Assembly (NCBI RefSeq): GCF_000717875.1
Contig: NZ_JOCT01000005.1
Span: 124,001-188,000, forward strand
Length of the DNA: 64,000 nucleotides
Source: Streptomyces sp. NRRL S-455
Lineage (GTDB): Bacteria; Actinomycetota; Actinomycetes; Streptomycetales; Streptomycetaceae
Reading direction: 5' to 3'
Numbering within the stretch: position 1 is the stretch's first letter; each line of letters opens with the position of its first letter. Below are positions 1 to 64,000 of the stretch, in pieces. Position numbers and translations under genes: made by a program. The notes below the pieces were generated by a model, which saw only the letters and a program-made list of their open reading frames with translations, was not told the DNA's origin and ran no database searches.

Positions 1-177
1 CACCTGCTCCAGACCGTGCAGCATCACCTCGGTGCGCTGCCGGTCGTGGTGCTCGACGAAGGCCACCACACAGTCCGTGCCCCGCTCGACGCGGCGGTGC
101 GCCTCGGAGAGCATCGCGTACGTCTTTCCGACGCCCGGTGCCGCACCGAGGTAGATCCGAAGCTTGCCGCGTCCCAT
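1..177 (-). CDS. kdpD: KdpD sensor kinase, N-terminal fragment (cut by window edge)
   Basis: Only the first 59 codons lie in the window; the rest runs off the left edge. The protein starts at an ATG (175-177) and opens with a short stretch followed by the P-loop GAAPGVGKT at residues 11-19. A histidine-rich stretch (FVEHHDRQR) lies near residues 40-48. This is the start of the KdpD domain, the N-terminal cytoplasmic region of the turgor/potassium-sensing histidine kinase that controls the Kdp K+-ATPase through KdpE. The gene is transcribed leftwards, as are the dut and DUF3710 genes to its right. The family call rests on a short but distinctive segment; kinase and membrane domains cannot be checked here. 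Confidence 0.85.
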   Translation of the reverse strand, partial: MGRGKLRIYLGAAPGVGKTYAMLSEAHRRVERGTDCVVAFVEHHDRQRTEVMLHGLEQV

Positions 178-308
178 GGCCTCATTGTCTTCCGGTCCGC
201 TGATGGCGCAGCGTCGACCTTACGGCCAACAATCACGACACATAGGTGCCCGGCGCGGCTCAGGGGCCGTCTTGACGGAACTCTGACGCGCGCATGGGTA
301 CGCGACAA

Positions 309-336
309 AGGGCCGCACCCCTCGGGATGCGGCCCT
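309..336 (-). terminator. hairpin terminator after the DUF3710 gene
   Basis: A perfect 9-bp stem (AGGGCCGCA / TGCGGCCCT) encloses a 10-nt loop, 17 bp beyond the stop codon of the DUF3710 gene. There is no long T tract, as is usual for terminators in this GC-rich genus. It probably ends the thioesterase-dut-DUF3710 transcript. Confidence 0.7.
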
Positions 337-352
337 GATGTGCTGACGATGC

Positions 353-1105
353 TCAGCGGACCTCGGTGATCTCCGGTCCGCGCTGGAGCTGGCCCATTCC
401 GCCGGCGAAGCGGGAGCCCTCCTCCTGCTGGACACCCTCGGGGACCATCTGTGCGTCGTTCGGCAGTTTCAGGACGATCGGGTCCCTGGGCGCCATGGGC
501 CCCTCGCCACGGACCACGACCGTGTCCCGGAAGATCTGCTCGAGTACCCCGGCGGCCTGCGGCTGCACCGCGCCCTGGCCCGAGATGACCCCGCGCAGGA
601 ACCAGCGGGGGCCGTCCACACCGACGAACCGCACGACCTGGAAGCCGCTGGTGCCGTCCGGCAGCTGCACCGGCACCTGGGCCCGCAGCTCCCAGCCCAG
701 CGGTCCCTCGACCTCGTCGACGATGCCGCCCTGCTGGGTGATGCCCGTGCCGATCTCCTCGCGCACCTCACCCCAGATGCCCTCACGCTTGGGCGCGGCG
801 AAGCCCTGGAGCTGGATGGCGCTGTCCCCCAGCACGACCGTCGCCGCCACGATCGCGTCACCCGCGACCTCGACCCGCAGCTCCATGCCGTCGACGCCCG
901 GCACGAACAGGCCGCCCAGGTCGACCCGGCCCTCGGCCGGGTCGCGCACCTCGGAGCTGTCCCAGGGCCCATCGGGCCGCGGCGCCGGCTCGAGCCTCAG
1001 GCGCTCGCCCTCACCGTCCGCCTCAGTGTCGACACCGTCGACGACCTGCTCGGCCTCGCCGGCCGCGTCCTCGGCGGCATCCCTCTTCTTGCGACGTCCG
1101 AACAC
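353..1105 (-). CDS. DUF3710 domain protein
   Basis: A protein of about 250 residues with a basic start (FGRRKKRD), a charged acidic linker rich in Glu, Asp and Ala up to about residue 50, then a compact domain of about 180 residues with many alternating hydrophobic positions. It matches the actinobacterial DUF3710 family, which has no assigned function. The GTG start at 1103-1105 is chosen because GGAAGGAC lies just upstream; an upstream extension in the same frame has no Shine-Dalgarno. The start is one base after the dut stop, so the two genes are almost certainly cotranscribed and translationally coupled. No signal peptide or membrane segment is visible. Confidence 0.85.
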   Translation of the reverse strand: MFGRRKKRDAAEDAAGEAEQVVDGVDTEADGEGERLRLEPAPRPDGPWDSSEVRDPAEGRVDLGGLFVPGVDGMELRVEVAGDAIVAATVVLGDSAIQLQGFAAPKREGIWGEVREEIGTGITQQGGIVDEVEGPLGWELRAQVPVQLPDGTSGFQVVRFVGVDGPRWFLRGVISGQGAVQPQAAGVLEQIFRDTVVVRGEGPMAPRDPIVLKLPNDAQMVPEGVQQEEGSRFAGGMGQLQRGPEITEVR

Positions 1106-1106
1106 G

Positions 1107-1676
1107 TCACTGTCCTTCCCGGTCGGATACGACCGAAGCGTATCGATTCCCACCCGTCTGACCGCCGAAGGCGGCCTGACCGCTTGTGCCGCTTATCCCG
1201 TCCACCGCGGCGTGGCCTCCGGTGGATCCGAAGCCCCCCTCGGCCCGCGCGGAGTCGGGAAGCTCCGCCACCTCCTGGAAGCGGACCCTCTCGACCTGCT
1301 GGACAACCAGTTGGGCAATCCGGTCGAAGCGCTCGAACCGCACGGTCTCGCGCGGGTCGAGATTCACCACGATCACCTTGATCTCCCCACGGTACCCGGC
1401 ATCAACCGTCCCCGGGGCATTCACCAGGGCGACGCCGCAGCGGGCGGCGAGGCCGGATCGCGGGTGCACGAAGGCCGCGTACCCCTCCGGCAGAGCCACA
1501 GACACTCCCGTGGGCAGTACGGCCCGCTCCCCCGGGGCCAGTTGACACGCCTCCGTGGTGCGCAGATCGGCTCCCGCGTCACCGGGGTGCGCGTACGACG
1601 GAAGCGGCACCTCCGGGTCGACGCGCCGGATCAGCACGTCCACGGGGTGACGACTCTCGGGGCTGGTGGGAGTCAT
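1107..1676 (-). CDS. dut: dUTP diphosphatase (dUTPase)
   Basis: Hydrolyses dUTP to dUMP and pyrophosphate, keeping uracil out of DNA and supplying the dTMP precursor. The trimeric dUTPase motifs are in order: PGDAGADL, HPRSGLAARCG, the catalytic region NAPGTVDAGYRGEIKV, DRIAQLVVQ, and the C-terminal flap RAEGGFGSTGG. From the ATG at 1674-1676 the product is 189 residues, close to the usual length. An ATG six codons upstream (1694) is also possible. The frame stays open through the repeats at 1815-1958 to a GTG at 2003, which overlaps the thioesterase stop and has a good Shine-Dalgarno, so a product longer by about 109 residues cannot be excluded. DUF3710 follows directly. Confidence 0.92.
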   Translation of the reverse strand: MTPTSPESRHPVDVLIRRVDPEVPLPSYAHPGDAGADLRTTEACQLAPGERAVLPTGVSVALPEGYAAFVHPRSGLAARCGVALVNAPGTVDAGYRGEIKVIVVNLDPRETVRFERFDRIAQLVVQQVERVRFQEVAELPDSARAEGGFGSTGGHAAVDGISGTSGQAAFGGQTGGNRYASVVSDREGQ

Positions 1677-1814
1677 GGGGTCTTCCAGGCTCATGGGGCT
1701 GGCGGGGCTCGTGGTCGGAATGGGAGGCGGAGCGTCTTCCGGACGGCTTGAGGGGGCACCGCCGCTCGAGGCGCCCTCCGGGCTGGAGGGACTGCACGGG
1801 CTGGACGGGCTCCC

Positions 1815-1958
1815 CGGACTCAAGAGGCCTTTGCGGCTCTGGGGGTTCCCGGGGCTCACCAGGTCACTGTGGCTCGGAAGGCTCCCGGGGCACACGAGGT
1901 CACCGTGGCCCGGAAGGCTCCCGGGGCTCACGAGGTCACCGTGGCTCACAGGGTTCCC
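1815..1958. repeat. 36-bp tandem minisatellite between thioesterase and dut
   Basis: Three close head-to-tail copies of a 36-bp unit lie at 1851-1886, 1887-1922 and 1923-1958; a degenerate fourth copy precedes them at 1815-1850 and decayed sequence follows. Each unit begins with GGGGC(T/A)CAC and ends with GG(C/T)TCCC. Being a multiple of three, the array keeps the dut frame open and would encode 12-residue units (of the type GSLPGHGDLVCP) on the minus strand. Sequences either side (1690-1815) are similarly rich in Ser-Pro codons. Confidence 0.85.
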
Positions 1959-1999
1959 CGGGCTCGTGAGGCCGCCCGGACCCAAGAGGCCTTCCTCGC

Positions 2000-2584
2000 T
2001 CACGGGTTCACCTCGAACGCACGGGCGCGCCGGACCTGGTCCGGGTCGTTCATGGCGGCCTGGATCTCCTCGGGGCGGCCGTGGTCGACGAAGTGGTCGA
2101 CCTTCACCTCGACGAACAGCGCGTCGGCGCGGACGGCGACCGGCCCGTCCGGACCGCCTACCCGTCCGGTGGCGGTCGAGAAGATCTTCCGCCCGGCCAC
2201 CGCCGTCACCTCGGCCTCCAGGTACAGCGTGGTGCCGACGGGCACGGGCCGTATGAAGTCGGTCTCGAGCCGCCCGGTCACGGCGATCGTGCGCAGCAGC
2301 CAGTTCAGCGAGCCGAGGGTCTCGTCCAGGGCGCTGGCGAGCACGCCACCGTGTGCGAGGCCGGGGGCGCCCTGGTGGGCGGGCCGCACGGTGAACTCGG
2401 CGGTGAGCGACACTCCCTCGCCGGCCCTTGCCTCCAGACGCAGCCCGTGCGGCTGGTCGCCGCCACAGCCGAAACACTGGCCGTAGTGCGCGCCGAGGAG
2501 CTCACCGGGCGCCGGAGCGTCCGGGTGACGCGCCGGTGGCACGGCGTCGGCCGGAGGTCGAAGAGCTGGGGAAGTACCACTCAC
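2000..2584 (-). CDS. PaaI/hotdog-fold acyl-CoA thioesterase
   Basis: A 194-residue protein with the single hotdog domain of the PaaI/YbgC-like thioesterases. A Cys-rich segment (QCFGCGGDQPHGL) near residue 35 precedes the domain. The motif HQGAPGLAHGGVLASALDE contains the conserved HGG and the Asp/Glu of the family active site. The substrate is unknown. The GTG start (2582-2584) fits the usual length of the Streptomyces relatives; its Shine-Dalgarno is weak. The stop overlaps a potential GTG start of the dut frame by 4 bp (GTGA), so it probably heads the thioesterase-dut-DUF3710 operon. It diverges from the DUF3093 gene, sharing a 58-bp intergenic region. Confidence 0.82.
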   Translation of the reverse strand: MSGTSPALRPPADAVPPARHPDAPAPGELLGAHYGQCFGCGGDQPHGLRLEARAGEGVSLTAEFTVRPAHQGAPGLAHGGVLASALDETLGSLNWLLRTIAVTGRLETDFIRPVPVGTTLYLEAEVTAVAGRKIFSTATGRVGGPDGPVAVRADALFVEVKVDHFVDHGRPEEIQAAMNDPDQVRRARAFEVNP

Positions 2585-2642
2585 AGCCGCAGACCTTACC
2601 CGCGCGTCGGGCCGCCGCGGACACCGTGCCAAGCTTGGCTCC

Positions 2643-3101
2643 ATGCAGCTCTCCGCAGCCCCGTACGACGAACGCCTCACCGCTCCCCGGTCCTGGTGGC
2701 TGATGTCGTTCCTCGTCGGGGTCTCCATGGCCCTGGTCCTGCTCCCCTTCGGCACGCTGCCGATGCTCGGCGGCCTGGCCGGGGGCACCGCGGTCGCGGC
2801 CGTCGCCGCGAGTTCGTACGGCTCGATCCGCATCCGCGTGGTGGGCGACTCCCTGATCGCGGGCGAGGCGAAGATCCCGGTGGCGGCGCTGGGCGAGGCG
2901 GAGGTGCTGGACGCGGAGGAGACCCGCGCCTGGCGCACCCACAAGGCCGACCCGCGCGCCTTCCTGCTGCTGCGCGCCTACATTCCCACAGCCCTGCGCG
3001 TGGAGGTCACGGACCCGGAAGACCCGACTCCGTACCTGTACCTCTCCACGCGCGAGCCGGAGCGCCTGGCGGAGGCGCTAAGGGCGGCGAAAGCCGCGTA
3101 G
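2643..3101 (+). CDS. DUF3093 membrane protein
   Basis: A 152-residue protein of the DUF3093 family. Two adjacent hydrophobic segments (about residues 20-40 and 43-58, separated by GG) form a hairpin in the membrane, followed by a cytoplasmic beta-rich domain of about 90 residues containing AWRTHKADPRAFLLLR. The function is unknown. It is read divergently from the thioesterase gene and converges with the EcsC-like gene, 17 bp downstream. Confidence 0.82.
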   Translation: MQLSAAPYDERLTAPRSWWLMSFLVGVSMALVLLPFGTLPMLGGLAGGTAVAAVAASSYGSIRIRVVGDSLIAGEAKIPVAALGEAEVLDAEETRAWRTHKADPRAFLLLRAYIPTALRVEVTDPEDPTPYLYLSTREPERLAEALRAAKAA

Positions 3102-3118
3102 CACATCTGCGCGGGATT

Positions 3119-4051
3119 TCACCCGTCGTCCTCGCGGCGCCCGAGGGGGTCGTGGGTGATCTCGCCCATCTCCAGGGCGTGGGCAGGGCGTTCCAGGGCG
3201 GGAAGCGCCTCGAGGGCGTCCCAGGGGACCTGGATCTTGCGCAGGTCCTCGCGGATCCGGGCGGCGAGCTTTCTGGTCTCACTGCGGTTCATGGCCGCCC
3301 CGACGGCGGCCCCCACCAGGAAGGGGATCAGGTTCGGCATGTTGCGGATCATCCGCTTCGTGATCCGCTGCCGCAGCTCGCGCTTCATACGGCTGTTCAG
3401 CGCGGTGGTCACGGTCGACGGCTTGGTCGCGTCGATGCCGCGCTCGCCCGACCACGAGTCGAGGTACGCGGTGCTGCGCTGCTTGAGGTTGCCGGGCGGT
3501 CGTGCGCCGTAGACCTCGTGGAGTTCGGCGATCAGCTTCAGCTCGATCGCGGCGACTGCGGTGATCTCGGCGGCGAGTTCCGTCGGCATCGCGGGCGGTA
3601 CGGGGAGCATCGCCGCCGCGCCGACACCGGCTCCGACCGTCGCCGTCGCCGTCGCCGCGCCCGCGACGAGCTTGTCCGCGAGCTCTTCGGGCCCCAGTCC
3701 CGGGAACTGCCTGCGGAGGGTCGCCAGGTCCCTCACGGGGACCCGCGGGGCCAGTTCGATGATCCGGTCGGCGAGGTGCGCGAGTGCGGCGCGGGCCCGC
3801 ACCGATCCCTTGCGGGCGCCGTCCCTGGCCCGTTCCCGGAACGTCCCCGCCGCCCGCCGGGTGACAGGTGCGGGGAGGTCCACGGAGGCCGGGTGGTCAC
3901 CCCGGTCCGCTGCAGGTTCGAGCGAGGCCGCCCCCGTACCGGTTGGGCCTCGCTCGTCGTCGCGCACGCCGTACCGCGGGCCGTCGATCGGCCCTTCGTC
4001 CGCCTTCCGCCTGGAGAAGGGGCGCTTCCAGGGAGGGGTCGAGCCAGTCAC
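3119..4051 (-). CDS. EcsC-like protein of unknown function
   Basis: 310 residues. The first 75 or so are polar and low-complexity. Then come helices (residues about 80-130), a glycine/alanine-rich hydrophobic stretch with GAGVGAAAMLPVPP near 145, and a C-terminal hydrophobic glycine-rich segment (NLIPFLVGAAVGAAMN) near residue 250. The last segment resembles the EcsC family signature seen also in the gene at 29640. EcsC proteins are poorly understood; Bacillus EcsC is encoded beside an ABC transporter. The start abuts the DUF4193 gene (13 bp gap), so the two are probably cotranscribed. The assignment is by pattern only and moderate. Confidence 0.6.
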   Translation of the reverse strand: MTGSTPPWKRPFSRRKADEGPIDGPRYGVRDDERGPTGTGAASLEPAADRGDHPASVDLPAPVTRRAAGTFRERARDGARKGSVRARAALAHLADRIIELAPRVPVRDLATLRRQFPGLGPEELADKLVAGAATATATVGAGVGAAAMLPVPPAMPTELAAEITAVAAIELKLIAELHEVYGARPPGNLKQRSTAYLDSWSGERGIDATKPSTVTTALNSRMKRELRQRITKRMIRNMPNLIPFLVGAAVGAAMNRSETRKLAARIREDLRKIQVPWDALEALPALERPAHALEMGEITHDPLGRREDDG

Positions 4052-4064
4052 GGCCGACCCCTCC

Positions 4065-4361
4065 TCAGTCGCAGTCGCGGCAGATCGGCTGGCCGTTCTT
4101 CTCCCGGGCCAGCTGGCTGCGGTGGTGCACCAGGAAGCAGCTCATGCAGGTGAACTCGTCCTGCTGCTTCGGGAGCACCCGGACGGCCAGCTCCTCGTTC
4201 GAAAGGTCGGCGCCGGGCAGCTCAAGGCCCTCGGCGGCCTCGAACTCGTCGACGTCCACGGCGGATGCCGACTTGTCGTTTCGACGAGCCTTCAGCTCTT
4301 CGAGGCTGTCCGAGTCGACGTCGTCGTCGGTCTTGCGTGGAGTGTCGTAATCGGTTGCCAT
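4065..4361 (-). CDS. DUF4193 small zinc-ribbon-like protein
   Basis: A 98-residue acidic protein of the actinobacterial DUF4193 family. The N-terminal half is rich in Asp and Glu. The C-terminal half has two Cys pairs (CMSC and CRDC) flanking HHRSQLAREKNG, a likely zinc-binding ribbon. The family is widely conserved in actinobacteria and related to RNA-polymerase-binding-like zinc proteins only in general shape; no function is proven. The ATG at 4359-4361 is preceded by GGGGGAGAG. The gene probably starts a unit with the EcsC-like gene downstream. Its upstream region (4362-4764) holds two palindromes listed separately. Confidence 0.85.
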   Translation of the reverse strand: MATDYDTPRKTDDDVDSDSLEELKARRNDKSASAVDVDEFEAAEGLELPGADLSNEELAVRVLPKQQDEFTCMSCFLVHHRSQLAREKNGQPICRDCD

Positions 4362-4525
4362 GTCGCTCTCCCCCTCTGGGTGTCTGCGGTGTCTCCAGCG
4401 CACTAACGCGTGAGAGGCCGGACTTGTGCCCGACCTGAGGCGGAGATTTTGCCTCACATCAAGGTCTGTTACTCAATCGACACCCAACCGGACTCCTCAT
4501 GAGTGATCGGCTTGGATGGCGAAGG

Positions 4526-4541
4526 GGACCGTACACGGTCC
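4526..4541. promoter_or_regulatory. inverted repeat GGACCGT-AC-ACGGTCC
   Basis: Seven-bp arms separated by 2 bp, 165 bp upstream of the DUF4193 start. It is the size of a dimeric repressor site. The binding protein is unknown. The remainder of 4362-4764 shows no gene with coding character. Confidence 0.4.
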
Positions 4542-4667
4542 GAATGCCCCGCGCCAAAGGCGTCTCACCGTGTACTTCCCGTGATCAAGACCCTCGAAAA
4601 CCGGGATTTTCCCGGCTTTCCGACAGGGTGCATGATCACGGAGAGTAGATGGCCGGAAAGTCGCCTC

Positions 4668-4681
4668 TGTGATCGATCACA
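4668..4681. promoter_or_regulatory. perfect 14-bp palindrome TGTGATCGATCACA
   Basis: A perfect palindrome in the gap between DUF4193 and the 3' end of cutS. The arms TGTGA and TCACA are those of a Crp-type site, but the spacer is 4 bp instead of the usual 6. It may be an operator for the leftward DUF4193 transcript, about 310 bp away. Confidence 0.4.
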
Positions 4682-4764
4682 CACGGTGCACGCGCGGTGA
4701 AGTCTCAAAAATTCCGCGCAAAGCGAACATCCCCGTGAGCCCCGAGTTGATCGGCGCCATGATC

Positions 4765-5997
4765 TCAGATGGGCAGCGCGACCCGCATCACGAGCCCACC
4801 CCCTTCGCGGGGCTGGGCATAGATGTGCCCGCCGTGCGCCCGGGCCACGGACCGGACGATGGACAGACCCAGTCCCACGCCCTTGTCGCTGCCCGTACGC
4901 TCCGTGCGCAGCCGCCGGAACGGCTCGAAGAGGTTGTCGATCTCGTACGCCGGCACCACCGGGCCCGTGTTGGAGACGACCAGGACGGCCTGGCCGTGCT
5001 GGACGTCGGTGGTGACCTCGACCCAGCCGTCCTCGGGGATGTTGTAGCGCACGGCGTTCTGCACCAGGTTCAGCGCGATCCGCTCCAGCAGCACCCCGTT
5101 GCCCTGGACGACCGCGGGCTTCTGCTCGCCGCGGATCGTCACGCCCTTGCTCTCGGCCTCCGCGTGCACCTGGTCGACGGCCTGCCCCGCGACCTCGGCG
5201 AGGTCCACCGGCCCGCGCTCGACGATCTGGTTGTCGCTGCGGGCCAGCAGCAGCAGGCCCTCCACGAGCTGCTCGCTGCGCTCGTTGGTGGCCAGCAGCG
5301 TCTTGCCGAGCTGCTGGAGCTCCACGGGCGCGTTCGGATCGGACAGGTGCACCTCGAGGAGCGTGCGATTGATCGCCAGCGGCGTTCTCAGCTCGTGCGA
5401 GGCGTTGCCGACGAAGCGCTGCTGGGCGGTGAAGGCACGTTGGAGCCGCTCCAGCATGTCGTCGAAGGTGTCCGCGAGCTCCTTCAGCTCGTCGTCAGGG
5501 CCGTCCAGCTCGATCCGGCGGGACAGGTCGGAGCCCGCCACCGTGCGTGCGGTGCGGGTGATCCGGCCCAGCGGGGACAGGACGCGGCCGGCCATGGCGT
5601 AGCCGAAGGCGAAGGCGATGACCGCCAGGCCCAGCAGGGCCAGGAGCGAGCGGCTGAGCAGGTTGTCCAGGGCGTGCTGGCGCTGATCGTTGACGCACTG
5701 GTTCATCGCGTTGTTGAACTCGCTGGGCGAGGCCTGGTCGGGCAGGTTGCAGATGTCACTGACGACCTTGCCCTCGACGATCTTGAACGGCAGCTCGCTG
5801 CCCACGTTCAGGGCCTGCGCGGCCAGCAGGTAGATGATCGACAGCAGCAGGATGCCGGCGATCAGGAACATGCCGCCGTACAGCAGCGTGAGCCGTATCC
5901 GGATGGTCGGGCGCAGCCAGGGGAAGGGCGGCGCGGGCCTCCTGGGGTCCCAGGTGGGCTTCGGGGGTGCCTGCGGAGGCGCGGGTGTCGCGGCCAC
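4765..5997 (-). CDS. cutS: CutS sensor histidine kinase
   Basis: A 410-residue membrane histidine kinase. A Pro-rich cytoplasmic start is followed by TM1 (about residues 33-63), an external loop to about 118, TM2 (about 119-141), a HAMP domain, and the dimerisation/phosphoacceptor box NASHELRTPLA with the reactive His near residue 194. An ATPase domain follows with LVQNAVRYN (N box) and GVGLGLSIV (G2 box). The external loop has two cysteines (DICNLP and NQCVND), a plausible redox or disulfide sensor. Sequence, length and pairing match Streptomyces CutS, which acts with CutR in control of secretion stress and antibiotic production. The start lies 4 bp after the cutR stop, indicating one operon. 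Confidence 0.93.
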   Translation of the reverse strand: MAATPAPPQAPPKPTWDPRRPAPPFPWLRPTIRIRLTLLYGGMFLIAGILLLSIIYLLAAQALNVGSELPFKIVEGKVVSDICNLPDQASPSEFNNAMNQCVNDQRQHALDNLLSRSLLALLGLAVIAFAFGYAMAGRVLSPLGRITRTARTVAGSDLSRRIELDGPDDELKELADTFDDMLERLQRAFTAQQRFVGNASHELRTPLAINRTLLEVHLSDPNAPVELQQLGKTLLATNERSEQLVEGLLLLARSDNQIVERGPVDLAEVAGQAVDQVHAEAESKGVTIRGEQKPAVVQGNGVLLERIALNLVQNAVRYNIPEDGWVEVTTDVQHGQAVLVVSNTGPVVPAYEIDNLFEPFRRLRTERTGSDKGVGLGLSIVRSVARAHGGHIYAQPREGGGLVMRVALPI

Positions 5998-6001
5998 GGG
6001 A

Positions 6002-6655
6002 TCAGATCCGGTAGCCGGAGCCGGGCACGGTGACGATCACGGGCGGCTCGCCGAGCTTGCGGCGCAGAGTCATGACCGTCACCCGCACGACGTTCGTGAA
6101 CGGGTCGGTGTTCTCGTCCCAGGCCTTCTCCAGAAGCTGCTCCGCGGAGACGACGGCTCCCTCGCTGCGCATCAGCACTTCCAGAACGGCGAACTCCTTG
6201 GGGGCGAGCTGCACCTCCTTGCCGTCGCGGAAGACCTCGCGGCGGTTGGGGTCGAGCTTGATCCCGGCGCGCTCCAGGACGGGCGGCAGGGGCACACTGG
6301 TGCGCCGGCCGAGGGCGCGCACACGCGCGATGAGCTCGCTGAACGCGAACGGCTTGGGCAGATAGTCGTCGGCCCCGATCTCCAGGCCCTCGACACGGTC
6401 GCTGACGTCGCCGGAGGCCGTGAGCATCAGCACACGCGTGGGCATACCGAGCTCGACGATCTTGCGACAGACGTCGTCGCCGTGCACGAGCGGGAGGTCG
6501 CGGTCGAGGACGACCACGTCGTAGTCGTTGACGCCGATGCGCTCGAGGGCGGCCGCACCGTCGTACACGACGTCGACGGCCATGGCCTCCCGGCGCAGTC
6601 CGGTGGCCACCGCATCGGCGAGCAGTTGCTCGTCCTCGACGACGAGTACGCGCAC
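6002..6655 (-). CDS. cutR: CutR response regulator
   Basis: A 217-residue OmpR/PhoB-family regulator. The receiver domain (1-120) has the acidic pair VVEDEQ, the phosphoacceptor Asp in VVLDRDLP (about residue 51) and the conserved Lys in YLPKPF. The winged-helix DNA-binding domain spans about 125-217, ending in VTVPGSGYRI. The GTG start is preceded by GGAAGGAC. It is the first gene of cutRS. Its promoter lies in the 412-bp gap 6656-7067, which it shares with the small gene at 7068. Confidence 0.95.
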   Translation of the reverse strand: MRVLVVEDEQLLADAVATGLRREAMAVDVVYDGAAALERIGVNDYDVVVLDRDLPLVHGDDVCRKIVELGMPTRVLMLTASGDVSDRVEGLEIGADDYLPKPFAFSELIARVRALGRRTSVPLPPVLERAGIKLDPNRREVFRDGKEVQLAPKEFAVLEVLMRSEGAVVSAEQLLEKAWDENTDPFTNVVRVTVMTLRRKLGEPPVIVTVPGSGYRI

Positions 6656-6805
6656 GTCCCTGGTCCTTCCTGATGTCCACCCGCACGGCCCTCGACGGGC
6701 ACACGCGGGCAGGGGTCTTCGGCAGTGTGTTGGTGTTGCCCTCCATCCTGCCCTTTTCGGCCATAAGTCGGAGGTAAGGCGGGTGAGGGGGCCGTGACCG
6801 CGGGA

Positions 6806-6832
6806 GGGAATACGAGATTTTCTCCTCCGGTT
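6806..6832 (+). promoter_or_regulatory. candidate sigma-R promoter GGGAAT-N18-GTT
   Basis: GGGAAT at 6806-6811 and GTT at 6830-6832 are separated by exactly 18 bp, the consensus of the Streptomyces thiol-stress sigma factor SigR. It points right, toward the 57-residue gene at 7068 with a leader of about 225 nt. No experimental start is known here. Confidence 0.45.
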
Positions 6833-7067
6833 AGGTTTCCTCGGAAGGGAGCTTGGGGAGGACGGCTTTACATCCCACGATCACACTCTGCTGGTACCGC
6901 ACCACCATGCGGTGCGCATCAATCCGCTTCCGCAGAGCGGACGTGGGTGTCCGGCACCGTCGCCGCCCAGCCGAGCGGCGCTGGGCATCCACCGGAGACG
7001 TGATCGTCCCTTCCGAACGGCACACCCCCGTGCCATCGACCCACGACCCAGGACGAGGGGGCGCAGC

Positions 7068-7241
7068 ATGGACGCATTCACCGCAGGACTTCTGCAGCGC
7101 ATAAGGGCGACCGAGTCCGATCTGACCCGGGCCCGGGACGACGGCGACGACTTCCTCGTCGAGGTGGAGCAGGGTGAGCTCGACGACCTGCGCCGTCTCG
7201 CGGCCGAGCACGGTGTGGAAGTCGGCGCGTCGAGCGTCTGA
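7068..7241 (+). CDS. small conserved acidic protein (57 residues)
   Basis: A 57-residue protein, predicted helical, with two acidic stretches and a hydrophobic face (AGLLQRIRATESDLTRARDD, then VEVEQGELDDLRRLAAEHG). The ATG at 7068 has GAGGGGG about 6 bp upstream, and codon third positions are GC-rich, both supporting a real gene. No cysteines, signal peptide or membrane segment are present. Function is unknown. It is read divergently from cutR and ends at a shared terminator facing the inositol-monophosphatase-family gene. A sigma-R-like promoter lies upstream. Confidence 0.7.
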   Translation: MDAFTAGLLQRIRATESDLTRARDDGDDFLVEVEQGELDDLRRLAAEHGVEVGASSV

Positions 7242-7254
7242 TCAAGCCGTACGG

Positions 7255-7289
7255 AGCGGGCCCCGGCGAATCCAGCGCCGGGGCCCGCT
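7255..7289. terminator. bidirectional hairpin terminator
   Basis: A perfect 13-bp stem (AGCGGGCCCCGGC and its complement) with a 9-nt loop lies between the convergent stops at 7241 and 7319 and can serve both genes. Confidence 0.8.
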
Positions 7290-7318
7290 TCGTGCGTTAG
7301 CACGCGGTGCGAAGGGCC

Positions 7319-8134
7319 TCAGTCGTGCCAGGCGCCGAAGTCCTCCAGGAGGCGCTGGAGGGGTTCGAAGACGCCAGGGGTGGCCGCCACCGTCAGATCG
7401 CCCGACGGGCGCTCCCCGGGGCGTCCACCGGTCAGCGCGCCCGCCTCACGGGCGATCAGGTCGCCCGCCGCGAGGTCCCAGGCGTGCAGGCCGCGCTCGT
7501 AGTAGCCGTCGAGGCGCCCCGCGGCCAGGTCGCACAGGTCGACCGCGGCCGACCCGCCGCGGCGGATGTCGCGCAGCCGCGGGATCAGCCGCTGGGCGAC
7601 CTCGGCCTGGTGGGCGCGGACCTCGGCGACGTAGTTGAAGCCCGTCGAGACCAGCGCCTGGTCCAGGGGCGGCGCGGGACGGCAGGCCAGCCTGCGCTCG
7701 CCGTCCCAGGCCCCGGTGGCCCAGGCACCCCCGCCGAGCACCGCGTGGAACGTCTCCGCGCGCATCGGGGCCGTGACGACCCCGACGACGGTCTCGCCGT
7801 CCTGCTCGGCGGCGATGGAGACGGCCCAGGTGGGCAGCCCGTACAGGTAGTTCACCGTGCCGTCGAGCGGATCGATCACCCAACGGACACCGCTCGTGCC
7901 CTCGGTGGAGGCGCCCTCCTCGCCGAGGATGCCGTCGTCCGGGCGGCGCTCGGCGATCAGGCCGGTGATCAGCTTCTCCGCCGCGATGTCCATCTCCGTC
8001 ACGACGTCGATGGGGCTGGACTTGGTCGCGGCGACCGCCAGGTCGGCCGGGCGCCCGTCCCGCAGCAACGCTCCCGCGCGCCGGGCGGCCTCCTGGGCGA
8101 GTTCGAGCAGTTCGATGTGCAGGGGGTCGGTCAC
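7319..8134 (-). CDS. inositol monophosphatase family protein
   Basis: A 271-residue Mg2+-dependent phosphatase of the IMPase/SuhB/CysQ fold. The metal-binding motifs are visible in order: ILGEEG (catalytic Glu), WVIDPLDGTVNYLYG (DPxDGT, about residues 86-98), and AWDLAAGDLIAREAG near the C-terminus. It most likely removes phosphate from inositol phosphate or a similar substrate such as a nucleotide bisphosphate; the exact substrate cannot be told from sequence. The GTG start (8132-8134) is preceded by GAGGAG and begins 8 bp after the ferrochelatase stop, so the two genes probably form an operon. Confidence 0.88.
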   Translation of the reverse strand: MTDPLHIELLELAQEAARRAGALLRDGRPADLAVAATKSSPIDVVTEMDIAAEKLITGLIAERRPDDGILGEEGASTEGTSGVRWVIDPLDGTVNYLYGLPTWAVSIAAEQDGETVVGVVTAPMRAETFHAVLGGGAWATGAWDGERRLACRPAPPLDQALVSTGFNYVAEVRAHQAEVAQRLIPRLRDIRRGGSAAVDLCDLAAGRLDGYYERGLHAWDLAAGDLIAREAGALTGGRPGERPSGDLTVAATPGVFEPLQRLLEDFGAWHD

Positions 8135-8142
8135 AGGGCTCC

Positions 8143-9270
8143 TCACGCGTAGGGGCTGTCGGCGCCCGCGGCGGCGGGCCGGGGGGCGCGGGCCGGGCAG
8201 CAGCCGACCGGGCAGAGGTGGTGGCTCGCCCCGAGGGAGCCCAGGGCGCACGGTGTGACCTCCTGCCCGCGCTCGACGGCTGCGCGCTCCACCACGAGCT
8301 CGCGGACCACCGCGGCGAACCTGGGGTCGGCGCCGACCGTGGCCGAGCGGCGCATCGGCAGCCCCAGCTCCTCGGCCTTGGCCTTCGCCTCCGTGTCGAG
8401 GTCGTACAGGACCTCCATGTGGTCGGAGACGAACCCGATGGGCGCGATCACCACGGCCGGAACGCCCGCCGCGTTCCGCTCCTCCAGGTGGTCGCAGATG
8501 TCCGGCTCCAGCCACGGGATGTGCGGGGCGCCCGAGCGGGACTGGTAGACGAGCTGCCAGGGGTGGTCGACGCCGGTGCGCTCCCGGACGGCGTCCGCGA
8601 TCAGCCGCGCCACGTCCAGGTGCTGCCTGACGTACGCGCCGCCGTCCCCGTGGTCCTCGACGGTCCCGGAGGTGTCGGCGGAGGCCGTCGGGATCGAGTG
8701 CGTCGAGAAGGCGATGTGCGCCCCGTCCCGGACGTCCTCGTCGAGCTCGGCGAGGGACCGGATCACCCCGTCGATCATGGGCTCGAGGAAACCCGGGTGG
8801 TTGAAGTAGTGCCGCAGCTTGTCGATCTTCGGCAGCTCCAGGCCCTCGGCTTCCAGGGTGGCGAGCGCGTCGGCGAGGTTCTCGCGGTACTGGCGGCAGC
8901 CCGAGTACGAGGCGTACGCGCTGGTGGCGAGGACCAGGACGCGGCGGCGGCCGTCACGGACCATCTCGCGCAGCGTGTCCGTCAGGTACGGCGCCCAGTT
9001 GCGGTTGCCCCAGTAGACCGGCAGGTCCAGACCATGGTCGGCGAAGTCCTTGCGCAGGGCGTCCAGCAGGGCGCGGTTCTGGTCGTTGATGGGGCTGACC
9101 CCGCCGAACAGGAAGTAGTGCTGCCCGACTTCCTTGAGGCGCTCCTTGGGGATGCCGCGCCCGCGCGTCACGTTCTCCAGGAACGGGACCACGTCGTCCG
9201 GGCCTTCCGGGCCGCCGAAGGAGAGCAGGAGCAGGGCGTCGTAGGGGGTGGCATCGCGCGCGTCTGGCAT
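8143..9270 (-). CDS. hemH: ferrochelatase (coproporphyrin III type expected)
   Basis: A 375-residue ferrochelatase that inserts Fe2+ into the porphyrin in heme synthesis. In actinobacteria this family (CpfC) uses coproporphyrin III. The start has [19 protein letters not shown], the middle the catalytic His in FSTHSIP (near residue 195), and [15 protein letters not shown] carries the conserved Glu. The C-terminal tail has cysteines in [20 protein letters not shown], matching the [2Fe-2S] binding pattern of actinobacterial enzymes. The ATG start is clear. It heads an operon with the phosphatase gene and diverges from the MFS gene. Confidence 0.93.
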
Positions 9271-9386
9271 GAGTCGATCCTGCCACCCCGCACTGACAGC
9301 CGGGAAACGACGGGTGACGCCTGCGCGGCGGCCGGCCCGGGCCGGTGCGGGACTGAGCCGGACCGGTGCGTGGGAGCGCTCTGAGC

Positions 9387-9419
9387 CGTAAGCTGTCTCG
9401 ACTGCGTTCGCAGCTTACG
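9387..9419. promoter_or_regulatory. inverted repeat CGTAAGCTG-N15-CAGCTTACG
   Basis: Nine-bp perfect arms with a 15-nt spacer, 19 bp before the favoured TTG start of the MFS gene. It could be an operator or an mRNA hairpin. The local drop in GC content argues that this stretch is not coding, which supports the downstream start. Confidence 0.5.
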
Positions 9420-9437
9420 AGCCTTTCGGAGACCCCG

Positions 9438-10676
9438 TTGCCCAGCCCCTACCGCGCCCTGTTCACCGCCCCCGGCTCCAAGGGCTTTTCCGCTGCGGGT
9501 TTCCTGGGTCGCATCCCGGTGTCGATGATGGGCATCGGCGTGGTCACGATGGTCTCCCAGCTCACCGGGCGGTACGGCCTGGCCGGTGCCCTGTCGGCGA
9601 CCATCGCGCTGTCCGCGGCGGTGGCCGGACCGCAGGTCTCGCGGCTGGTGGACCAGTACGGGCAGCGGCGGGTGCTGCGGCCGGCGACGCTGCTCGCGCT
9701 GACCGCGGCGGCGGTTCTGCTGTGCGCGGCGCACTACCGGTGGCCGGACTGGGTGCTGTTCGTGGCGTGCGTCGGCATCGGCTGCGTCCCCAGCGTCGGC
9801 GCGATGATCCGGGCCCGCTGGGCCGCCCTGTACCGGGGCACTCCGCAACTGCACACCGCGTACTCCTTCGAGTCCGTGGTGGACGAGATCTGCTTCGTCT
9901 TCGGACCGATCATCTCCATCGGCCTGTCCACGGCCTGGTTCCCGGAGGCCGGTCCGCTGCTCGCCGCGTGCTTCCTGGCGGTCGGCGTCTTCTGGCTGAC
10001 CGCGCAGCGCGCCACCGAGCCCGAGCCGCACCCGCGCGAGCGGCACGGCGGCGGCACGGCGATGCGCTCGGGCGGCCTTCAGGTCCTGGTGGCGACCTTC
10101 GTGGCGACCGGGGCGATCTTCGGGGCGGTCGACGTGGTCACCGTGGCCTTCGCCGACGAGGAGGGGCACAAGGCCGCGGCGAGCATCGTCCTCGCGCTGT
10201 ACGCGGCGGGTTCCTGCGTCGCGGGGATGGTCTTCGGGCTGCTGCGCTTCGCCGGGGCGCCGGAACGCCGGTGGCTGCTGGGCGTGTGTGCCATGGCCGT
10301 GAGTATGATCCCCCTCCTACTGGTCGGAAACTTGCCGTCTCTGGCCGTGGCGCTCTTCGTCGCGGGTCTGTCCATCGCTCCCACGATGATCACGACGATG
10401 TCCCTCATCGAAGAGCACGTACCACGCGCGCAGCTCACCGAGGGCATGACCTGGGTGAGCACCGGGCTCGCGGCGGGAGTCGCGCTCGGCTCCTCCGCGG
10501 CCGGCTGGGTGATCGACGCGGCCGGGGCGCGTGCCGGGTACGGGGTTCCGGTGGTGGCCGGTGCCGTCGCGGTCGCGGTGGGTTTCCTCGGGTTCCGCCG
10601 GCTCAAGCGGCCGGCACCGGGTCGGGGAGGCTCCGTTGAGCAGCACAGCGAACGGAAAGAACGGCACGTGGCGTAA
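9438..10676 (+). CDS. MFS transporter
   Basis: About 412 residues with around twelve hydrophobic segments, a GLGR/RIP loop near the start, the loop SRLVDQYGQRRVLRPA after TM2 (MFS motif A-like), and a central cytoplasmic loop rich in charged residues (EPEPHPRERHGG). It is probably a drug or metabolite exporter of the major facilitator superfamily; the substrate is unknown. The TTG at 9438, with GGAG upstream, is favoured over an in-frame GTG at 9366 that lacks a Shine-Dalgarno and would make the inverted repeat coding. Its 3' end overlaps the FAD oxidase gene by 41 bp, so the two are cotranscribed. Confidence 0.82.
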   Translation: MPSPYRALFTAPGSKGFSAAGFLGRIPVSMMGIGVVTMVSQLTGRYGLAGALSATIALSAAVAGPQVSRLVDQYGQRRVLRPATLLALTAAAVLLCAAHYRWPDWVLFVACVGIGCVPSVGAMIRARWAALYRGTPQLHTAYSFESVVDEICFVFGPIISIGLSTAWFPEAGPLLAACFLAVGVFWLTAQRATEPEPHPRERHGGGTAMRSGGLQVLVATFVATGAIFGAVDVVTVAFADEEGHKAAASIVLALYAAGSCVAGMVFGLLRFAGAPERRWLLGVCAMAVSMIPLLLVGNLPSLAVALFVAGLSIAPTMITTMSLIEEHVPRAQLTEGMTWVSTGLAAGVALGSSAAGWVIDAAGARAGYGVPVVAGAVAVAVGFLGFRRLKRPAPGRGGSVEQHSERKERHVA

Positions 10677-11955
10677 CTGGGGCGGCAACGTCTCCGCGCG
10701 TCCCGCGCGGGAGGTCACCCCGGCCTCCGTCGACGAGCTGGCCGCCGCCGTGCGGCGGGCCGCCGAGGACGGCCTCAGGGTGAAGGCCGTCGGCAGCGGG
10801 CACTCCTTCACGTCCATAGCCGCGACGGACGGTGTGCTGATCCGTCCTCAGCTGCTGACCGGCATACGCGACATCGACCGCGAGGCCATGACCGTCACGG
10901 TGGAGGCCGGCACTCCGCTCAAGAGGCTCAACATGGCCCTCGCGCGTGAGGGACTGTCGCTGACGAACATGGGCGACATCATGGAGCAGACGGCCTCCGG
11001 AGCCACCAGCACCGGCACGCACGGCACGGGCCGCGACTCCGCCTCGATCGCCGCCCAGATCAAGGGACTGGAACTGGTCACCGCCGACGGCTCCGTCCTG
11101 AACTGCTCCGAGAAGGAGAACCCGGAGGTCTTCGCCGCCGCCCGGATCGGCCTCGGCGCCCTGGGCATCGTCACGGCGATCACCTTCGCCGTCGAGCCGG
11201 TCTTCCTGCTGACGGCCCGCGAGGAGCCGATGCCGTTGGACAGGGTCCTCTCCGGCTTCGAGGAACTGTGGGCCGAGAACGAGCACTTCGAGTTCTACTG
11301 GTTCCCCCACACCGGCAGCACCAACACCAAGCGCAACAACCGCAGCGCGGGCCCGGAGAAGCCGGTACCGCAGCTTCAGGGCTGGTTCGAGGACGAGTTC
11401 CTCTCCAACGGGGTCTTCCAGGTGGCCAACTGGGTCGGCCGCGCGGTGCCCGCGACGATCCCCGCGATCGCGCAGATCTCCAGCAAGGCGCTGTCCGCGC
11501 GGACGTACACCGACATTCCTTACAAGGTCTTCACGTCGCCGCGCCGGGTGCGTTTCGTGGAGATGGAGTACGCCGTTCCGCGCGCGGCCGTCGTCGAGGC
11601 GCTGCGCGAGCTGAAGGCCATGGTCGACCGCTCCGGCCTGCGGGTCAGCTTCCCCGTGGAGGTGCGCACCGCCCCGGCCGACGACATCACGCTGTCCACC
11701 GCCTCCGGCCGCGACAGCGCGTACATCGCCGTCCACATGTTCCAGGGCACGCCGTACCAGCGATACTTCACCGCGGCGGAACGGATATTCACGGCACACG
11801 AGGGACGCCCGCACTGGGGCAAGATGCACACACGGGACGCCGAGTACTTCTCCCGGGTGTATCCGCGCTTCGCCGAGTTCACCGCGCTGCGGGACCGCCT
11901 CGACCCTGATCGGCGGTTCCAGAACGACTACTTGCGGAGGGTTCTGGGGGCGTAG
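10636..11955 (+). CDS. FAD-linked oxidase, D-arabinono-1,4-lactone oxidase family
   Basis: About 439 residues. The N-terminal FAD-binding PCMH-type domain contains VKAVGSGHSFTSIAATDG; the His in GSGHS is the position of covalent FAD attachment in aldonolactone and alditol oxidases. GATSTGTHGTG and GALGIVTAITF follow, and the C-terminal ALO domain ends with HWGKMH and a conserved PRFAEFTALRDRLDP segment. It probably oxidises a sugar lactone or alditol with O2, but the substrate is not known. The TTG start at 10636 has GGGGAGG directly upstream and lies inside the end of the MFS gene. A different starting codon further upstream would overlap even more and lacks such a site. Confidence 0.85.
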   Translation: MSSTANGKNGTWRNWGGNVSARPAREVTPASVDELAAAVRRAAEDGLRVKAVGSGHSFTSIAATDGVLIRPQLLTGIRDIDREAMTVTVEAGTPLKRLNMALAREGLSLTNMGDIMEQTASGATSTGTHGTGRDSASIAAQIKGLELVTADGSVLNCSEKENPEVFAAARIGLGALGIVTAITFAVEPVFLLTAREEPMPLDRVLSGFEELWAENEHFEFYWFPHTGSTNTKRNNRSAGPEKPVPQLQGWFEDEFLSNGVFQVANWVGRAVPATIPAIAQISSKALSARTYTDIPYKVFTSPRRVRFVEMEYAVPRAAVVEALRELKAMVDRSGLRVSFPVEVRTAPADDITLSTASGRDSAYIAVHMFQGTPYQRYFTAAERIFTAHEGRPHWGKMHTRDAEYFSRVYPRFAEFTALRDRLDPDRRFQNDYLRRVLGA

Positions 11956-12437
11956 GTGACGCGCGAGGGGTTGTGTTCTCCTCGGTTCACTCCCCTCGGG
12001 GCCGGTTCCGGACCAGCCGTTGACCGCCTCCTCGCCATCGCGCCGCGTTTCTCGTGATTACGTGAACTTCCCCACGTTCAAGATCACGGAAGTCGGGAAC
12101 GGGGCGGCCGAGTCGCCCCCTTGCCAAAAGATTGGACGGCGTGCCAATCCACGCACGTGGCCCAAATGGAGTACTGTGGCGAGCCCTGGGCCCGGTCTCC
12201 CATCAGGGTGTACGGGGCCTTTAAGGACCGCCGGGAGGGGGCTAGTTGCACAGGGTGACAGAGTTCGTCACTTAGCGTTGCGAATAGGTAACCGTGCCAT
12301 AACGGCGATCCAGGGCCCGTGCCCGACACGCCGGGCAACTCGGCAAGGTTGTGGCAGGCTGCACCCGGGCAGGCCACACTCGACTAGCGGAAGCAGCGAC
12401 GCACGTGACGTCGGCAGGCACCACCCGGGAGGTCCCC
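11956..12437. other. 482-bp intergenic region upstream of sepH
   Basis: No gene with coding character is seen. It contains AT-rich patches (12050-12080 and 12275-12300), a short inverted repeat GTGAC-N7-GTCAC at 12255-12271 that may overlap a promoter, and the sepH Shine-Dalgarno GGGAGG at its end. No tRNA or other RNA fold is evident. Confidence 0.5.
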
Positions 12438-13472
12438 ATGCCCGAACTGCGTGTCGTGGCCGTCTCGAATGACGGCACACGGCTGGTGCTGAAGGCTGCG
12501 GACAGCACGGAGTACACGCTTCCCATCGACGAACGGCTCCGCGCCGCCGTGCGCGGCGACCGTCCCCGCCTCGGCCAGATCGAGATCGAGGTGGAGAGCC
12601 ATCTCCGCCCCCGAGACATCCAGGCCCGTATACGAGCCGGCGCGACCGCGGAAGAGGTCGCGCAACTCGCGGGCATCTCCGTCGACCGGGTCCGCCGCTT
12701 CGAGGGCCCGGTGCTCGCCGAGCGTGCGTTCATGGCCGAGCGGGCCCGCAAGACCCCGGTCCGCCGCCCCGGCGAGAACTCCGGTCCGCCGCTGGGTGAG
12801 GCCGTGCAGGAGCGGTTGCTGATGCGCGGTGTCGAGAGAGACACCGTCCAGTGGGACTCGTGGCGTCGCGACGACGGCACGTGGGAGGTCATGCTGGTCT
12901 ACCGGGTCGCGGGCGAGCCCCACTCGGCGAGCTGGACGTACGACCCGCCCCGGCGGCTCGTCCAGGCCGTCGACGACGAGGCGCGCATGCTCATCGGCGA
13001 GTCCGACGACCTGGCCGCACCCGAGCCCAGCTTCCCGTTCGTGCCGCGCATCGCCCGGCTGCCGCGCGACCGGCCACTGGACCGTCCCGCCGACCGGGAG
13101 CGGCCCAGCCTGCCGGCCCAGGCGTCCGAACCGGCCGAGGAGAGCACGGGCGAGCGGGACTCGCTGACCAGCCTGCTGGAAGCGGTGCCCAGCTTCCGCG
13201 GCGACCTGGTGGTTCCGGAGCTGCCCCCGGCGGAGGCCGAGGAGGAGCCCGTCGCCGAGCCCGAGGCCGAGGAGCCCCCGGCCCCCGCGGCGTCGGCCGG
13301 TTCCGCCTACGCGGATGTCCTCATGCCGCGTTCGGTCGGCAGTCACCGCGACCGTCTCGTCGGCGCCACCGACCGGCAGGCCGAGGCCGACGGCGTCCGT
13401 CCCGGCCGCAGAGCCGCCGTGCCGAGCTGGGACGAGATCGTGTTCGGGACACGGCGCAAGAAGCAGGAGTAG
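12438..13472 (+). CDS. sepH: SepH cell division protein (DUF3071)
   Basis: A 344-residue protein matching Streptomyces SepH, which binds FtsZ and stimulates its assembly during sporulation and vegetative division. The conserved N-terminal DUF3071 region starts PELRVVAVSNDGT and includes a helix-turn-helix-like segment (ATAEEVAQLAGISVDRVRRFEGP, about residues 72-94) and the TVQWDSWRRDDGTWEV block. A long acidic, Pro/Glu-rich disordered region runs from about residue 200 to 285. A short conserved C-terminal motif, PSWDEIVFGTRRKKQE, ends the protein. The ATG has GGGAGG just upstream. It is a single gene with its own terminator. Confidence 0.93.
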   Translation: MPELRVVAVSNDGTRLVLKAADSTEYTLPIDERLRAAVRGDRPRLGQIEIEVESHLRPRDIQARIRAGATAEEVAQLAGISVDRVRRFEGPVLAERAFMAERARKTPVRRPGENSGPPLGEAVQERLLMRGVERDTVQWDSWRRDDGTWEVMLVYRVAGEPHSASWTYDPPRRLVQAVDDEARMLIGESDDLAAPEPSFPFVPRIARLPRDRPLDRPADRERPSLPAQASEPAEESTGERDSLTSLLEAVPSFRGDLVVPELPPAEAEEEPVAEPEAEEPPAPAASAGSAYADVLMPRSVGSHRDRLVGATDRQAEADGVRPGRRAAVPSWDEIVFGTRRKKQE

Positions 13473-13509
13473 CCGGGCGCCGCGGTGCTGGCACCGACCG
13501 AGTGACGCA

Positions 13510-13538
13510 GAGGGCCGTGTCTTCCGGGCACGGCCCTC
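13510..13538 (+). terminator. hairpin terminator after sepH
   Basis: A perfect 10-bp stem GAGGGCCGTG / CACGGCCCTC with a 9-nt loop, 37 bp past the sepH stop and before the convergent sulfurtransferase stop. It can act in both directions. Confidence 0.8.
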
Positions 13539-13594
13539 TCCTCATAGGGACCTGCTGGGCATCCGGCTGGGATCCGGCCCCACCGCACGTCGGC

Positions 13595-14446
13595 CTACTC
13601 GGGATCCGGCCCCACCGCGACCGGCCGGCCCGGGTCGGAGGACCACTCCGACCACGACCCCACGTACAGCTCCGCCGGAATACCCGCGACCGCCAGCGCC
13701 AGGACCTCGTGGGCCGCGGAGACGCCCGACCCGCAGTACACGCCGACCCGGGAATCCCCGGTCACGCCCAGCCCCTTGAAACGGGCCCGCAGCTCCTCCG
13801 CGGACAGGAAGCGGCCGTCCGGCCCCACGTTCTCCGTGGTGGGCGCCGACACGGCGCCCGGAATGTGCCCCGCCACCGGATCGATCGGCTCCACCTCACC
13901 CCGGTACCGCTCCCCCGCCCGCGCGTCCAGCAGCACCCCGGACCGGGCCAACACCGCGGCGGCATCGGCGTCGAGCAGCCCCGCCGCCCCCGGCTCGGGC
14001 ACGAAGCCGCCCTCCACCGGAGTCGGTACGGACTTCTCCAACGGCCCCTCCCAGGCGGGCAACCCGCCGTCGAGGACCCGCACGTCCGGGTGACCCGCCC
14101 AGCGCAGCAGCCACCACGCCCGGGCGGCCGCCCAGCCCTGGCCGCCGTCGTAGACGACCACCGGCCTCCCGGACGACACGCCCGCCCGGCGCATCGCGGC
14201 ACCGAACACCGCGAGGTCGGGCAGCGGATGGCGACCACGCTCACCCGGCGCGGACGCCAACTCCCGGTCCAGGTCGACGAAGACGGCCCCGGGCAGATGC
14301 CCCGCCTCGTACGCGGCCCGGCCGTCGAACGGCGGTTCACCCGCCGCCTTGGCCACCGTGAGCTGCCAGCGGACATCGAGCAGGACCGGCGGGTTGACGC
14401 CCGTCAGGGCGTTCGCGAGTCCGGGTGCGGAGATGATGGCGTTCAT
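13595..14446 (-). CDS. sulfurtransferase with two rhodanese domains
   Basis: A 283-residue protein of the thiosulfate/3-mercaptopyruvate sulfurtransferase family, which moves sulfane sulfur through a Cys persulfide. The inactive N-terminal rhodanese domain (LLDVRWQL, GHLPGAVFVDLD) is followed by the catalytic one with the loop CGSGVSA near residue 235; CGSGV(T/S)A is the pattern typical of mercaptopyruvate sulfurtransferases. The ATG at 14444-14446 gives the normal length. An 18-bp stretch covering its last codons (13601-13618) is repeated just beyond the stop (13569-13586), probably by replication slippage. Confidence 0.87.
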   Translation of the reverse strand: MNAIISAPGLANALTGVNPPVLLDVRWQLTVAKAAGEPPFDGRAAYEAGHLPGAVFVDLDRELASAPGERGRHPLPDLAVFGAAMRRAGVSSGRPVVVYDGGQGWAAARAWWLLRWAGHPDVRVLDGGLPAWEGPLEKSVPTPVEGGFVPEPGAAGLLDADAAAVLARSGVLLDARAGERYRGEVEPIDPVAGHIPGAVSAPTTENVGPDGRFLSAEELRARFKGLGVTGDSRVGVYCGSGVSAAHEVLALAVAGIPAELYVGSWSEWSSDPGRPVAVGPDPE

Positions 14447-14701
14447 GGCCCCATCCTCGCGCACGGGGGTGGCCGAGCCGCCCATGTCCGGCTACTCTGC
14501 TCGGCCGAACCGGGTCCTTGTCACATGGCGTACCGGAACAAGCACATGCTGTACAGCTGAGCGACACGTGCCGACAAGCGCGCCGCGACGGACAGCGCCC
14601 GCACATCGGGCATTCTCCCCGGGACGAGGACCGTCCTCGCGGGACGGGTCCACGAGGGCTGTGGAGAGCACGGCCGCCGCGAGGCCGAGAAGAGAGCGAC
14701 G

Positions 14702-15523
14702 ATGACCGACGCACGGGAGGCCGCCGGCCCGAACGGCGAAACACCCGCTCGGCACACGCCCGGCACGCCCTGCTGGGTGAGCCTGATGGTGCACGGACTG
14801 GCCGCGACCGAGGACTTCTACGGAGCGCTGTTCGGCTGGGAGTTCCGGCCGGGCCCTCAGCAACTCGGACCGTACGTGCGGGCGGTGCTCGACGGGCGAG
14901 AGGTCGCGGGCCTCGGCCGGCTGCCGCCCGAGCGCCATCTGCCCATCGCGTGGACCCCCTACTTCGCCTCACCGAACGCGGACCGGACGGCCGAGTCGGT
15001 GCGCAGCTGCGGTGGCACGATCGGCGTGGGCCCGCTGGACGCCGCCGACGCCGGCCGCCTCGCGATCGGCTCCGACCCCTCGGGCGCGGTCTTCGGCGTC
15101 TGGCAGGCCGGCGCGCACCTCGGCACGGCCGTGTCGGGCGTCCCCGGCACACCCGCCTGGAACGAGTTGCTGACCTTCGAGTCGGCGAGCGTCGCCAAGT
15201 TCTACCGGACGGTCTTCGGCTACGAGCAGGAATCGACGGAACCGGCCGAACCGGCGGTCTCCACCGGCTCCGACTACGTGACCCTGCGCCGTGACAGCGA
15301 GCCCGTCGCCGGCATCCACGGCCTGGGGCAGGCCCTGCCCCGCGACCGGGGCCCGCACTGGGTGACGTACTTCGAGGTCGCCGATGTCGATGACGCGCTG
15401 GCCCTTCTCGCCCGCCTGGGCGGACAGGCCCTCAGGCCGGCCCACGACACGAAGCATGGGCGCGTGGCGACGGTGACGGACCCGGAGGGGGCAGAGTTCG
15501 CGCTGCTGCAGCGGCCGCTATGA
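14702..15523 (+). CDS. two-domain VOC (glyoxalase/bleomycin-resistance fold) protein
   Basis: A 273-residue protein with two VOC modules. The first (about residues 20-125) begins CWVSLMVHGLAATEDFYGALFGWEF and the second (about 140-270) begins AWNELLTFESASVAKFYRTVFGYE. Both have the typical LF(G/V)W(E) pattern and a C-terminal DPxGA(V/E)F strand. Such proteins are dioxygenase-like, isomerase or ligand-binding proteins; no specific reaction can be assigned. Its stop codon directly abuts the stop of the small gene of the defence island, so this is the last syntenic-type gene before the island. Confidence 0.8.
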   Translation: MTDAREAAGPNGETPARHTPGTPCWVSLMVHGLAATEDFYGALFGWEFRPGPQQLGPYVRAVLDGREVAGLGRLPPERHLPIAWTPYFASPNADRTAESVRSCGGTIGVGPLDAADAGRLAIGSDPSGAVFGVWQAGAHLGTAVSGVPGTPAWNELLTFESASVAKFYRTVFGYEQESTEPAEPAVSTGSDYVTLRRDSEPVAGIHGLGQALPRDRGPHWVTYFEVADVDDALALLARLGGQALRPAHDTKHGRVATVTDPEGAEFALLQRPL

Positions 15524-15970
15524 CCGGCTGCCGTGCCTCTGCGCGGAGCGGCGGTCCGTGCCCTTCTGTTGCGGGAACTCGATGCCCGCACCGGGCTGGC
15601 AGAGTTCCGCGACGAGGCTCTCGACGGCTGCGTACCAGGCGCGTACCTGGGCGTGTGTCGGGCCGAGTTCGTCGTGGTGGAACTTGCAGGCCGCGCTGAG
15701 GCGGGTCCAGAGGGCGTTGACCCGGCGGGCAGGGCCGGGGCCGGAGTAGTGACGCAGGCAGAGCAGTTTCGCTCGCATGCTCACCTCGCGAAGCGAGCCT
15801 TCCCGGGTCGCGAGGGCCGCGTCGACGGCCACTTCCAGGGCGATCCGGAGTGCGTAGGCCGCACCGCGGTCGCGGCCTGCCGGGGTCAACGGGCCGTCGC
15901 GGTCCGGGGTTTCGGTGAGGAGGTCGTCGGCGGTCGCGAGGAGTGCGGCGACCGTGAGGGTGGCGGGCAT
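15518..15970 (-). CDS. small helical partner of the SMC-like ATPase
   Basis: A 150-residue, mostly helical protein with no recognised name. The C-terminal half has a Cys/His cluster in AACKFHHDELGPTHAQVRAW (about residues 95-115) that looks like a functional site. Its ATG overlaps the stop of the ATPase gene by one base (TGATG), so the two are translationally coupled and probably form a complex. It is the last gene of the ATPase unit, and its stop codon abuts that of the VOC gene. The position beside a type I restriction operon suggests a defence role, by inference. It might be a helical toxin or a loader/regulatory subunit; no catalytic motif can be claimed. Confidence 0.72.
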   Translation of the reverse strand: MPATLTVAALLATADDLLTETPDRDGPLTPAGRDRGAAYALRIALEVAVDAALATREGSLREVSMRAKLLCLRHYSGPGPARRVNALWTRLSAACKFHHDELGPTHAQVRAWYAAVESLVAELCQPGAGIEFPQQKGTDRRSAQRHGSRS

Positions 15971-18411
15971 CAGACGTTCACCTCCGGGGTGCGGATCCGG
16001 GCGGCGAGGGCCTCGACCCTCCGGACGAAGGCGATCGGGTCGTGCGGGAGGAAACCGCCGGGGTGCGCGCCCTGCTGGCACTGGTGGATGAGAGTTGTGC
16101 TCTCGTTGCCGTAGAGGGTGCGCAGACGGCTCCGGACCTCCTCGTCGGAGTGGACGAGGCCGTCGTCGAACAGGGCGAACGACGCGAGCGGGATGAGCCG
16201 TTCGGTCGCGTCGATGGCGGCCTGGAGGCATTCGGCGGGCTGCCCGGTGCGGTTGCGCCGGAGCCAGGCCGCCTCGACGATCGCCGTGCCCAGGGCCTCG
16301 CGGCACAGGGACGGCAGAACGTGGCGAAGGGCCGTCTCGGAGCAGTTCTGGGTGTGGGCGAGGGCCATGGCGTTGTCGATGGCCTCCTTGACCGGGTCGG
16401 TGTCGGCGGTGACGTGCACCTTGGACTTCTCGCCTCGCTCCACCTTCAGCACGGTCACCGGAAGGTTCTGGCTGCGGAAGGCGTGCGGGAGGCGGGTGTC
16501 GTGGGTGAAGACGACGACCTGCCGGTCGCGGCCGAGTTCGTCGAGCACCTGGGCCAGGCCGTCGACCTTCGCCGGGTCCATGGACTGGACGGGGTCGTCG
16601 ATGACGACGAAGCCGAAGGGGCTGTCGGCCGTCGCGGTGCGGGGCAGAAACAAGGAGAGCGCGAGCGAGTGCAGTTCGCCCTGGCTCATGACGCCCTGGG
16701 CGGAAGCCTCGGTGTCGTCGACGGTGACGTCCATGATCAGCTTGCGGACGGTCGCCTTCTCGCTGCCGTGCAGGCCGACGTGGGTCAGGTCGATGCTGCT
16801 CTGCTGGCGCAGCTTCTCCCAGATCCGCTGCGTGTGGCCGGCGAAGGCGTCGACGCGGAGGTCGCGGATCTCGGTCGTGAGCTTCTTGACCCAGGTGAGG
16901 GCGGCGTTGACCGCCGTCCTGCGGGGCTTGGCGGCCTCGGCTTCCCGGGAGAGCTTCGTCCACTCGGCGAGCAGGCCGACGACCGCGTGCCAGCGCTCGT
17001 CCTTGGCCGCGAGTTCCTCGCGCGCGGCAGCGGCCACGATCGCGCACGCGTCCGTCAGCGTGACCGCCGCCTTGAGCGCGCGCTCGGCGAGTTCTGCGGG
17101 GTCGGTGATCCGGCGGCAGTCGACCCAGGCCTCCCACGGTTCGGCGAGCGCGGCCGGGATCTCGCGCGGCGGGAGGGCCAGGTCGTGCAGGGCGCGCATG
17201 GTGGTCCGCAGGCGGGCCTCGGCCTCGCGCACGGCTTCGGCCTCGCGCAGGAGGGCGGCGATCTGCGCCTCGGCGCGCGTGGCCCACTCCCGGTCCAGGA
17301 CCTGTTCCGTCCCGCAGACCGGGCAGGACGTGTCGTCGACGTGGCGGTCGCTGTGGCCGAGCGCCGCCTGGAGCAGTTCGGCCCTGCTGTGGGCGTCGGC
17401 GGCCGCGGTGCCCTCCAGGTCGTCGACGTCGGCGAGGGCACTGCGCAGCGCGTCGACGGCGGCGCCGACCCGGTTCAGATCAGGGCTCTCGATCTCGGCG
17501 GCGGCCTCCAGCCGCGCCTCCCGCAGCCGGCCCTCGTCAGCCGTGGGCGCACCGGCGATCAGGGCGTCGAGCACGGCGTGGTCGGGCCCGCCCTTCTCCT
17601 CCATCGCCACGAGGGCCTTGAGCGCCCGGTCGTCGTGCCCGACCTCCTCCAGGGCCGCGTGCAGGAGCGGCTTCTTGTCCTTCTCGGCGTTGACGACGGC
17701 GTCGAGTTCCTTCTTCGCGGCCGTCAGCCGTCGCGCGGCGGCGTTGAGGTCGTCGAGGCCGAGGATGGCGGCGATATTGTCGTACATCTCGGACGGCTTG
17801 CCGTTGATCAGGTTGTCCAGGTCGGCGTACGACAGGAACGGGCGATAGGCGCGGGTCGCCTGCTCCCAGCCCGCCTGTTCCAGCGGTACGGTGCCGTGTC
17901 CCGGCCGTCTGAGCACGGCCTCGGAGTCGGTGAAGTTGTCGCCGGTCCAGGTGCGGGTGAGGGTGCTCGGCGACGGGTCGCCCTCGACGGTCAACTTGGC
18001 GTCGACGACGGTCCGTTCACCCTGGTGCAGGTTGCGCCAGCGGACGGCGTGGCTCGGGTGCTGTCCCGAGCAGTGGGCGTTGGTGCCGGTGAACAGGGTC
18101 TCGACGGCCTCGGCGATGCTCGACTTGCCGGAGCCGTTGCGTCCGACGACGAGGGTGACGCCGGGCTTGGGCTTCAGCTTGAGCAGCGCCTTCGAACCGA
18201 CACCGCGGAAGCCGGTGACCGAGATGTTCCCCAGGTAGACGGGGCCTGCGGAGACGCGGGCGCCGCCTTCGACGTCCTCGGGGCCGCCGAGTGCCTCGCG
18301 GATGAGGGCTTTCACCGGGGCGGACAGCTTGCGGTCGCCGGCCAGCCGGGCCTCGACGAGCTCCGGCAGAGGCAGTGCGTTGTCGGTGGTCCGGTCCGTC
18401 GTGTCGTCCAT
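15970..18411 (-). CDS. SMC/RecF-like zinc-hook ATPase (defence-associated)
   Basis: An 813-residue ATPase of the SMC/Rad50/RecF type. An N-terminal head has the strand NISVTGFRGVG and Walker A VVGRNGSGKSS (about residues 89-98). Two helical, partly coiled-coil arms (about 225-350 and 370-500) flank the zinc-hook cysteines CPVC at 363-366. The C-terminal head has the signature VMSQGELHSLALSLFLP (about 574-590), Walker B FVVIDDPVQSMD (601-612) and the H-loop VVVFTHDTR. A helical tail (about 675-813) ends the protein. It resembles the ATPases of defence modules such as RloC/PrrC or Lamassu-type systems only in general plan. The ATG at 18409-18411 has GGGAG upstream. An 18-bp operator lies 148 bp before the start. 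Confidence 0.8.
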   Translation of the reverse strand: MDDTTDRTTDNALPLPELVEARLAGDRKLSAPVKALIREALGGPEDVEGGARVSAGPVYLGNISVTGFRGVGSKALLKLKPKPGVTLVVGRNGSGKSSIAEAVETLFTGTNAHCSGQHPSHAVRWRNLHQGERTVVDAKLTVEGDPSPSTLTRTWTGDNFTDSEAVLRRPGHGTVPLEQAGWEQATRAYRPFLSYADLDNLINGKPSEMYDNIAAILGLDDLNAAARRLTAAKKELDAVVNAEKDKKPLLHAALEEVGHDDRALKALVAMEEKGGPDHAVLDALIAGAPTADEGRLREARLEAAAEIESPDLNRVGAAVDALRSALADVDDLEGTAAADAHSRAELLQAALGHSDRHVDDTSCPVCGTEQVLDREWATRAEAQIAALLREAEAVREAEARLRTTMRALHDLALPPREIPAALAEPWEAWVDCRRITDPAELAERALKAAVTLTDACAIVAAAAREELAAKDERWHAVVGLLAEWTKLSREAEAAKPRRTAVNAALTWVKKLTTEIRDLRVDAFAGHTQRIWEKLRQQSSIDLTHVGLHGSEKATVRKLIMDVTVDDTEASAQGVMSQGELHSLALSLFLPRTATADSPFGFVVIDDPVQSMDPAKVDGLAQVLDELGRDRQVVVFTHDTRLPHAFRSQNLPVTVLKVERGEKSKVHVTADTDPVKEAIDNAMALAHTQNCSETALRHVLPSLCREALGTAIVEAAWLRRNRTGQPAECLQAAIDATERLIPLASFALFDDGLVHSDEEVRSRLRTLYGNESTTLIHQCQQGAHPGGFLPHDPIAFVRRVEALAARIRTPEVNV

Positions 18412-18558
18412 GGGGTGTCTCCCGTGTTTCCCGTGCTGAGGTGGAAGGGGGTGAGCACCGAAAGGCACCGGCGGCGGCCGAACCGCGCCGAACCGCTGGG
18501 GTGCCTGTCGACGGACGGAACCGTAGGCGTGGAGGGAAGTAGCGCGGCATGTCCTTTT

Positions 18559-18576
18559 TGATAACGGCTGTTATCA
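18559..18576. promoter_or_regulatory. 18-bp inverted repeat TGATAACGGCTGTTATCA (operator 1)
   Basis: Arms TGATAAC and GTTATCA around a 4-bp centre, in an AT-rich patch upstream of the ATPase gene. The flanking T and G and the inner spacing are the same as in operator 2 at 27876-27893, the only other copy noticed. It is the expected size for a dimeric repressor. Confidence 0.65.
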
Positions 18577-18642
18577 GAACAGTTGAGAGTAGTGGCGTGA
18601 TCATTCGAGGCGGGGAGAATACCGGTTCGCCCGCCTCGATGA

Positions 18643-19272
18643 TCAGTTGGTTTGCCCCCGCGTCTCGCCGATCAGCCTGTCCGACTCGGCGTCCAGCGGC
18701 ACCTGTTCGCGCGCACCACCGTCGTGGCTGTTCCGCTCCCGCTGAGCGGCGCGTACCTGCTCGTACTCCGCCCAGACGGTCTTGCCCGGGCCGCTCGGGC
18801 GCGGGTGCCAGTCCCATCGGGCCGCGAGCTGCGATACGAGGAGCGGCCCGCGGCCGGTCTCCTCGGCGCCGGCGGCGCTCTCCGGGAGGGCGGGGCGGGG
18901 GTTGCGTTCGGTGCGGGTGTCGGTGACCTCGACGCGTACGGTGCGGCCGTCGGGGGTGGCGTGGAGGCGGAGGTGGAAGTCCCGGCCGGGGACGTGACCG
19001 TGGCTCACGGCGTTCGCGGTGAGTTCGGCGACGATCAGCACGATCGCGTCGTGCGCGTCGCTGCCGTACGGGATGCCCCACGCGTCCAGCCGGACGGCCG
19101 CGAGACGGCGGGCGAGGCGGCTCCGCGGGGTGTGGAGGTGAAGCGCATCTCGAAGGCGCGGTCGGGCGGCGGAGGCGTCTTCAAGGAAGTGCAGGGGGTG
19201 GTGGGTTGGGTGGTGTCGGCGGGATTGATGGGTTTCGTCGTCAACCGCCGCATACGGCCTCGCCTGGTTCAA
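18643..19272 (-). CDS. HATPase-fold (anti-sigma-type) ATP-binding protein
   Basis: A protein of about 209 residues with a single HATPase_c_2 domain of the RsbW-like family, abundant in Streptomyces. Visible motifs are VAELTANAVSHGHVPG (N box, about residues 83-98) and GRGPLLVSQLAARWDW (G2 box, with Pro in place of the usual Leu), ending GPGKTVWAEY. Such proteins bind ATP and act as anti-sigma or signalling factors; the usual DUF397 and XRE partners are absent. The start is uncertain: the TTG at 19272 is the only in-frame start seen upstream of the domain and has no clear Shine-Dalgarno. It sits between the two defence operons, in the same direction. Confidence 0.72.
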   Translation of the reverse strand: MNQARPYAAVDDETHQSRRHHPTHHPLHFLEDASAARPRLRDALHLHTPRSRLARRLAAVRLDAWGIPYGSDAHDAIVLIVAELTANAVSHGHVPGRDFHLRLHATPDGRTVRVEVTDTRTERNPRPALPESAAGAEETGRGPLLVSQLAARWDWHPRPSGPGKTVWAEYEQVRAAQRERNSHDGGAREQVPLDAESDRLIGETRGQTN

Positions 19273-19454
19273 GAGCAGCTACAGCGGGACCGAGGGCGGT
19301 CAGTGTGTAGAGGTCGCAGCCGGTTCGGCTGCTGTGCGCGTTCGTGACTCGAAGGCCACCACCGGGCCCATGCTCAGGGTGTCGCGTGAGGCATGGACGG
19401 GCTTCGTTGGGCTGGCTTCGTCGAAACTGCGCGTGTGACGCTCGTACGGTCGTG

Positions 19455-19492
19455 AGGGCCCTGCCAGCCAGACTCTCGGTCGGCAGGGCTCT
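19455..19492 (-). terminator. hairpin terminator after hsdR
   Basis: An 11-bp stem with one G-U pair and a 16-nt loop, directly after the hsdR stop (19498). It probably ends the RM operon transcript and separates it from the HATPase gene. Confidence 0.65.
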
Positions 19493-19497
19493 TACGT

Positions 19498-22400
19498 TCA
19501 GTCCTCCGGAATCCCCTTCTCGGACCACTCGTTGGCGAAGTGCTCCATCTGGCGGAGGACCAGGTCGATGGCCTCCTTCTGCTGGTCCGGCGGGTAGTTG
19601 TTGCGGGCTAGGAGGCGCTTGATGGTGCTGCGCAGGCGGGCGCGGACGGACTCGCGGGCGATCCAGTCGGGCTTGAGCTGGCGACGGACCTCGGCGACCA
19701 GTTCGCGGGCAATGCCCGCCAGCACCTCGTCGCCCATGAGGGAGCGGGCCGAGCCGTGGTCGGCGACGGCGTCGTAGAAGGCGAGTTCGCGCCAGTTCAG
19801 GGGCGGGTCGAACTTCTCACCCCGGTTGGCGTCGGCCATGACGTCCTTGGCCATCTCGACCAGCTTGGCGATGAGTTCGGCGCTGGTGTACTGCTGGCGC
19901 ATGTAGCGCACCATCAGGTCCTGGAGCCGCTCGGAGAAGGTGGTCTGCCGGACGATGTTGTGCCGGGTGACCTCGCGCATCTTCCGCTCGACGAGCCGCC
20001 TCAGTGCCTCGGCCGCCAGGTGCGGGGTGTCGCTCTGCTGGAGCTGGGCGACGAGCGCGTCGGTGAGGTGGGTGAGGTCGGCGGTCTCCAGTCCGGCCTC
20101 GGCGAACAGGTCCGTCACTCCGCCCGTCTCCACCACGGACGACGTGAGCTGGGAGAGGTACAGCTCGACATCGCGCGCCACGGGGAGACCACGCGCCTCG
20201 CGCTCCATGGCGTCCAGCTTGGCCATGTAGGCGCGGACCTCGACGAGGAATTGGATGTGCCGCTTCCAGGCCGGCGTGTCCGCGAACCGGCTCCCCACCT
20301 CTTTCGAGCTGCCCGCCAGCGCCCAGAAGCGCTCCAGCCGGTAGGCGTGGTCGCGGAAGCGGCGGCCCAGGGTCTGGCGCGGGTCGTCGAGCAGGTCGGG
20401 GTTGTTGCCCTTGGTGCGGGGGTCGCGCAGGTGGTTGGCGGTCTTCAGGGCTGCGTCGACGAAAGCACGGGGGCCGGGGCGGTCCAGCAGGGGTTCCCAG
20501 GCGAAGCCGCGCAGGATGCCGGTGAGGACGTCGTACTCGTTGCGCAGCTCGTCCAGTGCGCGCTCGACATCCTGGCCGAGGGTGCGGTCCCGCTGGTCGG
20601 CCTCGGTGTACTCGGCGATGGCCCGCTGGAGGTTCTCCGTCAGCGGGGCGTAACCGACGAGGAGGCCGTCCTCCTTGCCGCGGAAACGGCGGTTGACGCG
20701 GGCCAGGGCCTGCATCAGGTTGGCGCCCTTGAGCGGCCGGTCCAGGTACATGGTGTGGATCGGCGGGGCGTCGAAGCCGGTCAACAGCATGTTGTTGACG
20801 ATGAGCAGTTCCAGCTCGTCGTCGGGGTCCTTGGCCCGGTTGATGACGGCCTTGCGGCGGCTGTCGGTCAGCGCGTGGGCGAGCAGCGCGTCCGAGTCCT
20901 TGCGGGAGTTCGACGAGAAGACGATCTTCATCGTGCCCTTCTCGAACTCGTCGCTGTGCCACTCGGGACGCAGCTCGCGCAGGGCGTCGTAGACGCGGAC
21001 GCAGATCTCGCGCGTCGCGCACACCACCATCGCCTTGCCGGGCGCCCCACCCGACTCGGAGGCACCGACGAACGGCTTCATCCGCTCCCGGCGGGCCTCC
21101 CAGTGCTCCACCAGGTCAGCGGCCAGGTCCCGTATGCGGGCCGGTGCGCCGTACATGGCGTTCATGGTCGCCACGGCCTGCTCGACGCGGCGGCGCTCGG
21201 TGTCGTCGAGGCCGTCGGTGATGCGGTCGGCCTCCTCGTCGATGGTGGTCGGATCGACGTCGCGGTCCAGGACGAGCTGGATCACGCGGCTCTCGTGGTA
21301 GACCTTCACGGTCGCGCCGTCGTCGGCGGCCCGCTTGAGGTCGTAGACGTCGATGTAGTCGCCGAACACCTCGCGGGTGTTGCGGTCGGCCTCCGAGATC
21401 GGGGTGCCTGTGAAGGCGAGCAGCGTGGCGTGCGGGAGCGCGTCGCGCAGGTGGCGGGCGAGGCCGTTGAGGTCGTCGTAGTGGCTGCGGTGGGCCTCGT
21501 CGACGATCACGACGATGTTCCGGCGGTCGGAGAGCATCGGGTGGTCGGTGCCCGACTCCCGCTCCTCCTTGGTCCTGCCGAACTTCTGGAGCGTGGTGAA
21601 GAGGATCCCTCCCGTCCTCTTCGCCGCGAGCTCTTCTCGGAGTTCGGCGCGGGTGACGACCTGCTTCGGCGTCTCCGGGAGGATCTCGCTTTCCTGGAAC
21701 GTCGAGTAGAGCTGGTCGTCGAGGTCCGTGCGGTCCGTGACGACCACGACGGTGGGGTTCAGCAGGGCCGGGTCCCGCATCACCATGGTGGCGGTGAGGA
21801 CCATCTCCTCCGACTTGCCGGAGCCCTGGGTGTGCCAGACGACACCGGCCTTGCCGTCACTGGCGGAGGCCGTGCGGACGTGGTCGGCGGCGCGGGTGAC
21901 CGCGTGGTACTGGTGCGGTTTCGCGATCCGCTTCATCCGCTTCGATGGCACGAAGTTGATGAAGGACCGGATCAGTTCGAGGAAGCGGGACTGGGTGAAC
22001 AGGCCGTGCAGCGCCAGGTTCTGCCCCGACTCCGAGAAGCCGTCGGCGGTCAACGGGTCGACGCGGGCGCCGAACTCGTCCGTGTTCCAGGGGGCGAAGT
22101 GCTCGTACGGCGTGAACGGCGTGCCGTACTTCGCGGTGATGCCGTCGGAGAGCAGGACGACTGCGTTGTAGCGGAACGCGGTCGGGAACTCCTGGACGTA
22201 CCGCGCCACCTGGGCGTGGGCCGTCTGGAGCGTCGCGTCCTCGTCGCCGGCGCGCTTCAGCTCGATGGCGGCGAGGGGCAGGCCGTTGACGTACAGGATG
22301 ACGTCGAAGCGGCGGTTCTTGTCGCCGTCGATCACCGTGACCTGGTTGAGGGCGCGGTACGTGTTCGCGTCCGGGTCGGCCAAGTCGAGGAGGCGGATGG

Positions 22401-22773
22401 TGGGGTTGTGCTCGGCGCCGTGGGAGTCGGTGTAGGTGACGGACCGTATGCCGGTGGTGAGGTGGCGGTGGGCGGCGCGGTTCTCCTCGTAGGTGTCCTG
22501 GGAGCCGGGGGTGGCGGCGGTCGCCATGGCTTCGCGGACGGCGTCCGGGGGCAGGTCCGGGTTCAGGCGCTCGATCGCCTCCTGGAGGTCCGGGTAGAGG
22601 ATCAGGTCGTCCCAGGACTTCCGGTGGTCGGAGCCGGGGGCGAACGCATTACCGGAGGCCGGCTGCCAGGCCAACTCGGCCAGCTCGTCGAGGGCGAGAA
22701 TCTCCCAGTCGGCCTCGGTGGGGCGGCGGTGGGTTCTGCCGTCAGGCTCATTTCCGTCGTGGGGCGTCGTCAT
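19498..22773 (-). CDS. hsdR: type I restriction enzyme R subunit (HsdR)
   Basis: A 1091-residue translocase and nuclease of a type I restriction-modification complex; it cuts unmethylated DNA after ATP-driven translocation. The N-terminal nuclease domain has FDVILYVNGLPLAAIELKR with the PD-ExK residues Asp157, Glu171 and Lys173. The SF2 motor follows: Walker A THTQGSGKS-like (TQGSGKS at 315-321), VIVDEAHRSH (DEAH at 425-428), LAFTGTPI and LLTGFDAP. A C-terminal helical region completes it. All key residues are present, so it looks active. Its ATG overlaps the hsdS stop by 4 bp, and it is the last gene of the operon. Confidence 0.95.
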   Translation of the reverse strand: MTTPHDGNEPDGRTHRRPTEADWEILALDELAELAWQPASGNAFAPGSDHRKSWDDLILYPDLQEAIERLNPDLPPDAVREAMATAATPGSQDTYEENRAAHRHLTTGIRSVTYTDSHGAEHNPTIRLLDLADPDANTYRALNQVTVIDGDKNRRFDVILYVNGLPLAAIELKRAGDEDATLQTAHAQVARYVQEFPTAFRYNAVVLLSDGITAKYGTPFTPYEHFAPWNTDEFGARVDPLTADGFSESGQNLALHGLFTQSRFLELIRSFINFVPSKRMKRIAKPHQYHAVTRAADHVRTASASDGKAGVVWHTQGSGKSEEMVLTATMVMRDPALLNPTVVVVTDRTDLDDQLYSTFQESEILPETPKQVVTRAELREELAAKRTGGILFTTLQKFGRTKEERESGTDHPMLSDRRNIVVIVDEAHRSHYDDLNGLARHLRDALPHATLLAFTGTPISEADRNTREVFGDYIDVYDLKRAADDGATVKVYHESRVIQLVLDRDVDPTTIDEEADRITDGLDDTERRRVEQAVATMNAMYGAPARIRDLAADLVEHWEARRERMKPFVGASESGGAPGKAMVVCATREICVRVYDALRELRPEWHSDEFEKGTMKIVFSSNSRKDSDALLAHALTDSRRKAVINRAKDPDDELELLIVNNMLLTGFDAPPIHTMYLDRPLKGANLMQALARVNRRFRGKEDGLLVGYAPLTENLQRAIAEYTEADQRDRTLGQDVERALDELRNEYDVLTGILRGFAWEPLLDRPGPRAFVDAALKTANHLRDPRTKGNNPDLLDDPRQTLGRRFRDHAYRLERFWALAGSSKEVGSRFADTPAWKRHIQFLVEVRAYMAKLDAMEREARGLPVARDVELYLSQLTSSVVETGGVTDLFAEAGLETADLTHLTDALVAQLQQSDTPHLAAEALRRLVERKMREVTRHNIVRQTTFSERLQDLMVRYMRQQYTSAELIAKLVEMAKDVMADANRGEKFDPPLNWRELAFYDAVADHGSARSLMGDEVLAGIARELVAEVRRQLKPDWIARESVRARLRSTIKRLLARNNYPPDQQKEAIDLVLRQMEHFANEWSEKGIPED

Positions 22774-23981
22774 GTGGCGTCCTCGACAATCTTCTCGGCG
22801 TCCTTGACGCGGAGGCGGCCGGACATGAGTTGGGGGAGGAGGGTGTCGCGGAGGGTGGCGAGGGCCCGGGACTCATGCACAGCCTGACCAGCCCTCGCTT
22901 CAAGGGAATCAAGCTTGGGGCGAAGCTCACGCTGCCGCTCCTTACTGGGGAGAGAGATCTCCAGCTCACCCAGCTGCGTGCGACGAAGTTCGGTCTGGCC
23001 GGTACTGCCCTCGCCCATCGCCTCGATCTCGGGCTGTGCGCGAAGCATGGCAAATCCTGCGCAAATGGGATCCACCTGGGCCTCGTCGAACCTCACGATA
23101 GTGATGTGCGAATCGACCGTCGCGGCCTCGTCGGAAGTCCACAGTGCAACCCGGCCGAGCGTGCCGACACCGGTCGAATTCACCAAGACGTCGTTTCTCA
23201 CCAGCAGTTTGGGAGCCTTCACCTTGTCTCGAAGTGTGCGACGCGCGGGGGTGAGGCTCACGCGCCCGCCTCGAATACACTTCTGATTCAAGACCATCAG
23301 CTCGTCCGGCGATTCAGAATACTTCGGCGCGACGCCTCGGGTAAGAACGCACGACACTGATTCGACACTGACCTCCATGCCCGCTTCCTGTGCAACCGCT
23401 TGAGCGAAGAGAGCAAGACCGAGTTCACGCGAGGTGATGACGATGCGCTCGTTGACAGCAATCATGTCATCCAGCGCCCCGAGCAGGGCAGAAATTTCCA
23501 CTTGCCTGCGCAGCGGAGGAATGGGCACCTGCAGCTTTTTCAGGTCACTGCCCCTAATGCCTGCCGCAGCAACCTGATTGATGATCGTCTCGATGTTTCG
23601 CCGGCCCTTCGCCGACCTGAAGTAGTAGTAGATGAAGCGCGGGTCCGCGAGCTTCCTGTTGATTCGGGCGCGAATAAGGTGGCTTTCCCAGGTGCGAGGC
23701 CTTTCCGAAGCCCCCACGAGCACGCATCTACCTGCGCCCTCATAGGTCAGAGATTGGCGGGCGAAAAGGAGATCACCCTCGGCCAGGAGGGAGTTGCCAA
23801 GTTCGTGCTCCTTCAACGGGACAAGTTCGCATTCCTGGTCCCGAATGATGTCGTATGCGAAGATTTCCCGCATGTTGACCATCGGAATGCCTTGGCCTCG
23901 CATTTTCGAAGGATAGCTGACGCCGTTTCGCAACGGGCTGCTGAGGATCTCTTCGAAGCGGACCGTACGCCATTCAGACAT
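22770..23981 (-). CDS. hsdS: type I restriction enzyme specificity subunit (HsdS)
   Basis: A 403-residue specificity subunit with two target-recognition domains, each followed by a conserved helix. TRD1 (about residues 1-150) leads to LQVPIPPLRRQVEISALLGALDDMI; TRD2 (about 195-340) leads to LEISLPSKERQRELRPKLDSLE. It sets the bipartite DNA sequence that the MTase and restriction complex recognise; the sequence cannot be read from the protein. The ATG at 23979-23981 gives the normal start MSEWRTVRFEEIL. It overlaps the hsdM end by 8 bp. Base composition is clearly less GC-rich than in the neighbours, as is usual for recently exchanged TRDs. Confidence 0.93.
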   Translation of the reverse strand: MSEWRTVRFEEILSSPLRNGVSYPSKMRGQGIPMVNMREIFAYDIIRDQECELVPLKEHELGNSLLAEGDLLFARQSLTYEGAGRCVLVGASERPRTWESHLIRARINRKLADPRFIYYYFRSAKGRRNIETIINQVAAAGIRGSDLKKLQVPIPPLRRQVEISALLGALDDMIAVNERIVITSRELGLALFAQAVAQEAGMEVSVESVSCVLTRGVAPKYSESPDELMVLNQKCIRGGRVSLTPARRTLRDKVKAPKLLVRNDVLVNSTGVGTLGRVALWTSDEAATVDSHITIVRFDEAQVDPICAGFAMLRAQPEIEAMGEGSTGQTELRRTQLGELEISLPSKERQRELRPKLDSLEARAGQAVHESRALATLRDTLLPQLMSGRLRVKDAEKIVEDAT

Positions 23982-25596
23982 GAATGGCCCCCAACTGCTC
24001 GCGAATCGACTTCTCCAACTCCGCCGACTCGTCGAACAGCCCAAACAGTTCCTCCGTCAGCTCGCTGATCCGCTCGGCGACAGCCTCCGCATCTTCTTCC
24101 TCAGCCTCGGCAGCTCCCACATACCGCCCCGGCGTCAGAACGTACCCGTGCTCCCGGACCTCCTCGAGGTCGGCCGAGTAGCAGTAGCCCAGCACATCCT
24201 CGTAGGTCAGTCCCGCCTCACCCGCCGATGCCGTGCCCCGCCAGGCGTGATATGTGTCGGCAATCTTCCGGAGGTCCTCCTCCGAAAAGGCGCGCTCTGT
24301 CCGGTCGACCATCTCGCCCGTCTCCCGGGCGTCGATAAACAGGATCTCGTTCCGTCGGTCGTCCAACCGCCGCGCACCCTGCGGAGACTTATCCTTGGAA
24401 AGGAACCACAGGCAAGCAGGGATCTGCGTCGTACGGAACAGCTGGGGCGGCAGCGCCACCATGCACGCCACCAGATCGGCCTCGATCAGAGCCTGCCTGA
24501 TCTCGCCCTCGCCGCTGGACTGAGAGTTCATGGAGCCGTTGGCCAGGACAATGCCCGCCGTGCCCCTCTCCCCCAGCTTGGAGATCATGTGCTGAAGCCA
24601 GGCATAGTTGGCGTTGTTCTTCGGCGGGACGCCGTACCTCCACCTCGGATCAGTCTCGTCCCTCGCCCAGTCCTTGATGTTGAAGGGCGGGTTGGCCATC
24701 ACGAAGTCGGCCTTGAGGTCCGGGTGCTTGTCATCGGCGAAGGTGTCGCCCCAGCGGGCGGCGAGGTTGCCGTCGATGCCGTGGATGGCGAGGTTCATCT
24801 TGGCCAGGCGCCAAGTGCGCTCGTTCAGCTCCTGGCCGTAGACCGAGATGTCGGCCTTGTGGCCACGCCCCCGGTGCGCCTCGACGAACTTGGCGGCCTG
24901 CACGAACATGCCACCCGACCCGCACGCCGGGTCGTACACCCGCCCCTCGTACGGCTCCAGGATCTCGACGATCAGCCGGACGACAGAGCTCGGCGTATAG
25001 AACTCGCCACCCCGCTTGCCCTCGGCCCGCGCGAAGTTACCCAGGAAGTACTCGTACACCTCACCCAGCAGATCCTGCGCCGGCTTGTCCCCGCTGCCGC
25101 CGAACCGAGCGTCGCTGATCAGATCGACGAGTTCACCGAGGCGCTTCTGGTCGACGCGGTCCTGGTTGAAGATCTTGGGGAGGACTCCGGTCAGGGAGGC
25201 GTTCTCCCGCATGATGGCGTCCATCGCCTCGTCGAGGAGCTTGCCGACGCCCTGGGCCTTCGCGTGCGTGGCGATCCAGGACCAGCGGGCGGTCTCCGGG
25301 ACCCAGAAAACGTGCGCGCCGGTGTACTCGTCACGGTCCTCCAGGAAGTCGTCGAGGCGGTCCTCGGCGATGCCCTCCTCCATCAGTTCCTTGGCGAGCT
25401 CGGTGCGGCGCTCGTCGAAGGCGTCCGAGACGTACTTCAGGAAGATCAGGCCGAGGACGAACTCCTTGTACTGGGCGGCGTCGATGGAGCCGCGCAGCTT
25501 GTCCGCCGCTTTCCAGAGGATGTCCTGGATCTCCTTGGCGGTGGAGGCGCTGAACAGCTCCGCCTGGTCGGCGGGCTTGCCTTTACTTGCGGGCAT
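23974..25596 (-). CDS. hsdM: type I DNA methyltransferase subunit (HsdM)
   Basis: A 540-residue N6-adenine DNA methyltransferase. The N-terminal helical HsdM domain (about 1-170) is followed by EFYTPSSVVRLIV, the SAM-binding motif DPACGSG (222-228) and the catalytic NPPF (302-305). It methylates host DNA at the site defined by HsdS. All motifs are intact. Its start overlaps the end of the upstream HTH/dead-MTase fusion gene by 14 bp, and its end overlaps hsdS by 8 bp, so the four genes form one tightly packed operon. Confidence 0.95.
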   Translation of the reverse strand: MPASKGKPADQAELFSASTAKEIQDILWKAADKLRGSIDAAQYKEFVLGLIFLKYVSDAFDERRTELAKELMEEGIAEDRLDDFLEDRDEYTGAHVFWVPETARWSWIATHAKAQGVGKLLDEAMDAIMRENASLTGVLPKIFNQDRVDQKRLGELVDLISDARFGGSGDKPAQDLLGEVYEYFLGNFARAEGKRGGEFYTPSSVVRLIVEILEPYEGRVYDPACGSGGMFVQAAKFVEAHRGRGHKADISVYGQELNERTWRLAKMNLAIHGIDGNLAARWGDTFADDKHPDLKADFVMANPPFNIKDWARDETDPRWRYGVPPKNNANYAWLQHMISKLGERGTAGIVLANGSMNSQSSGEGEIRQALIEADLVACMVALPPQLFRTTQIPACLWFLSKDKSPQGARRLDDRRNEILFIDARETGEMVDRTERAFSEEDLRKIADTYHAWRGTASAGEAGLTYEDVLGYCYSADLEEVREHGYVLTPGRYVGAAEAEEEDAEAVAERISELTEELFGLFDESAELEKSIREQLGAIHV

Positions 25597-27754
25597 CGGG
25601 TGGACCGTCTCCTTCAGGGGTGTCGGTGTACGGAAGTGGCTGGATGGTGAGCGTGCCGTCGGTCATGCCGGCCGCCATCACGCGGGTCAGGTCGTCGAGC
25701 GCGGCCGTCTGCTCGCGCAGCAGCGCCGACCGTGCCTCGATCTCCGCGAGGACGCCCTCGTACAAGTCGGCCTCGGCGCCGCTCAGGTCGGGGAGGACCA
25801 GATCCTCGATACGGCGGGACGCGCGCACGGCCCCGCTGATGCGGGCGTGCTCCCCCGCCGCAGCGCGCAACAGCGCCGCCAGCACCCGGGGTCGTACCGG
25901 CGGGTCCGCGTCGGGATGCACGCGCAGGATGCGGGCCGGGGCCGCGACCAGCGAGACGCCCTCCGTGTCGACGTACACGCCGAAGTGCGGGTGGGCGGTG
26001 ACCACAAGGTCCCCGGGTTCGGTGAACTGGGCGTGCTCGTACGCGGTGAGGAGGATGCCTCGGTCGATGCGCCGACCGCCCACACGAGCGGTGCCGAGGA
26101 TCTCCTCGGGGGTGAGAACCGTGTAGTGGCCCTCAGGGGTGAGGTGTTCGGGCGCGAAGCGGTGGCCGGGGCGGCGACGCAGCCGACGGGTACGCAGGAG
26201 GCGATCCACAGTCGTACGGCGTACCGGCTGCGTCTCGGGGCGCAGCTCCGCGTGGGCGTGCAGCCGGAGTTCTCCTTGTCGCGCACGCTCCTGCAGCTCA
26301 CTCAGCCGGCGTTCCAGGTCCGCGATGACGGCCGGGCGTTCTACCACCGTCCGCGTGTGACGGGACGCGAGCGTGCGGTGCTGCGGGGTGAACGCGGCAC
26401 CGGGACGGTCGTCGAGGTCCGTGCCGTGGACGATGGCGGCGTGGCGGGGTTCGTGACGCCGGTCGGAGGACCAGCCCGAGGCGCGCCAGATGGCGATGTC
26501 CTCGGCGAGGGCGTCGAGCACGGGCTCGGTGAGCGGCCGGGCGGAGTAGTCGGCAAGCAGGACGAGGCCCGTGCGCTGCTCCTCGGGAACACGGGCGAGG
26601 ACCCAGACCGCCGTGCGGTAGCCGGGGCGGTAAGCGTACGCGCCGTCGGGGAGGCTGATCGCCGCCTTGAGTAAACCGGGCTTGAGGAACGAGCGGCGCA
26701 GGCGGTCGGCGTCGCCGTGCCGGGCGAGGGGGCCGGTGAGGACGTCGGCGGGGCCGAGGACGACGGCGGTGGCTCCGGTGTCGAGGTAGTCGGTGAGGGC
26801 GGCGACCTGCTCCAGGACGGCCTTCGCGTCACGGGTCTCGGCGGCCTCGTACGGCAGGGCGCAGACGAGGAGGTTCGGGTAGCCCCACTCGTCGGCGGTC
26901 AGTTCCTCGCCCTCGACGACGTCGAGCCGGAACTCGTACACCCCGCGCACCAGCATCCGCCGACGGACCATGCGCACTCGGGCCGGATCTGGGTCGGCGG
27001 CGAGGTAGAGGTGACCGGAGTCCTCGGCGGCGTGGTCGTGGAGGGCGGCCGGGAGGTCGCCGGCGCGGGCATGCGGGACGGCGATCACCGCACCCTCGTC
27101 GAGGGTGTCGACCCCGGAGAGCGCGACGAGGGCGCGAACCACGGCCGGAGTGGGCCCGTCGGCGGCCGGGTCGTGGGCGCCGAGGCGGGGGCGCGCCTGG
27201 AGGATCCAGTCGAAGGCCTCGGCGGGGTTGTACGCGGCGTCGATCAGCTCGTCGGCGAGTGCGGCGAGGGCCGGGCCGGTGCGCTCCGGGTCGGGCAGGG
27301 CCCGCAGCTCGGAGAGGAGGAAGCAGTCGTCGGGGTCGAGGTCGGCGGCCCGATCCAGGACGGTGCTCCAGGGGCGGCCGTCAGCGACCCGGGCGTCGAG
27401 CTGCTGGTGCAGGCAGACCAGAGAGGTCAGCGCGCCGAGCAGGACGGACGCGGACAGGGCCGGGGTGCGCCAGGCGGCCAGGGTGTGCAGGGCGAGCTCG
27501 GCGCGGAGTCGGCGGGGATCGGTGTTGCCGCGGCCGGTGGAGGCGAGCCAGTCGACGACGGCGCGGGCGTCGAAGAGCGGACGCCCGTCCTCGTGGGTCA
27601 CGGGTGCGGGGAAGTCGGGATGCCGGCGAGCCCACGTGGTGGGCACCGGGCGCTTGACCTGGGCGAGGGCGGCGATCTCGGCGTAAGTGATCCGCCAGGC
27701 CGGGGTTTCGGGCAGGATGGCGGAGGACGTCTGCGCGGCCGTGTGCGTCGTCAT
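25583..27754 (-). CDS. HTH / degenerate methyltransferase / TRD-like fusion, first gene of the RM operon
   Basis: A 723-residue protein in three parts. Residues about 20-75 form a helix-turn-helix (ITYAEIAALAQVKRP then FDARAVVDWLASTGR, the AlpA/MerR-like pattern). Residues about 200-455 follow the order of an N6-adenine MTase (TPAVVRALVALSG, then SLPDGAYAYRPGYRTAVWVLAR), but the SAM motif DPACGSG is replaced by a stretch around AVIAVPHARAG (222-232) and NPPF by CALPY (298-302). Residues about 530-695 resemble a target-recognition domain and its helix (FTEPGDLVVT, EDLVLPDLSGAEADLYEGVLAEIEAR in part). It is therefore probably a DNA-binding, non-methylating protein. It lies 122 bp from operator 2 and may regulate the island, by inference. 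Confidence 0.78.
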   Translation of the reverse strand: MTTHTAAQTSSAILPETPAWRITYAEIAALAQVKRPVPTTWARRHPDFPAPVTHEDGRPLFDARAVVDWLASTGRGNTDPRRLRAELALHTLAAWRTPALSASVLLGALTSLVCLHQQLDARVADGRPWSTVLDRAADLDPDDCFLLSELRALPDPERTGPALAALADELIDAAYNPAEAFDWILQARPRLGAHDPAADGPTPAVVRALVALSGVDTLDEGAVIAVPHARAGDLPAALHDHAAEDSGHLYLAADPDPARVRMVRRRMLVRGVYEFRLDVVEGEELTADEWGYPNLLVCALPYEAAETRDAKAVLEQVAALTDYLDTGATAVVLGPADVLTGPLARHGDADRLRRSFLKPGLLKAAISLPDGAYAYRPGYRTAVWVLARVPEEQRTGLVLLADYSARPLTEPVLDALAEDIAIWRASGWSSDRRHEPRHAAIVHGTDLDDRPGAAFTPQHRTLASRHTRTVVERPAVIADLERRLSELQERARQGELRLHAHAELRPETQPVRRTTVDRLLRTRRLRRRPGHRFAPEHLTPEGHYTVLTPEEILGTARVGGRRIDRGILLTAYEHAQFTEPGDLVVTAHPHFGVYVDTEGVSLVAAPARILRVHPDADPPVRPRVLAALLRAAAGEHARISGAVRASRRIEDLVLPDLSGAEADLYEGVLAEIEARSALLREQTAALDDLTRVMAAGMTDGTLTIQPLPYTDTPEGDGPPDARK

Positions 27755-27875
27755 CGGACGTGTCCCCCCTCTCCCCTGGGTTGCCGAGGCCGGCTTCCTC
27801 GCCTCGCGGTCCGCCCCCTTCATGGGCAGGCGTCAGCAATCTACAGCGAGGTCGCCAGACACAGGAAAACCCACT

Positions 27876-27893
27876 TGATAATACGGGTTATCA
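27876..27893. promoter_or_regulatory. 18-bp inverted repeat TGATAATACGGGTTATCA (operator 2)
   Basis: Arms TGATAA and TTATCA around a 6-bp centre, in the AT-rich gap between the divergent RM operon (start 27754) and the membrane-protein gene (start 27975). With the flanking bases it shares TTGATAA-N6-TTATCAG with operator 1 at 18559-18576. Confidence 0.65.
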
Positions 27894-27974
27894 GCTATCT
27901 CATCACCGCGACCCCGGAACGGCGGGCACCTTGTGACCACCACGCGCCACAACGCCGACCGGAGGATCACCGCG

Positions 27975-28601
27975 ATGAGCAACCCGCCCTCGACACCGCC
28001 CAGCACCCCGCAGCCCTCCGGCTCCGAAAACGCACCGAGCTGGGGCGCCGTACCGCCGATGCCCGCCACGCCGGGCGGTGCCGGGCAGCCTCCGGCGGGC
28101 ATGCCGGCGGGACCGAAGCCGTCGCGCCGCAAGGCATGGCTCACCCACGGCGCGACCGCGCTCGTCGCCCTCGTGATCGGAGCCGGCATCGGCGGCGACG
28201 GGGACTCCGGCGGCAAGGACGACTCCGCCGCTCCCGCACCGGCCGCCACTGTCACCGAGACCGTGTCCGCCGAAGCCGGTGAACCGGAACCGGCCCCCAA
28301 GGCCACCGAGAAGGGCAAGGCCACCCCGAAGCCCGCCGAGAAGTCCGGACCGGCCACCACGGTCGAGGGCGACGGCCAGTACCTCGTCGGCGAGGACATG
28401 CAGGCCGGCACCTACAAGACCGCGGGGCCCGACAAGGACGGCATCATCGACAACTGCTACTGGGCACGTACCAAGGACGCCTCCGGGGAGTTCGAGGCGA
28501 TCATCGCCAACGACAACCTCGAGGGCCAGGGCCGCGTGACGGTCAACAAGGGCGAGTACTTCGAGACCAACGGCTGCCAGGAGTGGACCAGGGTCGGCTG
28601 A
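27975..28601 (+). CDS. membrane-anchored extracytoplasmic protein, unknown function
   Basis: 208 residues. The first 55 are Pro/Ser-rich and cytoplasmic, followed by a basic patch (SRRK) and one membrane segment (about residues 58-75). After it come an acidic, Ala/Pro/Lys-rich linker and an outside domain of about 80 residues starting GQYLVGEDMQAGTYKT. Two cysteines in the domain (DNCYW and NGCQEW) probably form a disulfide. Similar domains occur in many Streptomyces secreted proteins without known function. The ATG has GGAGG about 10 bp upstream. It diverges from the RM operon and shares the gap with operator 2. Confidence 0.7.
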   Translation: MSNPPSTPPSTPQPSGSENAPSWGAVPPMPATPGGAGQPPAGMPAGPKPSRRKAWLTHGATALVALVIGAGIGGDGDSGGKDDSAAPAPAATVTETVSAEAGEPEPAPKATEKGKATPKPAEKSGPATTVEGDGQYLVGEDMQAGTYKTAGPDKDGIIDNCYWARTKDASGEFEAIIANDNLEGQGRVTVNKGEYFETNGCQEWTRVG

Positions 28602-28649
28602 CCTGGCGTCGCACACGCCGCCGCATTCGTGGGGGGGCGCGGCGGACGC

Positions 28650-28688
28650 GGGGCGGGCGGCCCGGCAGAGCCCCTGACCGCCCGCCCC
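28650..28688 (+). terminator. hairpin terminator
   Basis: A perfect 11-bp stem GGGGCGGGCGG / CCGCCCGCCCC with a 17-nt loop, 49 bp past the stop of the membrane-anchored protein gene. The rest of 28602-28880 holds only the promoter region of the next gene. Confidence 0.65.
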
Positions 28689-28880
28689 GGCTCTTCTCTC
28701 CAGCATCCATGCCGGTAACCGATATCCCTCGCGGGTCACGCTCTCGGCGGGTGGAGCCCTGGCCGAGTACCGGCGGGTACGGGACCGCCGCCGAGTTCGG
28801 CAACCGCCCGCGTCCCCAGGCCCTCCGCCGCACCGCTCCCCCTCGTGACCTCACCCTTCGTACCGAAAGGAAGTCCCGCG

Positions 28881-29489
28881 ATGCCCGTCCCGGAGCAGCA
28901 GCCGCACACCCCTCCCCCGAGCACGATTCCCGAGAAACCCGGGGTCGCGCCCGAGGAGTCGGAGTCAGCGTCCGCCTCCGTCTCCCTCTGGTCGCGGCTG
29001 TCGCGCGGCACGGTCCTCGCGATCGGGGCCGGGCTCGGCGCCGCCGTCGTGGGAGCGTGCTGGGCAGGGGTGTCGCTGGCCGGTGGCAACGGGGCCGACA
29101 CACCCGAGGCCGGTACGACCGGTTCGCCCTCCGTGAGAGCCGAGCAGGACGCGGACGTGGAGGGGCCGTTCAGCACCGACGGAACCCTCACCGTCGCCGG
29201 GATCGGTGCCGGTCTGGAGTCCGAGGAGCTGTGCTCCGGGACGGGCGGCTACTCCGACATCGACTTCGGCACCCAGGTCAACGTCACCGACGCCGCCGGA
29301 ACCCTCGTCGCCGTGGGGAGCCTGGGCTTCGGCGAGAAGACGGAGCAAGGCTGCGAGTTCCCCTTCACGGTCGACGACATCACGCCGGGCTCGAAGTTCT
29401 ACACGGTCGAGGTCTCCCACCGCGGCGGTCTCACCCAGACCGAGGACGAACTGCGCGCGGGCGGCCTCGCGTTCACTCTCGGTGACTGA
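28881..29489 (+). CDS. single-pass membrane protein, unknown function
   Basis: 202 residues with a Pro-rich cytoplasmic start, one membrane segment (about residues 45-68, VLAIGAGLGAAVVGACWAGV), and an outside domain of about 110 residues rich in Gly, Thr and acidic residues. Two cysteines (ELCSGTGG and GCEFPF) are spaced for a disulfide. The architecture is the same as in the gene before it, but the outside domains are not obviously alike. The ATG at 28881 has AAGGAAG upstream. No family is recognised. Confidence 0.65.
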   Translation: MPVPEQQPHTPPPSTIPEKPGVAPEESESASASVSLWSRLSRGTVLAIGAGLGAAVVGACWAGVSLAGGNGADTPEAGTTGSPSVRAEQDADVEGPFSTDGTLTVAGIGAGLESEELCSGTGGYSDIDFGTQVNVTDAAGTLVAVGSLGFGEKTEQGCEFPFTVDDITPGSKFYTVEVSHRGGLTQTEDELRAGGLAFTLGD

Positions 29490-29639
29490 ACGGGCAAACT
29501 GCGCTGGGAGATTGCTCGGTTTCCGGCTTCTGCATTCCCACTTCTTTCGGAACTTGTCACTGAACGATGTACCTCACCCACGTGTCGGCTGATAGGGCAC
29601 CGTGGAACCGGCGATCACAGTCGAAAGGGAGAACCTCGA

Positions 29640-30653
29640 ATGAGCACGTACGCCGACCCACTCGTCGACGATGCGATCCCGATGAGCGCGTACGAGAGGC
29701 AGGTATGGGTCGCGCTCAACGAGCACTGGCAGCGCCGCGACGACCGCCGTGGTCTGCCGAACTGGGCGAGCAACGCGCTCGGCCGCACCGGTGAGGTCGC
29801 GGGAAACGCCGCACGACGGGTCAAGGACGCCGTGCCGGAGGCGGTCGCGGAGCCCATCCGTCGCGCAGGCGACGCGGTCGCCGACACGGCCCTGCGACCG
29901 GCGCTCGCGGGCGCGGCGGCGTTGCTCGAGCTGGTCAACGACAAGGCCATGGATCTCAATGACCCGAAGAGCGTTGAGGACCTCGCCCGCAAGCAGGGCC
30001 TTGAGATCGACAGTTTCACCGAACTGCGGCAGCAGGACCTCAAGGTCTGCGACCGGCTGCTGACCCGCAACACCCTCAGGTGGCGGACCACCGGCGCGGT
30101 CGAAGGCGGCGCCATGGGTCTGCTGGCCACGGTCCCCGTCGCCGGTACCCTCACCGCGATGACGGCGGACATCCTCGTCGTCCAGGTCCTGAGCACGTCG
30201 ATAGCGGCGCGCATCGCGTACTCCTACGGCTACGACGCCAAGGACCCCAAGGAGCAGGACTTCATCCAGCGCCTCGTCCAACGGTCATTCATGGCCCAGG
30301 CGGCCAAAGCCAGGCCGCTGCGCGACGTCGCACGGGCGGCGGACGCGGTCAAGGGACGCGTGAACTGGTCACAGAAGCTGCGCAACGACCACCGCCTCCT
30401 GGCCGCCCTCGAGAAGTTGATGAAACAGCTGGGCCCAGCGGGCTCAAGGGTGCCCGTCAAGAACGTGGCCAAGGTCGTGCCGTTCGTGGGGGTCCTCATC
30501 GGTGCCGGGATGAACTCTGCGATCCTCGGCAGGGTGGCCGCCGACGCGCAGCGGTACTGCCAGACCCGGTTCCTGTGCGACAAGTACGGGCTGCCGCTGC
30601 CGACCGCCTTGGCGACCGACTGGGACGACGACTCCCAGACCGACACCATGTGA
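29640..30653 (+). CDS. EcsC family protein
   Basis: 337 residues matching the EcsC family. A helical N-terminal region contains the WxxL repeat NEHWQRRDDRRGLPNWASNALG. The centre has a hydrophobic glycine-rich stretch (GGAMGLLATVPVAGTLTAMTADI, in part, about residues 155-178), and the C-terminus has VVPFVGVLIGAGMN near residue 280. The family is thought to be membrane-associated; its molecular role is unknown. The ATG has AAGGGAG upstream. A more divergent relative lies at 3119-4051. It converges with the thymidine kinase gene. Confidence 0.82.
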   Translation: MSTYADPLVDDAIPMSAYERQVWVALNEHWQRRDDRRGLPNWASNALGRTGEVAGNAARRVKDAVPEAVAEPIRRAGDAVADTALRPALAGAAALLELVNDKAMDLNDPKSVEDLARKQGLEIDSFTELRQQDLKVCDRLLTRNTLRWRTTGAVEGGAMGLLATVPVAGTLTAMTADILVVQVLSTSIAARIAYSYGYDAKDPKEQDFIQRLVQRSFMAQAAKARPLRDVARAADAVKGRVNWSQKLRNDHRLLAALEKLMKQLGPAGSRVPVKNVAKVVPFVGVLIGAGMNSAILGRVAADAQRYCQTRFLCDKYGLPLPTALATDWDDDSQTDTM

Positions 30654-30795
30654 GCGACGGCCGCCGGGTCCGCGATGCCGCCTCTCGGGGTATCCACCCA
30701 CATGAGACGTGCCGGTAGAGGGTCTGCCGAGAGAATGCGAGGTCCGTGGTCGCAGAGGAGACACGGCGCCGGACGGCTTCGCCTCCCGGACGGGG

Positions 30796-31443
30796 TCAGG
30801 CCGAAGTGATGGGCAGGACGTCCGGGGACAGGGCCGCCGCGCGGGCCGTCGCCGCCGTCATACGGCGGCGGTGGTGGCGGCGGCAGAGGACCTCGTAGCC
30901 GATGTCGTCGGGCTGGTTGACGTCGCCGACGACGACTTGGGCGCCCTCGACCACCATCTGACCGCCTATGGTGCGGGCGTTGTGCGTGGCGCGGGCGCCG
31001 CACCAGCACAGCGCCTCGACCTGCAGCACCTCGACCCGGTCGGCCAGTTCCACCAGCCGCTGGGAGCCGGGGAACAGCTTGGAGCGGAAGTCGGTCGTGA
31101 TGCCGAAGGCGTACACGTCCAGGCCCAGGTCGTCCACCACGCGCGCGAGCTGGTCGATCTGCTCCGGCGCGAGGAACTGCGCCTCGTCGGCGATCACGTA
31201 GTCCGCGCGGCCGCCGTGCGAGAGGTGGTCGACGAGGTAGGCGTAGAGGTCCTGGCCGTCCTCGACCTCCACGGCGTCGGTGACCAGGCCCAGCCGCGAC
31301 GACAGCTTGCCCTCGCCCGCGCGGTCGTCCCGCGAGAAGATCATGCCCGACAGGCCGCGCGCCGAGCGGTTGTGCTCGATCTGGAGAGCCAGGGTCGACT
31401 TCCCGCAGTCCATCGTTCCGGAGAAGAACACCAGCTCGGGCAT
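30796..31443 (-). CDS. tdk: thymidine kinase
   Basis: A 215-residue type II thymidine kinase of the TK1-like family, which makes dTMP from thymidine and ATP in salvage. The P-loop is FSGTMDCGKSTLA (about residues 7-19), the Walker B-like motif DEAQFL lies near 91, and the zinc ribbon is made by CWCG (about 150) and CRRHH near the C-terminus. The lasso-type segment before the C-terminus is present. The ATG start is clear. It is transcribed leftward in the same direction as the phosphodiesterase gene, 43 bp downstream of its end. Confidence 0.93.
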   Translation of the reverse strand: MPELVFFSGTMDCGKSTLALQIEHNRSARGLSGMIFSRDDRAGEGKLSSRLGLVTDAVEVEDGQDLYAYLVDHLSHGGRADYVIADEAQFLAPEQIDQLARVVDDLGLDVYAFGITTDFRSKLFPGSQRLVELADRVEVLQVEALCWCGARATHNARTIGGQMVVEGAQVVVGDVNQPDDIGYEVLCRRHHRRRMTAATARAAALSPDVLPITSA

Positions 31444-31486
31444 GGAGAGTTGTGCGCCTTTCGGTGTAGCGGGGGGTGGCGGGACG

Positions 31487-32683
31487 TCAGGAGCGTACTT
31501 CGAGCAGGGGGACCAGCTGCTCGGCAGGGGTCATCGAGCCGTGGTTGCCGACCATCGCCGACTCCTTCGGCTCCCGCTGGGAGGCGATGAGCAGGACGTC
31601 GTCGCGCGCGGCGGCGATGACGTCGCCGATACGGCCGTGGACCCGTTTGTCGATGTGCGGGCCGAACCAGCCCGCCGCGATGGCCTCGTCGCGTGAGGCC
31701 ACCCAGAACTGCTCGCCGAGCACCTCGCGCCAGCAGGTCAGGACGTCGTTCGCGGCGCCGGGCACCGCGTAGACGTGCCGGGCGCGGCCCTCGCCGCCGA
31801 GCAGGGCGACTCCGGCGCTCAGTTCCCAGTCCTCGTCGAAGTCGATGCGGTGCTGCTCGTCGAAGGGCACGTCGATCATGCCGTGGTCGGCGGTGACGTA
31901 GAGCGCGCTGTGCGGCGGCAGTTGCTCGGCGAGGCGCTGGACCAGGCGGTCGGCGTACATGAGCTGGCCGCGCCAGGTGTCGGAGTCGACGCCGTAGCGG
32001 TGGCCGGCGCCGTCCACTTCGGCGAAGTACGTGTAGACCAGGGAGCGGTCGTCGGCGGCGAGTTGCTCGGCCGCCAGGTCGACGCGGTCCTCGCCGGAGA
32101 GCCGCCCGAGGAACGTTCCGCCGCTGAGCGCCACCTTGGTCAGCGGGGTGTGCTCGAAGGTGGGGGACGACACCTGCGCGGCGTGCACGCCCGCCCGGTG
32201 CGCCAGCTGGAAGACCGTCGGGTAGGGCTGCCAGGGGCCGGGCGGGGCCCACGGCTGCCAGCGCAGCTGGTTCATCAGCTCGCCGGTGTCGGGGTTGCGC
32301 ACGGTGTAGCCGGGCAGGCCGTGCGCGCCGGGCGGCAGGCCGGTGCCGACGGAGGCGAGGGAGGTCGCCGTGGTCGCCGGGTAGCCGGCGGTGAGCGGAC
32401 GCCCGGTGCCGCCGCGCGAGGTGGCGAGCAGGGACGTCATGAAGGGGGCGTCCTCGGGGTGCGCCTTGAGCTGCTCCCAGCCGAGGCCGTCGATCAGGAA
32501 CACGCAGTTCCGGTCGGCGGGGGTGAGCTCGGAGATCGCGGCGGTCATGCCGGGCACGTCCATGCCCGCGGCCAGTGTGGGCAGGAGGTCGGCGAGTGAG
32601 CCGCTGCCGTATTCGGGGACCGGCGCGGAGGAGACGGTGAGCGGTTCGGGGTGCTGGTCCCAGGCCGTGGGGAGCTGTGTCAT
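31487..32683 (-). CDS. alkaline-phosphatase-fold phosphodiesterase / nucleotide pyrophosphatase
   Basis: A 398-residue protein of the type I phosphodiesterase/nucleotide pyrophosphatase family. The two-metal site is visible in order: FLIDGLGWE (Asp, about residue 65), the nucleophile Thr in YPATTATSLAS (about 100), EVDGAGHRYG (about 222), TADHGM (about 263) and GNHGSMTP near the C-terminus. It lacks a signal peptide, so it is likely cytoplasmic. The substrate is unknown. Its ATG overlaps the DUF5998 stop by one base (TGATG), showing coupling to that gene. Confidence 0.87.
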   Translation of the reverse strand: MTQLPTAWDQHPEPLTVSSAPVPEYGSGSLADLLPTLAAGMDVPGMTAAISELTPADRNCVFLIDGLGWEQLKAHPEDAPFMTSLLATSRGGTGRPLTAGYPATTATSLASVGTGLPPGAHGLPGYTVRNPDTGELMNQLRWQPWAPPGPWQPYPTVFQLAHRAGVHAAQVSSPTFEHTPLTKVALSGGTFLGRLSGEDRVDLAAEQLAADDRSLVYTYFAEVDGAGHRYGVDSDTWRGQLMYADRLVQRLAEQLPPHSALYVTADHGMIDVPFDEQHRIDFDEDWELSAGVALLGGEGRARHVYAVPGAANDVLTCWREVLGEQFWVASRDEAIAAGWFGPHIDKRVHGRIGDVIAAARDDVLLIASQREPKESAMVGNHGSMTPAEQLVPLLEVRS

Positions 32684-33270
32684 CAGCGGGTGGTGTCCGC
32701 GGTCGCCTCGGAGAGGGCCTGCGCGAAGGCGAGTGCCTGGCGCACGGTCTCCGGCCCGTCCCCGGCCTCGCTGACGCGCAGGCTGAGGTCGTCCGCCGTC
32801 GAGTTGCCGGTGTAGCCGTGGTCCGCCTCGCAGTTGGGGTCGCCGCAGGCGGCCGGCTCCAGGTCGATGCGGGAGACGGCGCCCCAGCCGATGGTGAGGA
32901 CGACCTCGCGGGGCAGGGTGCCCGGCTTGTACGACTCCGGGTTGGCGACCACGCGGCTGACCACGATCGAGGAGATGCGCCCGAGCTTCACGGACTCCGT
33001 GGACGTGGTGGCATACGGCGTCGGGGAGGTGCTGTCGGCGGCCTGTTCGTCGGTGTGGCTGACGATGAAGCGGTGGTCCGTGAGGACGAGCACCGTCACA
33101 TGGCGCCGGACCTCGTTCTGGTCGAACGTCGTCTCCTGGTGGACCAGGTACGACCGGATGGGATCGCCGCCCACCGCGGCCTCCACCGCCTCGGCCACGA
33201 GGGCCGGGTAGTAGCCGCTGCGCTCGATCGCCGCCCGCAGCCCCTGGGTCGTCGTACTGGTCTTGGCCAT
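32683..33270 (-). CDS. DUF5998 family protein
   Basis: A 195-residue protein of the actinobacterial DUF5998 family, with no known function. It has a helical start (TTTQGLRAAIERSGYYPALV), beta strands with TVLVLTDHRFIVSHTDE and a Cys-rich segment (ACGDPNCEADHGY, about residues 148-160) that may bind metal. The ATG at 33268-33270 is preceded by a purine-rich stretch. It overlaps the downstream phosphodiesterase gene by one base, so the two probably work together, and follows the acetyltransferase gene in the same direction. Confidence 0.82.
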   Translation of the reverse strand: MAKTSTTTQGLRAAIERSGYYPALVAEAVEAAVGGDPIRSYLVHQETTFDQNEVRRHVTVLVLTDHRFIVSHTDEQAADSTSPTPYATTSTESVKLGRISSIVVSRVVANPESYKPGTLPREVVLTIGWGAVSRIDLEPAACGDPNCEADHGYTGNSTADDLSLRVSEAGDGPETVRQALAFAQALSEATADTTR

Positions 33271-33321
33271 GAGGCCCATCCTACGGGGGACCACTGACTG
33301 CGAGGGACAGCTCGCCCCCTG

Positions 33322-36147
33322 TCAGTACGCGGGGAGGGTCCGCGGGCCGAGGTCGTCGCGGGCGGGCGGTGGGGCCAGGCGGACGGAGGCGCCCAGGACG
33401 CTCAGGCCGTGCGAGGCGACGACGACCGGCTCCAGGGTGACCGCGACCACCTCGGGATGGTCGTCGACCAGCCGGGACACCCGCAGCAGCAGCTCCTCCA
33501 GGGCACGGGTGTCGGCCGGTGCGGAGCCGCGCCAGCCGAACAGCAGGGGTGCCGTGCGGATCGACCGCACCAGCGAGGTCGCCTCCTTGTCGGTGACCGG
33601 GATCAGCCGGTGGGCGGTGTCCCCGAGCAGCTGGGAGGCGGCTCCGGCGAGCCCGAAGGAGAGCACGGCTCCGGCCGCGGGGTCGATGACGGCCCGTACG
33701 ACGACGTCCACGCCGCGCGGCGCCATCCGCTGTACCACCGGGCGCAGCTCGTCCGGCGTGCCGAACAGTTCCGTCAACTCCGCGTACGCGCGTCGCAGTT
33801 GGTCCTCGTCCGCGAGGTCGAGGCGTACGCCGCCCAGGTCGGCGCGGTGCCGCAGGTGCGGGGCGGTGGCCTTGAGGGCCACGGGGTAGCCGAGGCCGCG
33901 GGCGGCCTCGGCGGCGGCGTCGGGGGTCGGGGCGGGCAGGGTGCGGTGGACGTGGACGCCGTAGTGGCCGAGCAGGTCGCAGGTCTCGCCCGCGCCGAGC
34001 GTGAAGCCCTTCCCGCGCGCGAGGAGCCCGTCGATCAGCGTGGCGGCGCCCCTGACGTCGATGTCCTCGTACTCGGGCACCTTGCCGGGCTCGGCGGCGT
34101 CGCGTCGCCACTGGGCGTAGGTGACGGCCTGGGCGAGGGCCCGTACAGCACGTTCGGCGGCGGGATAGGCGGGGATGAGGTGGGTGCCGTCGGGGGGTTC
34201 TTCGGCGGGCGTCGGATGGGACGGGACTTGAGGGGCGTCGGGGCTGTTTTGCGGCGGATTGTCCGTCCCGGCCTGTGGTGCCGTGCTGGCCGCTGCCGAC
34301 AGGGCCTCGGCCAGGCCGCCGAGCTCCACGTGGACGACCAGGACCGGCTTGGCCGGAGCCGCGGCCGCCGCGGAGCGGAGCGCCTCGGCGAGGGCCGCGT
34401 CCCCGATCGACCCCTCCCCCACCGCCGGTATGGCGGTGACGACCACCGCGTCGCACGAGTCGTCCGCCAGCGCCCGGGACAGGGCCGCGTGGAAGTCCGC
34501 CGCCGATGCCGCCGTGGTCAGGTCGAGCGGGGGATGCGGCCGCAGCCCCTCGGCGAGGCACGCGTCGTAGGTGAGCAGGCCGAGCGACTCGGAGTTGCCG
34601 AGGATCGCCACCCGGGGACCGGCGGGCAGGGGCTGGCGGGCGAGCAGCAGGCCCGCGTCCACCAGGTCGGTGATGGTGTCGACCCGGATGACGCCGGCCT
34701 GGCGCAGCAGCGCCGAGACGGTCGCGTGCGGCAGCCGGGTCGCCCGTACCGCGTGCCCCTGGGGGGCGGCGCCGTGCCGGGCACCCTGGACCACGACCAG
34801 CGGTTTCGCCGCGGCGGTCCGGCGGGCGAGGCGGGCGAACTTGCGGGGGTTGCCGATGGACTCCAGGTACATGAGGACGACGTCGGTGTCGGGGTCCTCG
34901 TGCCAGTACTGGAGGACGTCGTTGCCGGAGACGTCGGCCCGGTTGCCGGAGGAGACGAAGGTGGAGACGCCGGTCACACCCGTGACGCCGCCGCCGCGCC
35001 GGTGCAGCCGGGACAGCAGGGCGATGCCGATGGCGCCGGACTGGGCGAAGAGTCCGATCCGGCCGGGGCGCGGCATCTCGGGGGCGAGGGAGGCGTTGAG
35101 CCGCACCTCCGGGGAGGTGTTGATGAGGCCGAAGGCGTTCGGCCCGATGATCCGCATGCCGTAGGTGCGCGCGTGCCGCACGAGGGCGCGCTGGCGTTCA
35201 CGGCCCTCGGGGCCGCTGTCGGCGTACCCGGCGGAGATGACGACGAGACCCTGTACGCCGTGTTCGCCGCACTCGGTGACGGCCTCGGGGACGTGCTCGG
35301 CGGGTACGGCGACGACCGCCAGGTCGACCGGGCCGTCGATGTCGCGGACCGAGCGGTGGGCGGGCACCCCGTCGAGTTCCCTCTGCCCCTCGGGGAGGGC
35401 CTTGTTCACGGCGTGGAGGCGGCCCGTGAACCCGGCGTCGCGGATGTTGCCGAGAACGCTGCGGCCCACGCCGCCGGGGTTGCGTCCGGCGCCGATGACG
35501 GCGACCGAGCCGGGCGCGAGCAGCCGCTGCACGGAGCGTGCCTCGGCGCGGTGTTCGCGCGCGTACTGCACGGCGAGGGAGCGGTCGGTGGGTTCGAGGT
35601 CGAACTCCAGACGGACGACGCCGTCCTCGAAGCTGCGCTTCTGGGTGTACCCGGCGTCCGTGAACACCTTGATCATCTTGGTGTTGGCGGGCAGCACCTC
35701 GGCGGCGAAGCGGCGGATGCCGCGCTCGCGGGCCACGGCGGCGATGTGTTCGAGGAGGGCGGAGGCGACGCCGCGGCCCTGGTGGGCGTCCTGCACCAGG
35801 AAGGCGACCTCGGCCTCGTCGGCGGGTGCGGACGCGGGTATTCCGTCCGGGCCGATCCGGTCGTAGCGTACGGTGGCGATGAACTCGCCGCCCACTGTGG
35901 CCGCGAGTCCCACCCGGTCCACAAAGTCGTGGTGCGTGAAGCGGTGGACGTCCTTGGCGGACAGGCGAGGGTACGGCGCGAAGAAGCGGTAGTACTTCGA
36001 CTCGTCGGAGACCTGCTCATAGAAGCTGACCAGGCGCTCGGCGTCATCAACGGTGATGGGCCGGACGCGCGCGGTGCCACCGTCGCGCAGCACCACGTCG
36101 GCTTCCCAGTGGGCGGGATACTCGTGCCGGTCCGGCGAGGTCTGCAT
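33322..36147 (-). CDS. patA: PatA-type GNAT protein acetyltransferase fused to an ADP-forming acyl-CoA synthetase-like region
   Basis: A 941-residue protein. The N-terminal GNAT domain (about residues 20-180) contains the acetyl-CoA motif VQDAHQGRGVASALLEH. The rest is an NDP-forming acyl-CoA synthetase-like region with a CoA-binding domain (SVAVIGAGRNPGGVGRSV), a succinyl-CoA-synthetase-like domain, a Pro-rich linker (about 630-665) and a C-terminal ATP-grasp domain (GYPVALKATAPHLRHR, DLGGVRLDL). The order GNAT first matches Streptomyces PatA, a lysine acetyltransferase that controls acyl-CoA synthetases; other bacteria have GNAT last. The ATG at 36145-36147 gives the start MQTSPDRHEY. The synthetase part may be only regulatory. 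Confidence 0.85.
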   Translation of the reverse strand: MQTSPDRHEYPAHWEADVVLRDGGTARVRPITVDDAERLVSFYEQVSDESKYYRFFAPYPRLSAKDVHRFTHHDFVDRVGLAATVGGEFIATVRYDRIGPDGIPASAPADEAEVAFLVQDAHQGRGVASALLEHIAAVARERGIRRFAAEVLPANTKMIKVFTDAGYTQKRSFEDGVVRLEFDLEPTDRSLAVQYAREHRAEARSVQRLLAPGSVAVIGAGRNPGGVGRSVLGNIRDAGFTGRLHAVNKALPEGQRELDGVPAHRSVRDIDGPVDLAVVAVPAEHVPEAVTECGEHGVQGLVVISAGYADSGPEGRERQRALVRHARTYGMRIIGPNAFGLINTSPEVRLNASLAPEMPRPGRIGLFAQSGAIGIALLSRLHRRGGGVTGVTGVSTFVSSGNRADVSGNDVLQYWHEDPDTDVVLMYLESIGNPRKFARLARRTAAAKPLVVVQGARHGAAPQGHAVRATRLPHATVSALLRQAGVIRVDTITDLVDAGLLLARQPLPAGPRVAILGNSESLGLLTYDACLAEGLRPHPPLDLTTAASAADFHAALSRALADDSCDAVVVTAIPAVGEGSIGDAALAEALRSAAAAAPAKPVLVVHVELGGLAEALSAAASTAPQAGTDNPPQNSPDAPQVPSHPTPAEEPPDGTHLIPAYPAAERAVRALAQAVTYAQWRRDAAEPGKVPEYEDIDVRGAATLIDGLLARGKGFTLGAGETCDLLGHYGVHVHRTLPAPTPDAAAEAARGLGYPVALKATAPHLRHRADLGGVRLDLADEDQLRRAYAELTELFGTPDELRPVVQRMAPRGVDVVVRAVIDPAAGAVLSFGLAGAASQLLGDTAHRLIPVTDKEATSLVRSIRTAPLLFGWRGSAPADTRALEELLLRVSRLVDDHPEVVAVTLEPVVVASHGLSVLGASVRLAPPPARDDLGPRTLPAY

Positions 36148-36235
36148 GGGCCCCAGAGTACGGCTCGTGTCCGGCAACGGCGCGAGACGGTCTCCGGAGG
36201 GCGTCAGCCGGGTCGAGGCCGCGACCCGACGGCAC

Positions 36236-36264
36236 CCCGGGGCGGTCCCTCGAGGACCGCCCCG
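36236..36264. promoter_or_regulatory. strong hairpin in the ptsH upstream region
   Basis: A perfect 12-bp stem CCGGGGCGGTCC / GGACCGCCCCGG with a 5-nt loop, between the divergent starts of patA and ptsH and 22 bp before the DasR-like operator. No gene ends here in either direction, so it may insulate ptsH from upstream transcription or lie in the patA leader. Confidence 0.45.
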
Positions 36265-36285
36265 GTACAACTTCACGCTGTGGGA

Positions 36286-36301
36286 AACTGGTCTAGACAA
36301 C
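36286..36301. promoter_or_regulatory. DasR operator (dre) ACTGGTCTAGACAACC
   Basis: Matches the DasR responsive element of Streptomyces (ACTGGTCTAGACCA(C/G)T) in its left half and centre, with changes only in the right end. It lies 26 bp upstream of the ptsH start, where DasR control of ptsH is established in S. coelicolor. GlcNAc-derived phosphosugars relieve DasR binding. Confidence 0.8.
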
Positions 36302-36326
36302 CCTGAACACCGAAGGGCAGCAACAC

Positions 36327-36608
36327 ATGGCTGAGCGCCGCGTCAACGTCGGCTGGGCCGAGGGCCTCCACGCCCGCCCCGCCTCCATCTTCGTCCGAGC
36401 CGCCACGGCCGCAGGCGTCCCGGTGACGATCGCCAAGGCAGGCGGCACCCCCGTGAACGCGGCCTCCATGCTGGCCGTTCTCGGCCTCGGCGCACAGGGC
36501 GGCGAGGAGATCGTCCTCGCCTCCGACGCCGAGGGCGCGGACGCCGCTCTCGACCGGCTCGCGAAGCTGGTCTCCGAGGGTCTCGAGGAACTTCCCGAGA
36601 CCGTCTGA
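36327..36608 (+). CDS. ptsH: HPr phosphocarrier of the PTS
   Basis: A 93-residue HPr that carries phosphate from enzyme I to the EIIA domains of the sugar PTS, in Streptomyces mainly for GlcNAc and fructose. The active His is in GLHARPAS (about residue 15). The Ser of the regulatory site region is in NAASMLAVL (about 47). The length is typical. A DasR-like operator and a strong hairpin lie upstream and a perfect terminator follows, so it is a single gene. The neighbouring GntR gene converges with it. Confidence 0.94.
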   Translation: MAERRVNVGWAEGLHARPASIFVRAATAAGVPVTIAKAGGTPVNAASMLAVLGLGAQGGEEIVLASDAEGADAALDRLAKLVSEGLEELPETV

Positions 36609-36639
36609 GTTTTTCTCCGCGCCGGACCCGGCGCACCCT

Positions 36640-36673
36640 GAAGGGCTCGCCCGATTCATCGGGCGGGCCCTTC
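36640..36673. terminator. hairpin terminator after ptsH
   Basis: A 16-bp stem with one G-U pair and a tight 2-4-nt loop, 31 bp past the ptsH stop. It is followed by a short T-rich stretch and could also serve the convergent GntR gene. Confidence 0.8.
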
Positions 36674-36754
36674 GCCTTTTCGGCGAATTCCCGGATTGCG
36701 GGCAGCAGAAATAATCCCCCGCGAATTAGCTGCTCTTTGTATACGGCTCTTGTG

Positions 36755-37450
36755 TTAATGCCGCAGGCTCGCCGTGTTTACGGAATGTTGCGAGTTCCTC
36801 ACACGCTCGGCGCGCTCCCCGGTGGAACCGAAACGCAGTCGGTGCGCGGCCGTCGCGCGCTCGGTGTGCCGCGCCGTGACCGCCCGCGCGCGCTCGCCGT
36901 CGCCGCGCGCCACCGCGTCGACGATCGCGCCGTGCTCGGTCCAGGACTCCATGGGACTGTCCGGCACCTCCACGGCGTACATCCAGGCGATCTTGTGGCG
37001 CAGCTGGGTGAGCATCGAGGTCAGCGCCGGACTGCCGGATGCCTGTGCCAGCGTCTCGTGGAACCAGCCGCCCAGAGAGCGCAGGTCGTCGCTGTTGCCC
37101 CGGCGGGCACGCTCCTGCCCGAGCCGGACCAGTCCGCGCAGGACCTTCAGATGGGCCTCGGTGCGGCGCTGGGCGGCCCGGGCGGCACCGAGCGGCTCCA
37201 GCAGCATGCGCATCTCCAGCAGGTCGGCGGCCTCCTGCTCGGTGGGTTCGGCGACGCAGGCGCCCGCGTGCCGCCGGGTCACCACGAAGCCCTCGGCCTC
37301 CAGGGTGCGCAGGGCCTCCCGGACGGGGACGCGCGAGACGCCGTAGCGGCGCGCGAGGAGTTCCTCGGTCAGCCGGCTGCCGCGTTCGTAGACACCCGCG
37401 ACGATGTCGTCCCGGATGGCCGTGCACACCGAGTGCGCGGGAATACGCAT
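36755..37450 (-). CDS. GntR-family (FCD domain) transcriptional regulator
   Basis: A 231-residue regulator of the FadR subfamily. The winged helix-turn-helix (about residues 8-68) has RYGVSRVPVREALRTLEAEGFV. The C-terminal helical FCD domain has metal-ligand-like residues (EMRMLLEPL, FHETLAQASG, TEHGAIVDAVARGD). The effector is unknown. The ATG start at 37448-37450 follows a purine-rich GGAGG-like stretch. It is convergent with ptsH, but the family differs from DasR (UTRA domain), so it does not itself explain the dre site. Confidence 0.87.
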   Translation of the reverse strand: MRIPAHSVCTAIRDDIVAGVYERGSRLTEELLARRYGVSRVPVREALRTLEAEGFVVTRRHAGACVAEPTEQEAADLLEMRMLLEPLGAARAAQRRTEAHLKVLRGLVRLGQERARRGNSDDLRSLGGWFHETLAQASGSPALTSMLTQLRHKIAWMYAVEVPDSPMESWTEHGAIVDAVARGDGERARAVTARHTERATAAHRLRFGSTGERAERVRNSQHSVNTASLRH

Positions 37451-37588
37451 GACCGACCTCCGTTTAATCCCCGTGAAACGTCGAGGAGTGACGCGTGTTC
37501 CGTGACTCTATTGCAATCAGCCCGGATTTCCGACGGCAGGTGGGAATCCATGGATATTTTTTGGACAGTGGGCCGTGGCAAACACCGA

Positions 37589-37615
37589 AAGCCCCGGCTC
37601 GGGGAGCCGGGGCTT
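37589..37615. terminator. hairpin terminator after the M23 peptidase gene
   Basis: A perfect 11-bp stem AAGCCCCGGCT / AGCCGGGGCTT with a 5-nt loop, 24 bp past the stop of the peptidase. Confidence 0.8.
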
Positions 37616-37638
37616 CGGGAATCCGAAACGGTGTGCCG

Positions 37639-38439
37639 TCAGACGTTCACGCCGTGCGAGCGGAGGTAGGCGACGGGGTCGATGTCGGAGCCGTACTCGG
37701 GGCTCGTGCGGGCCTCGAAGTGCAGGTGCGGGCCGGTGACGTTGCCGGTGGCGCCGGACAGGCCGATCTGCTGGCCGGGGGTGACCTGCTGGCCGACCGA
37801 GACGCCGACGGACGACAGGTGGCCGTACTGGGTGTATGTCCCGTCGTTCATCTTGATCACGACCTGGTTGCCGTAGGAGCCGCCCCAGCCGGCCTCGACG
37901 ACCGTGCCCATGCCGACCGCGCGGACGGAGGTGCCGGTGGCGGCGTGGAAGTCGACGCCGGTGTGGCTGCCGGAGGACCACAGGCCGCTGCTGGTCTGGT
38001 AGCCGGTGGAGACGTACGAGCCGGAGATCGGGGACACGTAGCTGCCGAGGCGCTTGCGCTCGGCCTCGCGGGCGGCACGCTCCTTGGCCTCGCGGGCCTC
38101 CTCGGCCGCCTGCTCGGCCGCCTTCTTGGCCTTCTCGGCGAGTTCGGCGGCCCGCTTGCGCGCGGCCTCCTCGGCCTTCTTCTTGGCGGCGGCCTCCTCG
38201 GCGGCCTGCTTCTGGGCGGCGGCCTGGGCGTCGATCTGATGGGCCACGGTGTCGCCCATGGTGACGACCGGGGTGAGGCCGGTCTGCTCGGCTGCGGGCT
38301 CCGCCGCCATGGCCGCCGGAGCCGCCACGGTGCCGATGACACCGGTGGTGGCGAGGGCCGCGACGCCCGCGGCGCGGGCCGTACGGCGCTGGATACGGCT
38401 GGGACGACGGTGCTTCCCGGTGGCGCGCGTGAACGCCAT
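37639..38439 (-). CDS. secreted M23 metallopeptidase with coiled coil
   Basis: A 266-residue exported peptidoglycan hydrolase. A signal peptide with a basic start is followed by a hydrophobic core (about residues 22-45, ending AMA-AEP). Next comes a long Ala/Lys/Glu coiled coil (about 65-130) and an M23 (LytM-type) domain (about 135-266). The zinc ligands are visible in SGSHTGVDFHA (H and D), GHLS and HLHFEA. It acts outside the cell on crosslinks; the exact bond is not known. Its transcript carries a c-di-AMP riboswitch, as do other Streptomyces wall hydrolase genes. Confidence 0.92.
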   Translation of the reverse strand: MAFTRATGKHRRPSRIQRRTARAAGVAALATTGVIGTVAAPAAMAAEPAAEQTGLTPVVTMGDTVAHQIDAQAAAQKQAAEEAAAKKKAEEAARKRAAELAEKAKKAAEQAAEEAREAKERAAREAERKRLGSYVSPISGSYVSTGYQTSSGLWSSGSHTGVDFHAATGTSVRAVGMGTVVEAGWGGSYGNQVVIKMNDGTYTQYGHLSSVGVSVGQQVTPGQQIGLSGATGNVTGPHLHFEARTSPEYGSDIDPVAYLRSHGVNV

Positions 38440-38462
38440 GGAGTGGCTGATCCTTTCCTTCC

Positions 38463-38606
38463 CTCTCGCCTACCGGGTTAGCTGACGGGTTCGGAGCAGG
38501 AAGGTCTCCTACGGACCCCCTCGCGGTGCGCGCGGGCGTCCGATTCACCCCAGGGACTGCGGTTGGGTCCCCGGCTCCCCTGGCTCGCGCCGTATGGGGA
38601 CTCGGC
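38463..38606 (-). ncRNA. ydaO/yuaA-type c-di-AMP riboswitch
   Basis: The leader of the M23 gene carries the class features in order along the minus strand: GAGCCAGGGGAGCCGGGG, AGTCCCTGGGGTGAATCGG, GTAGGAGACCTTCCTGCTCC, then CCCGTCAGCTAACCCGG and AGGCGAG with a following GGAAGGA. This is the arrangement known from c-di-AMP riboswitches upstream of Streptomyces resuscitation-factor and wall-hydrolase genes. It ends about 24 nt before the start codon. In the known class, high c-di-AMP turns the gene off. No separate terminator is clear, so control may be at read-through or initiation. Confidence 0.85.
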
Positions 38607-38762
38607 GATGACTGTCCGGTGCCGCGGTTGCGGCGCACTGCCTGACGAACAGCCCGGACGACGCTAAGCGGGGCCACTTTCAATTCCCAAACGGATCGCC
38701 GCTTTTGTAGTGCATCCCACAGGGCAGACGGGCAACTCCCGTATCAATTCGGGCATAAAGGA

Positions 38763-38791
38763 GCCCTGGTGCCTAAGAAGACAACCAGGGC
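38763..38791 (-). terminator. hairpin after the second M16 gene
   Basis: An 8-bp stem GCCCTGGT / ACCAGGGC with a 13-nt loop, 17 bp past the stop of the M16 gene on the minus strand. Its strength is moderate. Confidence 0.5.
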
Positions 38792-38807
38792 CCCTACGCG
38801 TGTGCCC

Positions 38808-40196
38808 CTACTCGGCGGCGACGACCGTGACTTCGCCGATGCCCAGGGCCTCGACCGGGCCCTTGATCTGCGCCGCGTCACCGACGAGGACGGTCACCAG
38901 ACGGTCCACCGGGAAGGCGCTGACGGCCGCCGCGGTGGCTTCCACCGTGCCGGTCGCGGCGAGCTGCCGGTACAGCGTGGCCTGGTAGTCGTCGGGCAGG
39001 TGCTGCTCGACCTGGTCGGCCAGCGTGGACGCGACGGCCGCCGCCGTCTCGTACTTCAGCGGCGCCACGCCGACCAGGTTCTGCACGGCGACGTCCCGCT
39101 CGGCGTCGGTCAGTCCCTCGGCGGCGAGGGTGCGCAGCACCGTCCACAGGTCCTGAAGCGCCGGGCCGGTGTTGGGCGTGTCCACGGAACCGCTGATGGC
39201 GAGCATCGCGGCGCCGGTCCCGTCCGGGGCGGACCTGAGGACCTGGGCGAACGCCCGCACCCCGTAGGTGTAGCCCTTCTCCTCACGCAGGACGCGGTCC
39301 AGGCGGGAGGTGAGGGTGCCGCCCAGGCAGTACGTGCCGAGCACCTGCGCGGGCCACACACGGTCGTGCCGGTCCGCGCCGATGCGGCCGATCAGCAGCT
39401 GCGTCTGGACGGCGCCCGGCCGGTCCACGATCACGACCCGGCCCGTGTCGTCGGCGGTCACCGGCGGCACCGGGCGCGGCTCGGCCGAGGAGCCGGTCCA
39501 CGAGCCCAGCGTGTCCCCGAGCAGCGCGTCGAGGTCGACACCGGTGAGGTCGCCGACGACCACGGCGGTGGCCGTGGCGGGCCTGACGTGCTTCTCGTAG
39601 AAGCCGCGTACGGCCGCGGAGTCGATCGCGGCGACCGTCTCCTCGGTGCCCTGCCGGGGCCGCGACATGCGTGAGTCCGCCGGGAAGAGCTCCTTGGAGA
39701 GCTCCTTGGCGGCGCGCCGCGACGGGTTGGCCAGCTCGTGCGGGATCTCGTCGAGGCGGTTGCGGACCAGCCGCTCGACCTCGCTGTCGGCGAACGCGGG
39801 TGCCCTGAGGGCGTCGGCGATCAGGCCGAGTCCCTTGGCGAGCCGGGAGGCCGGCACCTCCAGGCTGAGCCGGACGCCGGGGTGATCGGCGTGCGCGTCG
39901 AGGGTGGCGCCGGCGCGCTCCAGCTCGGCGGCGAACTCCTCGGCGGAGTGCTTGTCGGTGCCCTCGGAGAAGGCCCGGGCCATGATCGTGGCCACCCCGT
40001 CCAGGCCGGCCGGCTCGGCCTCCAGGGGTGCGGCCAGCAGCACCTCCACGGCGACGACCTGCTGGCCGGGGCGGTGGCAGCGCAGCACCGTCAGGCCGTT
40101 GTCGAGCGTGCCGCGCTCGGGGGCCGGGAAGGCCCACGGCTTGGCGGCGCCCGCCTGCGGCTGGGGGTGGAAGTCCATCGTGGCGAGCTCGGTCAC
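38808..40196 (-). CDS. M16 family protein, non-catalytic partner
   Basis: 462 residues with the M16 peptidase fold but without the zinc site: the place of HxxEH is taken by GVATIMARAF. A conserved substrate-binding segment (LTSRLDRVLREEKGYTYGVRAF, in part, about residues 300-320) is present. This matches the non-catalytic subunit of M16 heterodimers (as in mitochondrial MPP and bacterial pairs). The GTG start (40194-40196) overlaps the stop of the catalytic partner by 4 bp (GTGA); an ATG at 40178 is an alternative. It probably forms a dimer with the product of the upstream gene. Confidence 0.88.
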   Translation of the reverse strand: MTELATMDFHPQPQAGAAKPWAFPAPERGTLDNGLTVLRCHRPGQQVVAVEVLLAAPLEAEPAGLDGVATIMARAFSEGTDKHSAEEFAAELERAGATLDAHADHPGVRLSLEVPASRLAKGLGLIADALRAPAFADSEVERLVRNRLDEIPHELANPSRRAAKELSKELFPADSRMSRPRQGTEETVAAIDSAAVRGFYEKHVRPATATAVVVGDLTGVDLDALLGDTLGSWTGSSAEPRPVPPVTADDTGRVVIVDRPGAVQTQLLIGRIGADRHDRVWPAQVLGTYCLGGTLTSRLDRVLREEKGYTYGVRAFAQVLRSAPDGTGAAMLAISGSVDTPNTGPALQDLWTVLRTLAAEGLTDAERDVAVQNLVGVAPLKYETAAAVASTLADQVEQHLPDDYQATLYRQLAATGTVEATAAAVSAFPVDRLVTVLVGDAAQIKGPVEALGIGEVTVVAAE

Positions 40197-41575
40197 TTGG
40201 CCGCCTCCTCGTTCTCGTCTCCGGCCGCGGCTGCGGTGTCCGCGTCTGTCGCGTCGCTCTCGGCGTCCTCGTCGGCGACGGGCTCGTAGACGAGCACCGC
40301 GCGGTTGTCGGGCCGCAGGCGGGCCTTGGCGACCTCCTGGACCTCCTCCGCCGTGACCTCCAGCACGCGCTGCACGGCGGTCAGGGCGAGCTGCGGGTCG
40401 CCGAACAGCACGGCGTACCGGCACAGTTCGTCGGCACGGCCCGCGACCGTGCCGAGCCGGTCCAGCCACTCGCGCTCCAACTGGGCCTGGGCGCGCTCCA
40501 TCTCCTCGGCCGTGGGGCCCTCCTCGGCGAACCGGGCGAGCTCCTCGTCGATGGCGGTCTCGATGACCGGCACCTCCACGTCACCGGACGTCTTCACGTC
40601 CAGCCAGCCCAGGGAGGGCGCTCCCGCGAGCCGCAGCAGGCCGAAGCCGGCCGCCACGGCCGTACGGTCCCGCCGGACGAGGCGGTTGTAGAGGCGGGAG
40701 GACTCGCCGCCGCCGAGGACGGTGAGGGCGAGGTCGGCCGCGTCGCACTCGCGCGTGCCGTCCTGCGGCAGCCGGTAGGCGGCCATCAGGGCACGCGCCG
40801 GGACCTCCTCCTCGACGACCTCGCGCAGCTGCTCGCCGATGATCTCCGGCAGCGAGCCGTCACGCGGGGCCGGCTTGCCGTCGTGACCGGGAATGGAGCC
40901 GAAGTACTTCTCGACCCAGGCCAGGGTCTGCTCCGGGTCGATGTCACCGACCACGGAGAGCACGGCGTTGTTCGGCGCGTAGTAGGTGCGGAAGAACGCG
41001 CGCGCGTCCTCCAGGGTCGCCGCGTCCAGGTCGGCCATCGAGCCGATCGGGGTGTGGTGGTAGGGGTGGCCCTCCGGGTAGGCGAGGGCGGTCAGCTTCT
41101 CGAAGGCGGTGCCGTAGGGGACGTTGTCGTAGCGCTGGCGGCGCTCGTTCTTGACGACGTCCCGCTGGTTCTCCATCGACTCGTCGTCGAGGGCGGCCAG
41201 CAGGGAGCCCATGCGGTCGGCCTCCAGCCAGAGGGCCAGCTCCAGCTGGTGGGCGGGCATGGTCTCGAAGTAGTTGGTCCGCTCGAAGCTGGTGGTGCCG
41301 TTCAGCGAGCCGCCGGCGCCCTGGACGAGCTCGAAGTGGCCGTTGCCCTTCACCTGGGCGGAACCCTGGAACATCAAGTGCTCGAAAAGGTGAGCCAGGC
41401 CGGTACGGCCCTTGACTTCGTGGCGCGAGCCGACGTCGTACCAGAGGCACACCGCCGCGACCGGGGTCAGGTGGTCCTCGGAGAGCACCACGCGCAGGCC
41501 GTTGGCCAGGCGGTGCTCGGTCGCTGTCAGGCCCCCGGAGCCTGCCTGGGCTGTGGCCGTGTGACCCATGGGCAT
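40193..41575 (-). CDS. M16 zinc peptidase, catalytic partner
   Basis: 460 residues with the catalytic HLFEH (HxxEH, about residues 47-51) and the third ligand Glu in KNERRQRYDN downstream. The C-terminal part has the conserved RLYNRLVRRDR segment. It ends in an acidic Ala/Asp/Glu tail of about 25 residues. M16 enzymes degrade or process peptides inside a closed chamber; the substrate is unknown. The ATG at 41573-41575 follows GAAGGGAC; a second ATG two codons later is also possible. The gene is coupled to the inactive partner. Confidence 0.9.
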   Translation of the reverse strand: MPMGHTATAQAGSGGLTATEHRLANGLRVVLSEDHLTPVAAVCLWYDVGSRHEVKGRTGLAHLFEHLMFQGSAQVKGNGHFELVQGAGGSLNGTTSFERTNYFETMPAHQLELALWLEADRMGSLLAALDDESMENQRDVVKNERRQRYDNVPYGTAFEKLTALAYPEGHPYHHTPIGSMADLDAATLEDARAFFRTYYAPNNAVLSVVGDIDPEQTLAWVEKYFGSIPGHDGKPAPRDGSLPEIIGEQLREVVEEEVPARALMAAYRLPQDGTRECDAADLALTVLGGGESSRLYNRLVRRDRTAVAAGFGLLRLAGAPSLGWLDVKTSGDVEVPVIETAIDEELARFAEEGPTAEEMERAQAQLEREWLDRLGTVAGRADELCRYAVLFGDPQLALTAVQRVLEVTAEEVQEVAKARLRPDNRAVLVYEPVADEDAESDATDADTAAAAGDENEEAAK

Positions 41576-41595
41576 GTACGTCCCTTCGATCGCGA

Positions 41596-41612
41596 AGCGG
41601 TTGATCAAACCG
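41596..41612. promoter_or_regulatory. inverted repeat GCGGTT-gatca-AACCGC
   Basis: Six-bp perfect arms with a 5-bp spacer, 21 bp upstream of the start of the catalytic M16 gene on the minus strand. It may be an operator or leader hairpin. The rest of the 309-bp gap up to parC (41576-41884) shows nothing else clear. Confidence 0.4.
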
Positions 41613-41884
41613 CGGTTTTCCTGCCGAGTCCTGCCACTGTATGCAAGCGCGCGAGGGCCTGGTGAAGTTCCCGGCGGGCGTTCGCGCGGAGCGGGACGAC
41701 GTGTCCGGCCGCGACCGTGCCGGACGGCGCCGCCAGGTCCGGATCCGGGTCCTGGTCCCCGGTTGTCAGTGCGGCGGTCCACAATGGTCGGCGTCAGATC
41801 CGGATCGCAGCAGCATCAGCTCGCCCGGGGGCCGGCATGAACGCCCCGCAGGCGAGCGACCAGTAACAGGAGGAGCCGGCAGCG

Positions 41885-44341
41885 ATGGCCCGCCGCAGCA
41901 CGAAGAACCCGCCGCCCGACGACTCGTACGAGGAGAGGATCCTCGACATCGACGTCGTCGACGAGATGCAGGGCTCCTTCCTCGAGTACGCGTACTCGGT
42001 CATCTACTCCCGTGCCCTGCCCGACGCCCGCGACGGCCTCAAGCCGGTGCACCGCCGCATCGTCTACCAGATGAACGAGATGGGGCTGCGCCCCGAGCGC
42101 GGCTACGTCAAGTGCGCCCGTGTCGTCGGCGAGGTGATGGGCAAGCTGCACCCGCACGGCGACGCGTCGATCTACGACGCCCTCGTGCGCATGGCCCAGC
42201 CCTTCTCGATGCGCGTCCCCCTGGTCGACGGCCACGGCAACTTCGGCTCGCTGGGCAACGACGACCCGCCGGCCGCCATGCGGTACACCGAGTGCCGGAT
42301 GGCCGAGGCGACGAGTCTGATGACGGAGTCGATCGACGAGGACACCGTCGACTTCAACCCGAACTACGACGGTCAGGAGCGGGAACCGGTGGCGCTGCCC
42401 GCCGCCTTCCCGAACCTCCTGGTCAACGGCGCGTCGGGCATCGCGGTCGGCATGGCCACGAACATGCCGCCGCACAACCTGCGCGAGGTCATCGCCGCCG
42501 CCCGCCACCTGATCAGGCACCCGAACGCGGACCTCGACGCCCTGATGAAGCACGTACCGGGCCCGGACCTGCCCACGGGCGGCCGCATCGTCGGACTCTC
42601 CGGCATCCGGGACGCGTACGAGTCGGGCCGCGGCACGTTCAAGATCCGGGCGACCGTGTCGGTGGAGCAGGTGACGGCCCGCCGCAAGGGCCTCGTCGTC
42701 ACCGAGCTGCCCTTCACGGTCGGCCCGGAGAAGGTCATCGCCAAGATCAAGGACCTGGTCGGTTCGAAGAAGCTGCAGGGCATCGCCGACGTCAAGGACC
42801 TCACCGACCGTGAGCACGGCCTGCGCCTGGTCATCGAGATCAAGAACGGCTTCGTGCCGGAGGCGGTCCTGGAGCAGCTGTACAAGCTGACGTCGATGGA
42901 GGAGTCCTTCGGCATCAACAACGTGGCCCTGGTCGACGGCCAGCCGCTCACGCTGGGTCTGAAGGAGCTGCTCGAGGTCTATCTCGACCACCGTTTCAAC
43001 GTCGTGCGGCGGCGGTCGGAGTTCCGCCGCGGCAAGAAGCGAGACCGGCTGCACCTGGTCGAGGGTCTGCTGACGGCCCTGCTGGACATCGACGAGGTCA
43101 TCCGCCTCATCCGCTCCAGCGAGAACTCGGCGCAGGCGAAGCAGCGCCTGATGGAGCAGTTCTCGCTGAGTGAGGTCCAGACGCAGTACATCCTCGACAC
43201 GCCGCTGCGCCGCCTGACCAAGTACGACCGCATCGAGCTGGAGGCGGAGAAGGACCGGCTCAACGCGGAGATCGAGGAGCTGACCCGGATCCTCGACTCG
43301 GACGCGGAGCTGCGCAAGCTGGTCTCCTCCGAACTGGCCACGGTCGCCAAGAAGTTCGGCACCGACCGGCGTACGGTCCTGTTGGAGTCGGGCGGTGCCC
43401 CGGTCGCCGCCGTGCCGCTCCAGGTGGCCGACGACCCGTGCCGCGTGCTGCTGTCCTCGACGGGTCTGCTGGCCCGCACGGCGAACGGCGAGCCGTTCGC
43501 GGACTCCGCCGGAGCCAAGCGCGTCAAGCACGACGTGATCGTCTCGGCGGTACCGGCCACCGCCCGCGGCGAGATCGGCGCGGTCACCTCGGCGGGCCGG
43601 CTGCTGCGGCTGAACGTGATCGACCTGCCCCAGCTGCCGGAGTCGATGCCGACGCCGAACCTCGCGGGAGGTGCCCCGCTGGCCGAGTTCGTCTCCCTGG
43701 AGGACGACGAGACGGTCGTCTGCCTGACCACCCTCGACGAGTCGTCGCCCGGCCTGGCGCTGGGCACGGAACAGGGCGTGGTCAAGCGTGTGGTGCCGGA
43801 CTATCCGTCCCACAAGGAGGAGCTGGAGGTGATCACCCTCAAGGAGGGCGACCGGATCGTCGGCGCGGTGGAGCTGCGCACGGGCGAGGAGGACCTGGTC
43901 TTCATCACCGACGACGCCCAGCTGCTGCGCTTCCAGGCCTCGGTGGTGCGTCCCCAGGGCCGCCCGGCGGGCGGTGTGGCGGGCGTCAAGCTCGCCGAGG
44001 GCGCGAAGGTCATTTCCTTCACCGCGGTGGATCCGGCGGCGGACGCCGTCGTCTTCACCGTGGCGGGCTCGCGGGGCACGCTGGACGACTCCGTCCAGAC
44101 GACGGCCAAGCTGACCCCATTCGACCAGTACCCGCGCAAGGGCCGGGCCACCGGCGGCGTGCGTTGCCAGCGGTTCCTGAAGGGTGAGGACTGCCTGTCC
44201 CTGGCCTGGGCCGGCCCTGCCCCGGCCCTCGCCGCGCAGAAGAACGGCACGCCGGCCGACCTCCCGGAGATGGACCCGCGCCGGGACGGCTCGGGCGTGT
44301 CCCTGGCGAAGACGGTGGCGATGGTGGCGGGCCCGGTCTAG
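41885..44341 (+). CDS. parC: topoisomerase IV A subunit (ParC)
   Basis: An 818-residue type IIA topoisomerase subunit that breaks and rejoins DNA to separate linked daughter chromosomes. The N-terminal breakage domain has [16 protein letters not shown] and the active Tyr in [10 protein letters not shown] (about residue 137). A coiled coil lies in the middle (about 390-480), and the C-terminal domain has beta-pinwheel repeats. It lacks the gyrase-type GyrA box signature, consistent with the second GyrA-like protein of Streptomyces (ParC). The ATG has AGGAGG upstream. It pairs with parE about 10 kb away. Its stop overlaps that of the CobW gene (shared CTAG). Confidence 0.93.
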
Positions 44342-45411
44342 ACCGCCGGCTCCTCCTCCGAGCCCTGGACGAACCGCAGGACGCCCCACATGCCGTGCTC
44401 GTCGGCGTGGGGGGCGTCGCTCCGGCACGAGTCGAGTCCCTTGTCGAGGGCCGAGACGTCGATGCCGGAGCCGATGAGGACCAGCTGGGTGAGGCGTTCG
44501 CCGCCGGCCGGCCAGGGCTCCGGGTAGAAGCGCAGAAACCGCCCGACGGCGTGGACGGCGTAGCGGTTCCGGACGTCGTACGGCCCGAAGTCGACATAGC
44601 CCTTGATCCGGTACAGCCCCTCCGGCCGGCTGTCGAGGAACTCCATCAGCCGGCGCGGGTCGAGGGGCTGCTCCCGTGAGACGAACGACAGGCTGTCGTA
44701 GCCGGTGTGCAGATGCCCCGCATGGCCGTCGTGGCCCTTGTGGCCGTCCCCGCCGTGCTCGTGCAGGTCGTCGAAGGACAGCTGGCCGATGCGCTCCTCA
44801 CTCGGCCGGCAGTCGAAGAGGAACTCGGGGTCGATGCGGCCGTAGGTGGCCGGTACGACGGCGGCGCGGTCGACGAGGGAGCGGACCAGCCCGAGGACGC
44901 GTTCACCGTCCGCCGCCCGGTCTGCCTTGTTGACCACGACGAGGTCGGCCAGCGCGAGGTGCCGGTCGATCTCGGGATGCCTGGACCGGGTGTCGTCGAA
45001 CTCGGCGGCGTCGACGACCTCGACAAGACCGCCGTACACGATCCCCGGATGCTCGCTGGCGAGCACCATCCGTACGAGTTCCTGCGGCTCGGCCAGCCCG
45101 CTGGCCTCGATGACGATGACGTCGATACCGAGTGAGGGGTCCGCGAGGCGCTCCAGGTACTCGTCCAGTTCGCTCGCGTCGACGGCACAGCACAGGCATC
45201 CGTTGCCGAGCGAGACCGTCGAGTCGCCGAGTGCTCCGGCCACGGCCATGGCGTCGATCTCGATGGCCCCGAAGTCGTTGACGATGGCGCCGATGCGGCT
45301 GCCGCCGCTGCGGTGGAGCAGGTGGTTGAGCAGTGTGGTCTTTCCCGAGCCGAGGAATCCGGCCAGGACGACGACCGGGATCTGCCGCGGTTTCGGGCTC
45401 GGGTGGCTCAC
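44338..45411 (-). CDS. CobW/COG0523 G3E GTPase metallochaperone
   Basis: A 357-residue GTPase. The P-loop is GFLGSGKTT (about residues 18-26), followed by GCLCC (CxCC metal site, about 72-76), and NKAD for guanine specificity (about 155). A His-rich stretch (HEHGGDGHKGHDGHAGHLH, about residues 214-232) probably stores or delivers metal, most likely zinc or cobalt. The CobW C-terminal domain follows (GLYRIKGYVDF). No Zur box was found upstream, so regulation is unknown. It converges tail-to-tail with parC, sharing stop bases. Confidence 0.88.
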   Translation of the reverse strand: MSHPSPKPRQIPVVVLAGFLGSGKTTLLNHLLHRSGGSRIGAIVNDFGAIEIDAMAVAGALGDSTVSLGNGCLCCAVDASELDEYLERLADPSLGIDVIVIEASGLAEPQELVRMVLASEHPGIVYGGLVEVVDAAEFDDTRSRHPEIDRHLALADLVVVNKADRAADGERVLGLVRSLVDRAAVVPATYGRIDPEFLFDCRPSEERIGQLSFDDLHEHGGDGHKGHDGHAGHLHTGYDSLSFVSREQPLDPRRLMEFLDSRPEGLYRIKGYVDFGPYDVRNRYAVHAVGRFLRFYPEPWPAGGERLTQLVLIGSGIDVSALDKGLDSCRSDAPHADEHGMWGVLRFVQGSEEEPAV

Positions 45412-45559
45412 CGTGCGACCTCTCTCATGCCGACGGGTGCACCGGCTCGGGTTCCCGGCACACGTACGAGGATGGGATGCCGAGCCAGGATACGAGCCAT
45501 GAGAGCCGCGAAGAGTGAACGGTCGTCAGTGGCACTCGTGGGGGCCGCGCCGCCGTGCC

Positions 45560-46720
45560 TCAGGCCGGCACCGGTACCGGCGCCTCCGGCCCCACGTACC
45601 GTGCCACCGGCCTGATGATCTTCGTATCCTCCGCCTGTTCCAGGATGTTGGCGCTCCAGCCCACCACGCGCCCGGCGGCGAACGTCGGCGTGAACATCTC
45701 GCGGGGCAGGCCGCAGAGTTCCATGACCACACCCGCGTAGTACTCGACGTTGGTGTGGAGCTCACGGCCCGGCTTCAGCTCCGCCAGGATCGCCTCGACG
45801 TGCCGCTCGACCTCGACCGCGAAGTCGACCCGCGGGCCGCCGAACCCCTGGGCGACCTCCCGCAGCATCCGGGAGCGCGGGTCCTCCGTGCGGTAGATCG
45901 CATGCCCGAAGCCCATGATGCGCTCACCGGCGAGCACCCGCTGACGCACCCAGGAGTCGATCCGGTCCGGGGTGCCGATCGCGTCCAGGGTGTCCAGTGC
46001 CCGGCTGGGCGCACCGCCATGGAGCGGCCCCGACAGCGCGGCCACCGCGCCGGCGAGGCACGCCGCCACGTCCGCGCCCGTCGACGCGATCACCCGGGCG
46101 GTGAAGGTTGACGCATTGAATCCATGATCAATGGTTGAGATCAGGTACTGCTCGATCGCCCGCGCGTGCCGCTCCGTGGGGACCGAACCCGTCAGCATGT
46201 AGAGGTAGTTCGCCGCGTACGACAGGTCCTCGCGCGGCGCGACCGGCTCGAGTCCTTTCCCCAGCCGGTGCAGGGCGGTGAGCAGCGTGGGTACGGCCGC
46301 GGTGGCCTCGAGAGTGTCCTGCCGACGCCGGGCGGTGTCCGTGTCGTACACGGGGCTGAAGCTCTTCGCGGCGCCGAGCAGCGACAGCGCCGTACGCATC
46401 CCGGCGAGCGGGCCGGAGCGCCCGCCGGCCGCCGCGATGGCCGGCAGGGCCGCCCGCACCTCGTCGGGCAGCCTCCGCAGCTCGGCGGTTTCGGCCGCGA
46501 AGGCCGCGCTCCGCCCGGGGTCCGGGAGTTCGCCCTGCACGAGCAGATGCCAGACGTCCTCGAAGGAGCGGGTCCGCGCGAGGTCCACGGCGGAGTACTG
46601 GCGGTAGTGGTAAAAGCCCTCGAGACCACGGACGTCACCGATGCGGGTGTCGGTGACGACGACACCGGCGAGTCCCCGTGGTGCGTCGACGAGTGCGGCT
46701 GCGGACCTGTTGACGGACAC
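45560..46720 (-). CDS. citrate synthase (short type)
   Basis: 386 residues matching type II/2-methylcitrate-type citrate synthases. The catalytic residues lie in DHGFNASTF (His, about residue 195), GPLHGGAPSRAL (His, about 230) and the C-terminal NVEYYAGV. It condenses acetyl-CoA or propionyl-CoA with oxaloacetate; which one cannot be told. The GTG at 46718-46720 is preceded by GGGAGGT, a strong Shine-Dalgarno, and is favoured over an ATG at 46753 inside the operator region. It diverges from a second, HTH-bearing citrate-synthase-like gene. Confidence 0.88.
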   Translation of the reverse strand: MSVNRSAAALVDAPRGLAGVVVTDTRIGDVRGLEGFYHYRQYSAVDLARTRSFEDVWHLLVQGELPDPGRSAAFAAETAELRRLPDEVRAALPAIAAAGGRSGPLAGMRTALSLLGAAKSFSPVYDTDTARRRQDTLEATAAVPTLLTALHRLGKGLEPVAPREDLSYAANYLYMLTGSVPTERHARAIEQYLISTIDHGFNASTFTARVIASTGADVAACLAGAVAALSGPLHGGAPSRALDTLDAIGTPDRIDSWVRQRVLAGERIMGFGHAIYRTEDPRSRMLREVAQGFGGPRVDFAVEVERHVEAILAELKPGRELHTNVEYYAGVVMELCGLPREMFTPTFAAGRVVGWSANILEQAEDTKIIRPVARYVGPEAPVPVPA

Positions 46721-46774
46721 GTCTACCTCCCTGGACTTGATTAGACTGTCCATGGTTGACTTTATTCCTGTCAA

Positions 46775-46791
46775 TATTGATTGAATCAATA
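46775..46791. promoter_or_regulatory. palindrome TATTGATTGAATCAATA in an array of TCAAT half-sites
   Basis: A perfect 17-bp palindrome centred on one G. It overlaps the perfect 10-bp palindrome TCAATATTGA at 46771-46780, and further ATCAAT elements follow to 46803. All lie in the AT-rich gap between the two divergent citrate synthase genes. Confidence 0.65.
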
Positions 46792-46830
46792 CATCAATCA
46801 ATGGTCCGCCAGGCGGATACGGTGACCCAT

Positions 46831-48099
46831 ATGCGCGATCAAGAGTCCGCCCCACCCGACGCGGAACGGCGGCTGAGCACCAAGGAAGCCGCCGAGCTGC
46901 TCGGCGTGAAGCCGGAGACCGTGTACGCGTACGTGAGCCGCGGCCAGCTCAGCAGCCGGCGGGTGCCGGGCGGCCGGAGCAGCACGTTCGACGCCGGGGA
47001 GGTCGAGGCACTGGCCCGGCGCAACAGGCGGGAGAGCGCCGGCGGCTCCGGCTCCGGCTCCGGCTCCGGGGGCGAGTTGTCGGTACGGACGTGCATCACG
47101 CTCATCGAGAGCGACCGCTACTACTTCCGCGGTGTCGACGCGGTCGACCTGGCCACCGGGCACACCTACGAGGAGGTCGCCGAGTGGCTGTGGACCGGCA
47201 AGCTGCGCCCGGACTCCGCCTTCACCGCACCCGCCGCCTCCGTCGCCGTCGCCCGCCGCGCCGTCAGCGCGCTGCCCGGACACGCCGCGCCCACCGACCT
47301 CTTGCGCGTCGCGACGATCGCCGCGGCGACCGCCGACCCCCTGCGCTTCGACCTGTCGGAGGACGCCGTGCTCGGCACGGCGCGCAGCCTCATCCCCACG
47401 CTCGTCGCCGCCCTGCCGCCGGCGGGACACGACCGCCGCGACGAGGGCCCCCTGGCGCACCGCCTCTGGACCCGGCTGTCCGGGCGGGAGCCCGACGAGC
47501 CGTCGCTGCGTGCCCTGGACGCGACCCTCGCCCTCCTCGCCGACCACGACCTGGCCGCCTCCACGCTCGCGGTGCGCGTCGCCGCGTCGGCCCGTGCCCA
47601 CGCCTACGCGGCGGTCTCCGCCGGGCTCGGCGTGATCGAGGGGCCGCTGCACGGCGCGGCGAGCGGGCATGCCCACCGGTTGCTCCTCGACGTGCTCGAC
47701 CGGGGCGACGCCGCGCCCGTCATCGCGGAGGAGTTGCGGGCCGGCCGGAGCATCCCGGGACTCGGTCACCGCCTCTACCCGGGCGAGGACCCACGCGCGC
47801 GTGCCCTCTTCACCCTCCTGGAGCGGATCCCGCGCGCGGAGCCCGCCCTCCTCGCGGCCCGCGACATCGTCGAGACCACCGCCCGCCACACCCCGCTGCA
47901 CGCCAATGTCGACCTGGCGCTCGCCGTGCTCACCGCCTCCTGCGGCATGCCCTCGACCGCGGGCGAGACGATCTTCGCCGTGTCCCGTACGGCCGGCTGG
48001 ATCGCACACGCCCTGGAGGAGTACGGCGAACGCCCCCTGCGCATGCGTCCGAGCGGTCTTTACACGGGTCCGAAGCCGCCCCAGCCACTGCCGGAGTAG
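46831..48099 (+). CDS. citrate synthase-like protein with N-terminal helix-turn-helix
   Basis: 422 residues. Residues about 10-65 form a DNA-binding helix-turn-helix of the MerR/excisionase type (LSTKEAAELLGVKPETVYAYVSRGQL then RSSTFDAGEVEAL). A Ser/Gly linker is followed by a citrate synthase domain with GPLHGAASGHAH (about 293), GLGHRLYPGEDPRA (about 330) and HTPLHANVDLAL. The usual residues of the active site are mostly conserved, so it may be an enzyme that also regulates transcription. The ATG at 46831 is favoured; an ATG at 46801 would start inside the half-site array. It is read divergently from the short citrate synthase. Confidence 0.85.
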   Translation: MRDQESAPPDAERRLSTKEAAELLGVKPETVYAYVSRGQLSSRRVPGGRSSTFDAGEVEALARRNRRESAGGSGSGSGSGGELSVRTCITLIESDRYYFRGVDAVDLATGHTYEEVAEWLWTGKLRPDSAFTAPAASVAVARRAVSALPGHAAPTDLLRVATIAAATADPLRFDLSEDAVLGTARSLIPTLVAALPPAGHDRRDEGPLAHRLWTRLSGREPDEPSLRALDATLALLADHDLAASTLAVRVAASARAHAYAAVSAGLGVIEGPLHGAASGHAHRLLLDVLDRGDAAPVIAEELRAGRSIPGLGHRLYPGEDPRARALFTLLERIPRAEPALLAARDIVETTARHTPLHANVDLALAVLTASCGMPSTAGETIFAVSRTAGWIAHALEEYGERPLRMRPSGLYTGPKPPQPLPE

Positions 48100-48134
48100 C
48101 ACCGGGCGGGGGCCGGAGGCCACCGCGAGCCAAC

Positions 48135-48153
48135 TCAGGTTAGGCTCACCTCT
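48135..48153 (+). promoter_or_regulatory. iron box TCAGGTTAGGCTCACCTCT
   Basis: Matches the DmdR1/IdeR iron box (TTAGGTTAGGCTCACCTAA) at 16 of 19 positions. It ends directly before the GTG start of the sucrase/ferredoxin-like gene, so an iron-loaded repressor would cover the start region. Confidence 0.8.
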
Positions 48154-49098
48154 GTGAGTACGTGCTCAAGTGTCTCCCGGGACCTCGACGAGCCCGTTTC
48201 GGGAACCGCGGCCACCGCGAGGACCTGGCTGTTGCTGGAACAGCCCGGCCCCTGGGGTGCCAAGGCGCTCACCTCGAGCCACCTGGACCCCGCGCTGGGC
48301 CGTGCCCTTGAGGCGGCCGCGAAGGACACGGGCGTACGGATCGTGCTCATCCGGCGCCCCGGACGCCACGCGGACCGCCGGATGCCCGCGGCACGCCGGG
48401 TGTACGTCGCCCACACCGTCCCGGGGAACGTGTGGCTGCACGCCGCCACGACCTCGGACCCCGGGCAGCTGCTCGATCTCGACTTCGCCGCCCTCGGCCG
48501 GGGCGACCACCGCTCCTTCGGGGCCGTGCTCGGCGGCCGGCCCCACGACGGCGATCCGCTCGCCCTCGTCTGCACCAACGGCAAACGCGACCGCTGCTGC
48601 GCCCTCCTCGGCCGGCCCCTCGCTGCCGAACTCGCCACGTCCGGCGTCGAGGGCGTCTGGGAGGTCACCCATCTGGGCGGTCACCGCTTCTCCCCGACGG
48701 TCCTGGTGCTGCCGTACGGATACGCCTACGGCAGGGCCCAGGCCCACACCCTCAAAGAGGTCCTGCTCGGTGCGCGCGAGGGGCGGATCGTCATGGAGGG
48801 GTGCCGGGGCGGCTCGGCCTGGGAACGACCCGGTCAGGCCGCCGAACTCGCCGTGCGTGAGAGGACCGGCGAATCCGCCGCGGAAGCGCTGAGCGTCGTA
48901 CGGACGACCGGTGCGGCCCCGCGCTGGGAGGTGACGGTAGCTCACTGCGACGGGCGCCGCTGGCAGGTGAGCGTCGCCCAGGGGGCGGCCCTGCCGCCCC
49001 GTCCGGAGAGTTGCGGGGCGGCGGTCCTCGGATCGCCCGCCCGGATGGACGTGGTGGCGATCCGTGAGGTGAGGGTGACCACCGCCCTCGCGAGCTGA
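48154..49098 (+). CDS. sucrase/ferredoxin-like protein
   Basis: 314 residues of the Suc_Fer-like family. The thioredoxin-like ferredoxin region has cysteines in LVCTNGKRDRCCALLG and the GGHRF motif (about residues 160-185), typical for binding a [2Fe-2S] cluster. An N-terminal region with TWLLLEQPGPWG precedes it. The role is unknown; the name comes from yeast homology. The GTG start at 48154 immediately follows the iron box, so it is probably made when iron is scarce. No Shine-Dalgarno is obvious, and the mRNA may have a very short leader. Confidence 0.85.
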   Translation: MSTCSSVSRDLDEPVSGTAATARTWLLLEQPGPWGAKALTSSHLDPALGRALEAAAKDTGVRIVLIRRPGRHADRRMPAARRVYVAHTVPGNVWLHAATTSDPGQLLDLDFAALGRGDHRSFGAVLGGRPHDGDPLALVCTNGKRDRCCALLGRPLAAELATSGVEGVWEVTHLGGHRFSPTVLVLPYGYAYGRAQAHTLKEVLLGAREGRIVMEGCRGGSAWERPGQAAELAVRERTGESAAEALSVVRTTGAAPRWEVTVAHCDGRRWQVSVAQGAALPPRPESCGAAVLGSPARMDVVAIREVRVTTALAS

Positions 49099-49196
49099 CC
49101 GGGGCCCGGGCTCCGGCGCGTCCGCTCAAGCATTGATCAAGAGATCCGCCTCACACCCGTTTCGGCAGGTGGGCAGCCCCACGTACGGTCTTGGGT

Positions 49197-50867
49197 ATGA
49201 GCCCCACTCCTCCCGCACGCCGCCTGCGTCTCGGCATGCCCCGGCGGGTGTTCTCGCAGGTGTTGCTGATGCAGGTGGCCATCGCCGCGGGAGTCGCGGT
49301 CCTCGCGACCGGGCTGTTCCTCGCGCCCCTCGGCGATCAGCTCGACGACCAGGCGATGCGCCGCGCGCTCGCGATCGCGCAGACGACCGCACAGCAGCCC
49401 GGCCTCGCGGAGGACCTGCGGGACACCGCTCCGTCGCCGAACGGTCCGGTGCAGCGGGAGGCCGAGCGGATCCGGAAGGCCACCAAGGCCGAGTACATCG
49501 TGGTGATGGACTGGCGGGGCGTCCGCTGGTCGCACCCGGACCGCGAGCAGATCGGCGGCATCGTCTCGACCGATCCCGGCCAGGCGCTGGCCGGCAAGGA
49601 GGTCATGGAGATCGACAGCGGCACGCTGGGCCGCTCCGCCCGCGGCAAGGTGCCACTGCGCGACAGCGACGGCAGGGTCGTCGGCGCCGTCTCGGTCGGT
49701 ATCGCCTACGACAGCGTCCGGGCCCGGCTGGTCCACGCGATCCCGGGGCTGTTCGCCTACGCCGGCGGTGCCCTGGCCGTCGGCGCGCTGGCCGCGTGGC
49801 TCATCTCCCGGCGGGTCCACCGGCAGACCAGGGACCTCGCCTTCTCGGACATCGCGGCGCTGCTGTCGGAACGCGAGGCGATGCTGCACGGCATCCGGGA
49901 GGGCGTCGTCGCCCTGGACCGCGCCGGCCGCATCCGCCTCCTCAACGACGAGGCGCAGCGCCTGCTGGGCATCGGGGACACCGCGGTGGGCTCCTCCCCC
50001 GACGAGGCGCTCGGCACGGGCCGCACCGCCGACGTGCTGGCCGGGCGCGTGACCGGCACGGATTTGCTCACCGTCCGCGGTCAGCGGGTGCTGGTCGCCA
50101 ACCGCATGCCCACCGACGACGGCGGCGCCGTGGCCACGCTGCGCGACCGCACCGAGCTGGAGCAGCTGGGCCGCGAGCTCGACTCGACCCGCGGTCTGAT
50201 CGACGCCCTGCGCGCCCAGGACCACGAACACGCCAACCGTATGCACACGCTCCTGGGGCTCCTCGAGCTGGAGATGTACGACGACGCCGTCGAGTTCGTC
50301 GGCGAGGTGGTCGGTGACCACCGGGCCACCGCCGAACAGGTCGCCGAGCGGATCGAGGACCCGCTGCTCGCCGCCCTGCTGGTCGGCAAGACGACCGTCG
50401 CGGCCGAGCGGGGCGTCACCCTGTGGGTGTCGGACCGGACCCGGCTGCCCGACCGGCTGATCGATCCCCGAGGACTCGTCACCGTCGTCGGCAACCTGGT
50501 GGACAACGCCCTCGACGCGGTCGCCGGCAAGCCGCACGCGCGCGTGGAGGTCGAACTGCGCGCCGAGGGGCGTACGGCGATCCTCAGGGTGCGCGACACG
50601 GGGCCGGGCGTCCCGCCGGAACACCGGGAGCTGGTTTTCACCGAGGGATGGTCCACGAAGAAGCCGCCGGCGCACCGTGAACGGGGCATCGGGCTGTCCC
50701 TGGTGCGCAGGTTCGCCGAGCGGCAGGGAGGCAACGCGACCGTGGACGAGGCGCACGGCGGAGGCGCGGAGTTCACCGTCGTCCTGCCCGAGGCGCTGGC
50801 CGCCCCCGGCCCGGAACCGGCCCTGGCCGTGCCGTCAGCTCCGCAGACCGCCAAGGAGGAGTCGTGA
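49197..50867 (+). CDS. CitA/DcuS-type sensor histidine kinase
   Basis: A 556-residue membrane kinase. TM1 (about residues 20-43), an external sCache-type sensor domain (about 45-175), TM2 (about 177-197), a PAS domain (about 210-310) and the phosphoacceptor box with His in AQDHEHANRMHTLLGLLEL are in order. The ATPase domain has LVDNALDAV and RGIGLSLVRR. The family senses di- or tricarboxylates such as citrate or malate. The ATG at 49197 gives a normal start; a TTG two codons earlier is possible. Its stop overlaps the ATG of the response regulator (TGATGA). Confidence 0.9.
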   Translation: MSPTPPARRLRLGMPRRVFSQVLLMQVAIAAGVAVLATGLFLAPLGDQLDDQAMRRALAIAQTTAQQPGLAEDLRDTAPSPNGPVQREAERIRKATKAEYIVVMDWRGVRWSHPDREQIGGIVSTDPGQALAGKEVMEIDSGTLGRSARGKVPLRDSDGRVVGAVSVGIAYDSVRARLVHAIPGLFAYAGGALAVGALAAWLISRRVHRQTRDLAFSDIAALLSEREAMLHGIREGVVALDRAGRIRLLNDEAQRLLGIGDTAVGSSPDEALGTGRTADVLAGRVTGTDLLTVRGQRVLVANRMPTDDGGAVATLRDRTELEQLGRELDSTRGLIDALRAQDHEHANRMHTLLGLLELEMYDDAVEFVGEVVGDHRATAEQVAERIEDPLLAALLVGKTTVAAERGVTLWVSDRTRLPDRLIDPRGLVTVVGNLVDNALDAVAGKPHARVEVELRAEGRTAILRVRDTGPGVPPEHRELVFTEGWSTKKPPAHRERGIGLSLVRRFAERQGGNATVDEAHGGGAEFTVVLPEALAAPGPEPALAVPSAPQTAKEES

Positions 50868-51547
50868 TGATCGAGGTCCTGGTCGTGGACGACGACACCA
50901 GGGTCGCGCGGGTCAACGCCGCCTACGTCGAGAAGGTGCCGGGCTTCCATGTGGCCGGGGAGGCCCACACCGCCGCGGACGCCCTGCGCCGGCTGGAGAC
51001 GCTGCCCCGGCTGGACCTGGTGCTCATGGACCACTACCTGCCCGACCAGACAGGGCTCGCGGTCGTCCAGGAGATGCGGCGGCGCGGCCACCAGACCGAC
51101 GTGATCATGGTGACGGCGGCCCGGGACGTGTCCACCGTGCAGGCGGCGATGCGACACGGCGCGCTGCAGTACCTGGTCAAACCGTTCGCCTTCGCCGGCC
51201 TGCGCGCCAAGCTGGAGGCGTACGCGGAGCTGCGCCGCACGCTCGACGGCGGTGGGGAAGCCGAGCAGGCCGAGGTGGACCGCATCTTCGGTGCGCTGTC
51301 GGCATCGTCGGAGCCCGACCTGCCCAAGGGCCACTCCCCCACCACCGCGGAACTGGTCCGCCAGTCCCTGATGAACGCCGACGGGCCGCTGTCCGCCCAG
51401 GAGATCGCCGAGCGGACCGGGGTGAGCCGCCAGACCGCCCAGCGGTACCTGAAGCTGCTGGAACGCACGGGACGGGCCAGGCTGACCCTCAAGTACGGCG
51501 ACGCGGGCCGCCCGGAACACCGTTACGTGTGGGCGACCCGCACCTGA
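50867..51547 (+). CDS. CitB/DcuR-type response regulator
   Basis: A 226-residue regulator partner of the upstream kinase. The receiver domain (1-120) has VVDDDTRV and the phosphoacceptor in LVLMDHYLPD (about residue 54), and LVKPF. The C-terminal helix-turn-helix has LSAQEIAERTGVSRQTAQRYLKLLE. It probably controls uptake or use of a carboxylate; the acetate-type symporter gene downstream on the other strand is a possible target. The ATG at 50867 is preceded by AGGAGGAG; a GTG one codon earlier is equally possible. Confidence 0.9.
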   Translation: MIEVLVVDDDTRVARVNAAYVEKVPGFHVAGEAHTAADALRRLETLPRLDLVLMDHYLPDQTGLAVVQEMRRRGHQTDVIMVTAARDVSTVQAAMRHGALQYLVKPFAFAGLRAKLEAYAELRRTLDGGGEAEQAEVDRIFGALSASSEPDLPKGHSPTTAELVRQSLMNADGPLSAQEIAERTGVSRQTAQRYLKLLERTGRARLTLKYGDAGRPEHRYVWATRT

Positions 51548-51622
51548 GGCCTTCCCGTGAATGATCTCGAGCCGTTCTGAGCGCCGGTGGGCCGGCCGAG
51601 CGGCCCGCCTGTCCAGCCGTCT

Positions 51623-51715
51623 GGAGTCGCCGGCTGCGCCGCCCGGGACCGTCCGGCCGTCTGCGCCTCTCCCTCGGCCACGGCGACACGGGCCGGCCCG
51701 GACACCGCTACGCGG
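51623..51715 (+). pseudogene. remnant of a CitB-type response regulator C-terminus
   Basis: Translation in one frame gives GRLRLSLGHGDTGRPGHRYA, which matches the C-terminus of the regulator next door (GRARLTLKYGDAGRPEHRYV) at 13 of 20 positions, with further weaker similarity upstream. It has no start or upstream domain. It seems to be a decayed copy left by duplication or rearrangement between the regulator and the symporter gene. Confidence 0.6.
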
Positions 51716-51749
51716 AGGTGACGCTGCGGCCGGACGACGAAGGCACCCC

Positions 51750-53342
51750 CTACGCCGCCCCCGCCCCGGTCAGCGACCTCACCTCCGTCTCCGCGTGCTT
51801 GGCCTCGTCCGGCACCTCCGCCGAGGTGACGGTGCCCAGCCACCCGGCGAGAAAGCCCAGCGGGATCGACACGAGCCCCGGGTTCTGCAGCGGGAAGTAC
51901 TGGAAGTCGACGCCCGGGAACAGCGAGTCGGGGCTCCCCGAGACCACCGGCGACAGCACCACGAGCACCACGGCCGGCACCAGACCGCCGTAGACGGACC
52001 ACACGGCGCCGCGGGTCGTGAAGCCGCGCCAGAACAGCGAGTAGAGCAGCACCGGCAGGTTCGCCGAAGCGGCGACGGCGAAGGCGAGGCCCACCAGGAA
52101 CGCCACGTTGAGATCCCGCGCCAGCAGGCCCAGCGCGATCGCCACCACCCCGACCCCGAGGGCGGCGACCCGGGCCACGGCCACCTCGCTGTGAGGCTTG
52201 CCGCGCCGGCGCCGCAGGGACGCGTAGAGATCGTGGGCCACGGAGGCCGAGGACGCGAGAGTGATCCCGGCGACCACGGCGAGAATCGTGGCAAAGGCGA
52301 CGGCGGCGACGATCGCGAAGAGGACCGTTCCGCCCGTCGAACCGGCACCGCCGCCCAGGTCGAGCGCCAGCAGCGGAACCGCCGTGTTCCCGGCCGCGTT
52401 CGACCCGCGCACCGCGTCCGGCCCCAGGATGGCGGCGGCGCCGAACCCGAGCACGATCGTCATCAGGTAGAAGCCGCCGATGAGTCCGACGGCCCAGACG
52501 ACCGAGCGGCGTGCGGCCCGCGCGGTGGGCACGGTGTAGAAGCGGGACAGGATGTGCGGCAGCCCTGCCGTACCCAGCACCAGAGCCAGTCCCAGACTGA
52601 TGAAGTCGAAGCGGGCGGTCCAGTCCCCGCCGTACTTCAGCCCGGGCGCCAGAAACGCCTCCCCGTGACCGCTGCGCTCGGCCGCCGTGAGGAGCAGACG
52701 GTCCAGATCGCCGTGGAAGCGCACGAGGACGAGCACCGTCAGGGCGAGGGTGCCGCCCAGCAGCAGGACCGCCTTGACGATCTGGATCCACGTCGTCGCC
52801 CGCATCCCTCCCAGCGACACATAGATCACCATGAGCGCACCGACACCGATCACGGTCCAGGCCCGCGCCGCCTCACTCGTGCCCCCGAGCAGCAGCGCCA
52901 CCAGGCTGCCCGCGCCGACCATCTGCGCCACCAGGTACAGAACGGAGACGGCGACCGAGGAGGTTCCCGCGGCGACCCGTACCGGTCGTTCCCGCATCCG
53001 CGCCGCCACGACGTCGGCCAGCGTGAACCGGCCGCAGTTGCGGACCAGTTCGGCCACCAGGAACAGCACCACCAGCCAGGCCACGAGGAAACCGACGACA
53101 TACAGCAGCCCGTCGTAGCCGAACAGCGCGATGAGCCCGGTGACGCCCAGGAAGGAGGCGGCCGACATGTAGTCGCCCGCGATGGCGAATCCGTTCTCCA
53201 TGGGCGAGAAGAGCCGCCCGCCCGCGTAGAACTCCTCGGCCGAGCCGCGCCGGTTGCGGCTCACCCAGGTCGTGATCGCCAGCGTGACCGCGACGAACGC
53301 GCTGAACAGCAGGAGCGCCAGAGTCTGGTGTTCCCCCGTCAC
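51750..53342 (-). CDS. sodium/solute symporter (acetate permease ActP-like)
   Basis: 530 residues with about thirteen membrane segments of the SSS family. The sodium/substrate motifs are GRLFSPMENGFAIAGDYMSAASFLG near the start and GTAGLPHILSRFYT (about residue 240). It probably imports acetate or another short carboxylate with Na+ or H+. Its ATG overlaps the stop of the DUF485 gene by 4 bp (ATGA), the usual arrangement of actP with its DUF485 partner. Confidence 0.9.
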   Translation of the reverse strand: MTGEHQTLALLLFSAFVAVTLAITTWVSRNRRGSAEEFYAGGRLFSPMENGFAIAGDYMSAASFLGVTGLIALFGYDGLLYVVGFLVAWLVVLFLVAELVRNCGRFTLADVVAARMRERPVRVAAGTSSVAVSVLYLVAQMVGAGSLVALLLGGTSEAARAWTVIGVGALMVIYVSLGGMRATTWIQIVKAVLLLGGTLALTVLVLVRFHGDLDRLLLTAAERSGHGEAFLAPGLKYGGDWTARFDFISLGLALVLGTAGLPHILSRFYTVPTARAARRSVVWAVGLIGGFYLMTIVLGFGAAAILGPDAVRGSNAAGNTAVPLLALDLGGGAGSTGGTVLFAIVAAVAFATILAVVAGITLASSASVAHDLYASLRRRRGKPHSEVAVARVAALGVGVVAIALGLLARDLNVAFLVGLAFAVAASANLPVLLYSLFWRGFTTRGAVWSVYGGLVPAVVLVVLSPVVSGSPDSLFPGVDFQYFPLQNPGLVSIPLGFLAGWLGTVTSAEVPDEAKHAETEVRSLTGAGAA

Positions 53343-53866
53343 GAGGCACCGCCGTTCATGCCGCGGGTCAGCTCCTGGGTGTCCCAGCGCAGTTCGAGCG
53401 CCGCCCGGTCCCGGCGCAACCGCGCATGCCGCGCGTACCCCCAGGTGAGCAGGAACGTGGTCGCGAACTGCCCGAGCCCCGCCACCATCGCCACGTTCAC
53501 CGACCCGGCCACGGGGCGCGCCATCAGCTCCGGCGCGGTCGTGGCCGCCACGACGTAGCCCACGTACCAGACGAAGAAGGTGACGAAGGCCGGCACCACG
53601 AACCGCCGGTACCGCCGCCGCACGTCCTGGAATGCCGTGCTGCGCTGCACCTCCAGATACACCTCGGACGCCGCGACCCCGGTCTCGCCTTCCCCTCGCG
53701 CCGACGGAATCAGCGCCGCGGGGGCCTCCCCCGCACCGGCCGACTCACCCCAGCCGGAGGCGAGGGCGTCGTACCAGGGATCGTCGTACGTCAGGTGCCC
53801 GGCGTCCTCGCCCGAACTCTCCCGGCCGGTCCCGCCTCTGCGGGGACGGCCCTTGCTTGGCTGCAT
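53339..53866 (-). CDS. DUF485 membrane protein
   Basis: 175 residues. The first 85 are polar; then come the DUF485 signature QRSTAFQDVRRRYRRFVVPAF-like region and two membrane segments (about residues 95-118 and 130-152). It typically accompanies actP-like symporters (YjcH), and its stop overlaps the symporter start. The N-terminal extension is longer than in the enterobacterial family. The ATG at 53864-53866 is favoured; an earlier GTG is possible. Confidence 0.85.
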   Translation of the reverse strand: MQPSKGRPRRGGTGRESSGEDAGHLTYDDPWYDALASGWGESAGAGEAPAALIPSARGEGETGVAASEVYLEVQRSTAFQDVRRRYRRFVVPAFVTFFVWYVGYVVAATTAPELMARPVAGSVNVAMVAGLGQFATTFLLTWGYARHARLRRDRAALELRWDTQELTRGMNGGAS

Positions 53867-54043
53867 GCCCAAGGATGGACAGAACGGGAAGATCCCCGAC
53901 TCTTCTTCCCATCCCTCTTCACCCCATCAGGTGACCCAACCCGCAGGGCCTGCTCAGCACCGGGCTACGAGCAACTCCCGGGCGGCTCCGGGCGTCACCC
54001 GCGTCCCGGGCCCGGTCCGTCCGGCCCGGGCCCGGCGCAGCGG

Positions 54044-56167
54044 CTACGCGTCGATTCGCGACCGGTCCAACGTGGCCGCCGAGTTGGAGATGAACTCCTT
54101 GCGCGGCGCGACGTCGTTGCCCATCAGGAGGTCGAAGACCTGCTCGGCGGCCTCCAGGTCGGAGAGGTTGATCCGGCGCAGGGTGCGGTGGCGCGGGTCC
54201 ATGGTCGTCTCGGCCAGCTGGTCGGCGTCCATCTCACCGAGACCCTTGTAGCGCTGGATCGAGTCCTTGTAGCGGATGCCCTTGCTCTGGAACTCCATGA
54301 GCGTGTCGCGCAGTTCGCGGTCCGAGTACGTGTAGACGTACTTGTCCTGCCCCTTCTTCGGCTGGACGATCTCGATGCGGTGCAACGGCGGCACCGCCGC
54401 GAAGACCCGGCCGGCCTCGACCATGGGCCGCATGTAGCGGTGGAAGAGGGTCAGCAGCAGCGTGCGGATGTGCGAGCCGTCGACGTCGGCGTCGGTCATC
54501 ATGATGATCTTGCCGTAGCGGGCCGTGTCGATGTCGAAGGTCCGGCCCGAGCCGGCTCCTATGACCTGGATGATCGCGCCGCACTCGGCGTTCTTCAGCA
54601 TGTCCGTCACGGACGACTTCTGAACGTTGAGGATCTTGCCCCGGATCGGCAGCAGCGCCTGGAACTCGGAGTTCCGGGCGAGCTTCGCCGTACCGAGCGC
54701 GGAGTCGCCCTCGACGATGAACAGCTCGCTGCGGTCGACGTCGTCGCTGCGGCAGTCGGCGAGCTTGGCCGGCAGCGAGGAGGACTCCAGGGCCGTCTTG
54801 CGGCGCTGCGCGTCCTTGTGCTGCCGGGCGGCGATGCGCGTACGGGCCGCGGCGACGGCCTTCTCCAGCACGACCCGGGCCTGCTGGGCGGCGTCCCGCT
54901 TCGTGGACGTCAGGAACGCCTTGAGTTCCTTGCTGACCACGTTGTTCACGATCCGGCGGGCCGCCGAAGTGCCCAGGACCTCCTTGGTCTGGCCTTCGAA
55001 CTGGGGCTCGGCGAGGCGGACGGTCACGACCGCGGTCAGGCCCTCCAGGGCGTCGTCCTTGACGATGTCGTCCTCGGCGACGCGCAGGAGCTTCTTGGCG
55101 CGCAGCACCTCGTTCATCGTCTTGGCGACAGCTTGCTCGAAACCGGCGACGTGCGTGCCGCCCTTGGGGGTGGCGATGATGTTGACGAACGACCTGAGCG
55201 TCGTGTCGTAGCCCGTCCCCCAGCGCAGCGCGACGTCGACGCCGAGCTCGCGGGTGACCTCGGTGGGCGTCATCTGGCCGTGGTCGTCGAGGACGGGAAC
55301 CGTCTCCTTGAAGGTGCCCTGCCCGGAGAAGCGGAGGACGTCGCAGACCGGCTTGTCGCTCGCCAGGTACTCGCAGAACTCGCTAATACCGCCGTCGAAG
55401 CGGAAGGACTCCTCGCCCTTGCTGCCGCCCTCACCGAGTCCGAACTCGTCGCGGACGACGATGGTCAGGCCGGGCACCAGGAACGCGGTCTGGCGGGCGC
55501 GCTGGTGCAGCGTCTCCAGGGAGAGCTTGGCGTCCTTGAGGAAGATCTGGCGGTCGGCCCAGTACCGCACACGTGTGCCGGTGCGGCTCTTGGGGATCTT
55601 CTTGGCCTTGCGCAGCCCGCCCTTGGCCTCGAACTTGGCGTCCGGGCCGTTCCCGGCGAAGGCACCCGGAACGCCGCGCCGGAAGCTGATGGCGTGGGTG
55701 TGCCCGCCGCGGTCCACCTCGATGTCCAGGCGGGCCGAGAGGGCGTTCACCACGGAGGCGCCCACGCCGTGCAGGCCACCGGAGGCGGCGTACGAGCCGC
55801 CGCCGAACTTGCCGCCGGCGTGCAGCTTGGTCATGACGACCTCGACTCCGGAGAGGCCGGTCTTGGGCTCGACGTCGACCGGGATGCCCCGGCCGTTGTC
55901 CCGGACCTCGACGGACCCGTCGTCCTGCAGAACGACCTCGATGTGGTCGCAGTAGCCGCCCAGGGCCTCGTCGACGGAGTTGTCGATGATCTCCCAGAGG
56001 CAGTGCATCAGGCCACGGCTGTCGGTGGAGCCGATGTACATGCCCGGACGCTTGCGCACGGCCTCGAGCCCCTCGAGGACGAGCAGGTGCCGCGCGGTGT
56101 AGTTGGAACCGTCCCGGTCTGCTCCTGCCAGCAGAGCTGTGGACGGCACGGACGTCTCGGCGGTCAC
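54044..56167 (-). CDS. parE: topoisomerase IV B subunit (ParE)
   Basis: A 707-residue ATPase subunit of topoisomerase IV. The GHKL ATPase domain has EIIDNSVDEALGGYCD (about residues 60-75), DNGRGIPVD and GGLHGVGASVVNALS. The Toprim domain has VEGDSALG (about 448) and MTDADVDGSHI (about 526, DxDxD). The C-terminal part has RYKGLGEMDADQL. It lacks the long GyrB insertions and clusters with the Streptomyces second GyrB-like protein. The GTG start at 56167 has GAGGAG upstream. It works with ParC (41885-44341). Confidence 0.93.
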   Translation of the reverse strand: MTAETSVPSTALLAGADRDGSNYTARHLLVLEGLEAVRKRPGMYIGSTDSRGLMHCLWEIIDNSVDEALGGYCDHIEVVLQDDGSVEVRDNGRGIPVDVEPKTGLSGVEVVMTKLHAGGKFGGGSYAASGGLHGVGASVVNALSARLDIEVDRGGHTHAISFRRGVPGAFAGNGPDAKFEAKGGLRKAKKIPKSRTGTRVRYWADRQIFLKDAKLSLETLHQRARQTAFLVPGLTIVVRDEFGLGEGGSKGEESFRFDGGISEFCEYLASDKPVCDVLRFSGQGTFKETVPVLDDHGQMTPTEVTRELGVDVALRWGTGYDTTLRSFVNIIATPKGGTHVAGFEQAVAKTMNEVLRAKKLLRVAEDDIVKDDALEGLTAVVTVRLAEPQFEGQTKEVLGTSAARRIVNNVVSKELKAFLTSTKRDAAQQARVVLEKAVAAARTRIAARQHKDAQRRKTALESSSLPAKLADCRSDDVDRSELFIVEGDSALGTAKLARNSEFQALLPIRGKILNVQKSSVTDMLKNAECGAIIQVIGAGSGRTFDIDTARYGKIIMMTDADVDGSHIRTLLLTLFHRYMRPMVEAGRVFAAVPPLHRIEIVQPKKGQDKYVYTYSDRELRDTLMEFQSKGIRYKDSIQRYKGLGEMDADQLAETTMDPRHRTLRRINLSDLEAAEQVFDLLMGNDVAPRKEFISNSAATLDRSRIDA

Positions 56168-56609
56168 GCGGTTCGCTCCTCGCTGAATTTCAGATGACGC
56201 CCTCATGGGTAGGGGCGCGGCTTGGGTCACCGGTGAGAGGGTACCGAGGCCTGGTAGAGCCGTTGTAACGCCACCCTCGTCGGAAACTCACACTAGTCCA
56301 CACTCGTATACTTGTTCGATCCCTCGATGGAGTGAAGCACACATCACGTTCCCTTCCAGGCATGAACCATTTAGGCTCCGGGCACGTCCTCATGAACAAC
56401 CGGCAACCCAGCCGGGAGGACCGACCACCCGATACACCGCGAAGCCCCGTAAGACACATAGACACGCAATACGGCACATTCGCCGCCAACCGGCAGCAGA
56501 CAGCCACCTGGGAGAGATTTTTTCAAGGGAAAGCCACGAGCGGGAACGTTTGGGGCTGGTTGGATGTTGACCCTGGTACGACAGCTCGTCGAGCTAGAGA
56601 AGAGGCGAC
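56168..56609. other. 442-bp divergent intergenic region
   Basis: Separates parE and the DUF7455 gene. It has AT-rich stretches with TATACT at 56307-56312, a possible -10 element. A perfect 13-bp palindrome AGCTCG-T-CGAGCT lies at 56583-56595, 15 bp before the DUF7455 start. No gene with coding character is seen. Confidence 0.45.
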
Positions 56610-56840
56610 GTGACTACTGTTCTGACCCCCGCGAGCCCGTTGACGGCCGCCGATCGCTGCGACCGCTGCGGCGCCCAGGCATACCTGCGCGTCGTCCTGC
56701 TCAGCGGCGGAGAACTGCTCTTCTGCGCCCACCACGGTCGCAAGTTCGAGCCGGAACTCAAGAAGATCGCCGCTGAGATACAGGACGAGACGGAGCGGCT
56801 GACGTCCGCTCCCGCGACTGCCTCCGAAGAAGAGCGCTGA
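56610..56840 (+). CDS. DUF7455 small zinc-ribbon protein
   Basis: A 76-residue protein with a Cys4/His-type ribbon: DRCDRCGAQAYLRVVLLSGG, then FCAHHGRKFEPELKKIA. It resembles the small actinobacterial DUF7455 proteins, of unknown function and possibly nucleic-acid binding. The GTG start at 56610 follows AGAGGCGAC. It is a single gene between parE and the protease with its own terminator. Confidence 0.85.
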   Translation: MTTVLTPASPLTAADRCDRCGAQAYLRVVLLSGGELLFCAHHGRKFEPELKKIAAEIQDETERLTSAPATASEEER

Positions 56841-56881
56841 CACTCGCGTCCGACGACGAGCAGCCCGGCACAGGCCGGTGA

Positions 56882-56919
56882 ACGGGCGGCTGCCTCTGAC
56901 AGCAGAGGCAGCCGCCCGT
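56882..56919. terminator. strong hairpin terminator
   Basis: A perfect 17-bp stem with a 4-nt loop (ACAG), between the convergent stops at 56840 and 56972; it can serve both genes. Confidence 0.9.
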
Positions 56920-56971
56920 CCTCGTCCCAGGGCCTGCTCAGGCTTCGCCGCGGGCCCGCGCACTCACGCAC

Positions 56972-57808
56972 TCACCCCCGCGACCAGCCGAGCGTGCGCA
57001 TGAGATCGGACACTCGCACGTAGACCCCCGGCTTGCCGGCCCGCCCGCAGCCGATACCCCAGGACACCAGCCCGATCAACCGCCCCTGAGCCACCAGCGG
57101 CCCTCCGCTGTCGCCCTGGCAGGCGTCCCGGCCGCCGTCCGTCTCCCCGGCACACAGCATGCTCCCGGCGTCGTAACCGCCGTCGGCACCTCCCGGATAG
57201 GCGTCCTCGCAGAGAGCGTCGGGGAGCACGCGCACCCGTGCCGCCCGCAGGCTGTTGGGGTAGTAGCCGGCCCCTGTGGTGTCGCCCCATCCGTACACCG
57301 TCGCGACCCCGCCCACCGCGTACGCGGGGTCACCTCCGGCCGCCATCCCTATGACGGAGCCGGCGGGGAGGGGTTCGGCCAGGGTCAGTACGGCGAAGTC
57401 GCCGACGTTGCTGACACCGTCGTACGCCGGATTCACCCAGACGTACCGCACGGCGACCTCCAGGCCGTCATCGTCCGAGAGCAGATTCGTGCGGCCGGCT
57501 ATGACCTTGAGGTCGCGTACGCGCTTCAGTGGCCCGCCCAGCACCTCCTCGCTCAGGCAGTGGGCCGCAGTGAGCACGGTGCTGCGGCCGACCGCGACAC
57601 CGCCGCAGAACTGCCCCGCACGCGTACCGCCGAACCGGTTACGGCTGGACACGGCCACCGTCCACGGACTGTCCGACGCTTCGACGGGGAAACCTCCTAT
57701 GACCACACGGTCGGCGGCCACAGCGAGGGTGGAATGCGCTGACAGTGCGGATACCGCAGCCGCCAGAACCAGCGGCCGGGCCAGGGCTCGGACCAAGCGA
57801 CGACGCAT
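56972..57808 (-). CDS. secreted trypsin-like serine protease
   Basis: 278 residues with a signal peptide (about 1-32), a short propeptide-like stretch and an S1 trypsin domain. The catalytic triad is visible: His in LTAAHC, Asp in GDFAVLTL and Ser in QGDSGGP. The Asp at the base of the specificity pocket is in GRDACQGDSGG, which predicts cleavage after Arg or Lys. Cysteines pair as in trypsins. The ATG at 57806-57808 is chosen because GAGGAG lies at the right distance; a GTG two codons earlier overlaps that site. Confidence 0.9.
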   Translation of the reverse strand: MRRRLVRALARPLVLAAAVSALSAHSTLAVAADRVVIGGFPVEASDSPWTVAVSSRNRFGGTRAGQFCGGVAVGRSTVLTAAHCLSEEVLGGPLKRVRDLKVIAGRTNLLSDDDGLEVAVRYVWVNPAYDGVSNVGDFAVLTLAEPLPAGSVIGMAAGGDPAYAVGGVATVYGWGDTTGAGYYPNSLRAARVRVLPDALCEDAYPGGADGGYDAGSMLCAGETDGGRDACQGDSGGPLVAQGRLIGLVSWGIGCGRAGKPGVYVRVSDLMRTLGWSRG

Positions 57809-57890
57809 ACGCACTCCTCACTCCATGGTGTCGGTGAGACACCCAGAGTGATTCACCCCGCGACACCCCGCACCCGCGGTGAGGCAGGCA

Positions 57891-57930
57891 CGCGGAAGGC
57901 CCGGTCCTTGAGGGGACCGGGCCTTCCGCG
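57891..57930. terminator. strong hairpin terminator after hrdB
   Basis: A perfect 17-bp stem CGCGGAAGGCCCGGTCC and complement with a 6-nt loop (TTGAGG), 16 bp beyond the hrdB stop. Confidence 0.9.
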
Positions 57931-57945
57931 TCGTGCGACTCGAAC

Positions 57946-59478
57946 TCAGTCGAGGTAGTCGCGCAGTACCTGAGAACGGGACGGGTGGCGCAGCTTCGAC
58001 ATGGTCTTGGACTCGATCTGGCGGATCCGCTCGCGCGTGACGCCGTACACCTTGCCGATCTCGTCGAGGGTCTTCGGCTGGCCATCGGTGAGACCGAAGC
58101 GCATGGAGACGACACCGGCCTCGCGCTCGGACAGGGTGTCCAGGACGGAGTGCAGCTGCTCCTGGAGGAGCGTGAAGCTGACCGCGTCGGCCGGGACGAC
58201 CGCCTCGGAGTCCTCGATGAGGTCACCGAACTCGCTGTCGCCGTCCTCGCCGAGCGGGGTGTGCAGCGAGATGGGCTCGCGGCCGTACTTCTGGACCTCG
58301 ATGACCTTCTCCGGGGTCATGTCGAGCTCCTTGGCCAGCTCCTCCGGGGTGGGCTCGCGGCCCAGGTCCTGGAGCATCTGGCGCTGCACGCGCGCGAGCT
58401 TGTTGATGACCTCGACCATGTGCACCGGGATACGGATGGTGCGGGCCTGGTCGGCCATGGCGCGGGTGATGGCCTGACGGATCCACCAGGTGGCGTACGT
58501 GGAGAACTTGTAGCCCTTGGTGTAGTCGAACTTCTCGACCGCGCGGATCAGACCGAGGTTACCCTCCTGGATGAGGTCCAGGAAGAGCATGCCGCGGCCG
58601 GTGTAACGCTTGGCCAGGGAGACCACCAGACGGAGGTTGGCCTCCAGGAGGTGGTTCTTCGCGCGGCGGCCGTCCTCGGCGATGATCTCCAGCTCACGCT
58701 TCAGCTTCGGCGCCAGCTTGTCGGCGTTGGACAGCTTGTCCTCGGCGAACAGACCCGCCTCGATGCGCTTGGCGAGCTCGACTTCCTGCTCGGCGTTGAG
58801 CAGGGGGACCTTGCCGATCTGCTTGAGGTAGTCCTTGACCGGGTCGGCGGTGGCACCGGCGGCGGCGACCTGCTGGGCAGGCGCGTCGTCCTCGTCCTCG
58901 TCGGACAGTACGAAGCCCGCGTTCTCGGTGCCCTCGGGCTCCTCGCCGGTCTTGCCGGGAGCGGCCTCCTCGAGCACCTCCTCCTCGATAAGCTCGACGT
59001 CGTCCTTCTTGGCGCTGGTCTTCTTGGCGGCCGCCTTCTTGGCAGGAGCCTTCTTCGCGGCCGCCTTCTTGGCGGTCGTCTTCTTGGCGGCTGCCTTCTT
59101 GGCGGGCGCCTCCTCCTCAGCGGCGGGCTCGGTGGCGGGCGCCGTCGGCGTGGCGGCGGCCTTCCTCGTGGTCACCGCCTTGGCCGCGACCGTCTTGGTG
59201 GCGGTGCGCTTGGCGGGACTCTTCGCTGCGACGCTCTTTCGGGTGCGCTTGGGCTCTGCGGCACTGACCATCAGCGTCACACCCTCTTCCTCGAGGATCT
59301 GGTTGAGGCTGCGCAGTACGTTCTTCCACTGAGTGGCCGGAATCTGGTCAGCTTCGAAGGCCCGACGCACGTCATCGCCGGCGATCTGCCCCTCAGCCTT
59401 TCCCCGCTCAATGAGCGCCATGACAGAGACGGACTCGGCGATCTCCGGCGGGAGCGTACGGGATGTGCTGGCCGACAC
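57946..59478 (-). CDS. hrdB: principal sigma factor HrdB
   Basis: A 510-residue RpoD-type sigma factor that directs most housekeeping transcription. The N-terminal region 1.1 starts [14 protein letters not shown]. An Ala/Lys-rich insert with repeated AAKK units (about residues 130-165) and an acidic stretch follow, then regions 1.2 to 4.2. These include [32 protein letters not shown] and the region 4.2 helix [13 protein letters not shown]. The GTG start at 59478 with GAGAGG upstream matches S. coelicolor HrdB. The upstream region also has GGGAAT at 59614-59619 (minus strand), a possible -35 element of a sigma-R promoter known for hrdB, but its -10 element is imperfect. Confidence 0.97.
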
Positions 59479-59786
59479 GAACAACCTCTCGGAACGTTGG
59501 AAAACGGCTTCCGGCACCGTCCACAGTGGACAGGAGCCGACCGCCGGCTTGGGGATGGGCCGACGGCGCGGGCGGGGGCCGGGAAGATGCACAGCGCCGT
59601 GAACGGCGTCCGTATTCCCTCCGCGGCTGTCACCTCTTAGGTCATCGCGTTCTTCCCAGGAGCGTTACGCCCATTTCGCGTGGCCCGAGTCACACCCCGT
59701 AGGCGAACAAAGCTGCTCAAATCCTGACATACCAGGTCACTCCGTGTCGCGACCTGGTCGCTGTAACGGAACTGCGGCCCTTCGCG

Positions 59787-59831
59787 CCGTCGGACCCCGC
59801 GGGATCCGAGGATCCCCGCGGGGTCCGACGG
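59787..59831 (-). terminator. long hairpin between the FadR-type regulator and hrdB
   Basis: A perfect 17-bp outer stem CCGTCGGACCCCGCGGG with an inner GATCC pairing (one bulged base). It follows the stop of the regulator by 74 bp on the minus strand and isolates it from hrdB. Confidence 0.8.
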
Positions 59832-59904
59832 GAGGCGGATCACCGGGCGGGCACTGCCACAGGAGGGGGGTGGCAGGCCCGGCCGCGCCGCCCGTGGAAC
59901 GCGG

Positions 59905-60792
59905 TCAGTGCTCGCGCGGAGCGGGCACCACGCGTTCCACTTCGGGGTGGACCGTGAGAAGTTGCCGCATCGCCGCCTCGGCCGCGGCACCGTCACCCGC
60001 GGCCAGGGCGTCACAGATGCAGCCGTGGTGTGCCAGCGACGTCTCGTTCGGCCGGTCACAGCCCGCGACCGGTCCGCCCGAGACCTGGAGAGCCGCGGAC
60101 ACGATCCCGGACAGGTGCTCCAGCATGCGGTTGCCGGCGACCTGGATGAGCAGCGAGTGGAACTCGGAGTCCGCACGGGAGAAGGTGAGCGCGTCACCCT
60201 GGGCCATGGCGTGTCCCATGATCTCGACCATGTCCGTCAGGCGCTGCTGCACATCCTCCCGCCCGTGCCCGGCGGCGAGTCGGGCGGCGAGGGGCTCGAT
60301 CGTCCAGCGCAGCTCGCTCAGCTCGCGCCGCTGGTCGTCGCGCTGCGGCCCGAAGGCACGCCACTCGATGATGTCCGGATCGAGGAGGTTCCAGTCGCTG
60401 ACGGGCCGTACGCGCGTGCCGACGTTCGGGCGGGCGCTCACCAGACCCTTGGCCTCCAGGACGCGGAGCGACTCGCGGACGACGGTGCGGGAGACCTCGA
60501 AACGCTGCCCGATCTCCTCGGGCACCAGCGGACGGTCGGCGCCCAGGTCGCCGGAGACGATCATCTGCCCCAGCTGCTGTACGAGTTGGCCGTGCAGTCC
60601 GCGTCCGCGGCTTCCCGCGGCGCGCCGGCCCACACGGCCCAGCTCGGGGTCCCCGCCGTCCCAGGCAGGGGCCCCGACGCGGTCGACGGCGGGCGCCTCG
60701 GCGTAGGGGTAGCGGTCGAGTTCGCCCGGGCTCGCGAGGCCGGAGTCAGCGGAGCGGGCGGCGGTCATCATGGTGTGCGCAAGGGTACTCAC
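59905..60792 (-). CDS. FadR-type GntR transcriptional regulator
   Basis: A 295-residue regulator. The first 75 residues are polar. The winged helix-turn-helix (about 78-140) has RFEVSRTVVRESLRVLEAKGLVSARPNVGT, in part. The FCD domain (about 160-285) has Asp/His residues (FHSLLIQVAGN, HHGCICDALAAGD) that fit a metal or acid ligand site. The effector is unknown; relatives near hrdB are conserved in Streptomyces. The GTG at 60792 with AAGGAT upstream is favoured. It is not the same as the GntR regulator at 36755. Confidence 0.87.
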   Translation of the reverse strand: MSTLAHTMMTAARSADSGLASPGELDRYPYAEAPAVDRVGAPAWDGGDPELGRVGRRAAGSRGRGLHGQLVQQLGQMIVSGDLGADRPLVPEEIGQRFEVSRTVVRESLRVLEAKGLVSARPNVGTRVRPVSDWNLLDPDIIEWRAFGPQRDDQRRELSELRWTIEPLAARLAAGHGREDVQQRLTDMVEIMGHAMAQGDALTFSRADSEFHSLLIQVAGNRMLEHLSGIVSAALQVSGGPVAGCDRPNETSLAHHGCICDALAAGDGAAAEAAMRQLLTVHPEVERVVPAPREH

Positions 60793-60953
60793 GCATCCTT
60801 TGTCGGCGCCGTCTCCAACTCCCTTGAGGTCTTTGGTGAAAAGCACACGAAAGGGTGATCGCTCACCCCGTCGCAATTGACGCCTTATCGGAAAGAAATG
60901 GGCGTTCTGCGGGGAGTTGTGGGCAGGGCCGGACGAAGCGTTACGGACAGTCG

Positions 60954-63194
60954 TCACCGGAATCTGCTGCGCAGGGTGGTGAGCAGATACGCGCAGAGCA
61001 GGGCGGTCAGCGACAACGCCAGCGCACCACCGACAGGTTGGGAGATCACCGCGAGCGCCGCCTCCAGATAACGCTCTCCCCCGAAGGGCCACCGTGGCAG
61101 CAGGGCTTCTCGCAGCCGCATGGGAAGTCCCGCCGCGGTCGGCACGGACGGCCCCGCCAGGACTTTGTGCACCACGGGTACGACGAGGACCGGCACGGCG
61201 GCCACAGCGGCGAGTCCGGCCGTGGTGGACCGGAAAACGCCGGCGGCCAGCACACCGGCCCAGGCACAGCCGACCACGAGACCGACCCAACTCGCGCTCT
61301 GGGCGAGCCAGTCGGCGGGAATCCGTGCGAGCTCCGGCCCGTAGACGAGATAGAGCACTTCGGCGTCGCAGCCGAGGGTGAGGACGGCCAGCACCACCGC
61401 GGTGACCGAGGCGACGAGCAGCTTGGCGGCGAGCAGCCCCAGTCGGCGGGGCACGGTGCCGCGATCCGCGGCCAGGGCGGGATGGCGGAACTCGTCCCCG
61501 AAGGCCAGCGCGCCGAGCAGCCCCGCGCCGATCGCCGCGGGCGGCAGGGGCAGATCCTGTGGCCATGCGGCGAGCAGACGCGGCTGCGGGGTGTGTCCGA
61601 TACGGGCGAGCACGACAGCGGTCACAGCGGACACCAGGAGCACGACAGCCCCGGTGAGGGACCCGGTGCCCACGCCCGCGGCGCGTCGGATCTCGTAGCG
61701 CAGGGGGCGGAGGGGGCTGGGGGCCGGACGGACGGAGATGGGGGGCGGCAGAGGGGGCAGCGCGTCGAGCGTTCGGGGCTTGTGAGCCCTGTGGGCCGGG
61801 TGGTTCTGGAGGGTCGAGGGGGCCTTGTGGGGCTCGGGCTGGTGAGGAGGGGCGGCCGGGGCCGACTGGGGAGTACCAGCGGCGTCGCACGGCCGGCCGA
61901 CAGCGCGGACACCCGGGCGCTCGTGCGGCGGGGCAGCGGGCCGCACGGGGCCGGCGGAGGGCACCGGCTCAGCGGAGGGCGGAGCGGATGCGTGGGAGAC
62001 CGGCTCAGGTGATTCGGATGCGGGGTCAGGTGCCGCGGCGGCTTGCTCTGGTGCGTCAGTGGTCGTCCCATGCGCGTCGCCGGCCGGCTCTGGCGCGTCA
62101 GCAGTGGGGTGTTGTTCGATCAGGGGGCTTGACCCGATCGTGGGCCGCGGCTCGGCGGTGTCTGCCAGGGGGGCCGCCACAGCGCTTCCCGCGTCGGGGT
62201 GTGGTTCCGTTGCGCCCGCCTTGTCGGCCTGATGCCGCTCGACCGCCGTCTGCCTTGCCCCGTCACGCTCCAGGTCACGGCAGCCGTCCGGCGCCCCCTC
62301 CCGAGCGGCTCCCGCACCGGGGCCCATGTCTCCGACCTCATCGGCGAGTTGATGGACGACGACCCCGTGGTGGAACGCGGTCTCACCGATGTCCGCGCAA
62401 GTACTGCCGTACACGGAGAGGCGGTTGCCGCCCTCGTGCACGACCTCCACGGAGCGCTGTGAGGTGCGTGCCTGCTGGGCCAGGAGGGCCGCCAGGCGGG
62501 CCGCGTGCGGGCTGCGTACGGCGACACGGGGACGCAGACGGGTCCGCGAGAACTCCGCGGCCTCCTGGTCGGCGACGAGCCTGCCCTGTTCCAGCGTGAC
62601 GACGTGATCGGCGGCGCGCGCGGCCTCTTTGGGGTCGGCCGTGGTGAACAGGACGGTGCCGCCCTGGGCGGCATGGGCGCGCAGCATCCCGTGCAGCCAG
62701 TTGCTCTCGCGGCCGGAGAGCCCTTGGGCAGGGGCGTCGAGGACGAGCGTGTGCGGGTCGGCCAGGAGGACGCAGGCCATGCCGAGGCGGCGGTCCATGC
62801 CGCGCGACAGGGCGCCGAGGCGTTCGTCGCGCAGACTCGCGAGCCCGACCGTCTCGAGAACCTCGTCGGCACGCCGGACCGGCACCCCCGCGGCGGCACA
62901 CAGCATGCGGAGATGGCCGCGGACGGTGCGGGCCGGGTGCCCCGGCACGTCACCCAGCAGCACACCGACCTCGCGCGCGGGATGGGGGATCCGATGCAGA
63001 GGGCGGCCCCGGAAGTAGGTGATACCACGGCCCTGTTGCAGTTCGAGCATGAGTCTGAGAACCGTCGTCTTGCCGGCGCCGGGTGCCCCGAGCAGCGCGG
63101 TGACGCGGCCCGCTCGCGCCTCGAAGGAGACGTCGTCAGCCGCGGGCGGAAGCTCCTTGCGGGGATTGCTGGTCAATCCGAAGGCCTGGATCAC
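60954..63194 (-). CDS. ABC ATPase fused to a membrane domain, with degenerate ATPase motifs
   Basis: 746 residues. The ATPase domain (about 1-210) has Walker A LLGAPGAGKTT, a signature-like LSRGMDRRL and Walker B TLVLDAPAQG. The catalytic Glu of the usual LDEP is Ala here, and the H-loop position reads TTADPKE without His. A low-complexity Pro/Ala/Glu linker of about 200 residues follows (about 300-510). The C-terminal 230 residues have about six membrane segments (VVLLVSAVTAVVLARIG and others). Streptomyces relatives lie in the same place near hrdB. The ATPase may be weak or inactive, acting mainly as a regulatory or structural part. The GTG start at 63194 lacks a strong Shine-Dalgarno. Confidence 0.82.
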   Translation of the reverse strand: MIQAFGLTSNPRKELPPAADDVSFEARAGRVTALLGAPGAGKTTVLRLMLELQQGRGITYFRGRPLHRIPHPAREVGVLLGDVPGHPARTVRGHLRMLCAAAGVPVRRADEVLETVGLASLRDERLGALSRGMDRRLGMACVLLADPHTLVLDAPAQGLSGRESNWLHGMLRAHAAQGGTVLFTTADPKEAARAADHVVTLEQGRLVADQEAAEFSRTRLRPRVAVRSPHAARLAALLAQQARTSQRSVEVVHEGGNRLSVYGSTCADIGETAFHHGVVVHQLADEVGDMGPGAGAAREGAPDGCRDLERDGARQTAVERHQADKAGATEPHPDAGSAVAAPLADTAEPRPTIGSSPLIEQHPTADAPEPAGDAHGTTTDAPEQAAAAPDPASESPEPVSHASAPPSAEPVPSAGPVRPAAPPHERPGVRAVGRPCDAAGTPQSAPAAPPHQPEPHKAPSTLQNHPAHRAHKPRTLDALPPLPPPISVRPAPSPLRPLRYEIRRAAGVGTGSLTGAVVLLVSAVTAVVLARIGHTPQPRLLAAWPQDLPLPPAAIGAGLLGALAFGDEFRHPALAADRGTVPRRLGLLAAKLLVASVTAVVLAVLTLGCDAEVLYLVYGPELARIPADWLAQSASWVGLVVGCAWAGVLAAGVFRSTTAGLAAVAAVPVLVVPVVHKVLAGPSVPTAAGLPMRLREALLPRWPFGGERYLEAALAVISQPVGGALALSLTALLCAYLLTTLRSRFR

Positions 63195-63304
63195 TCGCAG
63201 CAAGATAGCGCGATATGTCCAGATTTTCGGGCAGCACAAGACCTGCCTCGGTTACGGCGATCATGTTTGTGCTGTCTCGGGCGGTCGCGTCCGCGGGCTC
63301 CGCA

Positions 63305-64000
63305 TCACACCTCGGGGCGCAGCATCGGGGGGTTGAGCAGGGTCGCGCCGCCGGCACGGAAGAGCTGAGCGGGGCGGCCGCCCTGGCGGGTGGTCGTCCC
63401 GCCGGTGGGGACGAGGAAGCCCGGTGTACCGGTGACCTTGCGATGGAAGTTGCGGGGGTCGAGCGCCACACCCCACACCGCCTCGTAGACCCGGCGCAGT
63501 TCCCCCACGGTGAACTCGGGCGGGCAGAAGGCCGTGGCCAGCGACGAGTACTCGATCTTGGACCGAGCGCGCTCCACACCGTCCGAAAGGATCTGCGCGT
63601 GGTCGAAGGCCAGTGGCGCGACCGGCTCCGCCTCACGCCCGTAACCGCCCTGCTGCAGCAGCTCCTCGACCGGAGCCCAGCGGGCGTTGCTGGCGTCGCC
63701 GCCCGCTCTGGGCGCGGGCAGGTCGGGAGCGAGCGCGAGGTGGGCGACACTGACGACCCGCATCCTCGGGTCCCGCTCGGGGTCGCCGTAGGTGGCGAGC
63801 TGCTCCAGGTGCGCGCCGTTGTCCTGGGCGGGCACGGACGGATCGTGGACGCGCAGTCCGGTCTCCTCGGCCAGCTCGCGTGCCGCGGCCTGTGCCAGGT
63901 CCTCGTCGGCCCGCACGAAGCCGCCGGGGAGTGCCCAACGCCCCTGGAACGGCGGTTCGCCCCTCCGTACCGCCAGCGCACACAGGGAATGGCGGCGCAC
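63305..64000 (-). CDS. Nudix hydrolase with NrtR-like C-terminal wing (N-terminus outside window)
   Basis: At least 231 residues; the start lies beyond the right edge. The Nudix box is present as GGFVRADEDLAQAAARELAEETGL (in part), with the REUxEExGU core intact. The C-terminal part (about residues 150-231) has EFTVGELRRVYEAVWGVALDPRNFHRKV, the winged-helix domain of NrtR/NadQ-type regulators and ADP-ribose Nudix proteins. It may hydrolyse or sense ADP-ribose or a related nucleotide. It precedes the fused ABC gene in the same direction. Confidence 0.85.
   Translation of the reverse strand: MRRHSLCALAVRRGEPPFQGRWALPGGFVRADEDLAQAAARELAEETGLRVHDPSVPAQDNGAHLEQLATYGDPERDPRMRVVSVAHLALAPDLPAPRAGGDASNARWAPVEELLQQGGYGREAEPVAPLAFDHAQILSDGVERARSKIEYSSLATAFCPPEFTVGELRRVYEAVWGVALDPRNFHRKVTGTPGFLVPTGGTTTRQGGRPAQLFRAGGATLLNPPMLRPEV

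Follow-up and report, generated by a model that had tools for sequence, protein, structure and literature searches.

An 18-bp palindrome that occurs twice in the window (the whole stretch of 64,000 nucleotides from Streptomyces sp. NRRL S-455 that was analysed) is very probably a real control switch, tying a type I restriction-modification (RM) system to a companion gene pair. Comparison with related islands suggests that it serves as the operator for a regulator specific to the island, here called X, a helix-turn-helix (HTH) pseudo-methyltransferase encoded at the head of the RM operon, which most likely activates X-hsdMSR and the ATPase-partner pair, and also the divergent gene where present (probability roughly 0.7). 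On the best reading, X controls a regulon of three promoters that includes its own, probably by activation. A dimer of X would contact the two TGATAAC half-sites, 11 bp apart; the predicted starts lie about 53-54 bp downstream of the palindrome centre, and positive autoregulation would couple restriction to the companion ATPase and HEPN-like module. An earlier note on this DNA had linked the two repeats; the points that go beyond it are the probable nature of X as a degenerate methyltransferase and the fixed, activator-like distance between the site and a -10 hexamer. The features concerned are listed in Table 1.

Table 1. Coordinates of the genes, candidate operators and predicted promoter elements of the island (window positions)
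Feature	Position	Strand	Remarks
Partner gene	15518..15970	-	150 aa; all-helical, HEPN-like predicted fold
SMC/RecF-type ATPase gene	15970..18411	-	813 aa from ATG
Predicted -10 TACGGT of ATPase promoter	18520..18525	-	33 nt past operator 2; putative +1 near 18513
Candidate operator 2, TGATAACGGCTGTTATCA	18559..18576	.	ahead of ATPase-partner pair
hsdR	19498..22773	-	restriction subunit
hsdS	22770..24044	-	specificity subunit; ORF coordinates, ATG at 23981 likelier start
hsdM	23974..25596	-	type I RM methyltransferase
X	25583..27754	-	723 aa; HTH, degenerate HsdM-like methyltransferase and specificity-like tail; proposed regulator
LPY of X	26849..26857	-	residues 300-302, in place of methyltransferase motif IV [N/D]PP[Y/F] of active relatives
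HTH region of X	27530..27697	-	residues 20-75; RPV..TW.RRHxDFP strongly conserved
Predicted -10 TAGATT of X-hsdMSR promoter	27838..27843	-	32 nt past operator 1; putative +1 near 27831
Candidate operator 1, TGATAATACGGGTTATCA	27876..27893	.	between X (leftward) and Rv1352/Rv1906c-type gene (rightward)
Predicted weak -10 CACCTT of divergent gene	27927..27932	+	33 nt past operator 1; putative +1 near 27939
Divergent gene	27975..28601	+	Rv1352/Rv1906c domain; optional regulon member

The inverted repeat reported by the earlier note as TTGATAA-N6-TTATCAG is present at both places (18558-18577 and 27875-27894 in this 20-letter form), but its flanking T and G are not kept among relatives, and we therefore take the 18-bp core as the operator unit. 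Operator 2 has perfect 7-bp arms around a 4-bp centre, and operator 1 has a single T/G mismatch in the seventh arm pair. Both patches are AT-rich, as had been claimed (47-48% GC in a window of 71% GC). Scanning the window with up to 3 mismatches gave 5 strand-matches against 0.12 expected, of which four are the two sites read on each strand and the fifth is a match with 3 mismatches. Counting exact matches only, TGATAAY-N4-RTTATCA occurs twice in the 8.23-Mb genome, both times in this window, where about 0.001 copies would be expected genome-wide from the window's base composition. The earlier note had noticed no third copy, and for exact copies this holds throughout the genome. Many copies elsewhere in the chromosome would, according to the note, have counted against its proposal; no additional exact ones exist, and a wider chromosomal regulon was rejected for this reason.

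Across genera, the site follows the X-hsdMSR operon. The exact site was found in 20 of the 392 genomes of the genus, and in 18 of these it precedes X-hsdM-hsdS-hsdR, with X being the protein of the window or a homologue; the remaining two (G157 and G185) lack X, and the site precedes a gene of the LacI type, as judged by reading the translations. With up to 2 mismatches, the site was present at all 23 full-length X copies found in the genus set. It also accompanies all 16 X-linked ATPase genes of that set and is missing from 16 of the 17 X-less ATPase genes with an intact start, one X-less locus retaining a 1-mismatch site (Fisher value 1.5e-8 with locus L193 of genome G160 counted in; 18 of the 38 X-less ATPase matches were covered). 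At L193, no site was detected within 3 mismatches across its 17 kb, although its promoter cannot be judged because the ATPase lacks its first 208 residues. Sequence divergence confounds the comparison, since most X-less ATPases are more distant (39-56% identity), yet X-linked ATPases at 50-56% identity still have the site; moreover, the compared loci have common ancestry and some species are present twice. Loss of the site from islands with both gene sets, which the earlier note had named as evidence against its proposal, is not seen in the genus set, but among the 23 loci of the wider set that carry both gene sets, the ATPase side is without a site over roughly 400 bp in two (L089 and L117) and has a variant palindrome in a third (L114).

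The spacing between the palindrome and the promoter is nearly constant. Among promoters preselected for a site within 2 mismatches, a TANNNT hexamer begins 32-33 nt beyond the end of the palindrome in 59 of the 64 X promoters and at 26 of the 32 ATPase sites, and on the side of the divergent gene CANNNT stands at 32 or 33 nt in all 17 distinct promoters (CANNNT was accepted as a hexamer post hoc, once the sequences had been inspected). Allowing either first letter, [TC]ANNNT at this distance is missing in 5 of 64 X entries and 4 of 32 ATPase entries. Around the -35 position, the ATPase promoters lean weakly towards a TGGATT-like sequence; many of these promoters are close relatives of one another. 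Because the spacing is fixed and a TTGAC-like -35 element is missing from these promoters with their TANNNT or CANNNT hexamers, an activator site is suggested, and X most likely acts positively on all three. These patterns support the proposal of the earlier note that the RM genes, the ATPase pair and perhaps the divergent gene belong to one regulon, and a palindrome followed after 32-33 nt by a -10 hexamer provides a rule for finding further members.

The note had named two candidate binders, the product of the gene at 25583-27754 (X) and the HATPase protein (18643-19272). The former is well supported; the latter is disfavoured because many islands whose sites are intact lack its gene. X combines an N-terminal HTH with a DNA methyltransferase fold, and fold searches gave significant matches to an HsdM-like, adenine-type fold resembling type I/IIG enzymes. 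Motif IV is absent from X in all 68 loci; X is thus likely to be a methyltransferase whose catalytic site has apparently been lost and which, for that reason, would serve as a transcription factor. Database names are of little help: Pfam, PADLOC and NCBIfam give none for X, Pfam detects no domain in the X of the window even at E 1 (HTH_17 appears below threshold in one relative, E 0.0052), and the X profile has no significant match among PDB sequences (best E 0.1, 3lkd). Among the matches listed, 120 of 203 X homologues, most are annotated as 'hypothetical protein' and some as 'N-6 DNA methylase'. A phylum-wide search (E 1e-15) matched 4 of 396 genomes (the window's own, a full-length copy in G717, a fragment in G133 and an 82-position match in G192). 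No title or abstract among the matches listed from the open-licence PMC literature mentions this operator or a regulatory role of X.

X might instead bind the operators as a repressor, in the manner of M.SsoII, and so reduce expression of the island and of X itself; we consider this reading unlikely. It has precedents: known type II HTH-methyltransferase regulators repress their own gene through a separate palindrome, as described in PMC3978073 and PMC12707154, and RptR is a repressor of a type I island (PMC12255303). However, the operators of these repressors overlap or compete for the promoter, whereas here the palindrome ends at a fixed 32-33 nt upstream of the -10 hexamer, and some spacings in a distant clade exceed this one by roughly a helical turn, which also argues against repression. 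Still less probable is binding by a chromosomal regulator encoded elsewhere. The case for binding by X is indirect, and the LacI-family genes in two genomes with sites of the same pattern indicate that unrelated regulators can use such sites; but apart from these two loci the exact sites in the 392 genomes are confined to X islands, X-less ATPase genes are mostly without a site, and among the products common to all X islands (X, HsdM, HsdS and HsdR) an HTH was identified in X alone.

A bipartite palindrome near RM genes could also be a recognition site of the type I enzyme, and its arms could form a cruciform or an RNA hairpin, but we regard both possibilities as scarcely credible. The site is constant, but HsdS varies widely between islands (most alignments at 25-68% identity), and the fixed distance to the hexamer speaks against either. 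A hairpin is further disfavoured because, with the starts predicted here, transcription from these promoters would begin downstream of the site and leave it out of the RNA, and there was no Rfam match at gathering scores in 15000-30000.

As a proposed regulator, X has parallels and differences among known systems. M.SsoII and M.Ecl18kI (and, by citation, M.EcoRII) carry a regulatory HTH at the N-terminus of a DNA methyltransferase and use a separate palindromic operator in their own RM promoter region (PMC3978073, PMC12707154 and PMC3874152), and X appears similar in both respects. M.SsoII, however, belongs to a type II system, has m5C methyltransferase activity and acts as a repressor of its own gene. 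In X, the fold is of the HsdM-like adenine type and lacks motif IV; X stands at the head of a type I operon, would serve a second and sometimes a third promoter, and has its site at an activator-like distance. C proteins are likewise RM-encoded autoregulators that coordinate RM genes from operators and can activate (the same three sources), but they are products of a small gene with an Xre-family HTH, without the methyltransferase body of X. RptR (PMC12255303) resembles X in that its gene opens a type I RM defence island (in Gammaproteobacteria) and is conserved together with its binding site; it differs as a small all-helical repressor acting on TAGCTA repeats rather than a 723-aa protein with the site TGATAAC-N4-GTTATCA. 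A similar architecture is seen in HTH-N6 methyltransferases of actinobacteria in which NPPY/F is intact (many of loci L131-L161, motif IV being found in 22 of the 31); they share an X-like HTH (xRxTVSNWRRRH) and a similar length. Many of them have a conserved upstream motif of their own, TGACANTGAAAGCANTGTCA, 28 nt before TANNNT; this differs from the palindrome, and they do not stand ahead of this hsdMSR operon.

At somewhat less than even odds, a methyltransferase that lost its catalytic motif but kept the HTH, the HsdM fold and a specificity-like tail would be a dedicated activator of type I restriction and of a separate ATPase/HEPN-like module, possibly using its inactive enzymatic part to sense the state of DNA or SAM. 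If so, restriction and a second-line module would be switched on together, and HTH-methyltransferases with cognate palindromes at a fixed promoter distance might represent a general class of defence regulators in actinobacteria. For such systems in actinobacteria, the analysis provides a candidate operator and a candidate regulator that are specific and conserved. It also suggests that, once catalysis is lost, a methyltransferase can live on as a regulator, and indicates that a restriction system appears to have a promoter switch in common with a second putative defence module.

The ATPase of this module (searched as 15970-18405) matched LmuB best among the PADLOC models (E 2.8e-21, best stretch 196-639), and it resembles the SMC/ABC-type ATPases of Lamassu (LmuB), PDC-S06, MADS (mad3) and retrons; as these matches are only partial and no family matches the partner, the pair cannot be assigned to any of them. 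The partner (early searches used 15518-15979) had no PADLOC match. In a Foldseek search with its structure model (pLDDT 88.5), HEPN and HepT chains ranked near the top (best E 0.12). The HEPN fold is marked by an Rx4-6H motif, and this motif is not conserved in the partner alignment A3. In the RM operon, the type I set is complete, with hsdR, hsdM and hsdS together, and at three related loci (L027-L029) extra genes lie downstream of hsdR.

When the genome carrying the window (8.23 Mb in 120 contigs, with Streptomyces as its nearest named relatives among the matches listed) was searched for exact copies of TGATAAYNNNNRTTATCA, operators 1 and 2 were the sole matches against about 0.001 expected; the inverted repeat that the earlier note had placed before the RM operon and the ATPase pair is thus real and non-random. 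X (an HTH domain, a degenerate HsdM-like methyltransferase and a specificity-like tail; the proposed regulator), the ATPase partner and the 28845 protein matched no family in Pfam, PADLOC or NCBIfam at E 0.001.

Genes and palindromic sites of the island, and the two sites beside LacI-type genes (L032 and L033 are fetched loci with their own coordinates)
Feature	Position	Orientation or placement	Remarks
X	25583-27754	leftward from operator 1	723 aa
hsdM, hsdS, hsdR		leftward, in that order after X	
HATPase_c_2 gene	18643-19272	after hsdR, before operator 2, reading leftward	
Operator 1 (putative)	27876-27893	leftward X-hsdM-hsdS-hsdR; rightward Rv1352/Rv1906c-domain gene	
Operator 2 (putative)	18559-18576	between HATPase_c_2 gene and SMC/RecF-type ATPase gene	
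SMC/RecF-type ATPase	15970-18411	past operator 2, reading leftward	
ATPase partner	15518-15970	next after ATPase, reading leftward	150 aa
Rv1352/Rv1906c-domain gene		rightward from operator 1	
Site in L032	10001-10018	beside LacI-type gene	TGATAAT-N4-ATTATCA
Site in L033	10001-10018	beside LacI-type gene	TGATAAT-N4-ATTATCA

Among the 392 genomes of the genus set, at least one exact match was found in 20, and the reversed-pattern control matched in one. Where a genome had two exact sites (six genomes), the pair lay on one contig, 2.4-11.3 kb apart. About 17-20 kb around the sites was fetched from the 19 other genomes and the window proteins were compared by tblastn: the site precedes an X-hsdM-hsdS-hsdR operon in 18 of the 20 exact-site genomes (own genome counted), and in the remaining two (L032 and L033) it adjoins a LacI-type gene and is probably a convergent operator. 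A profile search with X matched 28 of the 392 genomes, of which 22 contain 23 full-length copies; of the other six, G133 has a fragment and five have distant relatives. The four X genomes that lack an exact site (G115, G164, G257 with two X copies, and G362) have versions with 1-2 mismatches before X, among them CGATAAC...GTTATCG and a symmetric variant, TGATAGC...GCTATCA. All 23 full-length copies therefore have a site within 2 mismatches, although the loci share descent and statistics on such counts are indicative only.

A scan of GTDB genomes yielded 79 loci from the best 80 of 526 confirmed stretches. The first 46 (L083-L128; 35-94% identity to X) come from genera that include Streptomyces, Kitasatospora, Microbispora, Glycomyces, Micromonospora, Amycolatopsis, Nocardia, Frankia and Lentzea, and the site was present within 2 mismatches in 44 of the 45 that could be counted (L121, which is without upstream sequence, was set aside). 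The one exception, the Micromonospora locus L114, has an everted-arm palindrome (TGTTATC...GATAACA) in the place of the site, with TACTGT 33 nt downstream. In the more distant HTH-methyltransferase loci L129-L161, no match better than 3 mismatches was found within about 350 bp of the gene; L130 has TGATAAG...CTTATCA about 980 bp upstream. A distant clade of X proteins (L076-L080) is accompanied by TGAGAA-N6-TTCTCA palindromes (0-1 mismatch), followed in 5/5 by [TC]ANNNT either 31-32 or 43-44 nt downstream, two spacing classes that differ by about one helical turn. The X proteins of this clade have DPPY/F or SPPY, and in L079 an Abi_2 gene is first in the X operon.

The ATPase search gave 54 matches in 53 genomes of the genus set, 16 linked to X and 38 without a linked X. 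The proposal of the earlier note that the repeat joins the RM genes and the ATPase pair in one regulon is supported by most related islands with both gene sets: the ATPase-side site is kept at 0-3 mismatches in 16/16 X-linked genus copies (in G047 a single site is common to ATPase and X) and within 2 mismatches in 20 of the 23 wider loci with X and ATPase (from the best 80 of 526 stretches), but not in L089, L117 and L114, the last with its variant palindrome. The ATPase, partner and Rv1352-type genes of L089 all run in one direction from a shared site, from which they may be co-transcribed. Upstream of the X-less ATPases, 18 of which were sampled from the 38, the best match had 5-7 mismatches in 17, and no site within 2 mismatches occurred anywhere in these 17 stretches; the clean count is 16/17, because the gene of L193 (G160) lacks its first 208 residues, its island being without the operator. 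This comparison is confounded, as the X-less ATPases are for the most part more divergent (39-56%); X-linked ATPases at 50-56% identity keep the site. The exception, L192 (G196), has an X-less ATPase 84-85% identical to that of the window behind a 1-mismatch operator, with the usual flanks kept and no X or hsd match, which looks like loss of the operon with the operator left behind. The islands L192 and L193 both have the ATPase, the partner and the divergent genes, and in neither was there an X or hsd match. The ATPase of the window pair (15518-18411) often occurs elsewhere without X, in places near other systems. In the islands L027-L029 and L093-L098, where the fetched stretch gave no match to the ATPase, an additional HsdM-like gene (31-32% identity) lies downstream of hsdR.

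In an alignment of 63 distinct X promoters, each selected because it has the site at 2 mismatches or fewer, the palindrome is largely conserved in its arms and unconstrained in its centre. From -24 to -13 relative to the predicted -10 hexamer the top base reaches at most 40% at every position, and X promoters therefore have no TTGAC-like -35 element; in the set of 30 ATPase promoters, of which many are close relatives, this stretch has a weak TGGATT-like bias (up to 60%). TANNNT lies 32 or 33 nt past the palindrome in 59 of 64 distinct X promoters, and at the same distance the ATPase entries have TANNNT in 26/32 and CANNNT in 2/32 (two loci counted twice). On the divergent Rv1352-type side CANNNT, admitted as a hexamer after inspection of the sequences, is found at 32/33 nt in 17/17, the background for [TC]ANNNT being about 1% per offset. 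Activation is classically indicated by sites that lie at a fixed, helically phased distance upstream of the -35 region, and we infer this sign of regulation for the putative operators.

RM-encoded regulators of other kinds have been described: M.SsoII uses its N-terminal region to bind a 15-bp quasi-palindrome and is a repressor of its own gene (PMC3978073), and C proteins (PMC3978073, PMC12707154, PMC3874152) and RptR (PMC12255303) also regulate RM genes; a 2025 review describes type I RM transcription as little known (PMC12707154). X may be seen as a variant of such regulators, because it shares with them the putative role of autoregulator but differs in fold, likely loss of catalysis, RM type, further putative targets and operator position.

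The ATPase partner is predicted to be all-helical (pLDDT 88.5), and the best-ranked Foldseek matches of the model include HEPN and HepT chains, at weak E-values (best 0.12). The predicted fold suggests that the SMC-type ATPase and a HEPN-like partner could form a growth-arrest or RNase module. In L194-L198 the ATPase-partner pair lies near another type of HTH-methyltransferase. This second actinobacterial class of HTH-N6 methyltransferases (L131-L161 and L194-L198), many with intact NPPY/F, has the upstream motif TGACANTGAAAGCANTGTCA, found in L194-L198 at 0-3 mismatches with TANNNT 28 nt downstream in 5/5; with the best match in L129-L161 (0-7 mismatches), TANNNT lies at 28 nt in 15 of 33 loci. 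These motifs hint that HTH-methyltransferases with cognate sites may be a broader regulatory theme. Near members of the second class, L131, L141, L148, L149 and L151 also contain a HATPase gene 67-72% identical to that of the window.
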